From: Earliella scabrosa
Taxonomy: Eukaryota > Basidiomycota > Agaricomycetes > Polyporales > Polyporaceae
DNA: 64,000 bases
Direction of reading: 5' to 3'
Assembly (NCBI GenBank): GCA_022605405.1
Contig: JABYQQ010000006.1
Span: forward strand, 1,488,001-1,552,000
This document shows, one piece after another, positions 1 to 64,000 of this stretch (positions within the stretch are counted from its first letter, which is position 1; each line of letters begins with the position of its first letter). The notes beneath the pieces were generated by a model that saw only the letters and a list, made by a program, of their open reading frames with translations, was not told the DNA's origin and did not search any database. The position numbers were made by a program, and so were the translations under genes.

Positions 1-470
1 GCTACTACGGTGTAGAGTATTTCTCGTTCGCGCGATAGCGCCGCGTCGTTGCCGTCCTTGTTGAGCATGCGCTTGAGACGGAATCGGGTCTGTACGAGCT
101 GCACGACGCGACCGATGGCATTGTTCAAACGACTGTCGTGGAGAGAAGCGGATTGAGACGGCTTGTTCGGCCAAACGGTAGCACGTTTCGGTGGCATTGA
201 GATCTTCGCCGTCCATGTTCTCCTTCGCAGCGTAAAGCTCGTCTATAGCTGACTGTACGAATGCCTCGAGCTCCTTGCAGCCCTTGTGGGTGTTCCTGGC
301 CGTCCGCACATTCACCCCCCACTGGCATCATGAGTACAGGTCTAGATCTGATCCACTGTGAAACGCTCGCACTCACTTCAATGCGTTCGACAATCTTCGC
401 AGTGCCAGGCTCCACTGTGTCCATCTGTAGACTGGGTACAGAGGAGCCAATTGAGTCACCATGGTCATGT
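1..470 (-). pseudogene. Decayed copy of the helical-bundle (MLKL/HeLo-like) gene at 1311-2217; cut by the window edge
   Basis: Aligned by eye with the gene at 1311-2217, the same blocks occur in the same order: a VP-L-Q-M start, the block GTAKIVERIE (about 363-392), the block KGCKELEAFVQS (about 250-285) and the block NKDGNDAALSRERE near the left end. Two splice sites that work in the sister copy are broken here. The first intron keeps its GTGAGT donor, but the acceptor reads GTGCGG instead of GTGCAG (about 302). The second intron has lost its GTAAGCC donor (it reads ACAAGCC) and about 35 bp of its length. The next usable AG would shift the frame. The 3' part lies beyond base 1. Inference: a non-functional tandem duplicate; assembly error is the alternative but would need several separate errors. 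Confidence 0.7.
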
Positions 471-1310
471 AGAAGTACTAGTTGAACTCGAGCACGACGC
501 GAATAGCAGGAGGTTGGCGATGAATACTACTGATGGGCGCGTAAAGACTCTGCGTCCGGGCCCGACGGAACAGCAGCACAACAGATGCTGCAAACAACAC
601 GAAATATGTGTCTGTAATAGTGCGCCAGAGCTCCGTGAGCGTCTTGTTCAACTGCAACTGTGAGATGCGGCCAACATACGTGCCACAAGCGAACCCGACC
701 AAGGCCAGTGCCAAGAGGTTATATGAGTCATATGACTGGGAGAGGGCCATGTCCGGGACACTGGCGGGAGGGAAATCAGAGCGGGAAAAGGCCCACATTG
801 ACCACTGGCACTGTGTGCGGCTCACGCGAAAGCAAGCGCATGGTCTGCTAGCGCGACAACAAGGCGTGCACGGACTCAGTTAAGCCTGAGAAGCAGTGAA
901 TTGTATGATGGTCCGACAGGTCCGACTTAGTCCGACGTCACGCCGGTCCTGGCAGGTGCGACGCACCGACGTCTCAGCGGGATTGCTGAGAGATCACGAC
1001 AAGTACAAGGACGTCGGAAACTTGTTGATAACTTAACTCGAACTCGAACGGAGGAGGACAGATGGAGAGATGCCATAAGTTCAACGTTCGTATCTAGGCT
1101 CCGTACTGGAAAGCTAAGCGCTGAGACTCTATGCTAGTTCGGTGGTAGCTCTAGACGTATGTATGTATATGAAGTTTGGAAACAAGGGTTCAACGGTTCA
1201 ACACCGCCACGTCATATTTGGCATGAGATTCCTGCGATCGGCAACGACATCGCATGCGGTCTTGAGATCTTCTGCTGCCACGTCTGACAGCCAGGCAGTG
1301 CCAGGGGCTG
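471..1310. other. Intergenic; no supported gene
   Basis: A minus-strand open frame from ATG 750 to 478 (91 residues, two hydrophobic stretches) is the only notable ORF. It shows no family signature and runs into the decayed copy, so it is not called as a gene. Around 905-960 there are several copies of the short word GTCCGAC. Confidence 0.5.
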
Positions 1311-2217
1311 TCAAGGACGAGGGTCATGCTCGAACACAAGTACTGAAAAAAAAAACGCGCTCGCGCGCTTGTTGACATCATAGACAACTCCAGTACACTC
1401 AGAGGAGCTCAGAGGCTGTGATTCCATGGTCGGAACGCGGCGTCTGATGTCCCTATCCAGCCTTGCTATGCTGTACCGCATGGCAAGGCCTTCTTGGACC
1501 TGCATATGGAATCCGGTGAATCAATCTTCAGTCCTGAGATGAGAGGTGCATGAACTCACCTGAAAGACGGTCACCCCTTTCTGGAGCATTTCTCGTTCAC
1601 GGGCGAGGGCCGCGTCATTGCGGTCCTTGTTGAGCAAGCGCTTGAAACGAGACTGGTTCTGCACGGCCCGCACGACGCCGATGATATCGTTCAAACGACT
1701 GTCGAGGAGCCCCAGTCAGCGAGAGCGTAAAGAGAAGCGCAGTCGCTCGGCGAGATCGAGATGGCTTACCTCTCGAGTACAGCCAAGCGGTACCACGTCT
1801 CGTCATCGAGATCTTCGTCGTTCATCTTCTCCTTCGCAGCGTAGAGCTCGTCTATAGTTGACTGTACGAACGCCTCGAGCTCCTTGCAGCCCTTTCGAGT
1901 GTTCCTGGCCGCCTGCACATTCACCCCATCATCAGTACAAGTCTAATCCGCGAAACGTTCGTACTCACTTCAATGCGCTCGACGATCTTCGCAGTACCCT
2001 CCATAGCCATCTGTAGACCGGGGACAGAGGAACCGATCTGCCCTGTAGTCTTCAGGACTGTGGCGACAGTGCCCAAAGGTACCCGGATCCGTATGTTGTT
2101 ACTAGTATTGTTCTGAGCGGCTTGTCGACGACGGATGGTGAGACGAGGTTTGAGCTTTGCCACAGCCTTGATGGCGAACGCACGAACGCGCTCTGGGATG
2201 ATACTGGAGAGCGGCAT
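1311..2217 (-). CDS. Putative N-terminal MLKL/HeLo-like helical-bundle protein, about 239 aa
   Basis: Exons 2217-1969, 1912-1770, 1698-1560 and 1499-1311 splice in frame with GT-AG introns. After an Arg/Lys-rich start the protein carries a helical pattern: VPGLQMAMEGTAKIVERIE (residues about 65-83), KGCKELEAFVQSTIDELYA, then NKDRNDAALARERE and an FQ ending near residue 175. Agaricomycetes encode many proteins with this plan (a VPGL-like helix, a second helix with a Tyr/Trp-rich end, and an R-FKRLLNK helix) as the N-terminal four-helix bundle of NLR-like or stand-alone MLKL/HeLo-type proteins. The assignment rests on pattern, not on a profile search. No nucleotide-binding or repeat domain follows. 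The last exon is the least certain part: it contains a run of ten A/T at about 1345-1354 that could be read as the end of a further intron, giving a different C-terminus. A decayed sister lies at 1-470. Confidence 0.55.
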
Positions 2218-2822
2218 GGTGTATCGCGGAGGTTTGCAAAGAGGTGGTAGAGTCGCAGAATGGGGGGATGGGACAGAGCGCAACGACCTGTGAGCAAGGG
2301 GCGGGAAAATGAGGCGTCAGACGGACTACAATACAAGTATCACAGCCTACGCATGCTAGACGGCTGGTGAGGCAGAACCCTAGGACGAAAGAAGGCGTTG
2401 ATAGCGCGCGGACGCAACGCCTGAAGCGTCCGATCGGAGGCTGTGTTGGCATGCTGAGAGGAGTCTTCATACTCAATCCTCTCCAGCGTGCTCTATGCAA
2501 CAAGCAGTCAGCATTTGGGTGAACGTGCGTTTGCATGGACATAGGTTAGATGAACATTGATAGGACGGGAGAAACAATGGAGACCTTCCGAGACCTTCTA
2601 GAGAGCGTGGGCGCATTCGGACGAAAATAGGCTCACTAACGCCGACTGGGATACTCGCTCGCTCGCCCGCTCCCGCCCAGATTACGGTCATGTCTTGCAG
2701 ACTTCGAGTTACATCGTCACTAACTGAGCTGCCCATCACATTCGGCGTCTCCGGCCGCGTCAGAACTAGAGGCGTTGATTAACCAAATTGCACGTATCTA
2801 CTGCAGTGCGAATTTGCGCACC
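2218..2822. other. Intergenic region
   Basis: Upstream of the helical-bundle gene and downstream of the membrane-protein gene that ends at 2823. Open frames here are short and show no signature. No repeat or RNA gene seen. Confidence 0.5.
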
Positions 2823-4310
2823 TCATTTCGTGACCTCGGGCTTCCCTGTATACGTCGACTGTAACACACTCGGGCTGTGAGCCAGTGCGACCGTTCCTGC
2901 CGTAGAGTCGGCACGACGAAGCTGGGTCTGTGCGGGAGGAGGCGTCGAGGGGAATGTGCGCGGATCGTTCGGATCCTATAGTAGATTCGTGCCGCGAGTT
3001 GAAGTCAATATCGCTGCACCTACACATTCGTCGAGACGAATGGGAACCACGTACATAGACAGGGACACCTCCGAGACCGGACTTGAGCCCGAGCACCGAG
3101 TCGCGTCCGTCCGAGTCGGCGGAGGAGTTGCGCAAGGCATAACTGGTGGTGAGCATGCGTTCTTCGTAAGATTTTGTCCACCTCATGTGCCGCAAGACCA
3201 TGAAGAGGGCGACGGTCCCGATGAGCATCATCCCGAGCGCGCCGCCGACAATGCCGCCAATGAGCGCGTCGGTGTGGTTCGACTGGACGCTACTGCTGGC
3301 GTCTGCCTCAGAAGATGGCGACGTTGTACCAACGCTAGTGGAATGAACAGTTAAGGAGGCGGAGGTAACAGCGCTGGACAGGATGACGCCTAAAGGCGTG
3401 ACGGAGGCGGTAGAGGTGAACGCGGTTAGGGAGAGCGTCGTTATATCTGGCATATCGGATCCATGCAATTAGCGGCGCGGTCCAACGTGCGTGGGCATGA
3501 ACTACATACTGCGCTCTGCGACTTCTTTGGCGGCAACTGCGTTAAAGGTGTCATTTGCCTGCGCACGGGCGTGGTGAGCATATGTTCCCGCGGCCGTCGC
3601 TCGCCCAAGAATGGATGGCAGGAACTCACCATGACATCGAGATACGCCCAGAACGGGACCTCAGTCCCGTTCGGCACCTTCTCTGGGTATCTGGTCAAGA
3701 GCAATCGTGTGACTGGGTGGTTGCTTGACAGTTATGGGAGGACACTCACGTCCCGTTCACTGTGTCCGCGTCACTGCAGTTGGTGGAGTACACCGGCCAT
3801 CTGATCACGTCCTCAATACTCATACACGAACACGACAAACCAAAAGAGAGACGTACGGGATGATATGCTTTCCTTGGCCCTGGCAGGTACCGCATGCAGA
3901 GAGGAGCGAGTACATCACGGTGTTGCAGATGCACGAGCTCGACTGAAAAGGGTCGGAGGGGCCGATGTAATGCCATCCCGGATCGATTTCAGGGACGATC
4001 GAGTCTGAAGAGCAACATCCGGATGAGTGATGCTGCTCAAGAGACACCAACTGGGAAAGCATACCTGCAGGAGAGTAGCACGGAGTGTAGAGCCACGCTG
4101 CGACAAGGCAGGGGTTCTGGTGCAGCTCATTGTTCATCTATCAATGCGAAGATACGGGCGCGTCAGCATCGTGGACTGAAGGCAGGATGGAAACAAGGAC
4201 ATTACCCATTCATAGCCCTTCTCGCAATGCACGGTGGTATTTTGCGCAAAGCCGAAGGAGAATAGTGAGCACGCCACCAATGCGAGCGCCGTGAGACGTA
4301 GTGAGGTCAT
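2823..4310 (-). CDS. Type I single-pass membrane protein with Cys-rich ectodomain, 284 aa (paralogue 1)
   Basis: Eight exons: 4310-4206, 4137-4065, 4004-3857, 3800-3750, 3690-3630, 3558-3510, 3446-3055, 2975-2823; every junction is GT-AG and phase-consistent. Signal peptide at residues 1-22, then an ectodomain with HCEKGYEW, NPCLVAAWL, CICNTVMYSLLSACGTCQG, WPVYSTNC and VPFWAYLDV. A Ser/Thr-rich stalk precedes one membrane span (IGGIVGGALGMMLIGTVALF) and a basic RH-RW stop-transfer. The cytosolic tail contains DPNDPRTFP. This is a widespread Agaricomycete family with no known function; a cell-surface or secretory-pathway role is inferred from topology only. The neighbour at 5189-6611 is a tandem paralogue with identical exon order. 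The ATG at 4310 was chosen because it opens the signal peptide directly. Confidence 0.85.
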
Positions 4311-5188
4311 CAGATCTATCACAAAGCGTCGAGGTTGTGAGTAGGGCGTATTTGCGTCTCGCTGTGCTCGCTGGATGAGCCCTGTCTTCCGTGCACGATT
4401 TTATACCGGTAGCGTTGAGTGCATGAGAAACTGGCATGTTCAACGGCATTCTGAGCGGGCTCACCCTGCTGTCTCCCGTCATGATACCACCTTACTTTGT
4501 GGCGTAAAATCTTCGGGGAGCGGTGCTGTTAAGTTTGCATTGAATGACGAATACAATGATGACGGAGGACGAACCTTATGATGGCGCCGAATAGCTCGTG
4601 GGGACGGGCGTCTGAGGTCGACCGTGGAACCTCGGGGAGGGAACTTACTCTTCGAATTGATGTATGCGCAGTGTTCAGAGATGGAGCATCCTTCAGGGTG
4701 AGGGCGCATGAGAGACATCGTCGTTGAGTACGGCATGGCTGATGGAGGGTGGCATATGAAGAGTGGAGGGTCCACATAATGTTCTCTACGAAGGAACTTG
4801 AGCGAAGGCTGCACGAAACAACGTTTTCTGGTCAGGCCAAGTATAGGAACGCATTACAAAGGCACTCACCCTGCGGCTTTCGGGAGCGTCTCTGTGTCTC
4901 CCCACCGATGCGGACCAGGAGCACATCACGCGATCCGAATGATCAGTTCGAACGATGGATAGATGTGGAAGATTGGAATCAAACAAAATACACAATCCGG
5001 CCCGTGATAGTATCATGAGCCTTCGGAAAAGGAACGAGTATGTGAGATAGCCCCGCGGCAGAAGCGGCTAGAGCATCAAGAAATGTTATCCAATACGTAT
5101 AGTAGTCCGTTGGAAGCACAGGGTATAGCCATAAGGTACCAGAGAAGTCAAAACAAACAAAGAAGTCCGTCAACTTCCCATAGCGGCA
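4311..5188. other. Intergenic region between two tandem paralogues
   Basis: Holds the promoter of the gene starting at 4310 and the 3' side of the gene ending at 5189. No coding signature, repeat or RNA gene was found. Confidence 0.5.
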
Positions 5189-6611
5189 TCAAACCTGCGG
5201 ATACCCCTTGTAGAACGTGACGAACGCCCCGCCTCTTGCGGGCTGAGCACCGGGGTGAGCGCCAACATTGGCAGAGGGACTCGAGTAGGATACGAGAGGC
5301 GCGGGGAACGTACGCGGATTGTTCGCGTCCTGGACAAATGAGTGAGATCTTCTCAAGACACGGTCTCTGGAAACTCACGTAGACCATGCCAGCGCCCGTG
5401 CTCTTGGAGGACGTGGGGCTAATCACGCTCTGCTCGGTCATGCTTCCCTCTGCAACGCTGGAGTCGCAGGAGTGCTGAGCAGCCCGGATGTTCTTGCGGT
5501 GACGGAGAACGATGAAGAGCATGAGGGCGCATGTGAGGAGAACGCCAATGAGACCGCCAACGGTTCCGCCCACGATGGACACCACATTGCTAGTGGGCTT
5601 CATACCAGCGTCCACGGAGACGTCCCCGATGGACGCAGAGGGTGCGGGTATAGTAGAGGTGGGACTGGCTGGGGCTAAGTTCGTTGACGCCAGAGACGGT
5701 GCACTGGTAATTGTGGAGGTTGATTCACTACTGGCCGACGTAGACGACGACACCGGTTCGGGAGGCGCAGGGTTGACTGTGACGTCAGGAAGATCTGCTC
5801 GACGGCATGCATGGGATCAGCGAGATACATGACACGATGACGCCGACGTACGCGCACCTTGAGCTGCAAACGCTTTCGCCGCAGTGACATTGAAGTTGCT
5901 GTTCCTCTGTCGTCGTCATGAGCCATAAGAAACGAGGAGCTCAACGAAGTAGCTCACGGTGATGTTCAAGAACGCCCACGCAGGAATGGCTGTCCCATCT
6001 GGAATGGGCTCTGGATAACTAGCATTCGGGCTCAACAGAGGATCTTCCGGCTTAAGACGCCGAATGACGTACCTCCCGTCATATACGCTCGTGCAGTTCG
6101 TCTGGTACGTCGGCCATCTGCATGCAAACCCCGCCGCTCAGGAGACACAAGGGACAGAGACGACGACTACAAGGCTTACGGATCTATATCTGCACCTTGG
6201 CAGATCGCGCATGCAGCAAGTGTCGAGTACAGCACTGTGTTGCAGTCGCAGGGTGTTGATATAAATGGATCTGTCCCTTGAGGACCTTGATATACCAGTC
6301 CCGGGCCAGCAGCGGGAATATCACTATCTAGTCGCTTTGTCAGTCTGGTCCGTGGCGATGAGGGAGAAGAAAACCGCACTGTTGTTGTTCAATCCATAAC
6401 AAGGAGTGGAAAGCCAGGAAGTGACCAAGCACGGGCTCTGACCCAGAGAGTTCATCATCTATGTTCGCTGTCAGTGGACTCTTGGGAGGTGGACCAGCAG
6501 ACGACGTACCCATTCAAATCCCTTGCCACACGCCGCCTCGGACTCTTGAGCGAATGCTGTCGGGATCCGGAGAAGGGAATGAGCCAGTACAGCAAGGAGT
6601 ATAGCGAGCAT
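5189..6611 (-). CDS. Type I single-pass membrane protein with Cys-rich ectodomain, 346 aa (paralogue 2)
   Basis: Eight exons: 6611-6510, 6458-6380, 6327-6180, 6117-6073, 6018-5958, 5906-5858, 5794-5379, 5329-5189. Exons 3, 5 and 6 have exactly the same lengths (148, 61 and 49 nt) as in the gene at 2823-4310. Signal peptide about residues 1-21 (ending TAFAQ), then CGKGFEW, SPCLVTSWLSTPCYG, CDCNTVLYSTLAACAICQG, WPTYQTNC and IPAWAFLNIT. A longer Ser/Thr/Pro stalk precedes one membrane span (IVGGTVGGLIGVLLTCALML) followed by RHRK. The tail contains DANNPRTFPAP. Function is unknown, as for its paralogue. The two share the Cys framework and the exon map but differ in most other positions, so the duplication is not recent. 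Confidence 0.85.
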
Positions 6612-7787
6612 CCTGGCGGTGATGACCCTGAGGCGAAGGCTCAATGTAGACTGCTCGGATGCAGAAGAATGAGAAGATATAAGCTAAACGAGACGCAGGT
6701 GCGCTGCGCAGGTAGACCAGCAATGCCTGACTCGCCTGACGACGATATTTCGCATATATCCAGCCTCAGACATACGATCATCAGTAATGTCGGCAATAGT
6801 CGACGGTCCCTGCATATAGAAGCGATGTGACTGTGTCAATGCGGTCGCAGAGCGGGTACAGATCTGCGGTTGACATAGCCCGGTGGCTTCTTAGATGGAA
6901 TAACGCTGGAATGTAGGGCTTTAGAATCTATCTAACAGACAAATGTCCATGTCAGTCATATGCGAGGGACAGATAGTCAGGTTGCTATGACTCACCGAGC
7001 ACTAAACCCGTCGCTCAAATGTTGAGACGATCACGGTCGCTCCTTACCTCGACATGAGAGCAGCCGCAGTTTCACTCTCACACATACAACTGCAACTCGA
7101 CCTGTCAGCCTCAAGTCATCTCCTAGTCGACGTGTGCGACAAGTCTACTGGAGTAACAAGCCGACCATGATGAATTAGTACGGGCGATTGATGTGCCAGT
7201 GTATGTCAGTGAATGTTGAACGAACGCAACTCACAATTGCCAGTTTGCGTGCGTGTTTCACATACGCTCATCACCACTACTAGCTCTGAACCAGCTCGTT
7301 GGTCTAAATTCATGTGTTCGAAAGGCTTGCTGGGCGTTTGGAAGAGCGATTGGTCGTCCTAACCTGTCCTAACGACGACCAGTGAGTTGTCTCCCCTAGG
7401 CAGACGATGGGACCTACTGAGGGGGGGATAGACGGTCCTTCAACCAGTGAGTTGATGTCAGATGAACAGTTCGAGCGCTTCCGAGCGCTCCGGGACGGTC
7501 CGGAGCGGATCTTGTCGGCAAAATGTCACTCAAACCACCACCACTTTGTCTGGACCTTGCAATAGTTCCTCTCCGTTGAAGCTACGATCCACATGCTCTT
7601 CCCTTACCGTGAAAACCAACATTAAATTCGCAGTGGCCCAGTAGTACCGGCGCACCACTGGCAGTGCGAATGGTCGCATTGTGCGGCGTTGTACGACCAA
7701 AGTAAAGTGGTCCCAACGCTTGCAAAGCCACAATGGGCAGGACAATGCGGCGCGGCGCGGATTATCAAAGCGGGGTGCCCTCGACAG
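6612..7787. other. Intergenic region; no gene seen
   Basis: Contains the presumed promoter of the membrane-protein gene starting at 6611. Between 7330 and 7510 there are short repeated words (ACCAGTGAGTTG near 7380 and 7445; GCGCTCCGG-type words near 7480). No coding signature. Confidence 0.45.
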
Positions 7788-7795
7788 TATATAAA
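7788..7795 (+). promoter_or_regulatory. TATA box (TATATAAA) ahead of an unrecognised transcript
   Basis: A perfect TATA box followed about 65 bp downstream by an ATG (7861) in a CACACC context. The frame from 7861 is only 46 codons and has no known signature, so the transcript it would serve could not be modelled. A strong donor (GTACGTCT at 8020) and an acceptor (CATCTCAG near 8088) suggest a spliced, perhaps non-coding or small-protein, transcript. Confidence 0.45.
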
Positions 7796-8538
7796 TGCCT
7801 CTAGCGACGGTCTATCCCTATACCCAACGCTTCCTCCATCCAACCACACGGTCCACACCATGGATCCCCCGAATCTACCACTCCAGCCCGCGCCGCGCAC
7901 GCGCACCAGTACTCATTCCCACCACATTACTCTGGCATCAGCCTCCCACACCGTCTCTCCATACCGTGCGAGGCCGATAAGCTACAGCATATCCGCCTGA
8001 ATCGCCGGCGAATCTCGTGGTACGTCTGTCATGTCTCGCAGTCGCATGGAGCTTGCTGACCGCCACCAACATTGCCTCATCTCAGCCCCTCAAGACTCGA
8101 CCGTGCTACCTCCCCGTAACAGGCGTACCAGGGCGGCGCCATCGCAGCCGGACGAGATGTACAACGATGGGCAGTGCGGCGATGGTGGAATGGGGAGGTG
8201 TGTGGCCCGCGAACAGGCGCAATGAAGATGGGGCCAACGCCCGCAGCGCATCTTCGTTGCTGCGCATCAATGAACACGTCCCCACACGCGTCTTATCCCA
8301 CTTTTGCGGAATATTTGGGCAGGGTATACCCCCCTTTCATCTACGAAGGAGCACCTCGCCGCAATAGCGGAGTAATACTGGCGCAGATACGGCATGCAGT
8401 CACCTGTACCCTTTACATAGCGCATATAACATGGGCGTTATGTTTTGTCAGATGTCGGTAGTGGACTTCGAATTGCGGGAACCGAACGGCCCGCCACTTA
8501 TGATACACGGGTTCCATCCCTATCTTGCGTTCTACTGT
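7796..8538. other. Possible short spliced transcript, otherwise intergenic
   Basis: Lies downstream of the TATA box at 7788. A frame from about 8017 begins with a signal-peptide-like stretch (VRLSCLAVAWSLLTA) but has no ATG and is preceded by a stop, so it is not called. The rest lies 3' of the reductase gene ending at 8539. Confidence 0.3.
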
Positions 8539-9994
8539 TCACTGCTTCTTCGCCAAGTAAGCAGTCCACCACTCCTCGAACGGGTTCCATCCCAGCCCGC
8601 CGTGTCCCTCCATGAGGTCCTCCGTCTCGTGCACGTACAGCTGCGTGTTCTGAGGGCGCGGGGTTCCGCCCTGCACCGTCACGAGCGTGAGCATCTAATG
8701 CATCCTGAGAGTAACAGCAGTCTTCGAAGCGGACGCACCTTGGGCGGTTCCGCGTCCGCCACGATGTGCGCATGGGGCACGCCGAGAATGCGCGCAAAAA
8801 TGAGGCACATCTCGTACTTCGTGAACGGTTCGCTCGCAGAGTAGTGTAGGATTGGCGGGATGACGCGAGAAGCGGGGAGCGCTGTGATATCACCATAGGG
8901 GTTGTGAGCAACATGACCGAGACTCCGAGTCAGTGTAAGGTGTCCTCATAAGAGATGGCATATATTGAAGGGGAGGAAGGGGAGGGAGGAAGAAGGAGGA
9001 GCTCCGACGCACAGCTCAGGCGAACAAGGAAGTCCGCGATGTCAAGCACATTCGTGGGGTAGCGCGTTGCGTAATGGTCCATCTTGTACGTCTTGCCGCT
9101 CTGGTCCGCGACGATGTCCAGCAGGTAGTTGACCGCGCTGTCTGAGTTCTTCTGCGCCGGGCCGTATCTGCCCGCCATGAGGCAGCAACGATCGAACAGT
9201 GTTAGTGACCTTTCAGGTTCAAGATGGGCGGATGCCTACAGCACAGGGACACGGAGGACGATCGACCTAGCTCCTGTGACGCCGAGGACCGCGACCTCAC
9301 CATCGCGTTTCGTCCGTCCGTACAGATTGACCGGGTTCGTCGCCGATGAGGGTGTATATGGCGGAGATGTGCCGTCGAAGACATAATCTGATACGTGATC
9401 AATATCAATGCCGAATACTGGAGCGCGATAGACATACCTGTTGAGATGTACACTAACTTGAACTTGAGAGCCTTAGACAGCTTTGCGAGACTCTCTGGGA
9501 CGGAAACGTTGAGCTATCGGAACCTGCGGCGTTAGCGGCCATAGGATGACCGTGCGAGGTTCTGAGCGACGAACCCTTTGCGCTGCCTCGGGATCCTACG
9601 GCAATACCGTCAGTAATTAGTAGATAAACCAATATCAGCACCAAACACCTTCTCTGCGACATCCGGCCGTCTCTCTGCCGCACAATGAATCACCCCTACA
9701 AGTCACACTATTCAGCTCCTCAGGACACAACTGGAGCCGGCGAGACGCGTACAGTCCGGTTTGAAATCTGAGAAGACGCATTCAGCCGCGTTCGCATCGA
9801 GCAGATTGAGCTGTTTCAGCTCATCCGTTGGACGCGTATGCGCAAGCCCCAGAGCTGTGTGACCGGCCGATTTGAAGGCAGCATACACTGCGGATCCGAG
9901 GACACCGGAGGCGCCTGGTCAGTAGCAGGAGTGTGGTAGTCCATTGAGAAGTCGCGAGATGTAGATTGTGCTCACCGGTGACAATCACACGCAT
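8539..9994 (-). CDS. RmlD-like / MAT2B-like NAD(P)-dependent reductase, 308 aa
   Basis: Nine exons: 9994-9976, 9914-9753, 9695-9649, 9595-9575, 9513-9438, 9387-9240, 9167-9013, 8881-8739, 8694-8539, all phase-consistent. The N-terminus MRVIVTGASGVLG is a Rossmann dinucleotide-binding start. The short-chain dehydrogenase/epimerase active-site elements follow: STDYVFDG near residue 110 and YGRTK at 131-135 (YxxxK). VLYGPAQ and NPFEEWW near the C-terminus are typical of the RmlD-substrate-binding family, which includes dTDP-4-dehydrorhamnose reductases and the beta subunit of methionine adenosyltransferase. In fungi the MAT2B-like role is the usual annotation; the true substrate cannot be told from sequence. 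The ATG at 9994 was chosen because upstream in-frame codons give only GTG. Exon 4 (21 nt) is a microexon with a GTTCGT donor. Confidence 0.88.
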
Positions 9995-10191
9995 GTCGGG
10001 GCCGATGTAGTGGCTTTGGATGAGTCCGGCTGCTTCAAGTTGATTCCCGTGGTGGAAGTACTTGACGAAAGCAGGCTCGGGCGTTGCCGAAACCCACCAG
10101 ATCTTATCTGCCACGTGGCGCGCGTCATGACATCATCGCCCATGGCGCACGAAGGAGCAGCTGCAGCTCCCCATGGGAGTGCAGGCATGCG

Positions 10192-10199
10192 TATATAAT
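10192..10199 (+). promoter_or_regulatory. TATA box (TATATAAT) of the small gene at 10289
   Basis: Sits 90 bp before the ATG, within the 294-bp gap (9995-10288) shared with the divergently transcribed reductase gene. Confidence 0.6.
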
Positions 10200-10288
10200 T
10201 ACCTCAGCACGTCGCTCACCCCACGAACGCATCCTCTCACCACCAACGCCAGTTTACTCGCATCCTCTCGGTCTCTACTTGTACCAGC

Positions 10289-10646
10289 ATGTCGTCCGCA
10301 AGCAACACCTTTGGCACCCAGTCGCCCCCGCTCGAGGCGACGGGGAGCGAGCAGCCCATGGGCGTATCTTCCATCCGTGGCGACAAGCCTCAGGCGGTCC
10401 CCGACTCGCAGCAGCGGAAAGGTGCGTGAGCGCTCATCGTTCCGCTGGCGATGGTGGGGCTCAACTTGGGGATGTGACACGCACATTACAGAGTACTTCA
10501 AGAACGAGCGCCCTAATACTGACGCAGCACCTACGGAGGAGGACCTGCCCCAGGTGAATACTCTTAACATGTCTCCAGCGTTGAACGAAGTACGAGAGTT
10601 GCTCATGTTGACGTCTCAGAAACGCGAGAAGATCAAGGTGGATTGA
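10289..10646 (+). CDS. Small hydrophilic protein of unknown function, 95 aa
   Basis: Two exons (10289-10421 and 10492-10646) joined by a GT-AG intron in phase 1. The product is rich in Ser, Pro, Glu and Gln at the N-terminus and ends in an amphipathic, probably helical stretch (NEVRELLMLTSQKREKIKV). No signal peptide, membrane span or family motif was recognised. A TATA box at 10192 and a clean intron support a real gene. It is divergent from the reductase at 8539-9994 and convergent with the pectinase gene whose stop lies at 10779. A small nuclear or cytosolic factor is possible, but no function is proposed. Confidence 0.6.
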
Positions 10647-10778
10647 GCCGGTCCTGCCTCGTCGCCGTGATGTACGATAGGACGATGTGAACTTGTACCT
10701 ATAGGCTCAACGATTTATGGTAAATCCGCTTTCGACGCCGCGACTGCCCCCTGATATGGCGGAATGCGTGTCGATATT

Positions 10779-12861
10779 TCATTCGTCGGCGGGCGCCGTA
10801 CAGTCAAAGTCAAGCTATAAGGTAACATACCCGTTAGCAGCGAGCATATAACACGGGCTAAGGGAAGACAGCAAACACGAACCTGATCCTCGCTCGCAAT
10901 ATTCTTGCAAACATACTCGGCGACTCCATCTGGAGACGTGAGGCTCGTGTTGACGGCAGTGATATCCTCACACGTCGCGGAACACTGGATGTCGACGACG
11001 ACGTTGCCCTCCCTGCCGGAAGACGTGCCCGTCACGTTGAAGTCTGGGCGACCGTGCGTCAGGGAGCGCATGACGAAAATGCGAGAACAGAGAACACTTA
11101 CAGTGGACGTCGGAGATGGAGAGCGTGCTAGGATACTGAGCGCAGACCTCTGCGTCTGTGGAGTAGCACTGGGTGATTGAATCATGAGCGTCAGAAAAGT
11201 ACATAGTGTCTGAGATCACGGCACTGACCTGGTTGATGTAGATGGGGTTGTCGACATTCTCAACTTGGAGGTATACGTGCGCATGATGAGATTTCGCAGA
11301 ATGGGTGGTCGAAGATACGAGGATGCCATACCGTGGAAGTCTCTGAAGGTAATGTTCCGGACAAAGCCAGAGCCACCGCCGATCGTGCTCTCTGACAAGA
11401 CTCAGTCAACATCGTTGCTCCACGCGCTGGCTTGAAATGGAGGTACGTACTAGGGTCAGGGTTTCCACCGAACACCTTGATGCGCGCCCCGTTCTCCGCG
11501 TTGAGCATTGTGATGTTCGTTACAGACACGTTCGCAACAATGTCAGTCTCTCCTGCGTACTGTCGTGACATAGAAGCATTCAGCATCCATCACCGTTACG
11601 AGCGAGACAAGGAGCGTGACGCACCTGGCCGAGGCTGCCCACAGAGATGCCGTGCGAGCCGTTGCACCACATGTTCGCGACGACGATGTTGGTGCTGTTC
11701 GGTTTGAACGCTGACGGCGGAAGAAGTATCGTCAGTCAGAACTACAGTGCTTCAGGGGGAGCGTGAGGTCACGTACAGACACAGTCATCTGCATTGTCCA
11801 CGACGGAGTCTCGAATGGTAACATGCGAAGATCGGTAGATGTCCCAACCGTCTGGAAGGTGTCGCTGTGTGAAACGTCTGCGAGTAACGACTTGAGGTCA
11901 ACATACCCGAGTTGGCAGTTTTGCTGTCGGAATACGAATGGGCGCGAATACTAAGGGACAACGGTAAGACGAAGGAGAACTAGCAGCAGAACCAGAGTGA
12001 CATACTTGATGTTGCTGTAGGTGACATTCGTGCTCTGGTACACCAACTGAGAAGCGTAAAGCATGAGGAGGACGTTCAAGTGGCTGTAAGCGTGGGTCAT
12101 ACGTTGTTCTATGCCGAGTCCAGTCAGAGGGGCCGAGGCGCATGAAAGTGGCGAGACGTACCCAAAATGGAGAGCCAATTTCACGCAGGTCTTCGACGAG
12201 GACATTCGTGGCGTTTCCGACGGTGAGCGGGATGGGACGGGCGAATGTCGTCGAGGACCCGCCCGCGGTGCCAGAGTCCTGAGGTAGAGCATTCATAAGA
12301 CATGCAGTCAGTATTGCGAGGGTCCAGAGGGTGCTCACGCGTGTGCGGTTGTAAGTGTCCCACCAGACCTGACCGTTGCCGTCAATGGTGCCACCTCCGT
12401 AAAGGTAAATGTTGTTGCCAGACAGGAACCAGAAGGTCGTCCTAAGATGCAGAGCAAATCATCAGTATGTTCGCACACGCGACGTGTGAATTTGTGAACC
12501 GTCTTACGCGTTTTGGTAGGTCAAGTAAAGACTCTGAGGGGACCACTTCGCGATGTTCGGGGTGTACTGGACTGGTACGCGACGGCTACCATGAACAAAC
12601 ACGGAAAGCGGGAAAGCTGAATGCATACGCACTAGTACCAGAGAGCTCGATTTCGACGTCATCCAAGTCCTTCGTCACAAGAAGCGTGTCCACGACGTAG
12701 TACTTGTCGAGGACGACCCTAGACTTCTTCGCGCACCTCTCGAACGCAGCGTTGATGGCAGGCCCATCGTCCTCTCCTCCACCAATGGCATGGACCTTGC
12801 ACGACTTTCGAGCGAGCGCGACGGCAGAGAGCGAAGCGAGCGTGAGGAGTTTCCAGAGCAT
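10779..12861 (-). CDS. Glycoside hydrolase family 28 exo-polygalacturonase, secreted, 408 aa
   Basis: Fourteen exons: 12861-12633, 12571-12508, 12441-12339, 12278-12162, 12046-12006, 11950-11907, 11851-11777, 11710-11625, 11559-11451, 11391-11332, 11263-11229, 11168-11102, 11043-10883, 10814-10779. Signal peptide at residues 1-17 ([17 protein letters not shown]). The right-handed beta-helix carries the GH28 active site: NSDGWD (N198-D200, the family's NTD), DD at 221-222, the SHG at 243-245 that exo-acting members show where endo enzymes have GHG, and RIK at 279-281. [10 protein letters not shown] and the Cys pair near the C-terminus (CSATCED) fit fungal exo-polygalacturonases, which release galacturonic acid from pectin ends. 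Several N-glycosylation sites are present. The last exon is only 36 nt and restores the family's LDFDC ending. A TATA-like box lies at about 12930. Confidence 0.94.
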
Positions 12862-14201
12862 CTCTTCGCTGGGGTTGTCCGGAGAATGAGGAACTTCGTC
12901 GAGGTGGTCTTCGTCGCCATTCCGTGTGTATTATATCGTCTGAGAGGATCACGAGAACGCACATTTAGATGCGGCGGTTGACCAGGCGGTCCGGAGGTAT
13001 ACATGGAGGACGTCCGTGAGCAGCAGGTCGAAGAGGTTGAGCGTCATTGTTCTGGTCAGCAGACGACGCGTCTCAGATCTTAGCGCCACAATGCCCGGCG
13101 TTACATGGTCTCTCCTCGACGCGCTCGAAGTTACCCTCTAGAGTCGTTCGAATCCTTACTTACACCAGCTTCCAAGTTTCAAGTCTCCGACAAGCTTCAC
13201 GTTCAACCTTACATATCCGATTTCCACAGCCAATCTGATATGGCCGTTTACCTGAACAGCGCTCGTGGTCTACGCGGCAGCCTCTGGGGACCGTTCGGAT
13301 TGCACTCCACTCCAAGTCCTTTCAACACAATCTAATCCACATAGTGCCATTTGCTCTCACCCGGCAGGCTCAACACTCCAAGTATCTTGTTTGCTAGGGC
13401 TATCTCATCAATAGAGGGTGCGGTCATCGTAACTGCTCCGGACCGCCGATTGCGACACTCCTCTGACATAGACCGAGCAGATGTCACGCCAACGTGAACA
13501 TGCACAACAGAGCAAATTCGGGGCCATTGCGAGTGCGGAGGGAATATTCACGCAGAGCGTAACGACAATGGTGCCCAGCGACATGCCATTTGTGCTTCAT
13601 CAAGTCTGCATCTTCTGTAACGCTGTGTGGTCGGATGCGTATGCGTTGGAAATCTTCCCGAACCTCACGCTTCTTCCGAATCGGACCACGGGAATGGGTG
13701 CAAGAAATCTCGAAGGATGATAATGACCACAGGTTGTATGACAGATCCTGGTTGCATGGTTCAGATCTATGCACGGGTGCCTTGAACACCATCCTTCTAA
13801 CGCCTACTATCCTTGGCTGTAAGTTGTCTGTCACTACTCTGAGAATTCCATGAATACGCCCTCAGCCACTGTGTTCAGCCTTTTGAAGTTCATACGAAGG
13901 TCCAAGCGGACATCCGCCGCTCGCGCCTCGACAGAGCAGGTGATGGTTGGGCTATTGTGAAGCTCACCATGGGCCGTGGGGGGCGGCACCTTTATCGTCC
14001 CAGAGTTGGTCACCAGTTCTCTCAGCGCAATTTGTGGCTCAGAGCATCAGATATATATCAGACTCAGGGACGTATTCAAGTTCGATACTGGTACAACGCG
14101 CCCTGAGACTGCGTTGGGATACTTATATGAAGCATAGACAGAACGCTTCCCCTGGGGCCCGTCTCCGACGGCTGCGGTTGTCCCTGACTCTCACTGACAG
14201 A
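12862..14201. other. Intergenic region; no supported gene
   Basis: Promoter space for the pectinase (minus) and the membrane protein starting at 14202 (plus). The open frames in between (for example 13484-13853 on both strands) overlap one another and show no signature. Confidence 0.5.
12930..12935 (-). promoter_or_regulatory. TATA-like box of the GH28 gene
   Basis: Minus-strand TATAAT about 70 bp upstream of the ATG at 12861. Confidence 0.5.
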
Positions 14202-15473
14202 ATGAACCTCAGCATCCATGTCTATGCCCTCATTGGCTTTGCCTGTGAGGCCGTCTGCTGGGGTACGTACATGTATCTCGATTCACTCCTCGGCCTCAGT
14301 CGTACTACGTACTAACGACTGTCTCACAATAGGAATAAATTCTGTACTTTTCCTCATTTCTGTCGCTTTGACTCTCTACCGCCTACAACAAAGTCATGCC
14401 CTCCGAGTCCCTCAGCTTCCTATGATTGGTCTCACGTGCGCTCTCTTTCTATGCTGCACTGCCCACTTTGCTCTGGAGTTCAATCACTTCTACATCGTCC
14501 TGGTGCGACAATGACAATCCTCCGATGCAGTGTAACCACTCTGACATGAAGTGACAGGGCACCACTGGAGTCGATGGTTTTGCAAATGAAACAAAGCCCA
14601 TGCTAGGAGCAGACATCCTTCTATCGGTGTGCGATCTCCTAGGAAACCTCATTCTCATCTATCGGTGTTGGATCATATGGGGACGCAACTACTGGATCGT
14701 CGGTCTTCCCACTCTGACCGCAATTGCCGGATTCTGTGAGACAAATCATCTTTCCACCGTCCTTTGTCCGTGTTGTATACTTTTCTGACCTTTTCATGTC
14801 ACTGGCAGCCTGTGTCGCAGGAGTTGCTCACCTCGTAATTACGAAGGATCCAACCTCCCCCTTGCCCCCACCTGCAATCATCCCTCTTGGACTAGCCACG
14901 TATTCGCTACCTCTCGCTACCAACGTGATCACCACGGGACTGATTGTCGGAAAACTGCGGTGGATGCTTCACTCCACCGTACTCGTTGGTGGTCGGTCTA
15001 CCGGCATATTCCAGCGCGGGTACGGAGCGGTTCAACGGGCTGCCGGGATATTCATCGAGAGCGGCGTCCTCTACCTCATCACGCAGCTTATACTCGTCGT
15101 TCTATTCTCCATCGACCACCCCGCCAACCTCATTGTGTCCGAAATTGCTGTCCAAGTCTATGTAAGTACCACCGCTCTTGATGACATTGCATGCCCTGGA
15201 ATTGAATTGACATCACAGGGGATCGCCTCCACCCTAATCGTCATGAGAATCACACTAGGAATTGCTCATGACTCCGCCGTTCAGCGCACTCCGAACGTGC
15301 TCTCTGGCTCCACATTCCATTCAGCGGGCGATAGCACCCTTCAAGCGGCGGGCAAGGCCGCCGTTCCACAGGTGCGGATCCGGCCCGATGCAGTCATGAA
15401 GGCCGACACGGACTCCATAGAAATGAAGCCTTATTTGAGCTCATCACGAGTGGATCTCGAGGGAGCTGTCTAA
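14202..15473 (+). CDS. Multi-pass (about seven-span) integral membrane protein, 338 aa
   Basis: Exons 14202-14262, 14333-14502, 14558-14735, 14809-15161 and 15219-15473 splice in phase. The predicted spans include NSVLFLISVALTLY, MIGLTCALFLCCTAHFALE, ADILLSVCDLLGNLILIYRC (followed by WIIWGRNYWIV), AIIPLGLATYSLPLATNVIT, GVLYLITQLILVVLF and a last span around IASTLIVMRITLGIA. The YRCWIIWGRN motif and the overall plan are typical of a very large Agaricomycete family of uncharacterised membrane proteins that resemble receptors in topology. The cytosolic tail (about 80 residues) is Ser/Ala-rich. Receptor function is not demonstrated for this family. No neighbour hints at its role. Confidence 0.85.
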
Positions 15474-15755
15474 AGTCGTTCATTCGGCCCCGGACTACTA
15501 GTAGTAATAGTCGTCTGAAGTTGTTCTATGATATCGTGAGCTCCATAGTCGGATTCTGTCCCTGACGATGGATGTACATACTGTGTTACAACTTGAACTG
15601 GTACTGGGGCTCAGGTCGGGCATGCGGGACGAGGGTCTGCTATAGTTCAAACTGGCACAGTAAGGGGGCGCTAGTACACCAACTTTCCGAAGCATGAGAT
15701 ATTCGGTATTGCCGCAAACCACTGGTGACACAGATGGATGAACAGCCATTGAGGG
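15474..15755. other. Intergenic spacer before the inverted repeat
   Basis: 3' region of the membrane protein ending at 15473. Nothing recognised. Confidence 0.5.
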
Positions 15756-16692
15756 CCAAGCTCTGAATTGTCATTGTCTGCAGGTTTATAGCACGCAAGT
15801 GTCCTCTGCGCCCGGAGATACACCCACGGTGGCATCGAAACACGGTACACCGACACGATCCTCTGGCGCTCAATCGGCACCCTATGGGGGCTTGCAATTG
15901 ACAGCGAAGGCGCCTCTGTGCGCCATTTCTTGTGAATGCGCGTTACGCTCGGGAGGAGGCCATGCGTGTGTTGCTGTCCCCATGGTCGCCTCAATTTCCT
16001 ATGCCTCTTGTATTCTGCGTCGCCTCGGTCTCAGGCTGTCGGCGGGCAGGGACCTCTCCTCGGGCGCAACTCCAGCAAGCTGCACGGATCAATTGACCGA
16101 CCGGTCATAACCGCACGTAGACGGTTATAGGCGAGCTACCGGTCCCGACTCGGTCGTTCTGCTAAGATTAGCGTTGAACGTCAATCGCAGCTCACGACGC
16201 ACGTTGATCCTCGTACTGTGAACAGGGTTCTCTGGCTTGCACGTTCGTGTAGGAAGCTCTAGCATAGTCATCGGTGAGCATTGATAACAAGCTATGAGGA
16301 CGAATATGGAGCGATGACCGTTGTACAGGCATAAGCGGGCGGTGGCGCAGAGGAGTCGTCTACGGTCTCAAGGCGGAGACGACGAGTAGTGCATGGTTGA
16401 AGACTTGCAATCTCCGCCCCGGCATGTAGGAGTCAATGGCCCACATGCCTCCGTGGCGGAGACCCATCAGCGTCCAGGATCCGCCTTCTGACGCGGGTGT
16501 CTCGTCCGAGAGACATGATTCGCCCAATGTAGCCGCAGAGACCAGCCAGGTATGACACGTCCTGAACCGCTGTCTCCGCCAGTGCTGACCATGAAGCAGC
16601 GCCCCACTCGGGGACGGACGGCTCGGCAGAAAACACGACCCTTGACAGAGCTCAGAGCTATTCGGGTTACGGGAGACGCACGAGAGGGTAGG

Positions 16693-16700
16693 TATATAAG
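16693..16700 (+). promoter_or_regulatory. TATA box (TATATAAG) of the Cys-rich protein gene, left copy
   Basis: Located 54 bp before the ATG at 16754 and conserved in the right-arm copy. Confidence 0.7.
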
Positions 16701-16753
16701 GAGGGATGCGAGGAGGACACTCACCAGGCAATCATCTCCAGCTCTACTTCAGC

Positions 16754-17352
16754 ATGCAGTTCTCCGCCAAGTTCGCCACTCTTGCTTTCGCTCTCCTCGG
16801 CTCCTTCGCCTCTGGCGTTGTCGGGGTCCCCACTGCGGACGTGAGTTGTATGCATTCTCGCCATGTTTGCGGGTGATACTCACGAGCTTTGGCTGCAGGT
16901 CGAAGCTGTGGACGCGAACGCAGTGAGCCCAGCATCGTCTATACGGCCCCTTGCGCTTCAGCACACTGACCTCACACTGTTATATCCAGGCCGCGCCGTA
17001 CATCGTGTCCCACGAGCAGATGATGCACTGGCTCGCGACGACCGACGCCAACATCACCTACGTCGGCGAGCCCCTCAACCCGCTCGCGCCCCGCGCCGCC
17101 CAGACCACGACGGTCACGTACTGCAGCTCGCGCCAGGGCAACACCTGCGGCGGGGCGTGCAGCGTGTACGTCGGTAACCCGACGTGCCTCAGGGCGCCGA
17201 ACACGAACTGCCTCATGGCGACGAACGACGTCCAGTTCTGCAACACCGCGGGGTGCGGGGGCATCTGCAACCGGTTCTCCACCTGCGGCGTCCGTCTCGA
17301 CGGCGGGTTCTGCTACACCCCCGGCACCCAGGCCATCCGCGTCCTGGTCTAA
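16754..17352 (+). CDS. Small secreted Cys-rich protein, 157 aa (copy 1, left arm)
   Basis: Exons 16754-16840, 16899-16922 (a 24-nt microexon) and 16990-17352. Signal peptide about residues 1-24 (FATLAFALLGSFASG), then a short acidic propeptide-like stretch and a globular part with ten Cys starting at VTYCSSRQGNTCGGAC and ending GGFCYTPG. Even Cys number and extracellular export suggest five disulphides. The pattern (C-x8-C-x3-C, paired CGG motifs) is seen in small secreted proteins of many Agaricomycetes. It does not match the C-CC-C-C-CC-C spacing of hydrophobins. Function unknown; an effector-like or cell-wall role is only inference. Copy 2 at 19088-19686 encodes the same protein. A TATA box lies at 16693. 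Confidence 0.85.
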
Positions 17353-17600
17353 TGCGGTCAGGCCAAGGGAACATCAGTATAGATCGGAACGTACAGGAGC
17401 GGGGTCGATGTAGTATCCTCAGAAGGGTGTCGTTGTAGTAGGGACTGGTGGATACGTATGGAGAATGTCGATGTGGCCGTCCACCTCGGGAAGTGTGTGT
17501 CATGATTCCCTTCGCTGTTTCTATCTAGATGAGCATGCCTGAGGTGACTTTAACTTTAACTTCGCATACCGTGTCAAAGTTGGACGCAGATGAGACCTGA

Positions 17601-18328
17601 ATATTGCGAGGTTAGTTTGAATATAGTACTTCATAGTGGGGAGTCAACTTTGCGAAAAACGAGTTTGTCTCCATCTACGCGACGCCACGAGATGATGGCG
17701 GCTCACTGTTGCAAACCACATCCGACAAAGAGATCTATATAGGCTGATGAGACGCACATAAGAAACCGCTATTCAACAGGGCAGAACATGTTCGCGATGG
17801 TACTTGCATCGAGACAGGTTGAACAGACAGGGAACACACTGCCAAGAACTTGAGGTTAGGCTCTGCGACTCGGACATAGTAGACTCAGCGTTCAACGATG
17901 ATACTTACTAGTAATCAAATGTACTAGTGCTGCTGTGCCGCAGGGCCCCGAGTCGCAAAGTTCGGGAGGTGGATCGCCTCGTCCCCCGGCATTGTCAGGT
18001 ACCGGCGATGTAAAGATATACGCTACTGCGACCGTGTGATGATATTGAATCATGGGGGAAGATGAAATATCAAACCACCGGGGGATGGGCGAGTAATTCA
18101 GTAATAGCACAAAGTTCGCGTGAGTCGATGGGAGTCGTGCCCACTGCCGACACAACGAGGGTTGGACATCCGAAGTTCCTCAACCGAGGGACGAGGCGAT
18201 CTGTAAGGAGCTGGGGGTGACAGTGAGTCTTGAGGCCTGAGGCGTCACAAGTGCGTTAGATCCCGTTTTATAGCGGTGAACAACACAGACGTAGTGACAC
18301 AAGGTAGAAAAGACTACAGCATCGTGAG
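17601..18328. other. Left part of the inverted-repeat spacer
   Basis: Unique sequence between the left arm and the MITE. An isolated TATATA word lies near 17736, but no open frame with a signature follows. The 8-bp word ATCGTGAG at 18321-18328 is the left target-site duplication of the MITE. Confidence 0.5.
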
Positions 18329-18763
18329 TAGGGTAGAGTCAATAAGTATTTTGCTTTCTACCTGACCGTTAATAACTGGTCTGGTGTCAGGACCCTTATT
18401 GACCAAGGTTATTGACTGTTGTTAACAAAGCTGTTAACAACGGTCAATAACGGTCAATAACGATAATGACACGTTCATAACCTGTCCGGCGTCTGTCTAG
18501 ATATGTCAAGACATGTTTCCTTTTGCTTTGGCCGCGGGTCAGAGAAGCTGAAAACTGCTGACACCATGACCTGCGTGTGTCAGCAATCTCTGGATGAGCG
18601 GTAAGGCATGTCTCTTGGGGGAGAGCAGCTGTTCAACGGGGGTCCATATTGACACTTTATGACACCCCTCTGCAGGGCCCCCAGTTAATAACCGTTAATA
18701 ACAAGTTATTAACCGAGTAAACAACATGCTGTCAATAAGAGACCCCTTCTTGGCTCTACCCTA
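18329..18763. mobile_element. Non-autonomous hAT-type MITE, 435 bp, with 8-bp TSD
   Basis: Terminal inverted repeats read TAGGGTAGAGTCAATAAG on the left and, in reverse complement, TAGGGTAGAGCCAAGAAG on the right (16 of 18 match). The element is flanked by a perfect 8-bp direct repeat ATCGTGAG (18321-18328 and 18764-18771). An 8-bp duplication is the hallmark of hAT transposition. The interior has no transposase frame and is packed with GTTAATAAC / GGTCAATAAC words in both orientations, which would fold back. It sits in the spacer of the large inverted repeat. Confidence 0.85.
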
Positions 18764-18797
18764 ATCGTGAGCGCTAGTGTGGGCTATAACTAGGAAC

Positions 18798-18809
18798 CCT
18801 AACCCTAAT
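18798..18809. repeat. Telomere-like CCCTAA dimer
   Basis: Two exact copies of CCCTAA in tandem, 26 bp beyond the MITE duplication and 30 bp from the right arm. Two units may be chance; noted because it lies at a rearrangement junction. Confidence 0.4.
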
Positions 18810-19087
18810 ACACATCCCTTACACAATACTATTACTTATTCAGGTCTCATCTGCGTCCAACTTTGACACGGTATGCGAAATTAAAGTTAAAGTCACCTCA
18901 GGCATGCTCATCTAGATAGAAACAGCGAAGGGAATCATGACACACACTTCCCGAGGTGGACGGCCACATCGACATTCTCCATACGTATCCACCAGTCCCT
19001 ACTACAACGACACCCTTCTGAGGATACTACATCGACCCCGCTCCTGTACGTTCCGATCGATACTGATGTTCCCTTGGCCTGACCGCA

Positions 19088-19686
19088 TTAGACCAGGACG
19101 CGGATGGCCTGGGTGCCGGGGGTGTAGCAGAACCCGCCGTCGAGACGGACGCCGCAGGTGGAGAACCGGTTGCAGATGCCCCCGCACCCCGCGGTGTTGC
19201 AGAACTGGACGTCGTTCGTCGCCATGAGGCAGTTCGTGTTCGGCGCCCTGAGGCACGTCGGGTTACCGACGTACACGCTGCACGCCCCGCCGCAGGTGTT
19301 GCCCTGGCGCGAGCTGCAGTACGTGACCGTCGTGGTCTGGGCGGCGCGGGGCGCGAGCGGGTTGAGGGGCTCGCCGACGTAGGTGATGTTGGCGTCGGTC
19401 GTCGCGAGCCAGTGCATCATCTGCTCGTGGGACACGATGTACGGCGCGGCCTGGATATAACAGTGTGAGGTCAGTGTGCTGAAGCGCAAGGGGCCGTATA
19501 GACGATGCTGGGCTCACTGCGTTCGCGTCCACAGCTTCGACCTGCAGCCAAAGCTCGTGAGTATCACCCGCAAACATGGCGAGAATGCATACAACTCACG
19601 TCCGCAGTGGGGACCCCGACAACGCCAGAGGCGAAGGAGCCGAGGAGAGCGAAAGCAAGAGTGGCGAACTTGGCGGAGAACTGCAT
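19088..19686 (-). CDS. Small secreted Cys-rich protein, 157 aa (copy 2, right arm)
   Basis: Exons 19686-19600, 19541-19518 and 19450-19088, a mirror of the gene at 16754-17352. The predicted proteins are the same over all three exons, and translations read through the introns also agree, so the gene body is essentially identical at the DNA level. The promoters differ at only a few sites. Signal peptide, ten Cys and unknown function are as for copy 1. Because flanking arm sequence has diverged while the gene body has not, recent gene conversion between the arms or strong recent homogenisation is likely (inference). Confidence 0.85.
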
Positions 19687-19739
19687 GCTGAAGAAGAGCT
19701 GGAGATGATTGCCTGGTGAGTGTCCGCCTCGCATCCCTC

Positions 19740-19747
19740 CTTATATA
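19740..19747 (-). promoter_or_regulatory. TATA box of the Cys-rich protein gene, right copy
   Basis: Minus-strand TATATAAG, 54 bp before the ATG at 19686, identical to the left-arm box at 16693. Confidence 0.7.
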
Positions 19748-20914
19748 CCTACCCTCTCGTGCGTCTCCTGTAATCCGAATAGCTCTGAGCTCTGTCAAGG
19801 GTCGTGTTCTCTGCTGAGCCGTCCGTCCCCGAGCGGGGCGCTGCTTCATGTTCAGCACTGGCGGAGACAGTAGTTCAGTGCGTGTCATACCTGGCTGGTC
19901 TCTGCGGCTACATGGGGCGAATCATGTTTGTCAGACGAGACACCCGCGTCAGAAGGCGGATCCTGGACGCTGATGGGTCTCCGCCACGGAGGCATGTGGG
20001 CCATTGACTCCTACATGCCGAGGCGGACATGTCAAGTCTTCAACCACCTGCACTACTCGTCGTCTCCGCCTTGAGACCGTAGACGTCTCCTCTGCGCCTT
20101 TGCTGCGCCACCACCCGCTTCTGCCTGTACAACGGTCACAGCTCCATATTCGTCCTCATAGCTTGTTATCAATGCTCACCGATGACTATGCTATAGCTTC
20201 CAACACACGCTCTCCAACGCGAACGTGCAAGCCAGAGAACCCTGTTGACGGTACGAGGATCAACGTCCGTCGTGAGCTGCGATTGACGTTCAACGCTAAT
20301 CTTAGCTGCACGACCGAGTCGGGACCGGTAGCTCGCCTATAACCGTTCACGTGCGGCTATGACCGGTCGGTCAATTGATCCGGGCAGGTTGCTGGAGTTG
20401 CGCCCGAGGAGAGGTCCCTGCCCGCCGACAGACCGAGGTGACGCAGCAGTGAATGTACAAGAGGCCTAGGAAATCGAGGAGACCATGGGGACAGCGACAC
20501 ACGCGTGGCAGCCTCCCGAGCGTGACGCGCATTAACAAGAAATGGCGCGCAGAGGCGCCTTCGCTGTCAATTGCAAGCCCCCACAGGGTGCCGATTGAGC
20601 GCCACAGGGTATTCGTATATGGTAGAGATCGTGTCGGTATACCGTGTCTCTATGCCGCCTTGGGTGTAACTCCAGGCGCAGAGAACACCTGCGTGCGATA
20701 AACCTGGAAAACAATGACAATTCAGAGCTTGGTCGCACGACGTGGGCGATGTCAGCGCAGTAGATGATGAGATAAATGGACGTTAGGTTGTTACACGCTA
20801 TGCATGATAATGTTACAACAATACGAGCCCACACACCGCGAAGCAAAGAACAGCAACAGCAGAACGCGAGAGCACAACATAGGAGGATAACCTCCGACAC
20901 AAGAGCCGGTGAGA

Positions 20915-22283
20915 TCAATCCGACGTTAGGTCGATGACTTCGCCTGGGTCGAAGGTCGGTCTCGCGCGAGGCTCCCGCTTGACGATCGGCTTCCGCTATA
21001 ATACCAATACCACACACGGTCAACCGGGTCTCAGGGAAACAACTCTGGATGCCACTCACATCCACGACCTCTTCGTCGTCGCTCAGCTCAATCACGTCCC
21101 CATCCGACTCGGTCCCCTGTTCCCGCTTGACCGATTTCCTCTCTCTCTTCACACGCGCAGGGCTCGTGCCGCTACTCCGACCGTCGGCCTCTCGCCCAGA
21201 CGCTATCGGCGCGCGAGTCTTCGTCTTCCTACGCGTACTCGGGCCCGCCTCCCCGTCTGCCGCAGCGTCATGCGCAGGCATGATACCTTGCGCCTGCAAG
21301 ATAGCTGCATGCGCCCAATATAAGAACGACCCATCCCCGTGAAGGATCGCGCACACGGATGAAGGCCACTCACCTGCAGGCCTATACCGGAACACGAACG
21401 TGACGAACGGGCCCGCCCGCTTGTCGATCGGCGTCGTATGCACCTTGTCGTGCCTCTTGGGGTATCGCTGTGGGCCACCCAACCTGTTCAATCATAACAG
21501 AATCGCACGCGAGCGTGAGCACAAGATGGACAGGGATGGCGGGGACTGAGAGAGTACGCACGCTACGCAGTGCGCGCCGGCCTTCTTGCTGCGCTCGTGC
21601 ACGCTCGACACGCCCGTGAATGCCTGGGGTTTGAACTTTGCTGTACGCACTTGCGGGCGGACGTGGACGACCTTGAGCTCGATCGTGCCGAGCTTCTCCG
21701 ACACGCCGCCTGACCAGAGCGTCTCGTCGTCGTCTGAGGAGCACAGACCGAGAGGCGTATGGGAGCGAGTGATACCGACGGAAATCAAGTGGTAGGGGCG
21801 AGGGTGTTTGGCAAAGCACTGAACTTTGAGGGAGAATGAAAGTTGACATAGGAGGTCAACGCACCGGTAGTCTGCAGCGCTGCAAACTGGAACGGTCTGT
21901 AGGTGCCCGGCGTGTCTGTCGACAATCCCAAACGCTTTCCCAATACGCCTGGATTACAGTGGGTCTTGCCCGCGGGGGTACCGTCGACCAATACCTTCAT
22001 GCTCGTGTGGTGGCCCGAAGCGCCATTGTGGTCCTTCCATTGAACGGAGAATTGCTACGAGAAGACCCCAGTTCAGCGACATGCGTCTGAGTCGCATACA
22101 GCAATGCAAGTGAAGTATACAGTATAGGATGGGATGGGTGTACGGAGATGTGCTTACCTTGCCGCTCTCGCTCGGGATATAGCATGTTATTGTCTTGCCG
22201 TCTCCATCCACCTGGATATCGTACTCTGGCAGTGGTTGTTGCTGGCTGTCCGCGATCCAGACCTCGTAGCCTCGGTGTAACAT
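20915..22283 (-). CDS. DUF7918 family protein with C-terminal SUMO-type motifs, 307 aa (copy 1, dispersed)
   Basis: Six exons: 22283-22158, 22054-21865, 21733-21562, 21483-21374, 21304-21060, 20995-20915. The DUF7918 domain fills the first four exons: YEVWI, LPEYDIQ, CYIPSESGK, QFSVQWKDH, VHERSKKAGAH and VFRYRPA. The tail (exons 5-6) begins ILQAQGIMP and is disordered, with basic and acidic patches. It has VKRE three times (two in exon 5; K287 in exon 6), DVIELSDDEE in exon 5 and VIDLTSD as the extreme C-terminus (301-307). VIDLT next to acidic residues is a classic SUMO-interacting motif and VKxE a SUMO-acceptor consensus; their use here is inferred. DUF7918 itself has no known function. This copy is 24 kb from the tandem array at 46.5-56 kb and in the opposite orientation. 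Confidence 0.88.
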
Positions 22284-22539
22284 GATGGAATTGAGATGGT
22301 GAAGGTATGTTTGGAGACACAGGAGAGATGATGGTCAGGAGAGAAACAAGAGCGGGCCCCGGAAGTACACGGGAAAACATCGGAAAGGAGACTTGCAACG
22401 CGTTGCGTCACGCGTTTCTAGTACAACTTTCTACAGACGCGTCAGGCGCCGGAAGGCATGGTATACGTTTGTATGCTACAGAATCCGAAGGACAGAAGTA
22501 AAATCCAGATCGTCCACGTAATCCTACACTGACTGCCCT

Positions 22540-23747
22540 TCAGTCGACCTCGCTCGTGCTCCCGCCATCGCTGCTAGTCGTCGGTCCCTTCTCCTGCACC
22601 GACTCTCCATCCTCAGCAGGCTCGATGACCACGCACCAGATGATCCGCCCCCACGCCCGCTCATCAGTCCGCTCCTCCTTCTTCAGCCGCTCACAGCACA
22701 CAAAACGCACAGGCTGGCCGTCCCAGTACTTCGTCATCTCGATGGAGATCCCACCCGGCAGTCGCAGCATGATCCCGTCAGGGCTGAACGTGAGGAAGTC
22801 GTAGCAGAAGTCCGTCGTGATCAAGTCCTGTACGCCATATTGATCTCAGGTGAGTGACACCTCTGATACACGCTTAAGTATGGACACACCTCAGGGCCGA
22901 ACACGACCTCCTGCCTCCGGAGCGCGTTCGTGAAGAACGCCCGGCGTTTCGAAGGGGTCTCCTTCGTCTTTCCACTCTTCCCACTGCCGGTCGTCGCGGT
23001 TGGCGATGTACGGAGCTGCGTTGTATCGTCGCCGATGGGCTCCTTCGGAGGGAATGCGGGCGCAGAACTCCCCGACTCAAGGCGTCTGTGCTCGAAGTAT
23101 GGCATGGTCGCGATGAGAGGCGAGAGGGCCCATGGCTTCCTCTTAGATGCGAGATCATGCTCCAAGGTCGGGTCGATGAAGCTGGGGGGATGGCAGTCAG
23201 CAGTCAGTTGTATGCGTGGAATTCAAACACTAGCAACACGTCGTCGTGGAGACTCCGGTTACGGGAGGGACGGTCAAAGGTACGCCATCCATCGCACTTG
23301 TTCATGAGGCGAATGTACGCAATGATTGACCGCGCAAAGAAGGGTGTTATCAGAAAGGATTAGAGGACGGTCTCACTTCATGAACTTCACAGCGACGCTG
23401 AACACCCATGGAAGCTTCAATGACCGGTCAAATACATTGCCGAACAGCAGATCGTCCGCTGTGTACTCGCGCAAGAACCGGCCTAGGACACAACAATGAG
23501 CATATCCTGCAGCTGCTCGACGATGGTACAACGCACCTTGCATCTGGATGCTCCAAGTCACTCCGCTCCGCTTGCGGAAGTACTCGCTGTCCCGAACCTT
23601 GCCCTCCTCGTCTGCGAAGCCCTTTATGTACACCGCGAGCTGGCCCTCAAACACGTCCGAGTTGACCTGTACGGGGGTATTGGTATTGGCGTGTATGGGC
23701 ACAAGGTCGTTGAGGGACGGCCCGGCGAGGATGCGGAGACGCGGCAT
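22540..23747 (-). CDS. DUF1769 (UPF0590-type) fungal protein, 298 aa
   Basis: Four exons: 23747-23537, 23482-23377, 23181-22890, 22827-22540. The features of the DUF1769 family are in order: VFEGQLAVYIKGF near residue 35, YFRKRS and QGRFLREYTADDLLFGN-FDR near 70-90, KRKPWALSPLIATMP near 120, a low-complexity Ser/Thr/Lys insert, then FTNALRRQEVVFGPEDL and a beta-rich C-terminus ending in an acidic, disordered tail. The family is conserved in ascomycetes and basidiomycetes and has no established activity. No signal peptide or membrane span, so probably cytosolic. It is codirectional with the DUF7918 gene 256 bp downstream; no functional link is evident. Confidence 0.88.
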
Positions 23748-24581
23748 CGTGTTGAGTATATGCGTGGGTGGAAGAGCGGCGTGCGGGGTGTTGTCTTGTC
23801 GTCTTGTTGTAACACTCCTGTTGAGCGGTTCCGGTCACAGATTGCAGGTATGCGCGTCGTCACTTCCGGGTGAAGGGTATAACGAGTGGCAAGAGGAGGA
23901 TATAGGAGACGTAGACCGGCTACGTACGCTCAGAGAAGGGGTTATAAGGTGGGAGACACGATGGCCGGCGCAACCGTTTGGGGGAGCGTGTGGCGGTCTC
24001 TGCCCCGCGTTGGAAGGGCTCGGCATCTGCCGGGCGTACTGGACACTCTAAATCTGGCAGTGGCTCGTTGTGGTTCGTCCAATGACGACACGCAGCCAAC
24101 ACACAGCTCTCGACGCCCAGTCACACGCCCGCTGCGCACGCCCGCACGGCCTGCCGTGCGTGAACTTGAGGGTGAAGCTTTGAAGCTTGGCTTGAAGGCA
24201 CGACTGCGCGAGAACGAAGACGTGAGAGCTGAAAGCAGGGAAGCAGCTGGACGGGCATCTCGGGTGGCACCCCGGGGCCGTCTGACAGAGTTTGAGTCTA
24301 AAGTCATCTGCAGCTTGGTTGGTAGGAGAACGGATCGACTACTCGATACTCTCGGAGGACGTAGTACTTTAGCAAGGTTCATAGACAGAAGCTCAAGCAC
24401 GTACACTAAGTACTCTCGATCGCGATACTACACAGTGGCATGGGAGCATGAATCAAGAAGATGACTGGGCGGGGTGGAACAAGGTGAAGTCCAAGATACC
24501 TCTATGTATTACATTAGAGACACGTCGCTGAGATGTCAGCATTACCCATGGCTGTAAATCGTATCTTATATGAAACACATA
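23748..24581. other. Intergenic region
   Basis: Upstream of the DUF1769 gene and downstream of the gene ending at 24582. Overlapping frames of about 150-190 codons exist on both strands, but neither has a signature and the plus-strand one lacks an ATG at its start. Confidence 0.5.
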
Positions 24582-26425
24582 TCATGGCTTGGGGATCCGA
24601 ACAGACTCCCGAGACGGCGAGCGGCTTCCACCTCGCACGCTCCGAGTCGTCTTCCGCGTCTTCTGCTTCCGCTTTTTGAGACCGAGCCTTTGAGCTACCC
24701 GAGCAGTGAGTGTCCGCAGGAAACGGCTCAGCCTGCTGAACAGTTCCGTATCCCGACGCTTAGGCAGAGCTTCAGAGCCCAAGGCAACCACAGAGGCCGA
24801 CCCCGAGCGGCCGGCGTACGTCTTGATGTCCGCCCGTTTCCCCGTGGCCTCGGATTCCTCACCTACACCACACCGGTGAGCAAGACGATGCACCCTTTGT
24901 GACAGCGCCGGATACATACCTGGATGAGGACCCACACGGAGTCCACTCTTAGTGCTGGCCCGTTTATGTAGCTTGGAAGGACGGCTCCTCGTTGGCGTCA
25001 ACGGCACTCCGAACTCATCCATACGCGTATGCGCCGAGTGGTGGGACTTGACGCGCCGGAGCTTGTTCGGCGACCGAGGTATCGACGCCGCCATCGACGG
25101 AACGGTGTTCGTCGACTGGCGCGACCGGACACGGATCATGCTCGCGCTCAGGCTCAGGCGACGCTCGCTCCCCTCCCGCTCCGGCTGCGAGTCCGGGCGC
25201 GGCTCGGGCGTGAGCATGCGCGAGGACGCGTCGCGCTGTTTTGCTTTCTGTACAAGCCTGGGGGGACGAAGGGTGGGTTAAAAGGGACATGAAGGAAAAA
25301 GACAATACACGCACTGCATGACCACGTCCCTCTCCTCCGAGAACCCTCGGGGGTCCGGCACCGCCTCGGGATCAAGCTCCTCCAGGTCGCACCAGAGGTC
25401 AACCAGCGGCACCTCGTCCCAGTCCACCTCAGTTCCCAGCACAAGCTTGCTCGTGCTCGGCGACTCCAGGTTCAGCGCAATCGACGAGGCACTCGACGTT
25501 GTCGAGTAGACGCTCATAGAGTCCATCGTCTCACCCCGGCGCGTCTTTGGCCTCCCTCTGTCGCTGTCGAATAGCGCGCTGGGAGGGGCGGACGTCTCGG
25601 TGCGGCTGCTCGTGATGTCCGACGCAGGGGTGGTGATCCTTGGCGGTCGAGGACCATTGACGGAGAAGTCCTGCGACGACGGAGTCCCCGAGGGCACGGG
25701 TGCGAGCGCGAGATCGGCGAGTGCGCTGAGAGTCGGGCTCGCTGTCCCACTCCGGTCTGGCCCCATACGTGCAAAGGCAAAGTCGGCTTCAGCGCGGGGA
25801 GACGCTGCGGGGCTCCGGAAGGTCAGGGAGGTTGCGTCCGAGGTCACGGACGGGAGGTATGTGTGAGGATCTGCGTTCGCAGAGCTCATGGAGCTGCTTG
25901 ATGCTAGTTTCCGAGCCGAAACTATGCGTGAGCACTGGTCTCCAGAGAGTGTCCATAGAGGTGTTTGGTCCAGGAAGTATGGCTGGTGGAGGACACGGAC
26001 GAATGCCTCCATGGAGGGCCGATGGCAATAGTCGGAGAATGGGAAGGGCGGGGAAGCTCTCACAGGGACGCTTGTCTTCGAGTGAGATGGAGCGGGGAAG
26101 ATGGGTATGCAGTCGTTGCGACAGGGCGAGCGTCCGAGCTGAGTGTGGCGGCCGACGAACGACACCCGGTAGGCGCGCCACCCTCGGGCGTCTGGGGAAG
26201 CGGGGATCTGCACCTCCTGCACGAGCGCATGAGAGTGCGCTCTCTCCCGAGCTGACAGGATAGACGTACCTTTTCGACCAGCGCGACATACCTCTGCGTC
26301 CCCAGCGCCCTCGCCACTGCCAGTATTGGTGAGTCCACATATCCCGCCACCATCGCCCTCGCGTTCACCCGGAGCACGACGTACGCCCCGACGAGACTCG
26401 GAGCTCCAGATTCGGCCATCGACAT
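24582..26425 (-). CDS. Ser/Pro-rich basidiomycete protein of unknown function, about 558 aa
   Basis: Four exons: 26425-26270, 26216-25315, 25257-24920, 24862-24582. The first 150 residues look folded (LVGAYVVLRVNARAMVAGYV, then RVSFVGRHTQLG and TPLWTLSGDQCSRIVSAR). The middle is a low-complexity Ser/Thr/Pro/Ala region with an acidic segment (DWDEVPLVDLWCDLEELDPE). The C-terminus is strongly basic with RLGLKKRKQKTRKTTR and many SP/TP sites. Not recognised as any named family. The profile (short ordered head, phosphorylatable disordered body, basic tail) would fit a nuclear or cytoskeletal regulator, but that is speculation. The last intron (24919-24863, 57 nt) is a multiple of three, so a retained-intron isoform would also stay open. 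Confidence 0.6.
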
Positions 26426-27852
26426 CAGTAAGAGATGAGAAGAGGAGAGTGAAGGAAGAGATCGGTTCAGCTCTACCGCACCGCCGTCGAGGTCTTCATA
26501 AGGGCCCGCGTACGGTCCTTGTGGTGGGAGAAGAAGCGCAAGGGACGAGCACGACGCACGACGCAGGGAGCGGTGCGCGTTGCAGACGCGTGTTAGCCGG
26601 CTTCGCTGCTTCGTGCCCTGCCGCAGACGCCCGTCAGACAACAAAGCAGCAACACAAGGTGGCAAGGTCGTTAGGGGAGAGAGATGGCTTCGCAGGCTCT
26701 GGAGGAGAACACATTTTGTCCATCGGATGCACTGCAGTGTCCTCGGGATACGAACAGTTGGAAGAGAGCTGTGCTGACACAGTGCAAGCAATCCCGAGCC
26801 CTCCGAGGACAGCCACCACGCGAGCGGCAGGCCGGCCCGGGGGCATGGCCCGCCCCTTCATGCTCTCTTTCAACACCTTGCCTGAGGGTACGCCTGAGGC
26901 AAGTCGCCAAAAGAGAAAATGAAGGGGAAGGTAGAAGTGGCCAGAAGAAAGAAATACGGCCAAGGTAGGGGCAAAAGGGGATGGGGATGAAAGCGAGGGA
27001 AGAAGAAACAAACGACGGACGTGCAGAGAAGGAAAACCGAGTCCAGAGATGGAGAAATTCCTTTCACTCCCCTTCTTCCATCCCGCAACCTAAGGCAGAG
27101 ACAGGCAGGACCCGGCGTGGCGACGCGGTGGGTCAGAGTATCATAGAGGTTCTGCGTGACCATGTCAGCCGCCACCACATCACCGTGAAGAAGTGGCGTA
27201 CTCACAAGAAGTCGAGTGTTTCGTCACGGGCTCGTGAAGGCCCTGCACAAGCCACTGTCGCCACAGCAGCAAATGCAAGCGAGGCTGGTCTCAAGCCACA
27301 AGCCGCGACAGCACGACAGCAGCAAGCGGCGAGTCCACCCCCCGCCCAGGTTACGCCCAGCCGCATGCATAAAGCACACGGAAGCTGCCGATAGGCACAC
27401 GGATGTGACCCTCGTACAGCTCTTGCTGAGCAGCCACAGACGCCTCCCGAGGACGGGGGCAAGCCGCATCGCGTCCTCGAAACGAGTCGGACGTTGTCCG
27501 AAATATCCTGGGTAGAGTGAGGATATATAAGCGGGAGGGATGGTGCAGGAATGGAGGATAGTAGACTTGCCTCAATCTTGGAGGTGAGGATGGAATGATA
27601 TGAAGACAAGAATGGACGAAAGCAGCGCCCGGGGGACCATCCCTTTATACTATGGCGGCGGGGCATGAGGGGAGGTCAGCCTCACGAGCCGCGCCACGCC
27701 GCTCAGAGGCCAACACATCAAAATGCCTGGGCGTCATCACCACCTCCAGTTGGTACTGAGCCGCAGCGAGGGCATTTGTCAGAATATTGAACCGTTCGCG
27801 AGCGAGCACACCGAATGAGCGCGAGGTGCCATGGCGTTGGCATCAATTAGGA
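26426..27852. other. Intergenic region with an isolated TATA box
   Basis: Holds the promoter of the gene starting at 26425 and the 3' end of the gene ending at 27853. A plus-strand TATATAAGCGGG lies near 27523, but no convincing coding sequence follows. A minus-strand frame at 26634-27011 contains a short hydrophobic stretch only. Confidence 0.45.
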
Positions 27853-29086
27853 TTACTGAGGTAAGCTATATCTTGACTCCAAGCCTTCGTAGAGACGGTC
27901 CCTAATGATCCATGGCGAGTCGTACCACATACGCTTCTGGAACACCAAGTATTCGACAACAGGCTTAGGCTTGGTCTCGCCGACACGAGCGCCAGTCTTT
28001 TGGGAGTAGGTCTCCACGCTCTGCAGACAGAAGTTGAGAACCTGGATCGAACTGGTGACAAATGGAGACGTACCTGCAACGTGTCGAACCTGACAAGGGC
28101 CTGGATGACGAGACGACTGCCCATACGAGGCGCCTTCACGCCATAGTACGCTTCGAGCGCGCGTATGCTCACCACCCTACACGGTGTCCGCTCTCCATGG
28201 AACTTCCACACGTTCACATAGCGAGGATCCTGAGAACGTATGAGTCTGGTGTATGCCAGCTGCTGCTCCCCCGCGGTCAGGGACTTGATGGCCTTCTCGT
28301 CACGACTGTGGCGACATGAGCCAACTTGTGACATACATAGAACAGTAGACTCACGCCGCAACTGCCTCGTTCACCTGCTTGTAAGCCTCGAGAGCCGCCC
28401 GACGGAATGGTGCCAGCCACGCCTTCTCGCTTGTTGACTGAGTAGCGAAGAGCTGCCAAGACCAAGCAGAATCGACTTTAACACCAGGTACTGACCGCTC
28501 CTTCGCTATCCGGTACATACTATTGCAGCGTCCGCAATGAGCATCCATCGAGGCAATGGTGTACGAATGCAACACGTACGCCCGAATATTGAAGAACCAA
28601 TTGCGCTGCGTCTGTATGATAGCCCTCAGATGGTCCAGGATTCCGGCGCCTTGCTTATAAGACCTCCAGGTAGGCACATGCAGATCTGCATGTTGATGAC
28701 CATTGGCATGACCCAGTCAACGCCATTGAGGGTGAATACTCACCAAGCAGCTCAAGAGGTGCTGAGGACACGTCCACCTCATTCATCTCCGTCATTCGCT
28801 GTAGGGTTTCTAGCGCTTGGAGCTCATCCTCGATCGTCCTCTCTTTCGCCTTCTCCTCAACGACAGCAGCCTTTGGGGTCTTCGCTTTCCCGGCCTTCCG
28901 AGAGGTCGCAGGGGGTGCAGAGGCATGGACAGCAGGCTTTTCCTTGGTCTTCTGAGCAGCAGTCGGCGTAGAATAGCCTCTATGTTGGACAACCAGAGTA
29001 GCAGACCAGGTACGAGATAGAGAGGAAGGGCCCCCGGCGACGCGGCCGACGATGTCGAGACATCTTCGCGACGCGCGGAGGGACAT
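27853..29086 (-). CDS. Mitochondrial MBA1 / mL45-like (TIM44-fold) protein, 331 aa
   Basis: Six exons: 29086-28744, 28685-28580, 28519-28492 (28 nt), 28452-28355, 28305-28074, 28041-27853. The N-terminus (MSLRASRRCLDIVGRVAGG) is an Arg-rich, acid-free mitochondrial presequence, followed by an Ala/Lys/Pro linker. The C-terminal half has the TIM44-like fold pattern: RALEAYYGVKAPRMGSRLV, LVIQALVRFDTLQ, then VVEYLVFQKRMWYDSPW. In yeast, Mba1 tethers mitoribosomes to the inner membrane for co-translational insertion; metazoan mL45 is its ribosomal counterpart. The ATG at 29086 is used because the codon further upstream is GTG. It shares a 243-bp upstream region with the divergent MIX17 gene. Confidence 0.78.
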
Positions 29087-29329
29087 GGTCACCGTGTCAA
29101 GCAGTGAGCAGAGTCTCAGCGCGCCGGACGTTTCCGGACAATTCTGCAGACCCTAACCTTATTCTGCTGGGCTGGCCAATCAGGGCCAGGCGCTGACGCA
29201 CGGCGCACGTGGCCGTTCGGCCTGAATTTGTGCGCGTCGCTGTCGCCGAAGAGCTCCGTCTGCACTCTTGCTTGCACACCACCACCACTCTCGCTCTCGC
29301 TGCTCTCTCTGACCCCTTCTTTGCACGCT
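29087..29329. promoter_or_regulatory. Bidirectional promoter of two nuclear genes for mitochondrial proteins
   Basis: The only sequence between the ATG of the MBA1/mL45-like gene (29086, minus) and that of MIX17 (29330, plus). No TATA box is evident. CT-rich tracts lie just before the MIX17 ATG. Confidence 0.65.
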
Positions 29330-29971
29330 ATGGCTGTGAGTGCTCTCTTATGTTGTGAGGATCTGAGCTGACCTGGTATGTACTGTGCAGCGTCAGTCTC
29401 GCTCTCGCGCTGCCCCTGCTGCTCGCCCAGCTCCTGCTCCTGCACCCCAGCAGACTCGTGGCGCACACACTATGGCTGCTCCTCCGCCCAGCGCGGCTCA
29501 TCCTCCTGCGCACGCACCTCCAGTTCCGCCTCAAGCTCAAGCGGCTCAGTCCAAGGAGCCCGGTATGCTCGCACAGATGGCTGCCACTGCGGGTTCGGTC
29601 GCGGTCGGCTCGACCATCGGCCACGGTCTCTCGAACATGCTCTTTGGTAGCTCTCACTCTGCCCCCGCCGCCCCCGAAGCTCCGGCTCCTCCCGTGCAGC
29701 AGCAGTCGACATTTCAGCAGGGCATGAGCTGTGATTTCCAGGCAAAGGGTGAGTACTCGTGTGTCATCCGGTTGGCGCCCCGTGCTGACCAATGCTGGTT
29801 GACTGTGCGCAGAGTTCACGAAGTGCATGGAGACGGCGGACATTAACTCTTGCTCCTGGTTCCTCGAGCAGCTGAAGGCTGTGAGTACATCCATACTGTG
29901 TCCGTCTGAACGCCGGATCATCTGACGCCCTGCTCTCCCCACAGTGTCAAGCCGCGGCCGCCCGGTACTGA
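29330..29971 (+). CDS. MIX17: CHCH-domain mitochondrial intermembrane-space protein MIX17/CHCHD2, 152 aa
   Basis: Four exons: 29330-29335 (only ATG GCT, 6 nt), 29391-29748, 29813-29880 and 29945-29971. The N-terminus is Arg/Ala/Pro-rich like a mitochondrial targeting region. GSVAVGSTIGHGLSNMLFG is the conserved hydrophobic segment of the CHCHD2/CHCHD10/Mix17 family. The C-terminus has a twin CX9C motif: C116-C126 and C135-C145, which form two disulphides after import through the MIA40 pathway. The family works in the intermembrane space and affects respiratory chain function and cristae organisation. The stop follows YRY-like ending AAARY. Divergent from the MBA1/mL45-like gene. Confidence 0.92.
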
Positions 29972-32838
29972 GCTCGTCCGAATGCTTCTCTTCTGAGGTA
30001 TAGGGTGTTTAGGTTGTTCACAGCTAATGTAGCATTATGAACGCCACGCGATTCATAATACAATTCTCTCCGACATGTTCAATTATGTGTGAGAGCGTAC
30101 TGAACCCTGTTATCAAGACGACAGGCCGACGGCTCGATCCTTCCCGACAAGTGATAATGGATTGCAACCGCTTCCTTCGAGACGCCCCTTCCAGCGAACT
30201 GTCTACCAGAGGCGGTCTTCTAGTGCATATCCGAGCCGCCGAGCTGCATCCCGATTGGCGGAAGCAACTCAATTGCGACGGTGAGTTACTCTCAGGCTGT
30301 TTGACTCTGTGTGCTTGGGCGCGAGACCCTCGAAGAAGCCCGTAAGGTTTGCCTTCCTGAATGCTAGCCATCCCCGGTGCGACCACGGTAATGCACGGTA
30401 AGCGCATTGCTTCAAAGGACCTCGAGCGATATGTCTAGGCCTTGACAGCAGGGGTTGCCCTCTTTTTTCAACAGATTTCTGGAATCTGGAAGCTGCAACG
30501 CGACCAATATACCTGTCAGTGCCTCGCCGGATGCATGCGGTTGTACGTCAATGCTGCCTCGCATCTCGAACCAGCGATATTGCAAAACCTTCCACCGCAA
30601 GAACTCTGCAGCACCGAGGTGGTATTTCCTGACCGCTAGTGAGTAGGACAACCAATCACACTGTTCAGTTAGTGTTGGATGTTGAGTTCTGCGTCACTCC
30701 CTACAGCGAGCTTCCTAAGGTACAGCGGTATGACACGCCAAAGATAGCTCGCTTGTCGGTTGAACTGCGATGCTGCCGCCTCGAAGTTGCGACTCGGAGA
30801 GGTTCTGGGTACGGAGGCATTGCAGGTTGTGAGGTGCGCTTTGGGCTTTCGACGAAGCCCGTCGTCATTCAGATTGCTTCGACGTGGCGTGTGGGTTCTG
30901 GAAGCTAGAATCTGTGGTGACATAACCTGTAGGTCGCAATCAGCCTGAGCGATGGAAGGGTTAGCGAAAGAGGAGTTGGGCGAAGGGAGTGTATAGGGCG
31001 GTCATATTGCTCCATGACTGGCGCGAATGTGCGGTCCGTCCTCTAGGACTCAATATCCACATCGTCATGGTGCGAGATGAGTCACCGTTTCTCTTCAGTC
31101 TGTTCTGGTTTGTCCACAACCCTCTTCACGGAATTCGCCGGATAAGCGCCCTGACCTCTGGGAAGTTGGAACCGCATGGTAGCGGATCGGAGTCGTCTTA
31201 CTACATCTGCCTCTTACCCCCATGATACTCCTACAAAGATGCCCTCTGCCCAGTGCCAACCGTTGTCACGTCCTGGTATACTCCGTCTATCACCTCAAGC
31301 GGACCCAATTTGATGCAACCTGACCTGGTGGGAAGGGATTAAACGTCAGCTCGTCGCGCGAGGCAAGCAGAGAGGGAGCATGGACCCGTACGGTGCTTTG
31401 CGTGAGTTCATCAGTCTGGATGCTGCCTACTGCTATGTATCTGCGGCCATTGTCTACCTATAAGGTGCGTCGAGCGCAGCTGTCGCATGTGGCATGGGAA
31501 GAAACAGTCTTATTGTCAACGACGTGGTGGAGCATTGCCTGCGTCTGCGAAAGCTGACGACGACCGCCCTACCTCAGAGCCTCGCATAAGGTACGTAGAG
31601 TCCCATTGGGACGTTGCACGATCGCATGTAGTCAGCCGTTGACAAAGGGACGTACAGATGCAGCCCAAGTCTGCGCCATACGTATGTCGCTCCTCATTGA
31701 GTGGCCAAGCAAGGACGAGCTTCTTTTCGGCTTCCAAATGGGTACTAAGTGTGTACGTGCTTCGCTTCATATTCCACGGAACGTTCAATTGTTATGTGCG
31801 GCATGACAATTACGGCCCCGAACTCTATCTCTGCTTCCAGCCGTCCACCCACCACGACCGGGCCCCGACATCCGTCGCTCTTGCCGGGCGTTGCCGATTT
31901 GTATTACTCCCCCATAATGAACGGGAACCACTTGTCTTTCTCCGTCGAATGTTTGACGTGTTCCGTCGACCCCCACCAATCGCACGCAAGACGGTCATGC
32001 GAAATTGTTGAGTTGTTATGGCCGTCTCTGCTCTCGTCCTCGTGAGTATAGACTTTCTGTTCCGTAAGCTCGTCTGCTGTCGCTGCCGCGGTTGCCCCGA
32101 TCTTCCGTCACTGACACCATGATCGTCTCCCAGGTTGTCTGCTGTCTTCCGGCAACTCTCGTACGACCGCCGGCTGTCCTCGTGTTCCTGAAAATTGAAC
32201 TGCAAGCGGGCAAACCGTCTGACGACGTCCCCCAATCCACATCCGTCGTTCCTCACTCTATCCAATGCCGGATGAGTGTTTGTGCTCAGTTCGTTCATCT
32301 GACCCGCTCACCGCCTACGCGAGACTGAACTGACATTCGCAGGTATCTACGCAGAGACACCGAGGTCTCGAAGCCGACCTTGGCAGTTTAGCGGCTCTTC
32401 GGACTGCTCGCCTCGTTGCTACTGAACGGCCTGATCAGCGACCCGCCTACTATGGTTTCTTCCCACGCCCTCCCTTGTGACCCAGAATATTTCCCGACCC
32501 CCGTCCCACTCGACAATACCGTCCGCGCCCACCACGACGGCGTGTACGACACGCACAAGACCCTTGGGCGCGACCGGAACCGTAATCTTGTCTTATCTCC
32601 GACACCTTCGCTCCCCGACACACCCTACCCAGCGGTCCGGAGTCCTCTTCAAGTGGCGCTTCCCTAGTAACTTTGCCCTCCGTTTCCAGACCGCTAGAAG
32701 ACAGGATTAGACGTACAGATGACGAGACTGGCCAGGTCGGCATTCTGGGGTGCATATTCTTTAAGTTCTCCCGCTACCGCCGTCCAACCGCCGGTCGCGC
32801 ATCCCCATGCGCTGTGCGACCCGGTTGTGCGTCGGGTC
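29972..32838. other. Gene-poor region
   Basis: Part of a 4.7-kb stretch without a recognisable gene. Many short frames on both strands, no family signature, no convincing exon chain. One minus-strand frame at about 32620-32450 starting ITVPVAPKGLVRVVHAVVV is coding-like and might belong with the exon at 32839. Confidence 0.5.
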
Positions 32839-33200
32839 TTACTTTCCGTCCACAGGCTTCTTACGTCGCAGCTCGATGATGAACTGGTGCTCAAAGCGTT
32901 GATGGGCGTCTGGCAATGTCGCCTCGACGTTGGTTCGGAGCGCCCGATCAGGAAGCCGTGAAATGAGTTTGGACGACATCGCCAGAGTACTCAACGGGGA
33001 CTCGAGGCAAGCGAGTCTTCGGAAGTAATCAAAGTCGCCCGGAATACAGGAACCTTTCGCGAACGTGAGTGCTTTCCATCCTGCCCGCTGGATATAGTAG
33101 CTGAAAAGTATTCGCAGAAGGTCGATCTTCTTGAAGACCTCCGCCGGCACGTAGTACGTTCCTTCATCCGTCGTCAAAGGGATGCAACATACTGAGGCCA
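32839..33200 (-). other. Unassigned exon-like open frame, about 115 codons
   Basis: The frame reads through GTYYVPAEVFKKIDLLRILF and RALRTNVEATLPDAHQRF with a balanced amino-acid mix that looks coding. It has no ATG and would need upstream exons; a frame at 33356-33745 (ending in a block with WVRELHACSGAWFYVVDCC) is a candidate, but frames could not be joined convincingly. Either an intron-rich gene I cannot model or a decayed one. Confidence 0.3.
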
Positions 33201-34716
33201 GTCTTCTCTCGCGACATCATGCGTTCTAGACAGCGTCGTCGTTCTGGAACGCTATAGGGCTCGCGCAAGGGCGTGTTCCACGACACCAAGGAAGTACTAC
33301 AACGCGGAAGCAATTCAGAATGGAGAGCATTTGTGGCGCGGACATCCTTCGTCCATTAGCGCAATATTGAGTCCCTATGACGACCTCCCCCCTCCCCCAC
33401 TTCGTCATTGAATATCTGCCCGGCCTTGACGACCCGTTCACCCAAGCTGGATGTCAGGAACGTGGCGGTGCCATATGTGGCGTCGCTGCGCAACAACTGG
33501 TCCAGACTCTTCGCGCAACAATCCACTACATAGAACCACGCTCCGCTACATGCATGGAGTTCTCGGACCCATTCTGCGCGCGATAAGCCGTTGTGCTGTT
33601 GCGGGGACGACGTCATGTCGGGACTGCGGCGGATTGCAGCTCGATTGCCGAAAGCTGCTAGACGGTTTGCGGCGTGGCCACGAGATGCAACAGCTTCTGG
33701 ATGAGATCTTATACCTATCTAGATTCCGGCACCTCCACCTCCCGCGCCGTCCCATCACTGGCCGGCTATTCTAGTTTTCTGACCGCTCCTCCTCTGACCG
33801 AGTCTGACACACCACCGCTGATGCCCTCCGGGTGTTGGTGTGTGAGAGACCTGCTCCAGAGTCTGGACCTCCGATGGCGGCCGTTACTCAGCGTGACCCC
33901 GCGGAGGTCGTGTTTCGAAGTTCGAGTTACAGGATGCGGATCAGTCGTCGAAGGCGTGCGTGAGCGGTCTGGCTGGTGACCTCGGGGCAGCATCAACGCT
34001 GTAAGGTCGCTGCGGATTATATTAATAACAAATATCCCGAGCGGGCTTCGACCCGGCAACTCGCTGTTCGCAGTCGTTCCGTGGTCGGGCGAAACGTGGG
34101 AGGACAGGCGCCGGCGGTGACGTCCATCTATCTCGAGAGGGTGTTTCTGATTAGCTTCTTTTGGAGTGGGGAGATGTTGACGGTCTGAGCCGGTCGAACA
34201 AAGCAGACCCCGCGTGAGGCAGTTGCGTGAGGCCGTCGGATAGACTCGCGGAGATGAACGCCGCGACGCAGAGTAACTGAATGGCCTGAGAATTGGAACG
34301 ATACGAAGCCTGGGCGTTGCTGGAAGGCAGCGAAGGCAGAGGTGAGAAGTGAGACAGGAAGGAGGTGCCTAGCGGGGTGATTGAGTACAAGCCAATGATC
34401 AGCGGCGGGAGGGAGTCGGAGGAGGGTGGCCAGCGGCAGCACATGGCGTCTGCTCGCTGGCACCGTGGCCAATCGCAGGGCTTCGCAGGGCCAATCGGGC
34501 ATCTTTTGACGAATTGATCCAGGGCGGATGGGATTAGCGCGGTACCGCCGACGCGGGCCTTCTCTCGCGCGAGAATATACATAAGCCTCATGGACGCCGA
34601 CTAGCTCGCCGTCGCCAATGTTTTGGTCCACTCGGCCGACATTCACCACGCTTTCTCTTGTTTTCTGAATTTCTTTCTTTCGCTGTGCTGTCCTGTCTGC
34701 ATGATCATCGCGTGCT
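33201..34716. other. Gene-poor region and promoter of the alpha-arrestin gene
   Basis: Contains the unjoined frame mentioned for 32839-33200. An ATG at 34701 starts a 14-codon frame (stop at 34743-34745) that overlaps the true arrestin start at 34717 and could act as an upstream ORF. Confidence 0.45.
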
Positions 34717-36465
34717 ATGCTCCGTCGACCCACCCTGCGCGTTGACCCCAATGCCGTGAAGGAACAGGTGGCGCTCCCGCCACCGCCTTCAGCCCCCGAC
34801 TATCCGCACAACTCGGTCTTTCGGTGAGTCTACCTCTTGCCCTCTACCGCACACCCCCACAGACGCGTCGTGGTCGCCAGCTCGTCCCAGCTCGAAGTCC
34901 ACGTGCGCAGTCCCTCCGTGAAGATACACCGTGCTGCCAACTACGACATCCGATCGCTGCCAGTTTTCGGTGATCATGACAAGGTGACAGGCAAGGTCCT
35001 GCTTGACATAGGCCTGTGCTCGACGCCAGGCCGCCTCACCATCTTCGTGCGTCGCTCTGTTGATCCCATCTCGCTCGTACCTCACCCAATCTCCGTCCTT
35101 GTCCCACACAGCTGCAGGGAAGCTTCGTCTACATGTCGCCCAACACTGGATCAGATCTGCACGAATACGTCGAGAACTCGCGCTCGGCCAAGAACCGCCA
35201 CGTCTTCTTCACGTCCGTCGACTACCGCCCCACGGGCGAGCTCGACAGCCCGCGGTCGACGACGTCCCTCCGCGAGGCGTTCACCGCGAGCGTACGCGTC
35301 GGCAGGCGCCCGGAACGCCGCCCAAGCCAGACTAACATCCGCGGCGCTCTCCGTCCATATCCATTCGTGTTCGAGATCCCCCGAGCGGAGCAGACCGGCC
35401 AAGAGCTACCGCCTTCTTTCTCTACTGTTGCTACGGGTGAGTGTGGGCCCCGGGGGCGCGCGGCTGTCGAGCGGGCAGAGGTGTCGTACAGTGTGACCGC
35501 AGTGTGGGAGGCCGCCGATGGGAGCGACAGAGTACTGTGAGTGCCGCACGTTATTGCCAAGGGTGCGGCAGCTTACGCTGACATGACATCGGCTGCAAAG
35601 TGTCGATGCACCCATCGTCTACCAACCTGATCCCGACTTCCAGTCCTTCGATGGACTGGCTATGCAGTCCGAGTCATGGCTCGAGATCCCGCTCAAGGCC
35701 GACCGGAACCTACCCATGACATGTGCTGTAAGCCCGCTCGCCCTCCCCGCAGCTCAATGTACTGACGGAACGACCGCCATCAGGTCACACTGCCCCACCC
35801 GGCAAACTTCTCGCGTTCCAGCTCGATATCGTATTTCGTCGTCTTCACCACGAACCCACGCTCGTCAACCCTCGCGCGAGAAATTGCGTCTGATGCGACA
35901 ATTTCCGTTTCGCTGCTACGCGAGGTGCGCATCGACGCCATCACGCCGCGCTACACACCCACCGCGCCCTCAACGCCGTCCACGTCGAGCGACGAGTCCG
36001 ACCTGCCACCAGTCGCCTCTCGTCGACTGTTACACCGCGTCGTCAATCGCGTCCCGGGGTCTCGGTCTGGATCGCTGTCCCGCGGATCCCGCACTCCCCG
36101 GACACCTCTCGAGAAGCCGCTGCCACAGCTTCCGGGACCGGGAATCTCGGAGACACGCGCGCTCCATACGGACATGTGCGTTGGGTTCCCGAAGCGGCCC
36201 CGGTATCGCTGCGAACCGCACGAGAAGCACCCATCACTAGAAAAGCACAAGTCATTACCAGACGGGCTGTACAAGGGCAAGATACAGCTCGACAAGGAGA
36301 TGATCCCCGCCTTTGACTGGGCAGGATTGCGCGTAAAGGTGCGACGGTATTGTCCCACTTTTACCTAACGCGCTCGCTGACACATGTATGCAGTACTACC
36401 TGGAGGTCTCGGTGATCTTCGGTCAGGACCAGATGCGCGCGCGCGTGCCTCTGCGCATATCATGA
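34717..36465 (+). CDS. Alpha-arrestin-like (arrestin_N) protein, 489 aa
   Basis: Six exons: 34717-34823, 34863-35046, 35112-35536, 35601-35727, 35784-36338, 36394-36465. The arrestin sandwich is visible as alternating strands: LEVHVRSPSVKIHRAANYDI, KVLLDIGLCSTPGRLTIFLQG, HVFFTSVDYRP, YPFVFEIP, LPPSF, VSYSVTAVWEA, SWLEIPLKADRN, then VTLPHPANFSRSSSISYFVV and a strand VSLLREVRI. A Ser/Pro-rich linker (about 310-390) precedes the last strands. Fungal alpha-arrestins (ART proteins) recruit Rsp5-type ubiquitin ligases to plasma-membrane transporters. No PPxY motif was seen in the reading frame, so ligase binding would need an adaptor or the protein may be a divergent member. The ATG at 34717 is preceded by an out-of-frame ATG at 34701. 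Confidence 0.78.
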
Positions 36466-37954
36466 CATTGACGTCGAGCCACGCCCCGGCAGACATCCCA
36501 CGGACACACTTCGCACAGCTTCACCCCTACCATCCTCACCCCCATCCTCACCCCACCACCACCTATTCGTGTTTAATTTGCATACACCCTCTGCTTCCAG
36601 TGTACAAAATTCGCATACACGATACCCGACCACACCCACCCCCGCTTGTACATTGCCCGCGGCTTCGCTCGCGTCGTACACTCCGCTCTCTACCCCTGAC
36701 CGCCGCCCATCAGACATCTCGCTTCTGCCCACACGTACAGCCGTACACCCACCCGTCCACCGTGCATCATTGTCTTCACACATTCGTCTCATCCCATCTC
36801 ACCTCTGTCGTCTTCGCTTCGGTCCCTTCGCCTGTCTCTCCGGCTCGGAAAGTTTTGTCTCGGCCTTGCTTGCTTCGGCGCTCTCGTTCTCCCATCTACA
36901 TGCTGTCCTTGCTTGTTGTCACATATGCAGACATCACATACTCGTTCTCGTATGTATGCGCGCCGGTGCCGTTCTCCGCCCTACCCTGCCAGACGGGGCC
37001 TGCTTCAGTCCCTTCATTTCTCCTTGTCCGAAGGTCATGTAGTACATGACGCGTGCTAGGGATTCGGGAGTGCGTGTCCCTCCGCGCCCTCGAATGCTAT
37101 CCACGCGCTTGACAGAGTTAGATACCTGGGGGGATGCGTGATTTCGGATGTATGTGTGCATGTGGTCAGCGAATACTGCCGTCGAGCGCACTTGGGTAGA
37201 CTTGGGTCACAGCGTACGCCTTATAGGCCTGCGACAGAACTTCTGTTCGTGTGATCACGCTTCTAGCTTGTGATGTGGAAACAGGGCATCACTTGAGAAG
37301 AGACAGGGCAGCCCGGCAGCCGTGCGTCGATGAGACTGGGAGAGGGCTGCGATCCCTTGCGGCCCTTTGCAGTTCATGTCCTGGGCATGGTACGGCTCGA
37401 TGGGCTGGCGATTCCGGACAATTACGTCTGTGGATGATCCGACGGTCAGTGCACAATGAAGCGTTCCTCGTCACTTGTTCGTACTTGCCACTCTGGGTGA
37501 CACCGTGCGATTCGCGGGAAGGAAGCGGCGGGTGACAACGTCTGGTAACGTCCATGTAGAACGTCGAGAGAGGCTCGGAGAGGCGGCAACAGCGTGTGGT
37601 TCTGATGTAGCTTTCTGTCCATACTTAGCGCATGTTCAAGTTTCAACTGCCGCTGCGCAAGAGTTATTAATTCAAAAAGGGAAGGAGCAGTCCGTCGTAA
37701 TCGATGCTAACCTAGTGAGCACTCACTGAATAGTTGTAATGCATGGAACAATCAACTGACTTCGTAGACGGAGTTTGGCCCGAGTCAGAGCACTCGAGTC
37801 TCTCAGAAGATGCGAAGCCAAGCTCGCCGGGCTTGCACGGTACTTAGCTGCCATTGCATTCTTCAGGCCCATCATGCACAGTGTGTAAGTATCAAGAAGT
37901 AGGAACAAGGCACGACCACACGGACTCGATCGGAGGAGAGGTGATGGTGGCTCG
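36466..37954. other. Intergenic region
   Basis: The first 500 bp are C/T-rich with imperfect CCCCATCCTCA-type repeats near 36525-36555, probably 3' flank of the arrestin gene. No gene seen. The word TCG at 37952-37954 is the left duplication of the MITE that follows. Confidence 0.5.
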
Positions 37955-38228
37955 CACTGGGGGCATGAAGCGGTGTAACTCCTTGTTACATCGTGGTCAC
38001 ATCGCAATTAGAGTCCAAATATGTCTGACATGTGTTCAAGTGTCACATGCTGGATACATGCTGGATACATGTGGCATTCAAAATGTATCCAGGATGTAAC
38101 ACCGAAACCTGGCACATTTTGAATGTTTCCAGCATGTGACGCCTTGGAAACATAGCAATCATATTTGGACCTTTAACACGATGTGACTAGGATGTAACTG
38201 ATAGTTACATGGGCTCATGCCCCCTGTG
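37955..38228. mobile_element. Foldback MITE, CACTA-like, 274 bp
   Basis: Terminal repeats CACTGGGGGCATGA (37955-37968) and, in reverse complement, CACAGGGGGCATGA (38215-38228): 13 of 14 match. The flanks carry a 3-bp direct repeat TCG (37952-37954 and 38229-38231), as expected for the CACTA/EnSpm superfamily. Subterminal sequences are also inverted copies (words such as GTCCAAATATG near 38012 and CATATTTGGAC near 38159, TCACATGCTGG against CCAGCATGTGA), so the whole element folds into a hairpin. No coding capacity. Confidence 0.75.
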
Positions 38229-38492
38229 TCGGTGGTGAGAAGTGAGCACCAAGAATGGAAGTTCAAGCGCCCGTGAGCTCGGCAACCCCATGTGGCATCC
38301 ACGCGAGCGGATCGAAGATCTGGCCAAGGGGTGAAGTCACCGGCTCGACAAGGTTGCTCCCGTCCCTCTTCGTCCGCGACCAGGACGGTCATCTCGTATC
38401 TCGTTTGTGCTGCTATTTTCTTGGCTTTGCACCTATCTAGTCCGCTCGTTACCTAACTACGTTACTGCTGTGGAGTACCTCGGAATCCCGCC
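38229..38492. other. Promoter region of SYG1
   Basis: Between the MITE and the ATG at 38493. The MITE ends 264 bp upstream of the start codon, so it may lie in or next to the promoter. No TATA box recognised. Confidence 0.45.
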
Positions 38493-41400
38493 ATGAAGTT
38501 TGCAAGGTAGGAGTGTCTGTTTTCAGCCTTCAGGAACCGCGCACTGATACGTTCCTGACATCACTGCTCTAGATATCTGGAAGAGACCCAGGTCTGTTTC
38601 ACCGGCTTGTCCTTGTTCTTGCAGTGACTCACTCGTTCTTTGTGCACAGACCCCCGAGTGGAAGAAAGCTTACATGTCAGTGTTGACCAGTGTTTGCATT
38701 TTTTTCCTGGCGTCATGAACGTGAGATCTCGAGAAACAAGCAACGATCAACTACGCCCATGGTCTGACCACTCGATGCGAATGCCATGGTTGCGTGGTGG
38801 CGTGTCTGTGCGCTGGTAGTTGCCGTGTCTACCCCGAGACGCGTTGAGCCGACACGGCATTCGCACGGTCTCGTTCGCGTCGAGAGGGTTCAAACGTTCA
38901 CGCCATAGACCCGATTGGGTGCGGGCGAGCAAAAGCTCATTGCTCATTTACTGAATTATTGCACGTCACATTTTACTGCTTGTTGCACCTCGCGAGGTCT
39001 TCCCCATCTTGCCCAGCGCAAGCGCGCCATTCTCGACTGGTCGCTCAGGATTTACTCACCGTGTAATACCACCAGTGATTATCGTGGATTGAAGAAGCGT
39101 ATAACTGCGATTCGTCGATCCCACCAAACGACTTCCTTGAGCAGCAGCGACGAAGACCTAGTCCTCTCCCCCACATCGCCCTTGAACAGGTCTAGCTTCA
39201 ATGAACTCGGCGTACACGACGCACCTCGTCCTTCCGTGGATTCCGCTTCCTCCGCCTCCGGTTCGGTCGACCACCTCCCGCCCCCCGAGAATGTAGGGGA
39301 AGGCTCAACCGCCCGCCAGCTCGAGCGCATTCAAGACCGCCCTTCCACTCTACAAGTTCTCGATGAACAGGAGGAGATTCAATCTGGTCCAGGAGCGCTG
39401 GAGAATCCAGAACGAGGAGCGTCTCCCGCGCACCCAACGCTCGCGGAACGACCCACCTCCGTAGAGGTCGTCTCGCCTCCACGCCCGCGCCGGGGTAGAT
39501 CCAATACCGTCACGACCGCGATCAGTCGCGCTCTGCATAAGGCGAACTCGACTAAGGGCACGGGTAGCGGTCCACTTGCTGGTCCTCGGTTTGACCTGCG
39601 TCGCCCACTACCGCTTATGGAGTTGCTGCCGCAGCTGACTCCTGTTGAGCGCGCGTTCTTCGACAAGCTCGACCAGGAGCTCGACAAGGTCGAAAGCTTC
39701 TATTGCGAACGTGAACGGGACATGCGGCACAGGTATGATCACCACAAGACCGTTTAGGTGCTGGCTAACTATGAACATCTCAGAGCGAACTTGTTGAAGG
39801 AGCAGCTTCAGGAACTCAAAGACCATAGACGTGCGTTCTATGTGAGTAGGAGACCATCACTTCTTGTAGTCGAATGTATGCTGATCTCTATGCTACTGAT
39901 AGGACGCACACCCGGCTGCTGCTATACCTTACAACTGGTTGCCTCTCCCGCTGCCGTCACCCATGATATCTAACATCCTCATCCACCGTCGCAAACTCCA
40001 CCACGGAACTTCACCCACCGTCACCCACCAACTTCCGTCGCCTCCCCCAAAGAGCCTGAAGTCCTGGACACGCTCCTCCAGTCACAAGAATATGACACAG
40101 CTTGACGGGGCCTCGACGAAGGATTTGGTGCAAGTAAAGTCGTCCGAGACCATCAAAGGGGCTACCGAGCCCAAGGCTGAGCAGGAAAATCCGAAGGCTG
40201 AGAATGCTGGCCCAGGTCGCTTGTCGCAGCGGTGGAGCATGAAGAATGTGCCGGGAATGCTAACCTTCAAACCGACACCTCCTGCGAGGAAAGGCAGCGA
40301 CTCTGATTCTGACGGCCAACACGAAGGAGGCGGCGAGGGGAGCGTCGGAACTGCGAACCCCACAAGCGGCCCTAGTGCGCCTGGTTCGCCGAAGAAGAGT
40401 CCGAAAGGGCCCAAGTACGATCCAGAGGAGTACCAGCATGCGAAGAAGCAGCTGAAAAAGGCGGTGTTGGAGTGCTATCGGTGAGTCTGCCGACGGGCAC
40501 CTTGCCATGCTCAGAAACTGACAGATTTTGTGTGCAGCGGTCTGGAGCTACTGAACAACTATAGAGTGCGTGAATACAAGCTGGGTATATGCGCATATAC
40601 TCAGCCACAGTGTCCATCCCACAGACTCTCAATCTCATCGGGTTCAGAAAAGCGCTCAAGAAGTTCGAGAAGGTCACGCACGTAAGTGGATAGTCGCCCA
40701 TTGCTCCTACTCTATCCAATCATTCTTCAGATACCCGCCCAACTCGCCTACACAAAGGAGAAGATCGAACCGAGCGCGTTCTCGTCTGGAGCGACCGTTG
40801 ACGCTCTTATCCATGACATGGAAGCACTGTTCGCTGCCCGTTTCGGTTCGTACCCTCGCTTATTATCCGAGCGCACGAGCCTCATAGTTCTCCCGTTCAG
40901 CTCGCGGTGACAAGAAGAAAGCCATGGCGCGCCTGCGCGGGGGTGCGAACCACACCAGCCATCACTTCAGCACGTTCCGCACGGGCATGGCGCTGGGCCT
41001 CGCCATCCCCGCTCTCGTCGCCGGTCTCTATCAGAGTTAGTCATAGGACGTCGATCCATAAGTTCTTCACGCTCACATCTTGCACTATAGGTTTCCGCGA
41101 AGAGACGCGAGAAGAAATCCCAGGCTGGGACGGCCTTATGTTCATATACGGCATATTCTTCGTACCCACGTTCTTCTCGCTCTTGGTCGGGGCGAACCTG
41201 CTGGTGTGGGCGCGGGCGCGCATCAACTATGTTTTCATTTTCGGTACGTGCTCCTACTTCCTCCGCGTATGTCTCTGTGTGCTGAACGACCCGTGCAGAA
41301 CTAGATTTACGTACAAGGATGGATTACCGTGTATACTTTGAGGTGGGTGCTCAGATGTAGATGGTCGAGTCTCCTGCTGAAGGGGTATTCCGTATGATCC

Positions 41401-42885
41401 GCCCAGATGCCTGCTTTCTTGCTTTCGTTGCTGTGCTATGCTTTCTGGTTATCGTTTTCCCGGTTGGGGACGGAGAACGTCGCCCCGACGACGTGGCCGC
41501 TTCTGTGGTTGGCGTTCGTGGCGCTCGTCCTCTTCGATCCTCTGCCCATCATGTTCAAGCCATCTCGATGGTGGCTGATCAAGAATGTCAGCAAGTTATT
41601 GACCTCAGGAATGCATCGCGTTGAGGTACGTCTCTGGTCTTGATCAACGCCTAGTGGCCTCGCTCACCGCGAGGATCGAATCAAGTTCGCAGACTTCTGG
41701 ATGGGGTAAGTCTTATTCCCGCGTATCCAGACACTCAGTCTGACTGGACATCGGCTGCAGGGACCAGTTCTGCAGCCTCATCTTCACACTGTCGAATCTA
41801 TACTTCGTTGGCTGTGTGTATGCCACGGGCCTAGACGAAGACTGGCGACGGTGCACTCCCAATACTGGACCTCGATGGGGAATCGCGTTCTTGCTGGCCT
41901 CGCTACCACTCCTCGTGCGTTTGGTGCAGAGTGTCAAGCGTTACGCCGACTCGGGGCTCGTTACGCACTTGATCAATGTGAGTGGCTGAATCTCCTACCT
42001 CTCTGGATTTCCTGCTGACTTCGTAACTAGGGAGGGAAGTATGGCTCCGGGATCCTGTTTTACCTGTTCTACTTCCTGTGGAGATCCCAAGGTACGCATG
42101 CGCACCGTCTAGCACTCACGCAGCTCACAATCTCTGTCATTGGTCAAGGCGGTCTCCGCGGCCCGATGTTCGTCGCATGGTGCGTCTTCGCCACCAACTA
42201 TTCGCTCTATGCCGGAGCATGGGTGAGTCTTCCTGGATGCTCGTTGGTATCGGTGACTGATGCTGCCCCCGCAGGACCTTCTCATGGATTGGTCCTTGTT
42301 ACGACCTCACGCCCCATACCCTCTGTTGAGGAACGATCTGCTGTATAGTAACAACATCCCTGTGAGTGATCGAGACCATTGTCACGTCCGGGCTATGCGC
42401 TCATGCTCTTTTGTAGTTCTACTATTTTGCTATCGTTAGTAGACGCGTTCGGTATTAAGTCTCCCACATTCCCTCATCGTTTGTTTGTCAGGTGTCCAAT
42501 ACGCTGGTCCGGTTCATCTGGGTGTTCTACATCCCGACCGAGGGTCCGAACTTCGTCTTGCGCACCTTTATTGCAGGCTTCCTCGAGGTCCTGCGTCGGT
42601 GGCAGTGGAACTTCCGTAAGTCTTCTTCAGTCCCTCAGCACACCCTCGCTGATAGCCTGTGCAGTGCGTCTGGAGAACGAGCACCTCGGTAACATCGATC
42701 AGTACCGTGTGACGCGCGAGGTGCCACTCCCATACTCATACGATGACCCTTCGCACGATTCGGATGGGGACGACGACGAGGACAGCCGCACGCACAGGAG
42801 CGCAGGAAGCAGGTCGTGGCGGGTTGGCAGGAAGGCTCCCGAGTCGGACGGCACTGCGGCTGAAACTGGCATCGTGGAGGAGTGA
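38493..42885 (+). CDS. SYG1: SPX-EXS phosphate transporter/exporter (Syg1/XPR1 family), 974 aa
   Basis: Twenty-one exons: 38493-38506, 38573-38591, 38650-38675, 39076-39732, 39784-39841, 39903-40480, 40538-40565, 40625-40681, 40731-40845, 40901-41035, 41091-41243, 41299-41342, 41407-41625, 41686-41705, 41761-41977, 42031-42091, 42149-42222, 42275-42361, 42417-42434, 42492-42615, 42665-42885. The N-terminus MKFARYLEETQTPEWKKAYI and DYRGLKKRI start an SPX domain (an inositol-pyrophosphate sensor of phosphate status), which continues through FFDKLDQELDKVESFY and ALKKFEKVT. Several membrane spans follow (GMALGLAIPALVAGLYQ, FFVPTFFSLLVGANLLVW, LLSLLCYAFWLSF), then the EXS domain with ADFWMGDQFCSL and RRWQWNF, and an acidic C-tail. 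Related proteins export phosphate (XPR1) or act in signalling (Syg1). The third intron is 400 bp, several times the local norm. Confidence 0.95.
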
Positions 42886-42994
42886 GACGCTCGTATTGTG
42901 GTGCGACACGACTAGGTACATCCGTATTGGCCCCACGACTCACGAAAGTCTTCATGTCATCATGTCAGACAATGACTACATTGAGCGGCCATGC

Positions 42995-44028
42995 TCATCG
43001 CAATGGTTTCCGAGTAATTACTCTCCCGTGTATGAAGTATACGGTACGATAGGGAACGCGCTGGTGACGCTGGATCGCCTCGAGCCTCAGGCCAGGGACA
43101 GGGTCGCGCTGATCGACCGTCGACCAAGCAAAGTCTATCAGGTTCCACTTGTGTACGCGCTTGTGCCGCTCGCAAACCTCCGTACTCTTGGGGGCGCGTA
43201 CAATGTTCACTGGGCGGAGATCGCAGTGGAGGATGTAGGCGGCGGATAAGTCGTCCAGGATCTCGTAGATCTCGTGCCTGTGGGATACAGACCGTCAGAA
43301 TGTAGAATTGCCAGGGAGGGCATGCGACATGAGGGTCATCGGACAACATACTGTGTATCTGCATCCCGGTGATCCCTGTTGGTATACCTTGGACCACCGC
43401 GTACGGTCACGAGAACGGAGAGAAGCGGCGCATCGGGATTCGGTTTCCAGTCAACCCATTCCGAGCATTCTCGAGCGCCGGGGGAGACCTCTTCGCAGTC
43501 GCTGTCTTCAGGGTCATCGTCCGGAAGAGGATCGTCACAAGTCGGGTCGTCGTCCTCGAGTTCCTCGCATGGGTCCCATAGACCAACAGGGAGCTGCTCT
43601 GCAGACAAGGTGGCGGAGAAGAAGCCGTAACAGCGCGGAACGCACACGCCTTGGAGTGGGCCCTGTTGATCGTACACCCATGCTTCGCGGGCGAGTGTCC
43701 GGGAGCGGTTTGGTCGTGCGATTTTGACACAGAGCTCGGGATCCTGCACCGTGGGCTTCGGACAATCAGATGCGCTCCCACCAGGCGCGATCTCGACGAT
43801 CCTTGCGGCGTAGACGACTGCGGTCCTTCCACTCCCAAGGCACTCCCCGAGTTCAAGAGACAAGTGCGGTCGACTCCTCGGCGGCGGTCTTGCGCACCAG
43901 TCAGTTCTAGGTCGGTATAGTATCTGTAGACAGTCGTACTGACGCGCCGGAAAGGCTGTCGCAGCGGACAGGTTTATAGCCTCCAAGAGAGGTGTACCGG
44001 CTAAGGTGAGGGAGGAGAAGAGGAACAT
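42995..44028 (-). CDS. Protein-kinase-like protein with atypical active site, 319 aa
   Basis: Two exons: 44028-43352 and 43277-42995. Kinase features in order: glycine-loop-like LGSGRTAVVYAARIV, a VKIAR strand with the candidate ATP-binding Lys, LAREAWVYDQ (helix C), an unusual acidic insert (DDDPTCDDPLPDDDPEDSD), then HCDLRPVN (catalytic loop, D245 and N250) and LIDFAW (D274) in place of DFG. This matches an Agaricomycete lineage of kinase-like proteins. HRD has become HCD and DFG has become DFA, so catalysis is uncertain, although the Asp and Asn ligands remain. The stop comes about 45 residues after DFA, so most of the C-lobe is missing. It may be a short pseudokinase or a truncated gene. 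Convergent with SYG1, 110 bp apart. Confidence 0.75.
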
Positions 44029-44825
44029 AGATTGGTTCTGCAGTGAGGCACATCAAGCTCGTTGATCAACTTCCAAGTCAAGTATGTAGATGGTTATACC
44101 TTCTGCAGCAGAGCCATTTGCGTTATACGTCGAGGAGGATGAGACGAGGACGAAAGAGGACGAGAGCAGACGAGACGGGTGTGAGTCACTGGCAATCTGG
44201 TACATCGATGAGGCGCAAGGGAGTAGCGCCCGCAGAAAGGCATCTAGATTAGTGGCCAAACGTACGGCCTACGAAGTTTACCATGACTGTTTGTGACCAG
44301 ATGCCCAGACGGCGTAACATATAGGGGACGCGATATCGATATACCATAGATGGCCAGCATTCGCGGACGCCATCGGGAACTCCTGCAAGCATATACCAGT
44401 ACAAATTGGCGGGGTGAAGCTGCTGAAGGGGCTCGCGTAGATCTGAGAGGCGGCGTCGATTTCAGACGGGCTGCTGATTGAGAGAGGGCAGGAGCAAAGG
44501 GGTGCACAACTCGTCGCACCTGTGAGGGGGCGTCAGAATTCTAATACGAGAATCACAACCCCGTGGACGACATGTGTTTTGGAGCGCTGTGCGGGATAGC
44601 GTAAGCATCAGTTTCGGATACGGAGCTAGGAACTAGAGTGAATGACACATACGATGATGTGAAACTTGAGGACGCTAGGCGAATACGCCCATAAGGCGCA
44701 ATAACTGCGGGCTACGCTCGAGTTGAGGTGTTCGTAAACTGTGATGTGCGCAGAGATGCACAGGGCTGTGCTGCAAGAACACATAACATTGCACAACTGA
44801 AGAAGCACAACATCATCACGTCCCG
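44029..44825. other. Intergenic region; nothing recognised
   Basis: Lies upstream of the kinase-like gene and downstream of the TPR gene ending at 44826. Short frames only. Confidence 0.5.
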
Positions 44826-46363
44826 TCAGGAGCGAGATGGCTGAACGGTTCTAGGCTCCTCGGGCTTTGCAGAGCGTTCCAGCCGTCGTAGCGCACTCCG
44901 AGCTTCCATGGCACCCGAGCGCAGCCCGATCCGCTTCGCCTGCTCCAAGCTATCCTGGAACGACTTCTTCGCCTCTCCATACTTCCCACCCATCTACAGT
45001 GCCAGTCAGATCCGCTCTCAGCCCTTCATGTGCGGTATATGCGTACCTCTAGCAATGCACCCAAGTTGAACAACACAGCGGCGAGTGTCTGCTCGCAGAG
45101 AGCCATGCCCTCCGCATCATTCGCCGCTCCGCGCATCGTGCGTGTCTTCTCGATGACCTCCTGCGCTTGACGTGCCCACGACTCGGCATAATGTAGATTC
45201 GAAGGAGGCGGACCGCGGACCATGATGTCGGAGAGATTGTTCATGATCTGCGCGGCGCGACATCGGTCCTCAACGCTCGCGTCCTTCTTGCCTTTCGCCG
45301 GCTGCATGAGCATGCCGATGGCCTGGAGGTAGAGCGTTGTCGAGTATCTGCAATGTGTCAGAATGCTGCGCATTGAAGTTCATCAAGAGTTGAACAATAG
45401 GGTACGTACTCAGGTTTCCTCTCATTCGCATAGAAACGACCCAACGCCTCTAGTGGGGCTGCGACGTCGACCTTCCGCACCCACCACGGAAGCTCCAACT
45501 CGGCCAACATCCTTCCAATTTCGCCATCTTCAGCGCCCTTCTCCGAGGCGACAACCTGGAGGCCGCCAGCACTCTCGTCCTTGATGACCCGGAGGACCTC
45601 CTCCACCGCGAACGTGAGGAAGTGTTCGGTCTCTTCGGGACCCCGCTGGTACACCTCCGCCATCTCCCCGAGCTTGTGCGCGAGCGCGACAGCGCGCATC
45701 CGCTCACGTCCGGACAACCTCGTCTGCGCTGCCCGGAGCTGCGCGAGGGCCGTGCTGTACGTCTCGTATGCTTCGGAGGGGCGGTTGGAGGATTCGAGCA
45801 CCTCGGCGAGGGAGATAGCAATGCCTGAGAGCTTCAGGTGCGGCTTGGAGGAGAATGCGGCGAGGGGCATTGTTTGTGCTGTTGTCCACGCTCTTCGTGG
45901 CAGACATGTCAGCACCTGAGTGATGGTACAAAGTGGGTGTACAACGTACCGTCGCAGATATCGCTCGCTCAAGTCCAGATCTCCCTGGTGCTTCGCCTTG
46001 ATGCCCGCGCGCAGGTCCCCGCGCACCTCTGGGGGCCACATGGTGAACGTGGTGTAAAACTGGTACCTTCAAAACCCAACACGCGGCGGCGCATACATGC
46101 ACTTCAGCGGACGTACATCTCGAGTGCAGCTAACGGTGGTGGACCCACACGCCGTATGCGGTCGACGCGATCCCGACGCCCATGAGGATGCTGAAGACGG
46201 TCGAAATGCGCGAATGCGACTGGATCCATGACGCCGTCGTCGATGTCGCCAGTGTCCGTCGAGAGACCAGGATGGGATGCGTCGGCACAGTCGTTCGCGT
46301 TCGTAGAGGTACAGGTCTCCTGAGGGATAGGGCTGGTTGTCGAGCGAGACGTTGTGCGAGCAT
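44826..46363 (-). CDS. Mitochondrial inner-membrane TPR protein, Mgr3-like, about 426 aa
   Basis: Five exons: 46363-46145, 46059-45950, 45892-45410, 45347-45047, 44993-44826. The N-terminus is an Arg-rich mitochondrial presequence, followed by one membrane span (VFSILMGVGIASTAYGVW). The rest is helical with TPR-type pairs: GDLDLSERYLRRAW, RPSEAYETYSTALAQLRAAQ, MRAVALAHKLGEMAEVY, ALCEQTLAAVLFNLGALLE, and YGEAKKSFQDSLEQAK. This plan fits the yeast Mgr3 family, which presents substrates to the i-AAA protease Yme1; the assignment is by architecture and is not certain. The first intron is the weak point: no donor/acceptor pair keeps the commonly conserved YQFYTTFT block intact, so the junction given (TGG to TTTTAC) is a best guess. 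Confidence 0.68.
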
Positions 46364-46569
46364 GGTGGATTCGGGGAGAGAGCGAGGCGCGGTCTCGTGC
46401 GTGGATGGGAAGTCTCGTGAAGGCCTAGACGCGCGATGCGCCGCTAGCGCTCTTCCCGATAGCCCTTTCCTAGGATCCACCATCTCGACCCTCGAGCCAC
46501 TTTGGCAAGCCTCGCACACCTGCTCATCACCTAGGCAAGCGAACCAGAGACGCGGACGGTCTACCCAAG
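46364..46569. promoter_or_regulatory. Divergent promoter region, Mgr3-like gene and first DUF7918 gene of the array
   Basis: 206 bp separate the two start codons. No TATA box seen on either strand. Confidence 0.55.
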
Positions 46570-47852
46570 ATGCATCACAAAGGATACGACGTCTGGGTGA
46601 CCTGCGATGGAGAGCAGTTACCGGAATACCAGACCAAGGTGGAGGGAGACCAGGGGAAGAACGTAGCGTGTTATATCCCGAGCGAGAGCGGCAAGGTATG
46701 TCCTCATCTATGTATGCTATTGCATCCGCCGCGCAGCTCTACGGGGACCGCGGTGTTAGCCTCCCCCTATACAATTGCACTCTGAACATCCTATGCAGAA
46801 CTTTGTTATCCACTGGCGAGACGGTGTTGGTCGCGACTGGCTGACCCTTACCTTCAAGCTCGACGGAAGTACTCTCGGGCACAGCAGCCTGTGTGTTGCA
46901 GGCCAGAGTGGAAAACGAGCCGGCGTTCTGACCTCTGCAGATATTGAGCAGCCATTCGAGTTTGCAAATCTCCACACAACCGGTACGGCTCATGTAGTAG
47001 ATTCTCACCATCATCTACTGACGGTTCTCAAGATGACGATTCGTTGTTGACCGGTTTGTCGAACAATAATGAACTGGGCACAATCGAAGTCAGCGTCCGA
47101 AGAGTACGCAGCGAGTACACCCTAGTGCCATACTATCCCGGCGGGTTCAACCCCGTCGGTTCCGTGCACGAGCGTAGCAAGAAAGCAGGTGCCCATAGTG
47201 TTTCGTACGTGCCGCTGACACGCCTTCGCGGGGCTTAGCTCACATATGTATGTCTTAGGCTGGGGAAAGGGACCAAGATCTCTGGCCAACCCTGCCAGTA
47301 TCTCGAGAGGCATGCAGCGGTCGACCCTCTCGAGGGCTATGTTGCTGTGTTTGTATTCCGTTACCGACCCCGGGGTGGGTGCAGCTTTCCGACATACCAC
47401 CCTTTCGCCGATCTGACAGCCGATCAGCTCTGCTGCAAGCCCAGGGGATCATCCCTTCGTCTCCTTCGGCGTCCTATTCCCAGGCGGGCTCGTCGCAGGC
47501 CGTGAAGAAGGAGAAGAAGCGCGTGAATAGCTCAGCAGATGGACCAGCTGCCAAACGGCCGAAGGTCGAGCCCGGCGCGGAGAAGGTGGATCTTGGTGTG
47601 ATTGACATCTCCGACGATGACGAGAATCTGGATGTACTTCAGGTAAGTCATGCAATACATGTCTGCCTACGCACGATGACTGAATAGGCCGGGTAGAGTC
47701 GACTACGACGTCTGCAGAATCAAGTCGACCGAGCGAAGAGGAAGAAGGGCGAGTCCGCAAATGGTGGACGCGTGAAGAAGGAACCCGGAATGTCCGCCAA
47801 TGCCGCCCTCGCAGAGTCGGGAGATGTCATCGACTTGACCCTGGACGATTGA
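46570..47852 (+). CDS. DUF7918 family protein with C-terminal SUMO-type motifs, 315 aa (copy 2, array member 1)
   Basis: Six exons: 46570-46695, 46799-46982, 47033-47204, 47259-47374, 47428-47642, 47718-47852. Domain blocks: YDVWVTCDG, LPEYQTKVEG, CYIPSESGK, FVIHWRDGV, VGSVHERSKKAGAHSV, VFVFRYRPR. The tail begins ALLQAQGIIP, has a basic KKEKKR patch and a VKKE consensus, then GVIDISDDDENLD in exon 5. Exon 6 carries VKKEPG and ends VIDLTLDD (V308-D315). Exon 1 is 126 nt in this and the other three intact copies. Nuclear location is suggested by the Lys/Arg clusters; function is unknown. First of four genes in one orientation (46.5-56.1 kb). Confidence 0.88.
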
Positions 47853-48238
47853 CTTGTGTAGCTCCGAGCTTTCCGACCTCAGGCTTGTTCTCTGGAGGTA
47901 TCTTATACATCGTATTATTCGCCATACTGTACTGTAATTTGGTGGAGTCAGTCCTTTTGTAATACGATATGTTCATGTAGTAGCCTGGGAGCCTCGTCGA
48001 AAAGCAAACCCCACGGCGTACGAGTATGTAACGTTAACGCTGCTAGTGGCCTCCAGTGAGCGTTTACACGTCGCGTGTAGGACGCGTCCCGGCCCGGGGA
48101 TGGCTTGTTTTCCTACCACGATCATCCTTTGTCCACAGAAATCGTATACAGGTTGCTCCCGTTGCTGCCTCATCCACACCACGCCTAGGCTTGCCTGCTT
48201 GTCTCTTTCAAAGCCCAATATCGACCCTTATCTCAGTC
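47853..48238. other. Intergenic spacer within the DUF7918 array
   Basis: 3' flank of array member 1 and promoter of member 2. Nothing else recognised. Confidence 0.5.
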
Positions 48239-49594
48239 ATGCAACTCAAAGGCTACGAGGTGCAAGTCACTTGCGACAACAGGCCTTTGCCCGAGTACAA
48301 TGTCCAGCTGGAAGGAGACGATGGCAAGACCGTCGCGTGCTATATACCCAGCGAGTGTGGCAAGGTACGCTTCCCTTTCCTCTTTGTCCCGACAGCCTCG
48401 TGGCGAAGCCTCCAGATGCTGAGGGTAAGCGGACACATGTAGACGTTTGCTATCGAATGGCGCGATCATGTCAAGCAGACGCACCTCCGCTTCGTGACGA
48501 AGATCGACGGGCGGGATGCTGGTGGCAACCGGTGTCCTCCAGGAGGGAGGGGATACCGGTCGGGTGTCCGCACGAACCCGACCACCCGACAGTCGTTCCA
48601 GTTCGCGAACTTACAGACTACTGGTGCGTGCCCGAACGCCCCTTGCGGCATGAAGTGAGATTGAGCCACTCATTATCACTGTATCTTTGCTCCCGACGCA
48701 CAGACGAGGATGATGCGCTAGGGATGCCTAGCTACGCAAATCTAGGCGAGATCGTGGTGTGCGTGTCCCGCATACGCGCCGAGTGCAGGTCCGTCCCGCA
48801 CTCGTGGGGAAAGTTCAAGCCTATGGGCGCCGTGCACGAGCGGAGCAAGAAGGCGGGTGTGCATTGTGTAGAGTACGTTCCCCTTCCTTCCTCGACTCTA
48901 CTATATGCGAGCCGACATGATTGTTCAGGCTAGGGGAAGCACGGAGAGTGCCTACGAAGCGCATACAGACAATGAGCACGCCGCTGGACCCTCGGGAAGG
49001 AGATGTCGCGAAGTTCATCTTCCGATATAGACCTCTGGGTACGTTGCTCAAGTTCCCAAGTGTGTGGTGCGTCCGGTGCGTTCACGCCTCTAATGATCGC
49101 GTGCAGCGCTCCTGCAAGCCCAGGGCATTGTTCCCCATGAGTCCAAGCCTGTCCCGTCTGACAGAACGATCAAGCGACGCGCGTCTGAGGCTCCTGTCGC
49201 TGGCCCAAGTTCGCAGCGTATCACGTCCAAGCGTTCACGACGATATATGGAAGCCGACGACGAACAGGACGTCAAGCCGAATATCATCGACGCTGACCTC
49301 GACGACCCGGACTCAGGGGAAGATATAGAAGTACTAGAGGTTAGCTTCTCATACTCCGACGTCGAGGGGCTGGATCTGACACGCACTTAGAACAAGCTCA
49401 AGAAGATTCGCCGGCTGCAAGACAAGGTGGAGCGTGTGATCAAACGGCGGAAGAGTGAAGGCGGCTCGCAGCTCTCTGCTACACCTCAACCGACGCAAGT
49501 CTCTGTAAAGCAGGAAGAGGGCGGGGCTTCAAGCTCACGACGACGACACTCAGAGCCGGTCGTGATAGACCTGACGCTGAGTGATTCAGATTGA
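48239..49594 (+). CDS. DUF7918 family protein with C-terminal SUMO-type motifs, 340 aa (copy 3, array member 2)
   Basis: Six exons: 48239-48364, 48443-48623, 48704-48872, 48929-49038, 49107-49339, 49391-49594. Domain blocks: YEVQVTCDNRPLPEYNVQLE, CYIPSECGK, FAIEWRDHV, VHERSKKAGVHCVE, FIFRYRPLG. The tail starts ALLQAQGIVP and contains a bipartite basic stretch (SKRSRR), then a weaker hydrophobic/acidic patch (NIIDADLDDPDSGED) in exon 5. Exon 6 opens with NKLKKIRRLQDKVERVIKRR, likely a short basic coiled coil, then VKQEEG and the terminal VVIDLTLSDSD (to residue 340). It keeps the same exon phases as copies 1, 2 and 4. Confidence 0.88.
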
Positions 49595-51959
49595 CATTGA
49601 TAACAGGGCGCCATGGTGTCGGCGGTGGGCACCGTACGTCTGGTGACCACTGCCGTCTTCGCGCGGCGGTTACTCATCACAAACAGACGATACCTGAACT
49701 AGTGGCACGCGGATAGGTGTATTTTTGAGTGTGCTATGTTATTGCACTATCCTAATATATGCGCGTTGCGCGCACTACCTGTACAGCAGGGATCCGTCCC
49801 ATGACGGTCTGCGCCAGTGACGATGCGATGCCCTCCATGCAACCTTGGCGGAGCATGCGTCGGCTTCTATATATCTTGTGAGAGGGCGTGTGCGAACGGT
49901 TCAACGAGACTGACTCGGTTTTCCTCGCTCCTCTGACCAGTGGCCGTCCGCAGGTCTACGTTGTACCTGAGGTTCGATGTGATGTGAGTACAAGTCGATG
50001 GAATGAGTGCGAGAACCACGTACACTTGGGAGGCATAACCTGTCGGCTTCCGACCATTGGTGGCTCGAGTTGCGCGTCTTGCGCAGCCTCACCTACGCTG
50101 AGTATATGTGTTGGAGATCCCGTCTGTAGGCGAAGTAATGAAGCGGAATCATACTGCGCGGCGAGTTGTCAGTGATCGCGATACACAGTCTGACAATCTC
50201 ATGATGATGGCTCACCGAGAGAACAATGCATGAGCGGGACTCCCGGACAATGATTTGAGAGAGCGGACGTGTTCGGACGCGGCGCGAAAGGGAAGAGGGG
50301 ACCTCTGCTGGGCGGGAGCAGGTGGTACTGATGTCCGAGTCCTGAGCAAGCTCAGTCCTCACTGAAGGAGTAGGAGGATCCAGAGTCGAGGTGGGAGTCG
50401 TGGTGGTCTCGCCGTACGCTGAGGTAGTGCTGAGGGGACGGGGGCGGAGGGGACGGGGAGCACCCGGCTCACTCGTGTGTGGCCACGCCGTCCTTCTTGC
50501 GTGGCCACACCGTCCTTCTTGCATGGCCACACCGTCCTTCTTGCGTAAGAAGGGCTTGTCGGCCGAGTGATAGTCGCAGCTGCGACTCACCACCGTGGGG
50601 GAATCTCATAGGCATGTGCCACATGAGCTGGTCGAGTTTGCCGGTTGTCCTCCCGTCCTCCGTCCGGTATTTGTTCTCCTGCTGGCTCCGCGTTTGCCAT
50701 GCTCACGGGAGGCACGCCGGAAGGGCGGTCCTGACTGCACCACATGAGCTGTGGTTAGAAGCGGGCGCATCGTAGAGGCGGGCTAAGGAGTGTACTCACC
50801 ACATGAGTAGTGTAGTGGTAGCTTATCGGCCTCGCACGAGGAGATTCGAGGGTGTCGGTCATTGGATGACCGACCGACAGAGCATGCAGGAGTTCGAGAT
50901 GTGGACTGAAATGAGATTCGAGCTGAGAGCGAGTGACACGGAGGGAGCTGGGGGTAGGATGCAGTAGTGAGGGGAGGATGGTGGATTGGGGGCCTTACTT
51001 ATATGTTTTCGGGGGCTCCACCGTGAGGACGGACAAACAATGGGCTCCTTCGATGCCGCAAGGGGGCGTTGAAAGCACTGCCCTCGGCTACCAGGTCCGA
51101 CCAACTCCTCCGGTCATAGCGTCGCGCAGGGGCAAGTAAGTCATTGTAAGAGCGTGCATCCGATGAAAAGCGCTGTCCATCTCTGTGTTAGCAAGTTGGT
51201 GAAGGACCTTGAGGGACTATATGCAACTACCGTGACGCACCGTTGGACTCGGATAGACATCGAATGAAATTCGCGGCGCATCCCCACACTCAAAGCGGTC
51301 CGGCGAACTGTCCGGTTTTCCTCAGATTCGGTCCGCTTTTGAAGCCACTACAAGGATGGTTGCCAGCTGGAGTTGCATAAAGTAGGGGTAGTACGGTAAG
51401 CATTGAATTGACTCGAATGTGACGTGGAATGCCGCGAGGAACGCTCCGCATTGTTGGTCTGCTTTGCGAAGAGCAAGACATAGCTGAATAGTCTAGACCC
51501 TCCGCGTTCCAGCCTTACTGTCGATCTCTGGAGCTGCTAGATCTGGAGTCTTCGGAGTGTATAGATCTCAGCAAGTGGCAGGAAGTATTAGATAAGTGCA
51601 TGTCGGATTTAGATCAATGCACCTCATATAATACGTCCGAGAGCCTTGCGTCCAGGCCGCATTCAGCAATTGGAGGCATGCAGCGGAGAAGGGTGGTCCA
51701 TGGGCCATGGCCGCCGACGTTACAAGACAGTTCGAAGGCTTGGTCGGAGTCGCCGGCGCTCCTATTGAACTGTATAGAGATCTCGATTACCAGGAGTCTC
51801 GGGTCGGCTATTCCCGAGGGTCGCTTCCCCATCCAAACGCGCTTCCGACCTCAACTCAAACCTAACAGTGGCACGACGAAGTGTAAGTATACACACCAAG
51901 AAGTCGCCGGGCCTCTCAACAAATATAGAAACAGCACAAATTCAACGTATTAACGCCCC
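49595..51959. other. Long spacer within the DUF7918 array
   Basis: 2.4 kb without a supported gene. It contains the 22-bp tandem repeat at 50479-50544 and a tRNA-like A-box/B-box pair near 50808-50850 that does not fold (see rejected items). A minus-strand frame at 50093-50593 spans the tandem repeat but has no signature. Confidence 0.5.
50479..50544. repeat. 22-bp tandem repeat, three copies
   Basis: Units at 50479-50500, 50501-50522 and 50523-50544, consensus GTGGCCACACCGTCCTTCTT plus GC; each unit differs from the consensus at one base or fewer. Each contains the palindrome TGGCCA. Confidence 0.85.
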
Positions 51960-53355
51960 ATGCAGCTGCACCAATGCGAAGTTTGGCTCACCTGCGATGG
52001 CCAGCCGTTGTCAGAGTATAGCACGCAGCTAGGAGGTGACGACGAGAAGACGATATCTTGCTTCATTCCCAGCCAAACCGGCAAGGCGAGCTCTCTCCTT
52101 GTCTATTTATTCTATTCCGTACTCATTACCTTGCTGTAGACATTTGCGGTGCATTATGACAATCAACTGGATGACCACGTCCGCTGTAGCCTGCGAATGG
52201 ATGGGTTCTTCCTGGGTTCAAGCGAAGTTCGCTCCGGATCAGAAAGGCGCAAGGACGCATACCGGAGCACTCCCAATACTGAGTCTCCCTTCCAATTTGC
52301 AACACTCGTAACTACAGGTATGGTCATTGTCGCGCTTACGCCACAGTGTCACTATCCTCGAGAAGTCATCCTTCTCACGATGACTACCGTGCAGATGACG
52401 ACGAGGCAACCTTTCTTCAGGATGTGACAAACATTGGAGAAATCCGAGTCACCGTCCATCGTATTCATCGAGTCAAATTGACAAAGCGCGAGATCCAGCA
52501 GCGGGAGAAGAACTTGAAGCGCAACGGCAACCGTCGTGATGTCAACGCTTACAAGGAGTTCCCTGGAACGGGTCCTGTGCACGAAAGCTCGAAGAAGGCT
52601 GGAGCGCATTGCATTACGTATGTTTAACCTTGATCCGTTTCAAAGACGATCGTCCACCCATACAATCCTGCTACAGCTTGGGCGAGGCTCGGCCAGTGAA
52701 GGCATCGAGAAGCACCAAACCTTCGACAACCAAGACCAGAGTCATAAACCCCGCCGAAGGGCCACACGCGGTCTTTGTCTTTCACTACAGACCACTCGGT
52801 AGGTCCCGCTCCCCGATCTTCCGTGCCCGGACCTCTCGCTTACAGTACAAATCGGTGTATGTATGCACTCGTGCGCAGCCCACCTCCAAGCGCAGGGGAT
52901 TGCACCACTACCTCTACGAGAGTCGCACTTCCGTTCTTCAGGTCCATCCGAAGTCATTGAAATCGACTTGAACTCTGACGACGAAGACCCTGCCACCGGC
53001 GGGAGATCGGGACCGAGAAAGCGCGCCCGCATCGCATCCCAAGATGATGCACCCGACGTCAAGCCAGTGAAGCCCACCCGCTCCGATGAGGAAGAGGATG
53101 TTAGCGTGTTGAGGGTGAGTACTACGTAGCGGAATATCTCTCGTTACAAGTTGATATCATGATGTCTGACCCTACTGTGGATCTCTTCTGTAGAGTCAAC
53201 TGCAACAGATCAAAGACAAGCTCAGTCGCATTGAGAAGAACTCAAGGGACCCATCGGGGTCACGCCCGGGAATGGTGAAGGAGGAGCCAGGCGCGTCGGG
53301 GCAGATGAGGTCCGGAGGCGGTGTTATTGATCTGACGCTGAGTGACGAGGACTGA
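51960..53355 (+). CDS. DUF7918 family protein with C-terminal SUMO-type motifs, 348 aa (copy 4, array member 3)
   Basis: Six exons: 51960-52085, 52140-52317, 52395-52617, 52677-52798, 52879-53114, 53194-53355. Domain blocks: CEVWLTCDG, LSEYSTQLGG, CFIPSQTGK, FAVHYDNQ, VHESSKKAGAHCIT, VFVFHYRPLG. Exon 3 is about 50 nt longer than in the sisters through a Lys/Arg/Asn-rich insert (KREIQQREKNLKRNGNRR). The tail starts HLQAQGIAP, with EVIEIDLNSDDED in exon 5 and, in exon 6, SQLQQIKDKLSRIEKN (coiled-coil-like), VKEEPG and terminal VIDLTLSDED (V339-D348). The first intron has a GC donor (AAG|GCGAGC) at 52086, a rare but accepted GC-AG type; no nearby GT donor preserves the frame. Confidence 0.86.
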
Positions 53356-53516
53356 GCACGTCGTACCGACCCATTCTCAACCGCGACTCATAGATTGACC
53401 TTCTTGGACAGGCTAGTAGCCACATATGCATTCATACCATCGTTAACAGTCCTTCCTACTATACGAACGTTGCTAATCGTAATACCAACCTGCAAACAAC
53501 ACTCTCAAGATGCCTG

Positions 53517-54215
53517 CTAGTGCTCGCACATGTTGAACTCCAGTTCGTACATGGTTTCGTTATGCTGCATCACAAACTTTGAACGCTCCTTCATAAGCTC
53601 GGCCCGATCTTCTTCCGCCTGCTCGCGCGAAATGGCGCCTTCCTTCACGTACCCTGCAACCATGTCGAACAGCTCCTGCGGGAGCTGCCCCAGCGCCGGC
53701 GTCCGCTCGAGCTCGTCCACCATCCACTCCTCCTGCGGCGGCGGGACGTCCGTCGTCGACAAGATCCTATGCTCGGGATTGACCAAGAAGAAGCACAAAA
53801 TTTTCCGGTGGCCGGGCTTGGACGGGTCCGCGAGCTCGAACGGATCGACGTGGTGCTGATACGAGTTCGGGAACGCGACGCACTTGTCCTCCTCCGCGAC
53901 GATGTGTCCGAGCTGCTGGCTGAGCGCGTGGTCGCGACCGAACCCGTACGCAACGACGTACCCGCGGTAGTCGTTCTGCTCGTACCGCAGGTCCAGCGGC
54001 GCGTCCGACGTGCCGACGAAGGTGCGGAACGCAAGGCGCGACTCGGAGATGTTCTCGCACGTGTAGTAGTAGAGCCCCGTCGCGACGATCGCCTCGTTTG
54101 CCATGCCCTCGACGTGCCACGAGCCGCCCGGGTAGCGCGGCTTGTCGGGCGTGAGATGGATGTTTGCGAGCTTGACGATGACTTGGGGCGTGCGGTGGTG
54201 GGTTCCTCCTGTCAT
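53517..54215 (-). pseudogene. 5'-truncated DUF4246 copy (C-terminal half only, 232 codons)
   Basis: An uninterrupted frame that aligns nearly residue for residue with residues about 400-617 of the full gene at 61016-62934, from VIVKLANIHLTPDKP to the same FNMCEH end. Upstream it keeps the promoter block of the full gene and a TATA box, but the rest of the 5' UTR, all of exon 1, the intron and the first part of exon 2 are absent. The first 11 codons correspond to 5' UTR sequence of the full gene (GACAGGAGGAACCC). So an internal deletion fused promoter to C-terminus. The TATA box is only 15 bp before the ATG, so a normal start site would fall inside the frame. The putative catalytic residues of the C-half are all kept, so selection may have lasted for a time. 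Lies between array members 3 and 4, opposite strand. Confidence 0.75.
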
Positions 54216-54230
54216 CTTGGCGCGCCAGTA

Positions 54231-54385
54231 CTTATACAGTACTGGCCTCAGGCTGATGTGCCACGAGCCCCGACGTCGGATGGTCCGCCTCGATGTTGCT
54301 TGGTGCTTGCGTCCCGTTCCCAGAATACCCGCGCCCCGCCGCCCGACGCTTACCCGATATGGGCATTATATCCGCCACATGACTA
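54231..54385 (-). promoter_or_regulatory. Promoter block shared with the full-length DUF4246 gene
   Basis: Read on the minus strand this region carries GCGTCGGGCGGCGGGG, then an ATCGAGGCGGACC-type word and a GTATAAGTACTG TATA box (54231-54236). The same words in the same order stand upstream of the gene at 61016 (60727-60890). Similarity is high for non-coding DNA, which indicates a recent duplication or conserved regulation. Confidence 0.7.
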
Positions 54386-54666
54386 CCAAGAGTTGTCAGA
54401 GTATGGCTCGCAGCCAGAAGACAGACGTCAAGAAGACGAATGATCTGTGACCCTGTTGCCTCGTAGTGGAGTCAACCACAGCAGACTCGGATGCCAGAAC
54501 GGTCGGCCCGTGAGCCACGTGGCTGTTCCTCTCTGTAGCGCTGAATGGCTCATCTTGAACTTGGCCTCAACTTTCGAGACGCTCGCTACAAGTTCGCGAG
54601 CTCGACTCGGTCGCTGTGATACTCGCTCCGTCGACAACCTTCTAGAGAGGTTGCACGGGTACTGCC

Positions 54667-56136
54667 ATGCGAGTGGGGCAATGCGAAGCATGGGTCACAT
54701 GCGACGGCCAGCGGTTGCCCGAGTACTGCACAAAGCTGGAGGAACTCCCCTGGACGGGAAGCCCACTGAGACCATCGCATGTTTCATTCCCAGCGAGGCC
54801 GGAAAGGTGCGTAGTCCATCGCAAATTCTGCTTCTATAGGCAAAGTCTGACGAACCCCAAAATATGTATGTCCTTCAGAACTTCGCTTTGCACCACGGCA
54901 ACGAGTTAACCGGCGGGCGAGACGTCTACCTCCGTTGTGAAGTCTCGATGGACGGCGCCCCCACGACCTCGATATACTCGCCAATGGGGCATGAGTGGTG
55001 CAGGGACGGACAGCGTATAGACCCCACGACCAGGCTGGCCTTCCAGTTTGCACCGCTGGAGACTACGGGTGCGTTCAGTGGGGGCTTGTTTTGCGGCCTG
55101 GCAAAACTTTGACCAGGCTGTATACTGTGTTTGCGACAGACGACGACGACGCAACGTTAACGAAGGAGCGGGACGTCTCGGACCTTGGCACCATCAAGAT
55201 TCGCTGTGTCCGCGTCCGCCAAGTAAAGTTACCGTTCACGCAGCCCAAGCCCCAACGGTACGGCCGGTTCCGCGAAGTGGGTCCTGTCCACGAACGCTCC
55301 AAAAGGCGGGGGCGCATCGGATCTCGTATGTGCTCACTGCTCGTGTGTCTGCGCTCGCTATAGACGTGAGTGTCTGATACACATTCTCCCCAGGCTGGGA
55401 GAGCCGGTCCAGCGGCGTTCAAGCCACCGGTGAGCGCAAGGTACGACCCTATCGACCCCAGCGAAGGTGCTATCGCAGTCTTCGTCTTCCGGTACAGACC
55501 GCTGGGTGCGTCCGCCCTCCGCTGTCATGCACCTGCGGTCGATTCACCCAAGCACGCCATCGTTCCATGTTACATACTTGTATGCGCGGACCGTTGAACA
55601 GCACTACTCCAAGCACAAGACATCGCGCCGCTCCCTCCTCGAGCCTCTGCGTCTCAATCATCCGATTCATCCCAAGCGGGACCGTCGCAAGCCAGACCGT
55701 GGACTGCCAGCCCAGCCGTTGATGTCGTCGATGTGGATTCCGACAGCGACACCGTGACTACATCGAAGGGCGCGCGACCGGGGAAACGACCGCGCTTGAC
55801 CTCGGAGCAGGATGGAGACGTCAAGCCTGTGAAGGTCGAGCAGCCTTCCTCCGATGACGAGGAGGAGGAGGATGTGGGCGCGATCAAGGTCCGTCGTGCA
55901 CGTCCCGATCGGATGTTCTCGCGTACTAGGCTGATACGAGCCACCCCAACTCCCGGTTCGCTTTCCTGTCACGGTAGACACAGCTCCAGCTGCTCCAGCA
56001 ACGGCTCGAGCGGATCGAGAAGAAGAAAGGGAAGAAAAGGGTGAGGGTGAAGAAGGAGGAACCGCGCTCGTCCCCGCCGCTGCGAGGTAGCGGAGGCGGG
56101 GTTATGATCGACCTGACGTTGAGCGACGACGACTGA
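54667..56136 (+). pseudogene. DUF7918 gene with three frameshifts (copy 5, array member 4)
   Basis: All six family exons are recognisable with intact splice sites: 54667-54806, 54879-55068, 55140-55325, 55394-55505, 55602-55888, 55978-56136. Exons 1, 3 and 4 each have a length one base short (modulo 3) of what all four sister genes keep, so the frame shifts inside each: after CTKLE in exon 1, at VHERSK in exon 3, and after GEPVQR in exon 4. Exon 2 and the tail exons 5-6 remain open, including VKVE, VDVVDVDSDSD, VKKEEP and the terminal VMIDLTLSDDD. Either a recent pseudogene or three deletion errors in the assembly. No protein is assembled across the shifts. Confidence 0.75.
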
Positions 56137-58134
56137 GTTCTGAATCTGATGGAGACTATGTACTCGTCGGGACTCGGAGTATGTGTGGGCATTTCTTGGA
56201 AGGCAGGATCGGCACCGACAGCTGGTCACTTGGTGAATCATCTATTGGTGAATGCTGCTGGCTACCGTTGTGCTGACATTATTTGAACGTATGGTAGTAT
56301 ATGAGATTGTCGTGTACCTACGCGAGTAAAGTCAGTGAACGAGACCAAAGAACGTCGACCGGTAAAACGCACCGTTGCGGGTCCGCCGGCCATCCTCGGT
56401 CACAGCTAACGGCCAGGGGCACTATGTATCATGATCCACAATGGTCGCCTACTGCAAACTAGTCGCCCTGGGCGTGGAGGTGAAACCGCCCGTGCTGATC
56501 TGCGGTAAGGGCCGACCGAGACGCCGTCAACATTGACAGCACGTTTTGGCAATGCGACGCCAGCGTTGATGTCATTGCAGTGACATGATGTGTGCGGGCG
56601 TTCCAGTCGCCTTGCGCGTCGCGCGATGCACTTTGCACAGTCGTGACTCGTCTCGCGCTCGTCGCTCACAGGAGGACACGAATGCTGTGGTGGTTCTCCT
56701 GCCCAGCTGCAGCGTGCGCACCGAGAACGCCGCTGTCATCGCACCGGTTCAAGGCACGGAGTCACAGTCGCTTCAGGCCCGGCGCATCTGGGTGGCACGG
56801 ACTTTCGGCCATGCGGGTATTTGCGTGATTTTCCAACAGAGGATACGACAGATCTAGAGTCCTGTCGTATTCGCGGTGGAAGTGTATGCGTCTTTGCGCT
56901 CGTCATTGTAACCATAAGTAGCTTGTTGCGGGTTCAATACAAACGAGTGGGCACCCGGGAGGACACGTGATCGCGGGGGTTACGATGCTCGGCCTCGAGA
57001 GAACTCCGTCCGGTGCAGAAGAAGTTGATGACAGAAGCATCGATATCTGACATCGGCACCATCGTCCACGCTGTGACGGGGTGGAGCTCTGGCAGTGGAC
57101 AAGGTTCTTTCAGGTTTGTGGCAACGACCAGAGGGTATATATGTGGCTACTTACAGTACGAATTCACTATAGCTACAAACCTCCCCCCTCTTGCAATTGC
57201 CAGTGTCAACCTCGAGTCCGCTATCCTCTGTTAGGCTTTGTTTCGAAAACCCATCCGCCCTGAAAGTGGAGCACTGGTGGAGCTCGATGCTGATTCGTTA
57301 TACATACACATTGCGGACCTTGATGACTCGCATATCAATCAGGACCAGGACATCATTCGTGCTCGTCGTGGAACATGTGGGTGAGCAGGCCAAGACGGGG
57401 AGAGGACCTCCTTTCGCGCCAGTCAATGTGGACGAGCCGGGACTTACTGCGAGACATAAAGTGAGTTTGTTCACTGGATGGTGACTGTTCTGTACTTGGA
57501 GGTCGCTGAATGCGGTGGTCGACGCGCTGAACAGCGGTGATTTTGATTCGATCTAGCATCCGCCGGCTATGACGGAACAGGGGAGGACGTTGATTGGCTG
57601 GAAAGGAGCGCTGCGATCCGGATCTGACGTGGGGCGGCCAACCGAGGACGGGCGCCTGGGGGGCCTGGACCAGGGCGTTGATTTGGAGGGCGGAGGTGCC
57701 TGGCAGAGGGTGGCAGAGGGAGAGGACGTCTTGGTCCGGTTCCGCGCGATGTCGCCCTTGCTTTCTGCCTCTGCCAGCGTCCGTGTCCATGTCCTGCTCG
57801 CCCAACGCCTCTCCCGCCTGACAAAACGCGTCCCCTGCGCCTCGTGAGTCTCCTTCTGCTCTACTCAACGCCCGCGGGGACCTACTCGCCTCCGAGCTCG
57901 GTCTCGCGGTCTAGATCGCGCTCGTGCGTCTGCTCACTGCTCGTGTTCCGATTGAAATTCAGGAAGCATCGCCCGCTCTCCCAGCGTCCCATCCATCTAA
58001 GAACCTCGACCCCTCCCGCCCACATCTTTTCCCCAGCGGTTCTCCTCCTGCTCCCCGCATCTGTCGCTCCTTTCATCCTCACGCTCATTCTTTGACGACT
58101 CCCCTTCCATTCTCTCCCGCTCCCCCGCCGTCAA
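56137..58134. other. Intergenic region of 2 kb; no supported gene
   Basis: Overlapping frames at 57353-57868 exist on both strands without a signature. The last 300 bp before 58135 are C/T-rich, as is usual before a fungal start codon. Confidence 0.5.
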
Positions 58135-59889
58135 ATGTTCACGCCGCCCCCTTCGCCCGATCCTCGACGTCCGCAGCGAACCGCGCCCGCATCCTCGGCC
58201 ATTTCATCAGACTCGTCCCTCAAGCTTGATGTCGCCGACGATCTTTTCCTGAGCCCCTCCGCAGGCAGCTCTAGAAGCACCTCCCCGGACTCGCACACTC
58301 CGCAGGCGCACGACACCCCGCTCTCGCCCAAGGAGGATCCGTACACATATGCAGTCTTGCAGAAGAAACGGTCCGCGCGGCGCACACGGTGGACAGTGGT
58401 ACTTGTTCCTCTCGTCCTAGTCCTCGTCGCCCTCTCCACGCGATATCTCGCACATCCCGCTGCGTTTGACATCCTCGCCTCGCGTGCGCCAAATTGGTCT
58501 GCCGCGAAGGATTGGACTCCACATAAACGGCATGCTGAGCCGGACCCTGCACCCCAAACTCCAGAGGCAACGACGGTGGACAGCGGAAAACCGACGGACA
58601 CCAGCCTGTCTCTCAACCCCACCGCGACCTCGCTCCCAACGTCCGTCAGTGGGGGAGACACCACGGTGCCATGGGTAGCCCCCGTCCTCCCCACGCCCTT
58701 CCCCCAACCCTTCGACTCGACCTTCTCGCCAAATTTCTCGACCGTCAGCTGTCAAGACTTCATGACCAACATGACACTCTCGCCAAACTTCCGTAGATGT
58801 CGGCCGTTCTCGCTGCTCGTGGGCGACTCGAACGCATTCATCACTGTGAGTCCATTCGCTCTCCCATTGGTATGCTCGTGACCTTGGCTCGTGTACCGTT
58901 CTTCGTACTTCGTGTGTTTCCGACTCGGACCGCGGACTGTGCACTTGTTTCTTGGTGGGGAGAGCTGGAGAGCGCAGGGTCTGCTGGCACCCGGGTCAAC
59001 CTTGTTCGACCCGAAGCCCGATGACTGGCTTTCGTTCCGTTTCACACAGCCGTCATCACGATCCCTCCTGGCATCTGTCGAACAGGCGAACAGGGATCGG
59101 GCCCTGCGGCTCCCCGGCTCTCCCGCGGGGGTACCTTTGGGTTGACGGATTGATGCAGCGCGAGACGTCGGTGTGCTAACATTCGCGCTGCGTCTGATCG
59201 AAGCAGAGCCAGCGGAACGCATCCCTCCTGAACGTGATCATCTGGGGGACGTGCAACACGGAGGAGAGCGCGGAGACGTGCGCGTCGAACATGGCGTGGT
59301 TCTCGGAGAACATACAGAGCGCGTGCGCGCAGGACATCGCGGACCAGAACGCGCTCGTGAGCGATGCCGTCGCAGGTAAGCCCCGCCCCCCTCACACACC
59401 GCTTGATACGCCGGACCACACATCATGTATCGCGTTCTCACACATCTCTTGCCCCCGCGCTCCGCGCACGCACACACAGGTCTGCAATCGTACAGCCTCA
59501 TGCGCTCAATCGCATGCCAGGTGAACGCAAAGACGAACACGTACTGCTACGTCGAGGCCGCCACGTCGACGCACCCCTCGGACCTGTACCTCTACCAGCT
59601 CCCGCTCGGGCTCGCCCTGCCCAACACGACCGTGCCGAGCTGCACGCCGTGCGTGCAGAGCGTGATGGGCGCGTACGCAGATGACGGGATGGCGCTCGCG
59701 AAGCTCCAGGACACGTACCCGCCCGCGGCGAGCATCGTGAATGGCGCGTGCGGGAGCGAGTTTGTCGCGACGGTGGCGCCGCAGGAGACGGGTGGTGCCG
59801 CGGCGTTGTTGCGTGGGTCGGGGTGGGCGGGGGCGTGGGTGTGGGCGGTCGGGGTGGCGCTGCTTGTTGGGCAGGCGATGGTGCTGTGA
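58135..59889 (+). CDS. DUF7729-type membrane/GPI-linked protein, 429 aa
   Basis: Three exons: 58135-58845, 59207-59375, 59480-59889. A cytosolic Ser/Pro-rich head (residues 1-80) precedes a membrane anchor (WTVVLVPLVLVLVALS) and a Thr/Pro-rich stalk. The conserved domain follows, with CQDFMTNMTLSPNFRRCRPF, LNVIIWGTCNT, ACQVNAKTNTYCYVEA and SCTPCVQSVMGAYA; about ten Cys suggest disulphides on the extracellular side. The C-terminus is a hydrophobic stretch (GWAGAWVWAVGVALLVGQAM) that may be a GPI signal or a second span. The domain is known from fungi as DUF7729, with no assigned function. The first intron is 361 bp, longer than usual. A type II cell-wall-facing protein is the likely topology (inference). 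Confidence 0.82.
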
Positions 59890-60726
59890 GATGAGTGAGA
59901 CGGCGCGATGTGTGTTGGTGATGTTCATGCGTTACGCCCGTCCTCACGTTCACGCTCACGACCATGCCCTCGCCCTCCTCACTGTCGTCCCCTCACTGCC
60001 GCCGCCCCCTCACAGTCGCTCGACCGACCGACGACGACGGCCCAACGCCCACCAGCACCTCCGCACACACGGCTTTCACGGACATGGACTTTGCGCGATC
60101 TTTCACCCTGGGTTGTTCTTCGCTGTCATGTTTTATTCTTTTTTGGTTCTGGACGGTGCTGTGGACGCGGGCCTGATGGCCTCTCTCGTCGGTGCTCGAT
60201 GCTCAATGCTCACCTCGACCGCGGACGTAACGTTAGCCCCCACCCCCTGCTTCCTTCTTCCTTCGCTCGCGTGCCCGGTGCTATATATACCAGGTCGATT
60301 GTTACTTATTAAGTTATTGCTACCTTAGACCGTTACTGTACACACTACTCCCCCTCCTCGGCGTCACCGCCCCCGCTGTACCACCTAACCCAACCCAACA
60401 CCTCCCATTACGTACCGCGCACCTCACCACCTCACCGTCCCTCCGCATACAGTCACTCACAGTCATCGTACGTACGTCGTAGTGCGTGCGGAGTCGAGTC
60501 GCATCAAACATACTGCATTGACGCATGCCTTGCCTTTAACACGTATCAATGTCATCTGCAACGCTCAGCTGCTGCTGCAATGTGCATGCGCATAAGCTTG
60601 GCAGCGGGCGCAGAGACCCGCGCAGGGAAGCCACACCTTCCAGCTTTACACTTGACTCGACCTCTGAGATCTGAGTCATCGAGCTGTCGCCGCGCACGCT
60701 ATTTGCAAGATGGGAGACAGTCGGTG
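59890..60726. other. Intergenic region
   Basis: 3' flank of the DUF7729 gene. C/T-rich around 59940-60470. No gene or repeat recognised. Confidence 0.5.
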
Positions 60727-60890
60727 TCATGTGGCGGGTACCATATCCATATCGGGCAAGCGTCGGGCGGCGGGGTGCGGGATAGCTGGGAACGGCTTGC
60801 ACAAGCGCCGGTCCAATTCGAGGCGGACCCGACCACGTCGTGGCCCCTCGTGGAGCCTGGGCCTAGCATTATCGTATAAGTACTGCAGTC
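60727..60890 (+). promoter_or_regulatory. Promoter of the full-length DUF4246 gene
   Basis: Contains AAGCGTCGGGCGGCGGGG (about 60759-60776) and the TATA box GTATAAGTACTG (TATAAG at 60875-60880), 135 bp before the ATG. The same block precedes the truncated copy at 53517-54215. Confidence 0.7.
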
Positions 60891-61015
60891 TGGAGCGGCG
60901 AGATGAGACAGGAGGAACCCAACACCGTTCACTCTTCTCCCCTCCGCCCTTCTTCACCTGGCCAGACTCGAGCTCCTCTCCTCTCGCTCTCCTCTGAACC
61001 GATTCATAGCTCACG

Positions 61016-62934
61016 ATGACGCACAAAGGCCTCCGGCAGGACAAGCCGCGCAAGGCGGGCGACTTCCCCTCGCCGTTCGACTGGGGCGCGCGCGAGCCGA
61101 TCACCCTTGTCGAGCTGCGCATGCGCCAGCTCTCGGGGCGCGTCCGCGCGAAACCGAATTGGTGGGAGAAGGTGCACGATGAGGCGATTGTGCGAAAGTG
61201 GAGGGCGGAGATCGTCGAGAGGGATAGGGAGGTTGTTGAGAAGCTGTGGGGTGGGGAGGAGCGGTTTGAGGAGGAGGTTAGGGAGAGGGACGAGGATGAC
61301 GAGGATGACGAGGACGGGGAGGGAGCGGAGGGAGCGGAGGGAGAGGGAGGGGGAAGGGCGCGAGGGAATAACCACGATGAAGAGCGTCCGCTTGGGCCGA
61401 AGAAGTGGCCGCGCGACCCCATTACGGAGGCGCAGCTCGACTACATCTTTGCGGAGCTGAGGCACGCGGCGAGCGAGCGCGACCCGGAGACGGGCATCTT
61501 TGTGGGTCTTCTCTCGCTCCATGAAGCTAGCTCGTGATATTGACTCTCGTCGGTGGTTAAATCCAGGCAACTGCCGTCCGCAAGGTCTACGAGTCGCGAT
61601 CTCTGATCCCTCAGACCCTCAAGGACGACATCATCAAAGGGGTCTCTGTCCTGGAGAACGTGCCCGAGGACCAGAAGGACTGGCACCCCGGCACCGACGG
61701 GCAGGTCCTCGACCTCGTCCACCCCTCGCTCTACTGTCTGCGCATCGGCGGCTCCTTCGTACGGAAGCAGGATACGACCGGCGACTCCACCCAGTCCTCC
61801 GTCGAGGTTATTACCGAGGAAGAGTACCTCGCCAGGCGGCCTGACCTCAAGGGGTACGCCAGGTGGCGCAAATGGCTGATCTCGCCCAAGTTCCAGTGGC
61901 TGCCCACCGACTTCCAGGTGTCAGCCTCGGGCGCGGTCAGCTGCCTCGGGTACATCAACAACCTCCACCCCAAGAAGCACGCGTCCCTCTACCCTACCAT
62001 CACGTCCGTCCTCGAACGCTTCGTCCCGATGTTCGAGCGCGTCCTCTCCGATGCCCTCTCCGCGGAGCCCGAGCTGGCAGTAGAAGTGGACCCATACAGC
62101 TGGTACGACGGTCTTCCCGAGCAGCCCGACTGGGACTACGACGAAAACGAGGCGTACGAGAAGTGGGAGCGCGAGGAGCACTGGCCCAAAATCCCCGACC
62201 CCGCGCCCTTCCAGCCCCAGCCCGCGGAGGAGCGCGTGAGCTACTCGCTCAAAGGGCGCACCCTCCAAGTCATCGTCAAGCTCGCGAACATCCACCTCAC
62301 GCCCGACAAGCCGCGCTACCCCGGCGGCTCGTGGCACGTTGAGGGGATGGCGAACGAGGCGATCGTCGCGACGGGGCTCTACTACTACGCGTGCGAGAAC
62401 ATCTCCGAGTCGCGCCTCGCGTTCCGCACCGTCGTCGGCACGTCGGACGCGACGCTCGACCTCCCGTACGAGCAGAGCGACCACCGCGGGTACGTCGTCG
62501 CGTACGGGTTCGGCCGCGACCACGAGCTCAACCAGCAGCTCGGGCACGTCGTCGCCGAAGAGGACAAGTGCGTCGCGTTCCCGAACTCGTATCAGCACCA
62601 CGTCGACCCGTTCGAGCTTGCGGACCCGTCCAAGCCTGGCCACCGCAAGATTTTGTGCTTCTTCTTGGTCAATCCCGAGCATCGAATTTTGTCGACGACG
62701 GACGTCCCGCCGCAGCAGGAGGAGTGGATGGTGGACGAGCTCGAGCGGACGCCGGCGCTGGGGCAGCTGCCGCAGGAGCTGTTCGACATGGTTGCGGGGT
62801 ACGTGAGGGAGGGCGCCATTTCGCGCAAGCAGGCGGAAGAGGATCGGGAGGAGCTCATGCAGGAACGCTCGAAGTTCGTCGTGAAGCACAACGAGAACAT
62901 ATACGAGGTCGAGTTCAACATGTGCGAGCACTAG
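61016..62934 (+). CDS. DUF4246 family protein, full length, 617 aa
   Basis: Two exons: 61016-61501 and 61567-62934. Conserved blocks: FPSPFDWG, ITLVELRMRQLSG, PNWWEKVHDEAIV, AVRKVYESRSLIP, DLVHPSLYCLRIG, SPKFQWLPTDFQV, YINNLHP, then VIVKLANIHLTPDKPRYPGG, SWHVEGM, CVAFPNSYQHHVDPFEL and GHRKILCFFLVNP. DUF4246 is common in basidiomycetes with no proven activity. H419-x-E421, the downstream H506/H507 and R522 are spaced as in Fe(II)/2-oxoglutarate oxygenases; that reading is inference. Exon 1 has a Glu/Asp/Gly low-complexity insert (EDDEDDEDGEGAEGAEGEGG) that the tandem copy at 63389 lacks. The TATA box is at 60875. A truncated copy lies at 53517-54215. Confidence 0.9.
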
Positions 62935-63388
62935 TGGCGAGGGAGGTATGTCGTTGACTCGTTGTACCGTGCGGTTGAAAGGACTTGTCGGAGTTTCTCA
63001 TGGCGCATTACTAGTGTACTTGTCTACGACGTACGTTCGGGATTCATGATTGACACGCATCCGTGATGGAAGTATCGGGACGCTCATCGTCCCAAGTATG
63101 CTATGAGCGCAACTAGTACTGCGGCGTCTGATGGTGCAGTACATAACCATAGGCACTGCCGCGGCGGCTGGAATGGCGGTGCACCTGCGGCCGGGCGCTC
63201 AGTGGTCTACAGCACTACTACTTCAAGTTACTTCGATCAACTTGAATCCGGTAAGTCACTACACCTCTCTCTTTTTCAAGTGACAAGTACCCAAGTAAGT
63301 CCGAGTGCACTATTGAGCGAGTGCAACCATTCTTGCTGATCTGTGTTTTTCCCCGTTGGGAGTCTCAGTCCATACTCGTTCAACTACT
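62935..63388. other. Intergenic spacer between tandem DUF4246 genes
   Basis: Lacks the promoter block seen ahead of the gene at 61016. No TATA box or other feature recognised. Confidence 0.5.
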
Positions 63389-64000
63389 ATGATACCGATG
63401 CCAGGATCGAAGAAAAGGCTGAGCAGGGAACCCCGCACTGACTTCCCCTCCCCCTTCAACTTCCGCTCGTACAGCGGGCCGATCACGCTCGTCGAGCTGC
63501 GCATGCGCCAGCTGTCTGGCAGGATCCGCACAAAGCCAAACTGGTGGGAGAAGGTGCACGACGATACCATTGTCGCAAAGTGGCGGGCGGAGATCGTCGA
63601 GCAGGACGCTGCGCTTGTTGACAAACTCTGGGGCGGCGAGGAGCGCTTCAACGACGGCTCTGATGGTGCCAAACCCAAGCTGTGGCCGCGAGACCCGATC
63701 ACGGACGCGCAGCTCGACTATGTCTTTGACGAGCTGAGGCACGATGCCGCACAGCGCGACCCTGAGACGGGGATATATGTAAGCCCTCCTGCATGTCTAC
63801 GACATGTGTTGACGCGTTGACTAACGGCGGTGGTACAGGCAACAGCAGTTCGGAAGGTCTATGAGTCCCGATCCCTCATACCGCCCGAACTCAAGGGAGC
63901 CCTCGTCCAAGGCGTGTCTGTCCTGGAGTCGGTTCCTGACGAGGAGAAGGACTGGCACCCCGGCTCAGATAATCAGGTCCTCGACCTCGTTCACCCCTCG
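63389..64000 (+). CDS. DUF4246 family protein, 5' part only (continues past window)
   Basis: Exon 1 at 63389-63778 and exon 2 from 63839 to the window end; the intron is in the same place and phase as in the gene at 61016. The start is ATG ATA CCG ATG, giving MIPMPGSKKRLSREPRTDF, then the family blocks SPFNF, ITLVELRMRQLSGR, PNWWEKVHDDTIV and AVRKVYESRSLIP. Compared with its neighbour it lacks the acidic/Gly insert and so has the shorter, probably ancestral, exon 1. The rest of the protein is not visible, so completeness cannot be judged. Confidence 0.85.

What the first reader, a model, noticed from the sequence alone, without database searches (positions are those of the whole stretch)
46570..56136. 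DUF7918 genes all end in a SUMO-site plus SUMO-interacting-motif module
Seen directly: the last exon of all five copies (20915-22283, 46570-47852, 48239-49594, 51960-53355, 54667-56136) contains a VKxE tetrapeptide (VKRE, VKKE, VKQE, VKEE, VKKE) and then ends VIDLTSD, VIDLTLDD, VIDLTLSDSD, VIDLTLSDED or MIDLTLSDDD. Exon 5 of each holds a second hydrophobic/acidic patch (VIELSDDEE, VIDISDDDE, IIDADLDD, VIEIDLNSDDED, VVDVDSDSD). Known: VIDLT-like cores followed by acidic/Ser residues bind SUMO, and a hydrophobic residue-K-x-E is the Ubc9 acceptor consensus. Inference: the family is a SUMO-pathway scaffold or substrate whose folded DUF7918 domain varies while the SUMO module is kept. I know of no description linking DUF7918 to SUMO.
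Basis: partly seen in the sequence, partly recalled or inferred. Interest (0 to 1): 0.9.

Follow-up and report, generated by a model that had tools for sequence, protein, structure and literature searches.

The report
Mushroom protein family with SUMO-binding tails
A family of mushroom proteins of unknown function, present here as a few neighbouring gene copies, ends in a short tail that looks like both an attachment site and a docking site for the protein tag SUMO, and that tail has been kept better over evolution than most of the rest of the protein.

Summary
All five DUF7918 copies (Earliella scabrosa) end in VKxE then VIDLT/MIDLT; copy E is frame-broken in exons 1 and 3. I found 146 homologues. 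Of the 134 with at least 230 aa, 105 have a C-terminal SIM and a PsiKxE site, 7 the SIM alone, 11 the site alone, 11 neither. Domain-only searching gives a terminal VIDLT-like core in 40 of 65; shuffled tails at most 1. In 97 rows that I selected, the acceptor lysine is invariant; mean pairwise identity is 0.89 for VIDLT, 0.70 for VKxE, 0.34 for the domain, 0.17 between the motifs. Sporobolomyces, another subphylum, keeps the layout with a different SIM, EVLVLSDSD/E. A SIM plus SUMO-acceptor tail is the best reading; binding and modification are untested. The exon-5 second SIM is not a family feature (17 of 111). Extensions: an unrelated tandem array in the same genome has VIDLT ends in 8 of at least 15 copies, and the DUF7918 fold matches uncharacterised proteins of large DNA viruses. 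No paper in the held library names DUF7918.

The parts
20915..22283 (-). DUF7918 gene copy A, 6 exons (22158-22283, 21865-22054, 21562-21733, 21374-21483, 21060-21304, 20915-20995)
   Evidence: P0037
20957..20983 (-). copy A VKREP... predicted SUMO acceptor site
20918..20938 (-). copy A C-terminal VIDLTSD predicted SIM
21069..21095 (-). copy A exon-5 VIELSDDEE patch (second SIM-like)
46570..47852 (+). DUF7918 gene copy B, 6 exons (46570-46695, 46799-46982, 47033-47204, 47259-47374, 47428-47642, 47697-47852)
47772..47789 (+). copy B VKKEP predicted SUMO acceptor site
47826..47849 (+). copy B C-terminal VIDLTLDD predicted SIM
47598..47624 (+). copy B exon-5 VIDISDDDE patch
48239..49594 (+). DUF7918 gene copy C, 6 exons (48239-48364, 48443-48623, 48704-48872, 48929-49038, 49107-49339, 49391-49594); identical to deposited P0001
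49505..49525 (+). copy C VKQE predicted SUMO acceptor site (K313, same in 97 of 97 selected rows)
49562..49591 (+). copy C C-terminal VIDLTLSDSD predicted SIM
49283..49306 (+). copy C exon-5 IIDADLDD patch
49391..49438 (+). start of exon 6 of copy C, encoding part of the predicted helix (residues 269-296) before the module
51960..53355 (+). DUF7918 gene copy D, 6 exons (51960-52085, 52140-52317, 52395-52617, 52677-52798, 52879-53114, 53194-53355)
53275..53292 (+). copy D VKEEP predicted SUMO acceptor site
53323..53352 (+). copy D C-terminal VIDLTLSDED predicted SIM
52953..52988 (+). copy D exon-5 VIEIDLNSDDED patch
54667..56136 (+). DUF7918 copy E, six exon-like blocks, frame broken in exons 1 and 3 (pseudogene or sequencing error); exons 5 and 6 open
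56047..56064 (+). copy E VKKEE site
56104..56133 (+). copy E C-terminal MIDLTLSDDD
55724..55750 (+). copy E exon-5 VVDVDSDSD patch

Best explanation
DUF7918 proteins of Basidiomycota are, most likely, nuclear adaptor proteins that plug a diverging beta-sandwich domain into the SUMO system through a conserved C-terminal tail. The tail has a lysine in a PsiKxE site, which Ubc9 would modify, and usually 11-18 residues later a SUMO-interacting motif of the PIAS type (VIDLT) at or within a few residues of the C-terminus. A short helix precedes it in both members that were modelled. Proposed mechanism: the SIM holds donor SUMO on SUMO~Ubc9 and promotes modification of the nearby lysine in cis; the same SIM and the attached SUMO then tie the protein to other sumoylated or SIM-bearing nuclear proteins. 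Shown here: the anatomy, its conservation and its persistence while other sequence diverges. Inferred from known SIM biology: SUMO binding, sumoylation, the cis effect, nuclear site and adaptor role.
For: Motifs far above shuffles in two homologue sets, one found with the folded domain alone. Over 97 selected rows: K313 in 97 of 97, E315 98%, V331-T335 92-97%; mean pairwise identity VIDLT 0.89, PsiKxE 0.70, domain 0.34, between the motifs 0.17. After [VI]K in the last 60 residues, +2 is E in 132 of 171 cases. K-to-VIDLT spacing is 11-18 in 82 of 99. Sporobolomyces (Pucciniomycotina) keeps a leucine-rich stretch, VKLE/IKME and a terminal SIM of different sequence, EVLVLSDSD/E. On the tree, the 12 tail-less of 118 rows lie among tail-bearing rows (9 changes). 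In the two models the tail has low confidence and no secondary structure, while the domain has block pLDDT 81-98. Published: the VIDLT core of PIAS1 is a tight SUMO binder (PMC3901395 and PMC4907222, passages); SIMs raise sumoylation in cis for TDG, DAXX, USP25, BLM and Srs2 (PMC12751080, section 29 read).
Against: No binding or modification data were found or made here. 11 of 134 homologues lack both motifs and 11 keep only PsiKxE, including six of eight named Suillus rows. In the domain-only set 10 of 65 lack both and 11 keep only PsiKxE. For the 97-row alignment I had dropped 49 of 146 rows, among them P0038, P0105 and P0116, which keep VIDLT but lack the acceptor consensus. Six of its seven invariant columns lie in the domain, so the tail is not uniquely conserved. 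45 of 101 tails end exactly at T without acidic residues after the core, though E or D precedes it in 81 of 108. The second SIM is not general. The contig-7 array has VIDLT with KRRKT and no PsiKxE in the residues shown, so the two motifs are separable.
Confidence: 0.68

Rival explanations
1. The VIDLT end is a free-carboxylate recognition tag for some other reader (C-degron reader, unknown C-terminal receptor) and is SIM-like only by chance of sequence.
For: 45 of 101 tails end exactly at T. In the unrelated contig-7 array 6 of the 8 VIDLT tails read also end exactly at T. Such end-anchoring is typical of C-terminal tags.
Against: The other 56 of 101 carry 1-8 further residues. Sporobolomyces replaces it by VLVLSDSD/E, which keeps SIM chemistry but not the sequence. 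Variants keep hydrophobics at most SIM positions; HIDLT and TIDLT, one each, do not at the first.
Confidence: 0.15
2. The VKxE stretch is mainly a nuclear localisation signal, not a SUMO acceptor.
For: Basic residues often precede it (R or K at -1 in 48 of 107), and the contig-7 array has an NLS-like KRRKT at the matching place.
Against: Only 16 of 107 match K[KR]xK. The glutamate, which an NLS does not need, is present in 98% of 97 selected rows. Tails average 1.55 [VI]KxE sites against 0.09 in shuffles.
Confidence: 0.12
3. Ordinary: conserved tail of recent paralogues, or a selection artefact of searching with the tail.
For: The first search used the whole protein, and its hits carry the core more often (101 of 113) than the domain-only set (40 of 65). 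Row selection for the 97-row alignment dropped 49 of 146.
Against: The domain-only search still gives 40 of 65, against at most 1 in shuffles. Domain identity averages 0.34 and the stretches of tail outside the motifs and the terminal acid run 0.16-0.25, so relatedness alone does not explain 0.89.
Confidence: 0.05

Closest known systems
PIAS1 SIM (VIDLT) and other VIDLT-core SIMs
   Same: Identical five-residue core; acidic or serine residues after it in many members
   Different: PIAS1 is a SUMO ligase with an SP-RING (recalled); Pfam finds only DUF7918 in copies A-D. Here the core sits at or near the C-terminus.
Substrates with SIM-dependent sumoylation in cis (TDG, DAXX, USP25, BLM, Srs2)
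   Same: SIM and acceptor lysine in one protein (PMC12751080 section 29); here 11-18 residues apart in 82 of 99
   Different: No sequence relation was tested; modification of DUF7918 is untested.
DUF7918 (Pfam PF25534)
   Same: Copies A-D score 81.6-93.8 bits, cut-off 27
   Different: The Pfam match ends at residue 206-226 of copies A-D; the tail is not part of the model.
Uncharacterised proteins of large eukaryotic DNA viruses in BFVD
   Same: Foldseek E down to 1.5e-12 and 5.2e-10 with two different DUF7918 models; 21 of the 24 hits at E<=0.001 of the second are among the 31 of the first
   Different: 7-17% identity and many high rmsd values; no sequence-level viral relative found; the tail was not compared.

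Membership tests
DUF7918 (PF25534) | profile score over Pfam's cut-off | tested here: met
   copies A-D 81.6-93.8 bits, cut-off 27; copy E not scanned
SUMO-interacting motif | hydrophobic hhXh or hXhh core, flanking acid or serine, exposed | tested here: met
   VIDLT plus E/D/S in A-D and MIDLT in E; in the two models the tail lacks secondary structure at low confidence; consensus from PMC8616421, passages
SUMO-interacting motif | binds SUMO non-covalently | not testable with these tools
   no complex prediction or assay available
SUMO substrate | PsiKxE consensus in accessible sequence | tested here: met
   all five copies; [VILMFA]KxE in the last 60 residues in 116 of 134 homologues
SUMO substrate | covalent modification by SUMO | not testable with these tools
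   needs an assay
SUMO E3 ligase (SP-RING) or STUbL (RING) | SP-RING or RING domain | tested here: not met
   Pfam scan of copies A-D shows DUF7918 only at E<=0.001

The most novel reading that the evidence does not exclude
Mushrooms use a portable C-terminal SUMO tag (VIDLT at or near the carboxyl end, with a PsiKxE site or an NLS-like run before it) on separate, tandemly expanded gene families whose N-terminal domains diverge. These would form a repertoire of nuclear recognisers wired to SUMO bodies. The DUF7918 domain shares its fold with proteins of large DNA viruses, so it may have passed between such viruses and fungi, and the repertoire may act against invading DNA.
Probability: 0.12. 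Interest if true: 0.88.

Novelty: new variant of a known kind. Interest (0 to 1): 0.6.

Why it matters
It turns a domain of unknown function, found here in many Agaricomycetes and in Sporobolomyces, into a directly testable SUMO-pathway family: a peptide pull-down and an in vitro sumoylation assay would settle it. If the same tag really serves several expanded families, the SUMO system of mushrooms has a large uncharted client set. The fold link to large DNA viruses gives an entry to a fold for which no confident solved match was found.
Full report
What is there. The window lies in a 51.7 Mb genome in 48 contigs. Copy C is identical over 340 aa to a protein deposited for Earliella scabrosa (P0001; Polyporales), which names the fungus. 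Five DUF7918 copies are present, one alone at 20.9-22.3 kb on the minus strand and four head-to-tail at 46.6-56.1 kb. I placed six exon blocks in each by hand. Copies A-D are open and score 81.6-93.8 bits for PF25534. Copy E breaks frame in exons 1 and 3. Three further copies lie on contig 13. One ends VKREASPICVPAAFSGEVIDLT and one VKREASPIIVIGEDPDDIIDLTVDDP. The third carries many [VI]KxE sites, and I saw no VIDLT in the stretch read.

The motifs. Search with copy C gave 116 homologues. Search with an alignment of the folded domain only, which cannot favour the tail, gave 75, of which 30 were new; a third search added none. Of the 146 proteins, 12 under 230 aa were left out. Of the remaining 134, 105 have a C-terminal SIM and a PsiKxE, 7 SIM only, 11 PsiKxE only and 11 neither. 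In the domain-only set alone the figures are 41, 3, 11 and 10 of 65. By the narrower VIDLT pattern, of 134, 107 have the core, 116 PsiKxE and 100 both. Several tail-less rows look like cut gene models by eye. Six of eight named Suillus rows keep PsiKxE but lack VIDLT; the other two keep both.

More than chance. In 300 shuffles of each tail no run had more than one VIDLT-like core in the last 15 residues, against 101 of 113 and 40 of 65 observed. In an alignment of 97 rows that I selected (49 of 146 dropped: 12 short ones and 37 others, among them tail-less rows and three with VIDLT but without the acceptor consensus), the lysine of PsiKxE is one of seven invariant columns; the other six lie in the domain. 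Mean pairwise identity is 0.89 for VIDLT and 0.70 for PsiKxE. It is 0.34 for the domain, 0.25 for the linker, 0.22 for the helix, 0.17 for the stretch between the two motifs and 0.47 for the acid residues after VIDLT, which only a third of cells fill. A second alignment of 69 rows, 66 of them also in the first, led by a protein that groups with Amanita on the tree, again shows that lysine invariant; it is not independent. On a quick-method tree of 118 domain sequences (16 of the 134 left out because my landmark motif was not found, among them six with wholly different tails), the 12 tail-less rows are scattered and need 9 changes (shuffled mean 11.6). The tail was therefore probably ancestral to this set and lost or cut several times.

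Why SUMO. VIDLT is the core of the PIAS1 SIM, described as one of the tightest (PMC3901395 and PMC4907222, passages seen). Nearly all DUF7918 variants stay within the SIM consensus (consensus from PMC8616421, passages). Most telling, three Sporobolomyces proteins, from Pucciniomycotina, have the domain, a leucine-rich stretch, VKLE or IKME and then EVLVLSDSD or EVLVLSDSE at the C-terminus, and two of them also IIVISDDEDE or VIVISDDEDE. This is SIM chemistry without the VIDLT letters. At +2 of [VI]K the glutamate is kept (132 of 171), which a nuclear signal alone would not need. SIMs raise sumoylation of their own protein in TDG, DAXX, USP25, BLM and Srs2 (PMC12751080, section 29 read). That is my proposed mechanism, by inference.

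Limits. No binding or modification was or could be tested. The exon-5 patch is present in the window copies but rare in the family by a strict pattern (17 of 111). Eleven of 134 homologues lack both motifs. No ascomycete relative was reached.

Beyond the finding. Of 67 places in the genome matching the degenerate VIDLT pattern (reversed-pattern control 34), all 67 were read as bare frames: 4 in the window, 23 and 40. Seven encode VIDFT. In 20, a stop follows within six residues. Five of these 20 are DUF7918 copies and eight belong to one tandem array on contig 7; their tails read KRRKT, a few residues, then VIDLT (six) or VIDLTSD (two). These eight were found by the VIDLT pattern itself. The array has at least 15 copies of one exon, so the tail is shown for 8 of at least 15 and the other ends were not read. 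The contig-7 stretches fetched have no tblastn match to DUF7918, and the open frames scanned have no Pfam match over cut-off. The two families thus supply 13 of 20 C-terminal VIDLT places.

Structure. AlphaFold2 gives a mostly confident domain of about 205 residues, a helix and an unstructured, low-confidence tail in two different family members. No confident PDB match was found. Against viral models, 31 and 24 proteins match at E<=0.001, with 21 shared; the named ones are mainly from giant viruses, iridoviruses, an ascovirus, baculoviruses, nudiviruses and an abalone herpesvirus, with one labelled marine phage. Two of the 31 are annotated as RING-type proteins; neither recurs in the 50 rows shown for the second model. 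Identity is 7-17% and many rmsd values are high, so this suggests a shared fold, not a function or a direction of descent.

Verdict. The SUMO reading is well supported by conservation, unproven biochemically and, as far as the held library shows, not in print for DUF7918.

Noticed in passing
L033-L038 (own genome contig 7, about 1.00-1.13 Mb): Tandem array of an unnamed family (at least 15 copies of one exon); eight tails found by the VIDLT pattern read KRRKT, a few residues, then VIDLT or VIDLTSD; no match to DUF7918, no Pfam match over cut-off.
   Followed up: partly
   Followed up: partly
window 54667-56136: Copy E is frame-broken in exons 1 and 3 while its tail exons stay open.
   Followed up: partly
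window 53517-54365 (minus) and 61561-62934 (plus): DUF4246 sequences; the first matches only profile positions 238-400 of 401 and lies between DUF7918 copies D and E.
   Followed up: no
window 38909-39757 (plus) and 58096-58881 (plus): Open frames matching SPX and DUF7729.
   Followed up: no
L031 about 4750-7019 (minus): Contig-13 DUF7918 copy whose downstream sequence holds many VKxE/IKxE repeats (e.g. IKREPSVKRE, IKKEPDVRVKTEP) and no VIDLT in the stretch read.
   Followed up: partly
20-row clade that holds P0043, P0047 and P0065 (Trametes and relatives): Acceptor site often followed by SP (VKREVSPI, VKREPSPI; over the family, SP within four residues in 24 of 104), close to but one residue shorter than the phosphorylation-dependent sumoylation motif as I recall it.
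   Followed up: no
window 50473-50546: Three copies, 22 bases apart, of a GTGGCCACACCGTCCTTCTTGC-like unit between copies C and D.
   Followed up: no
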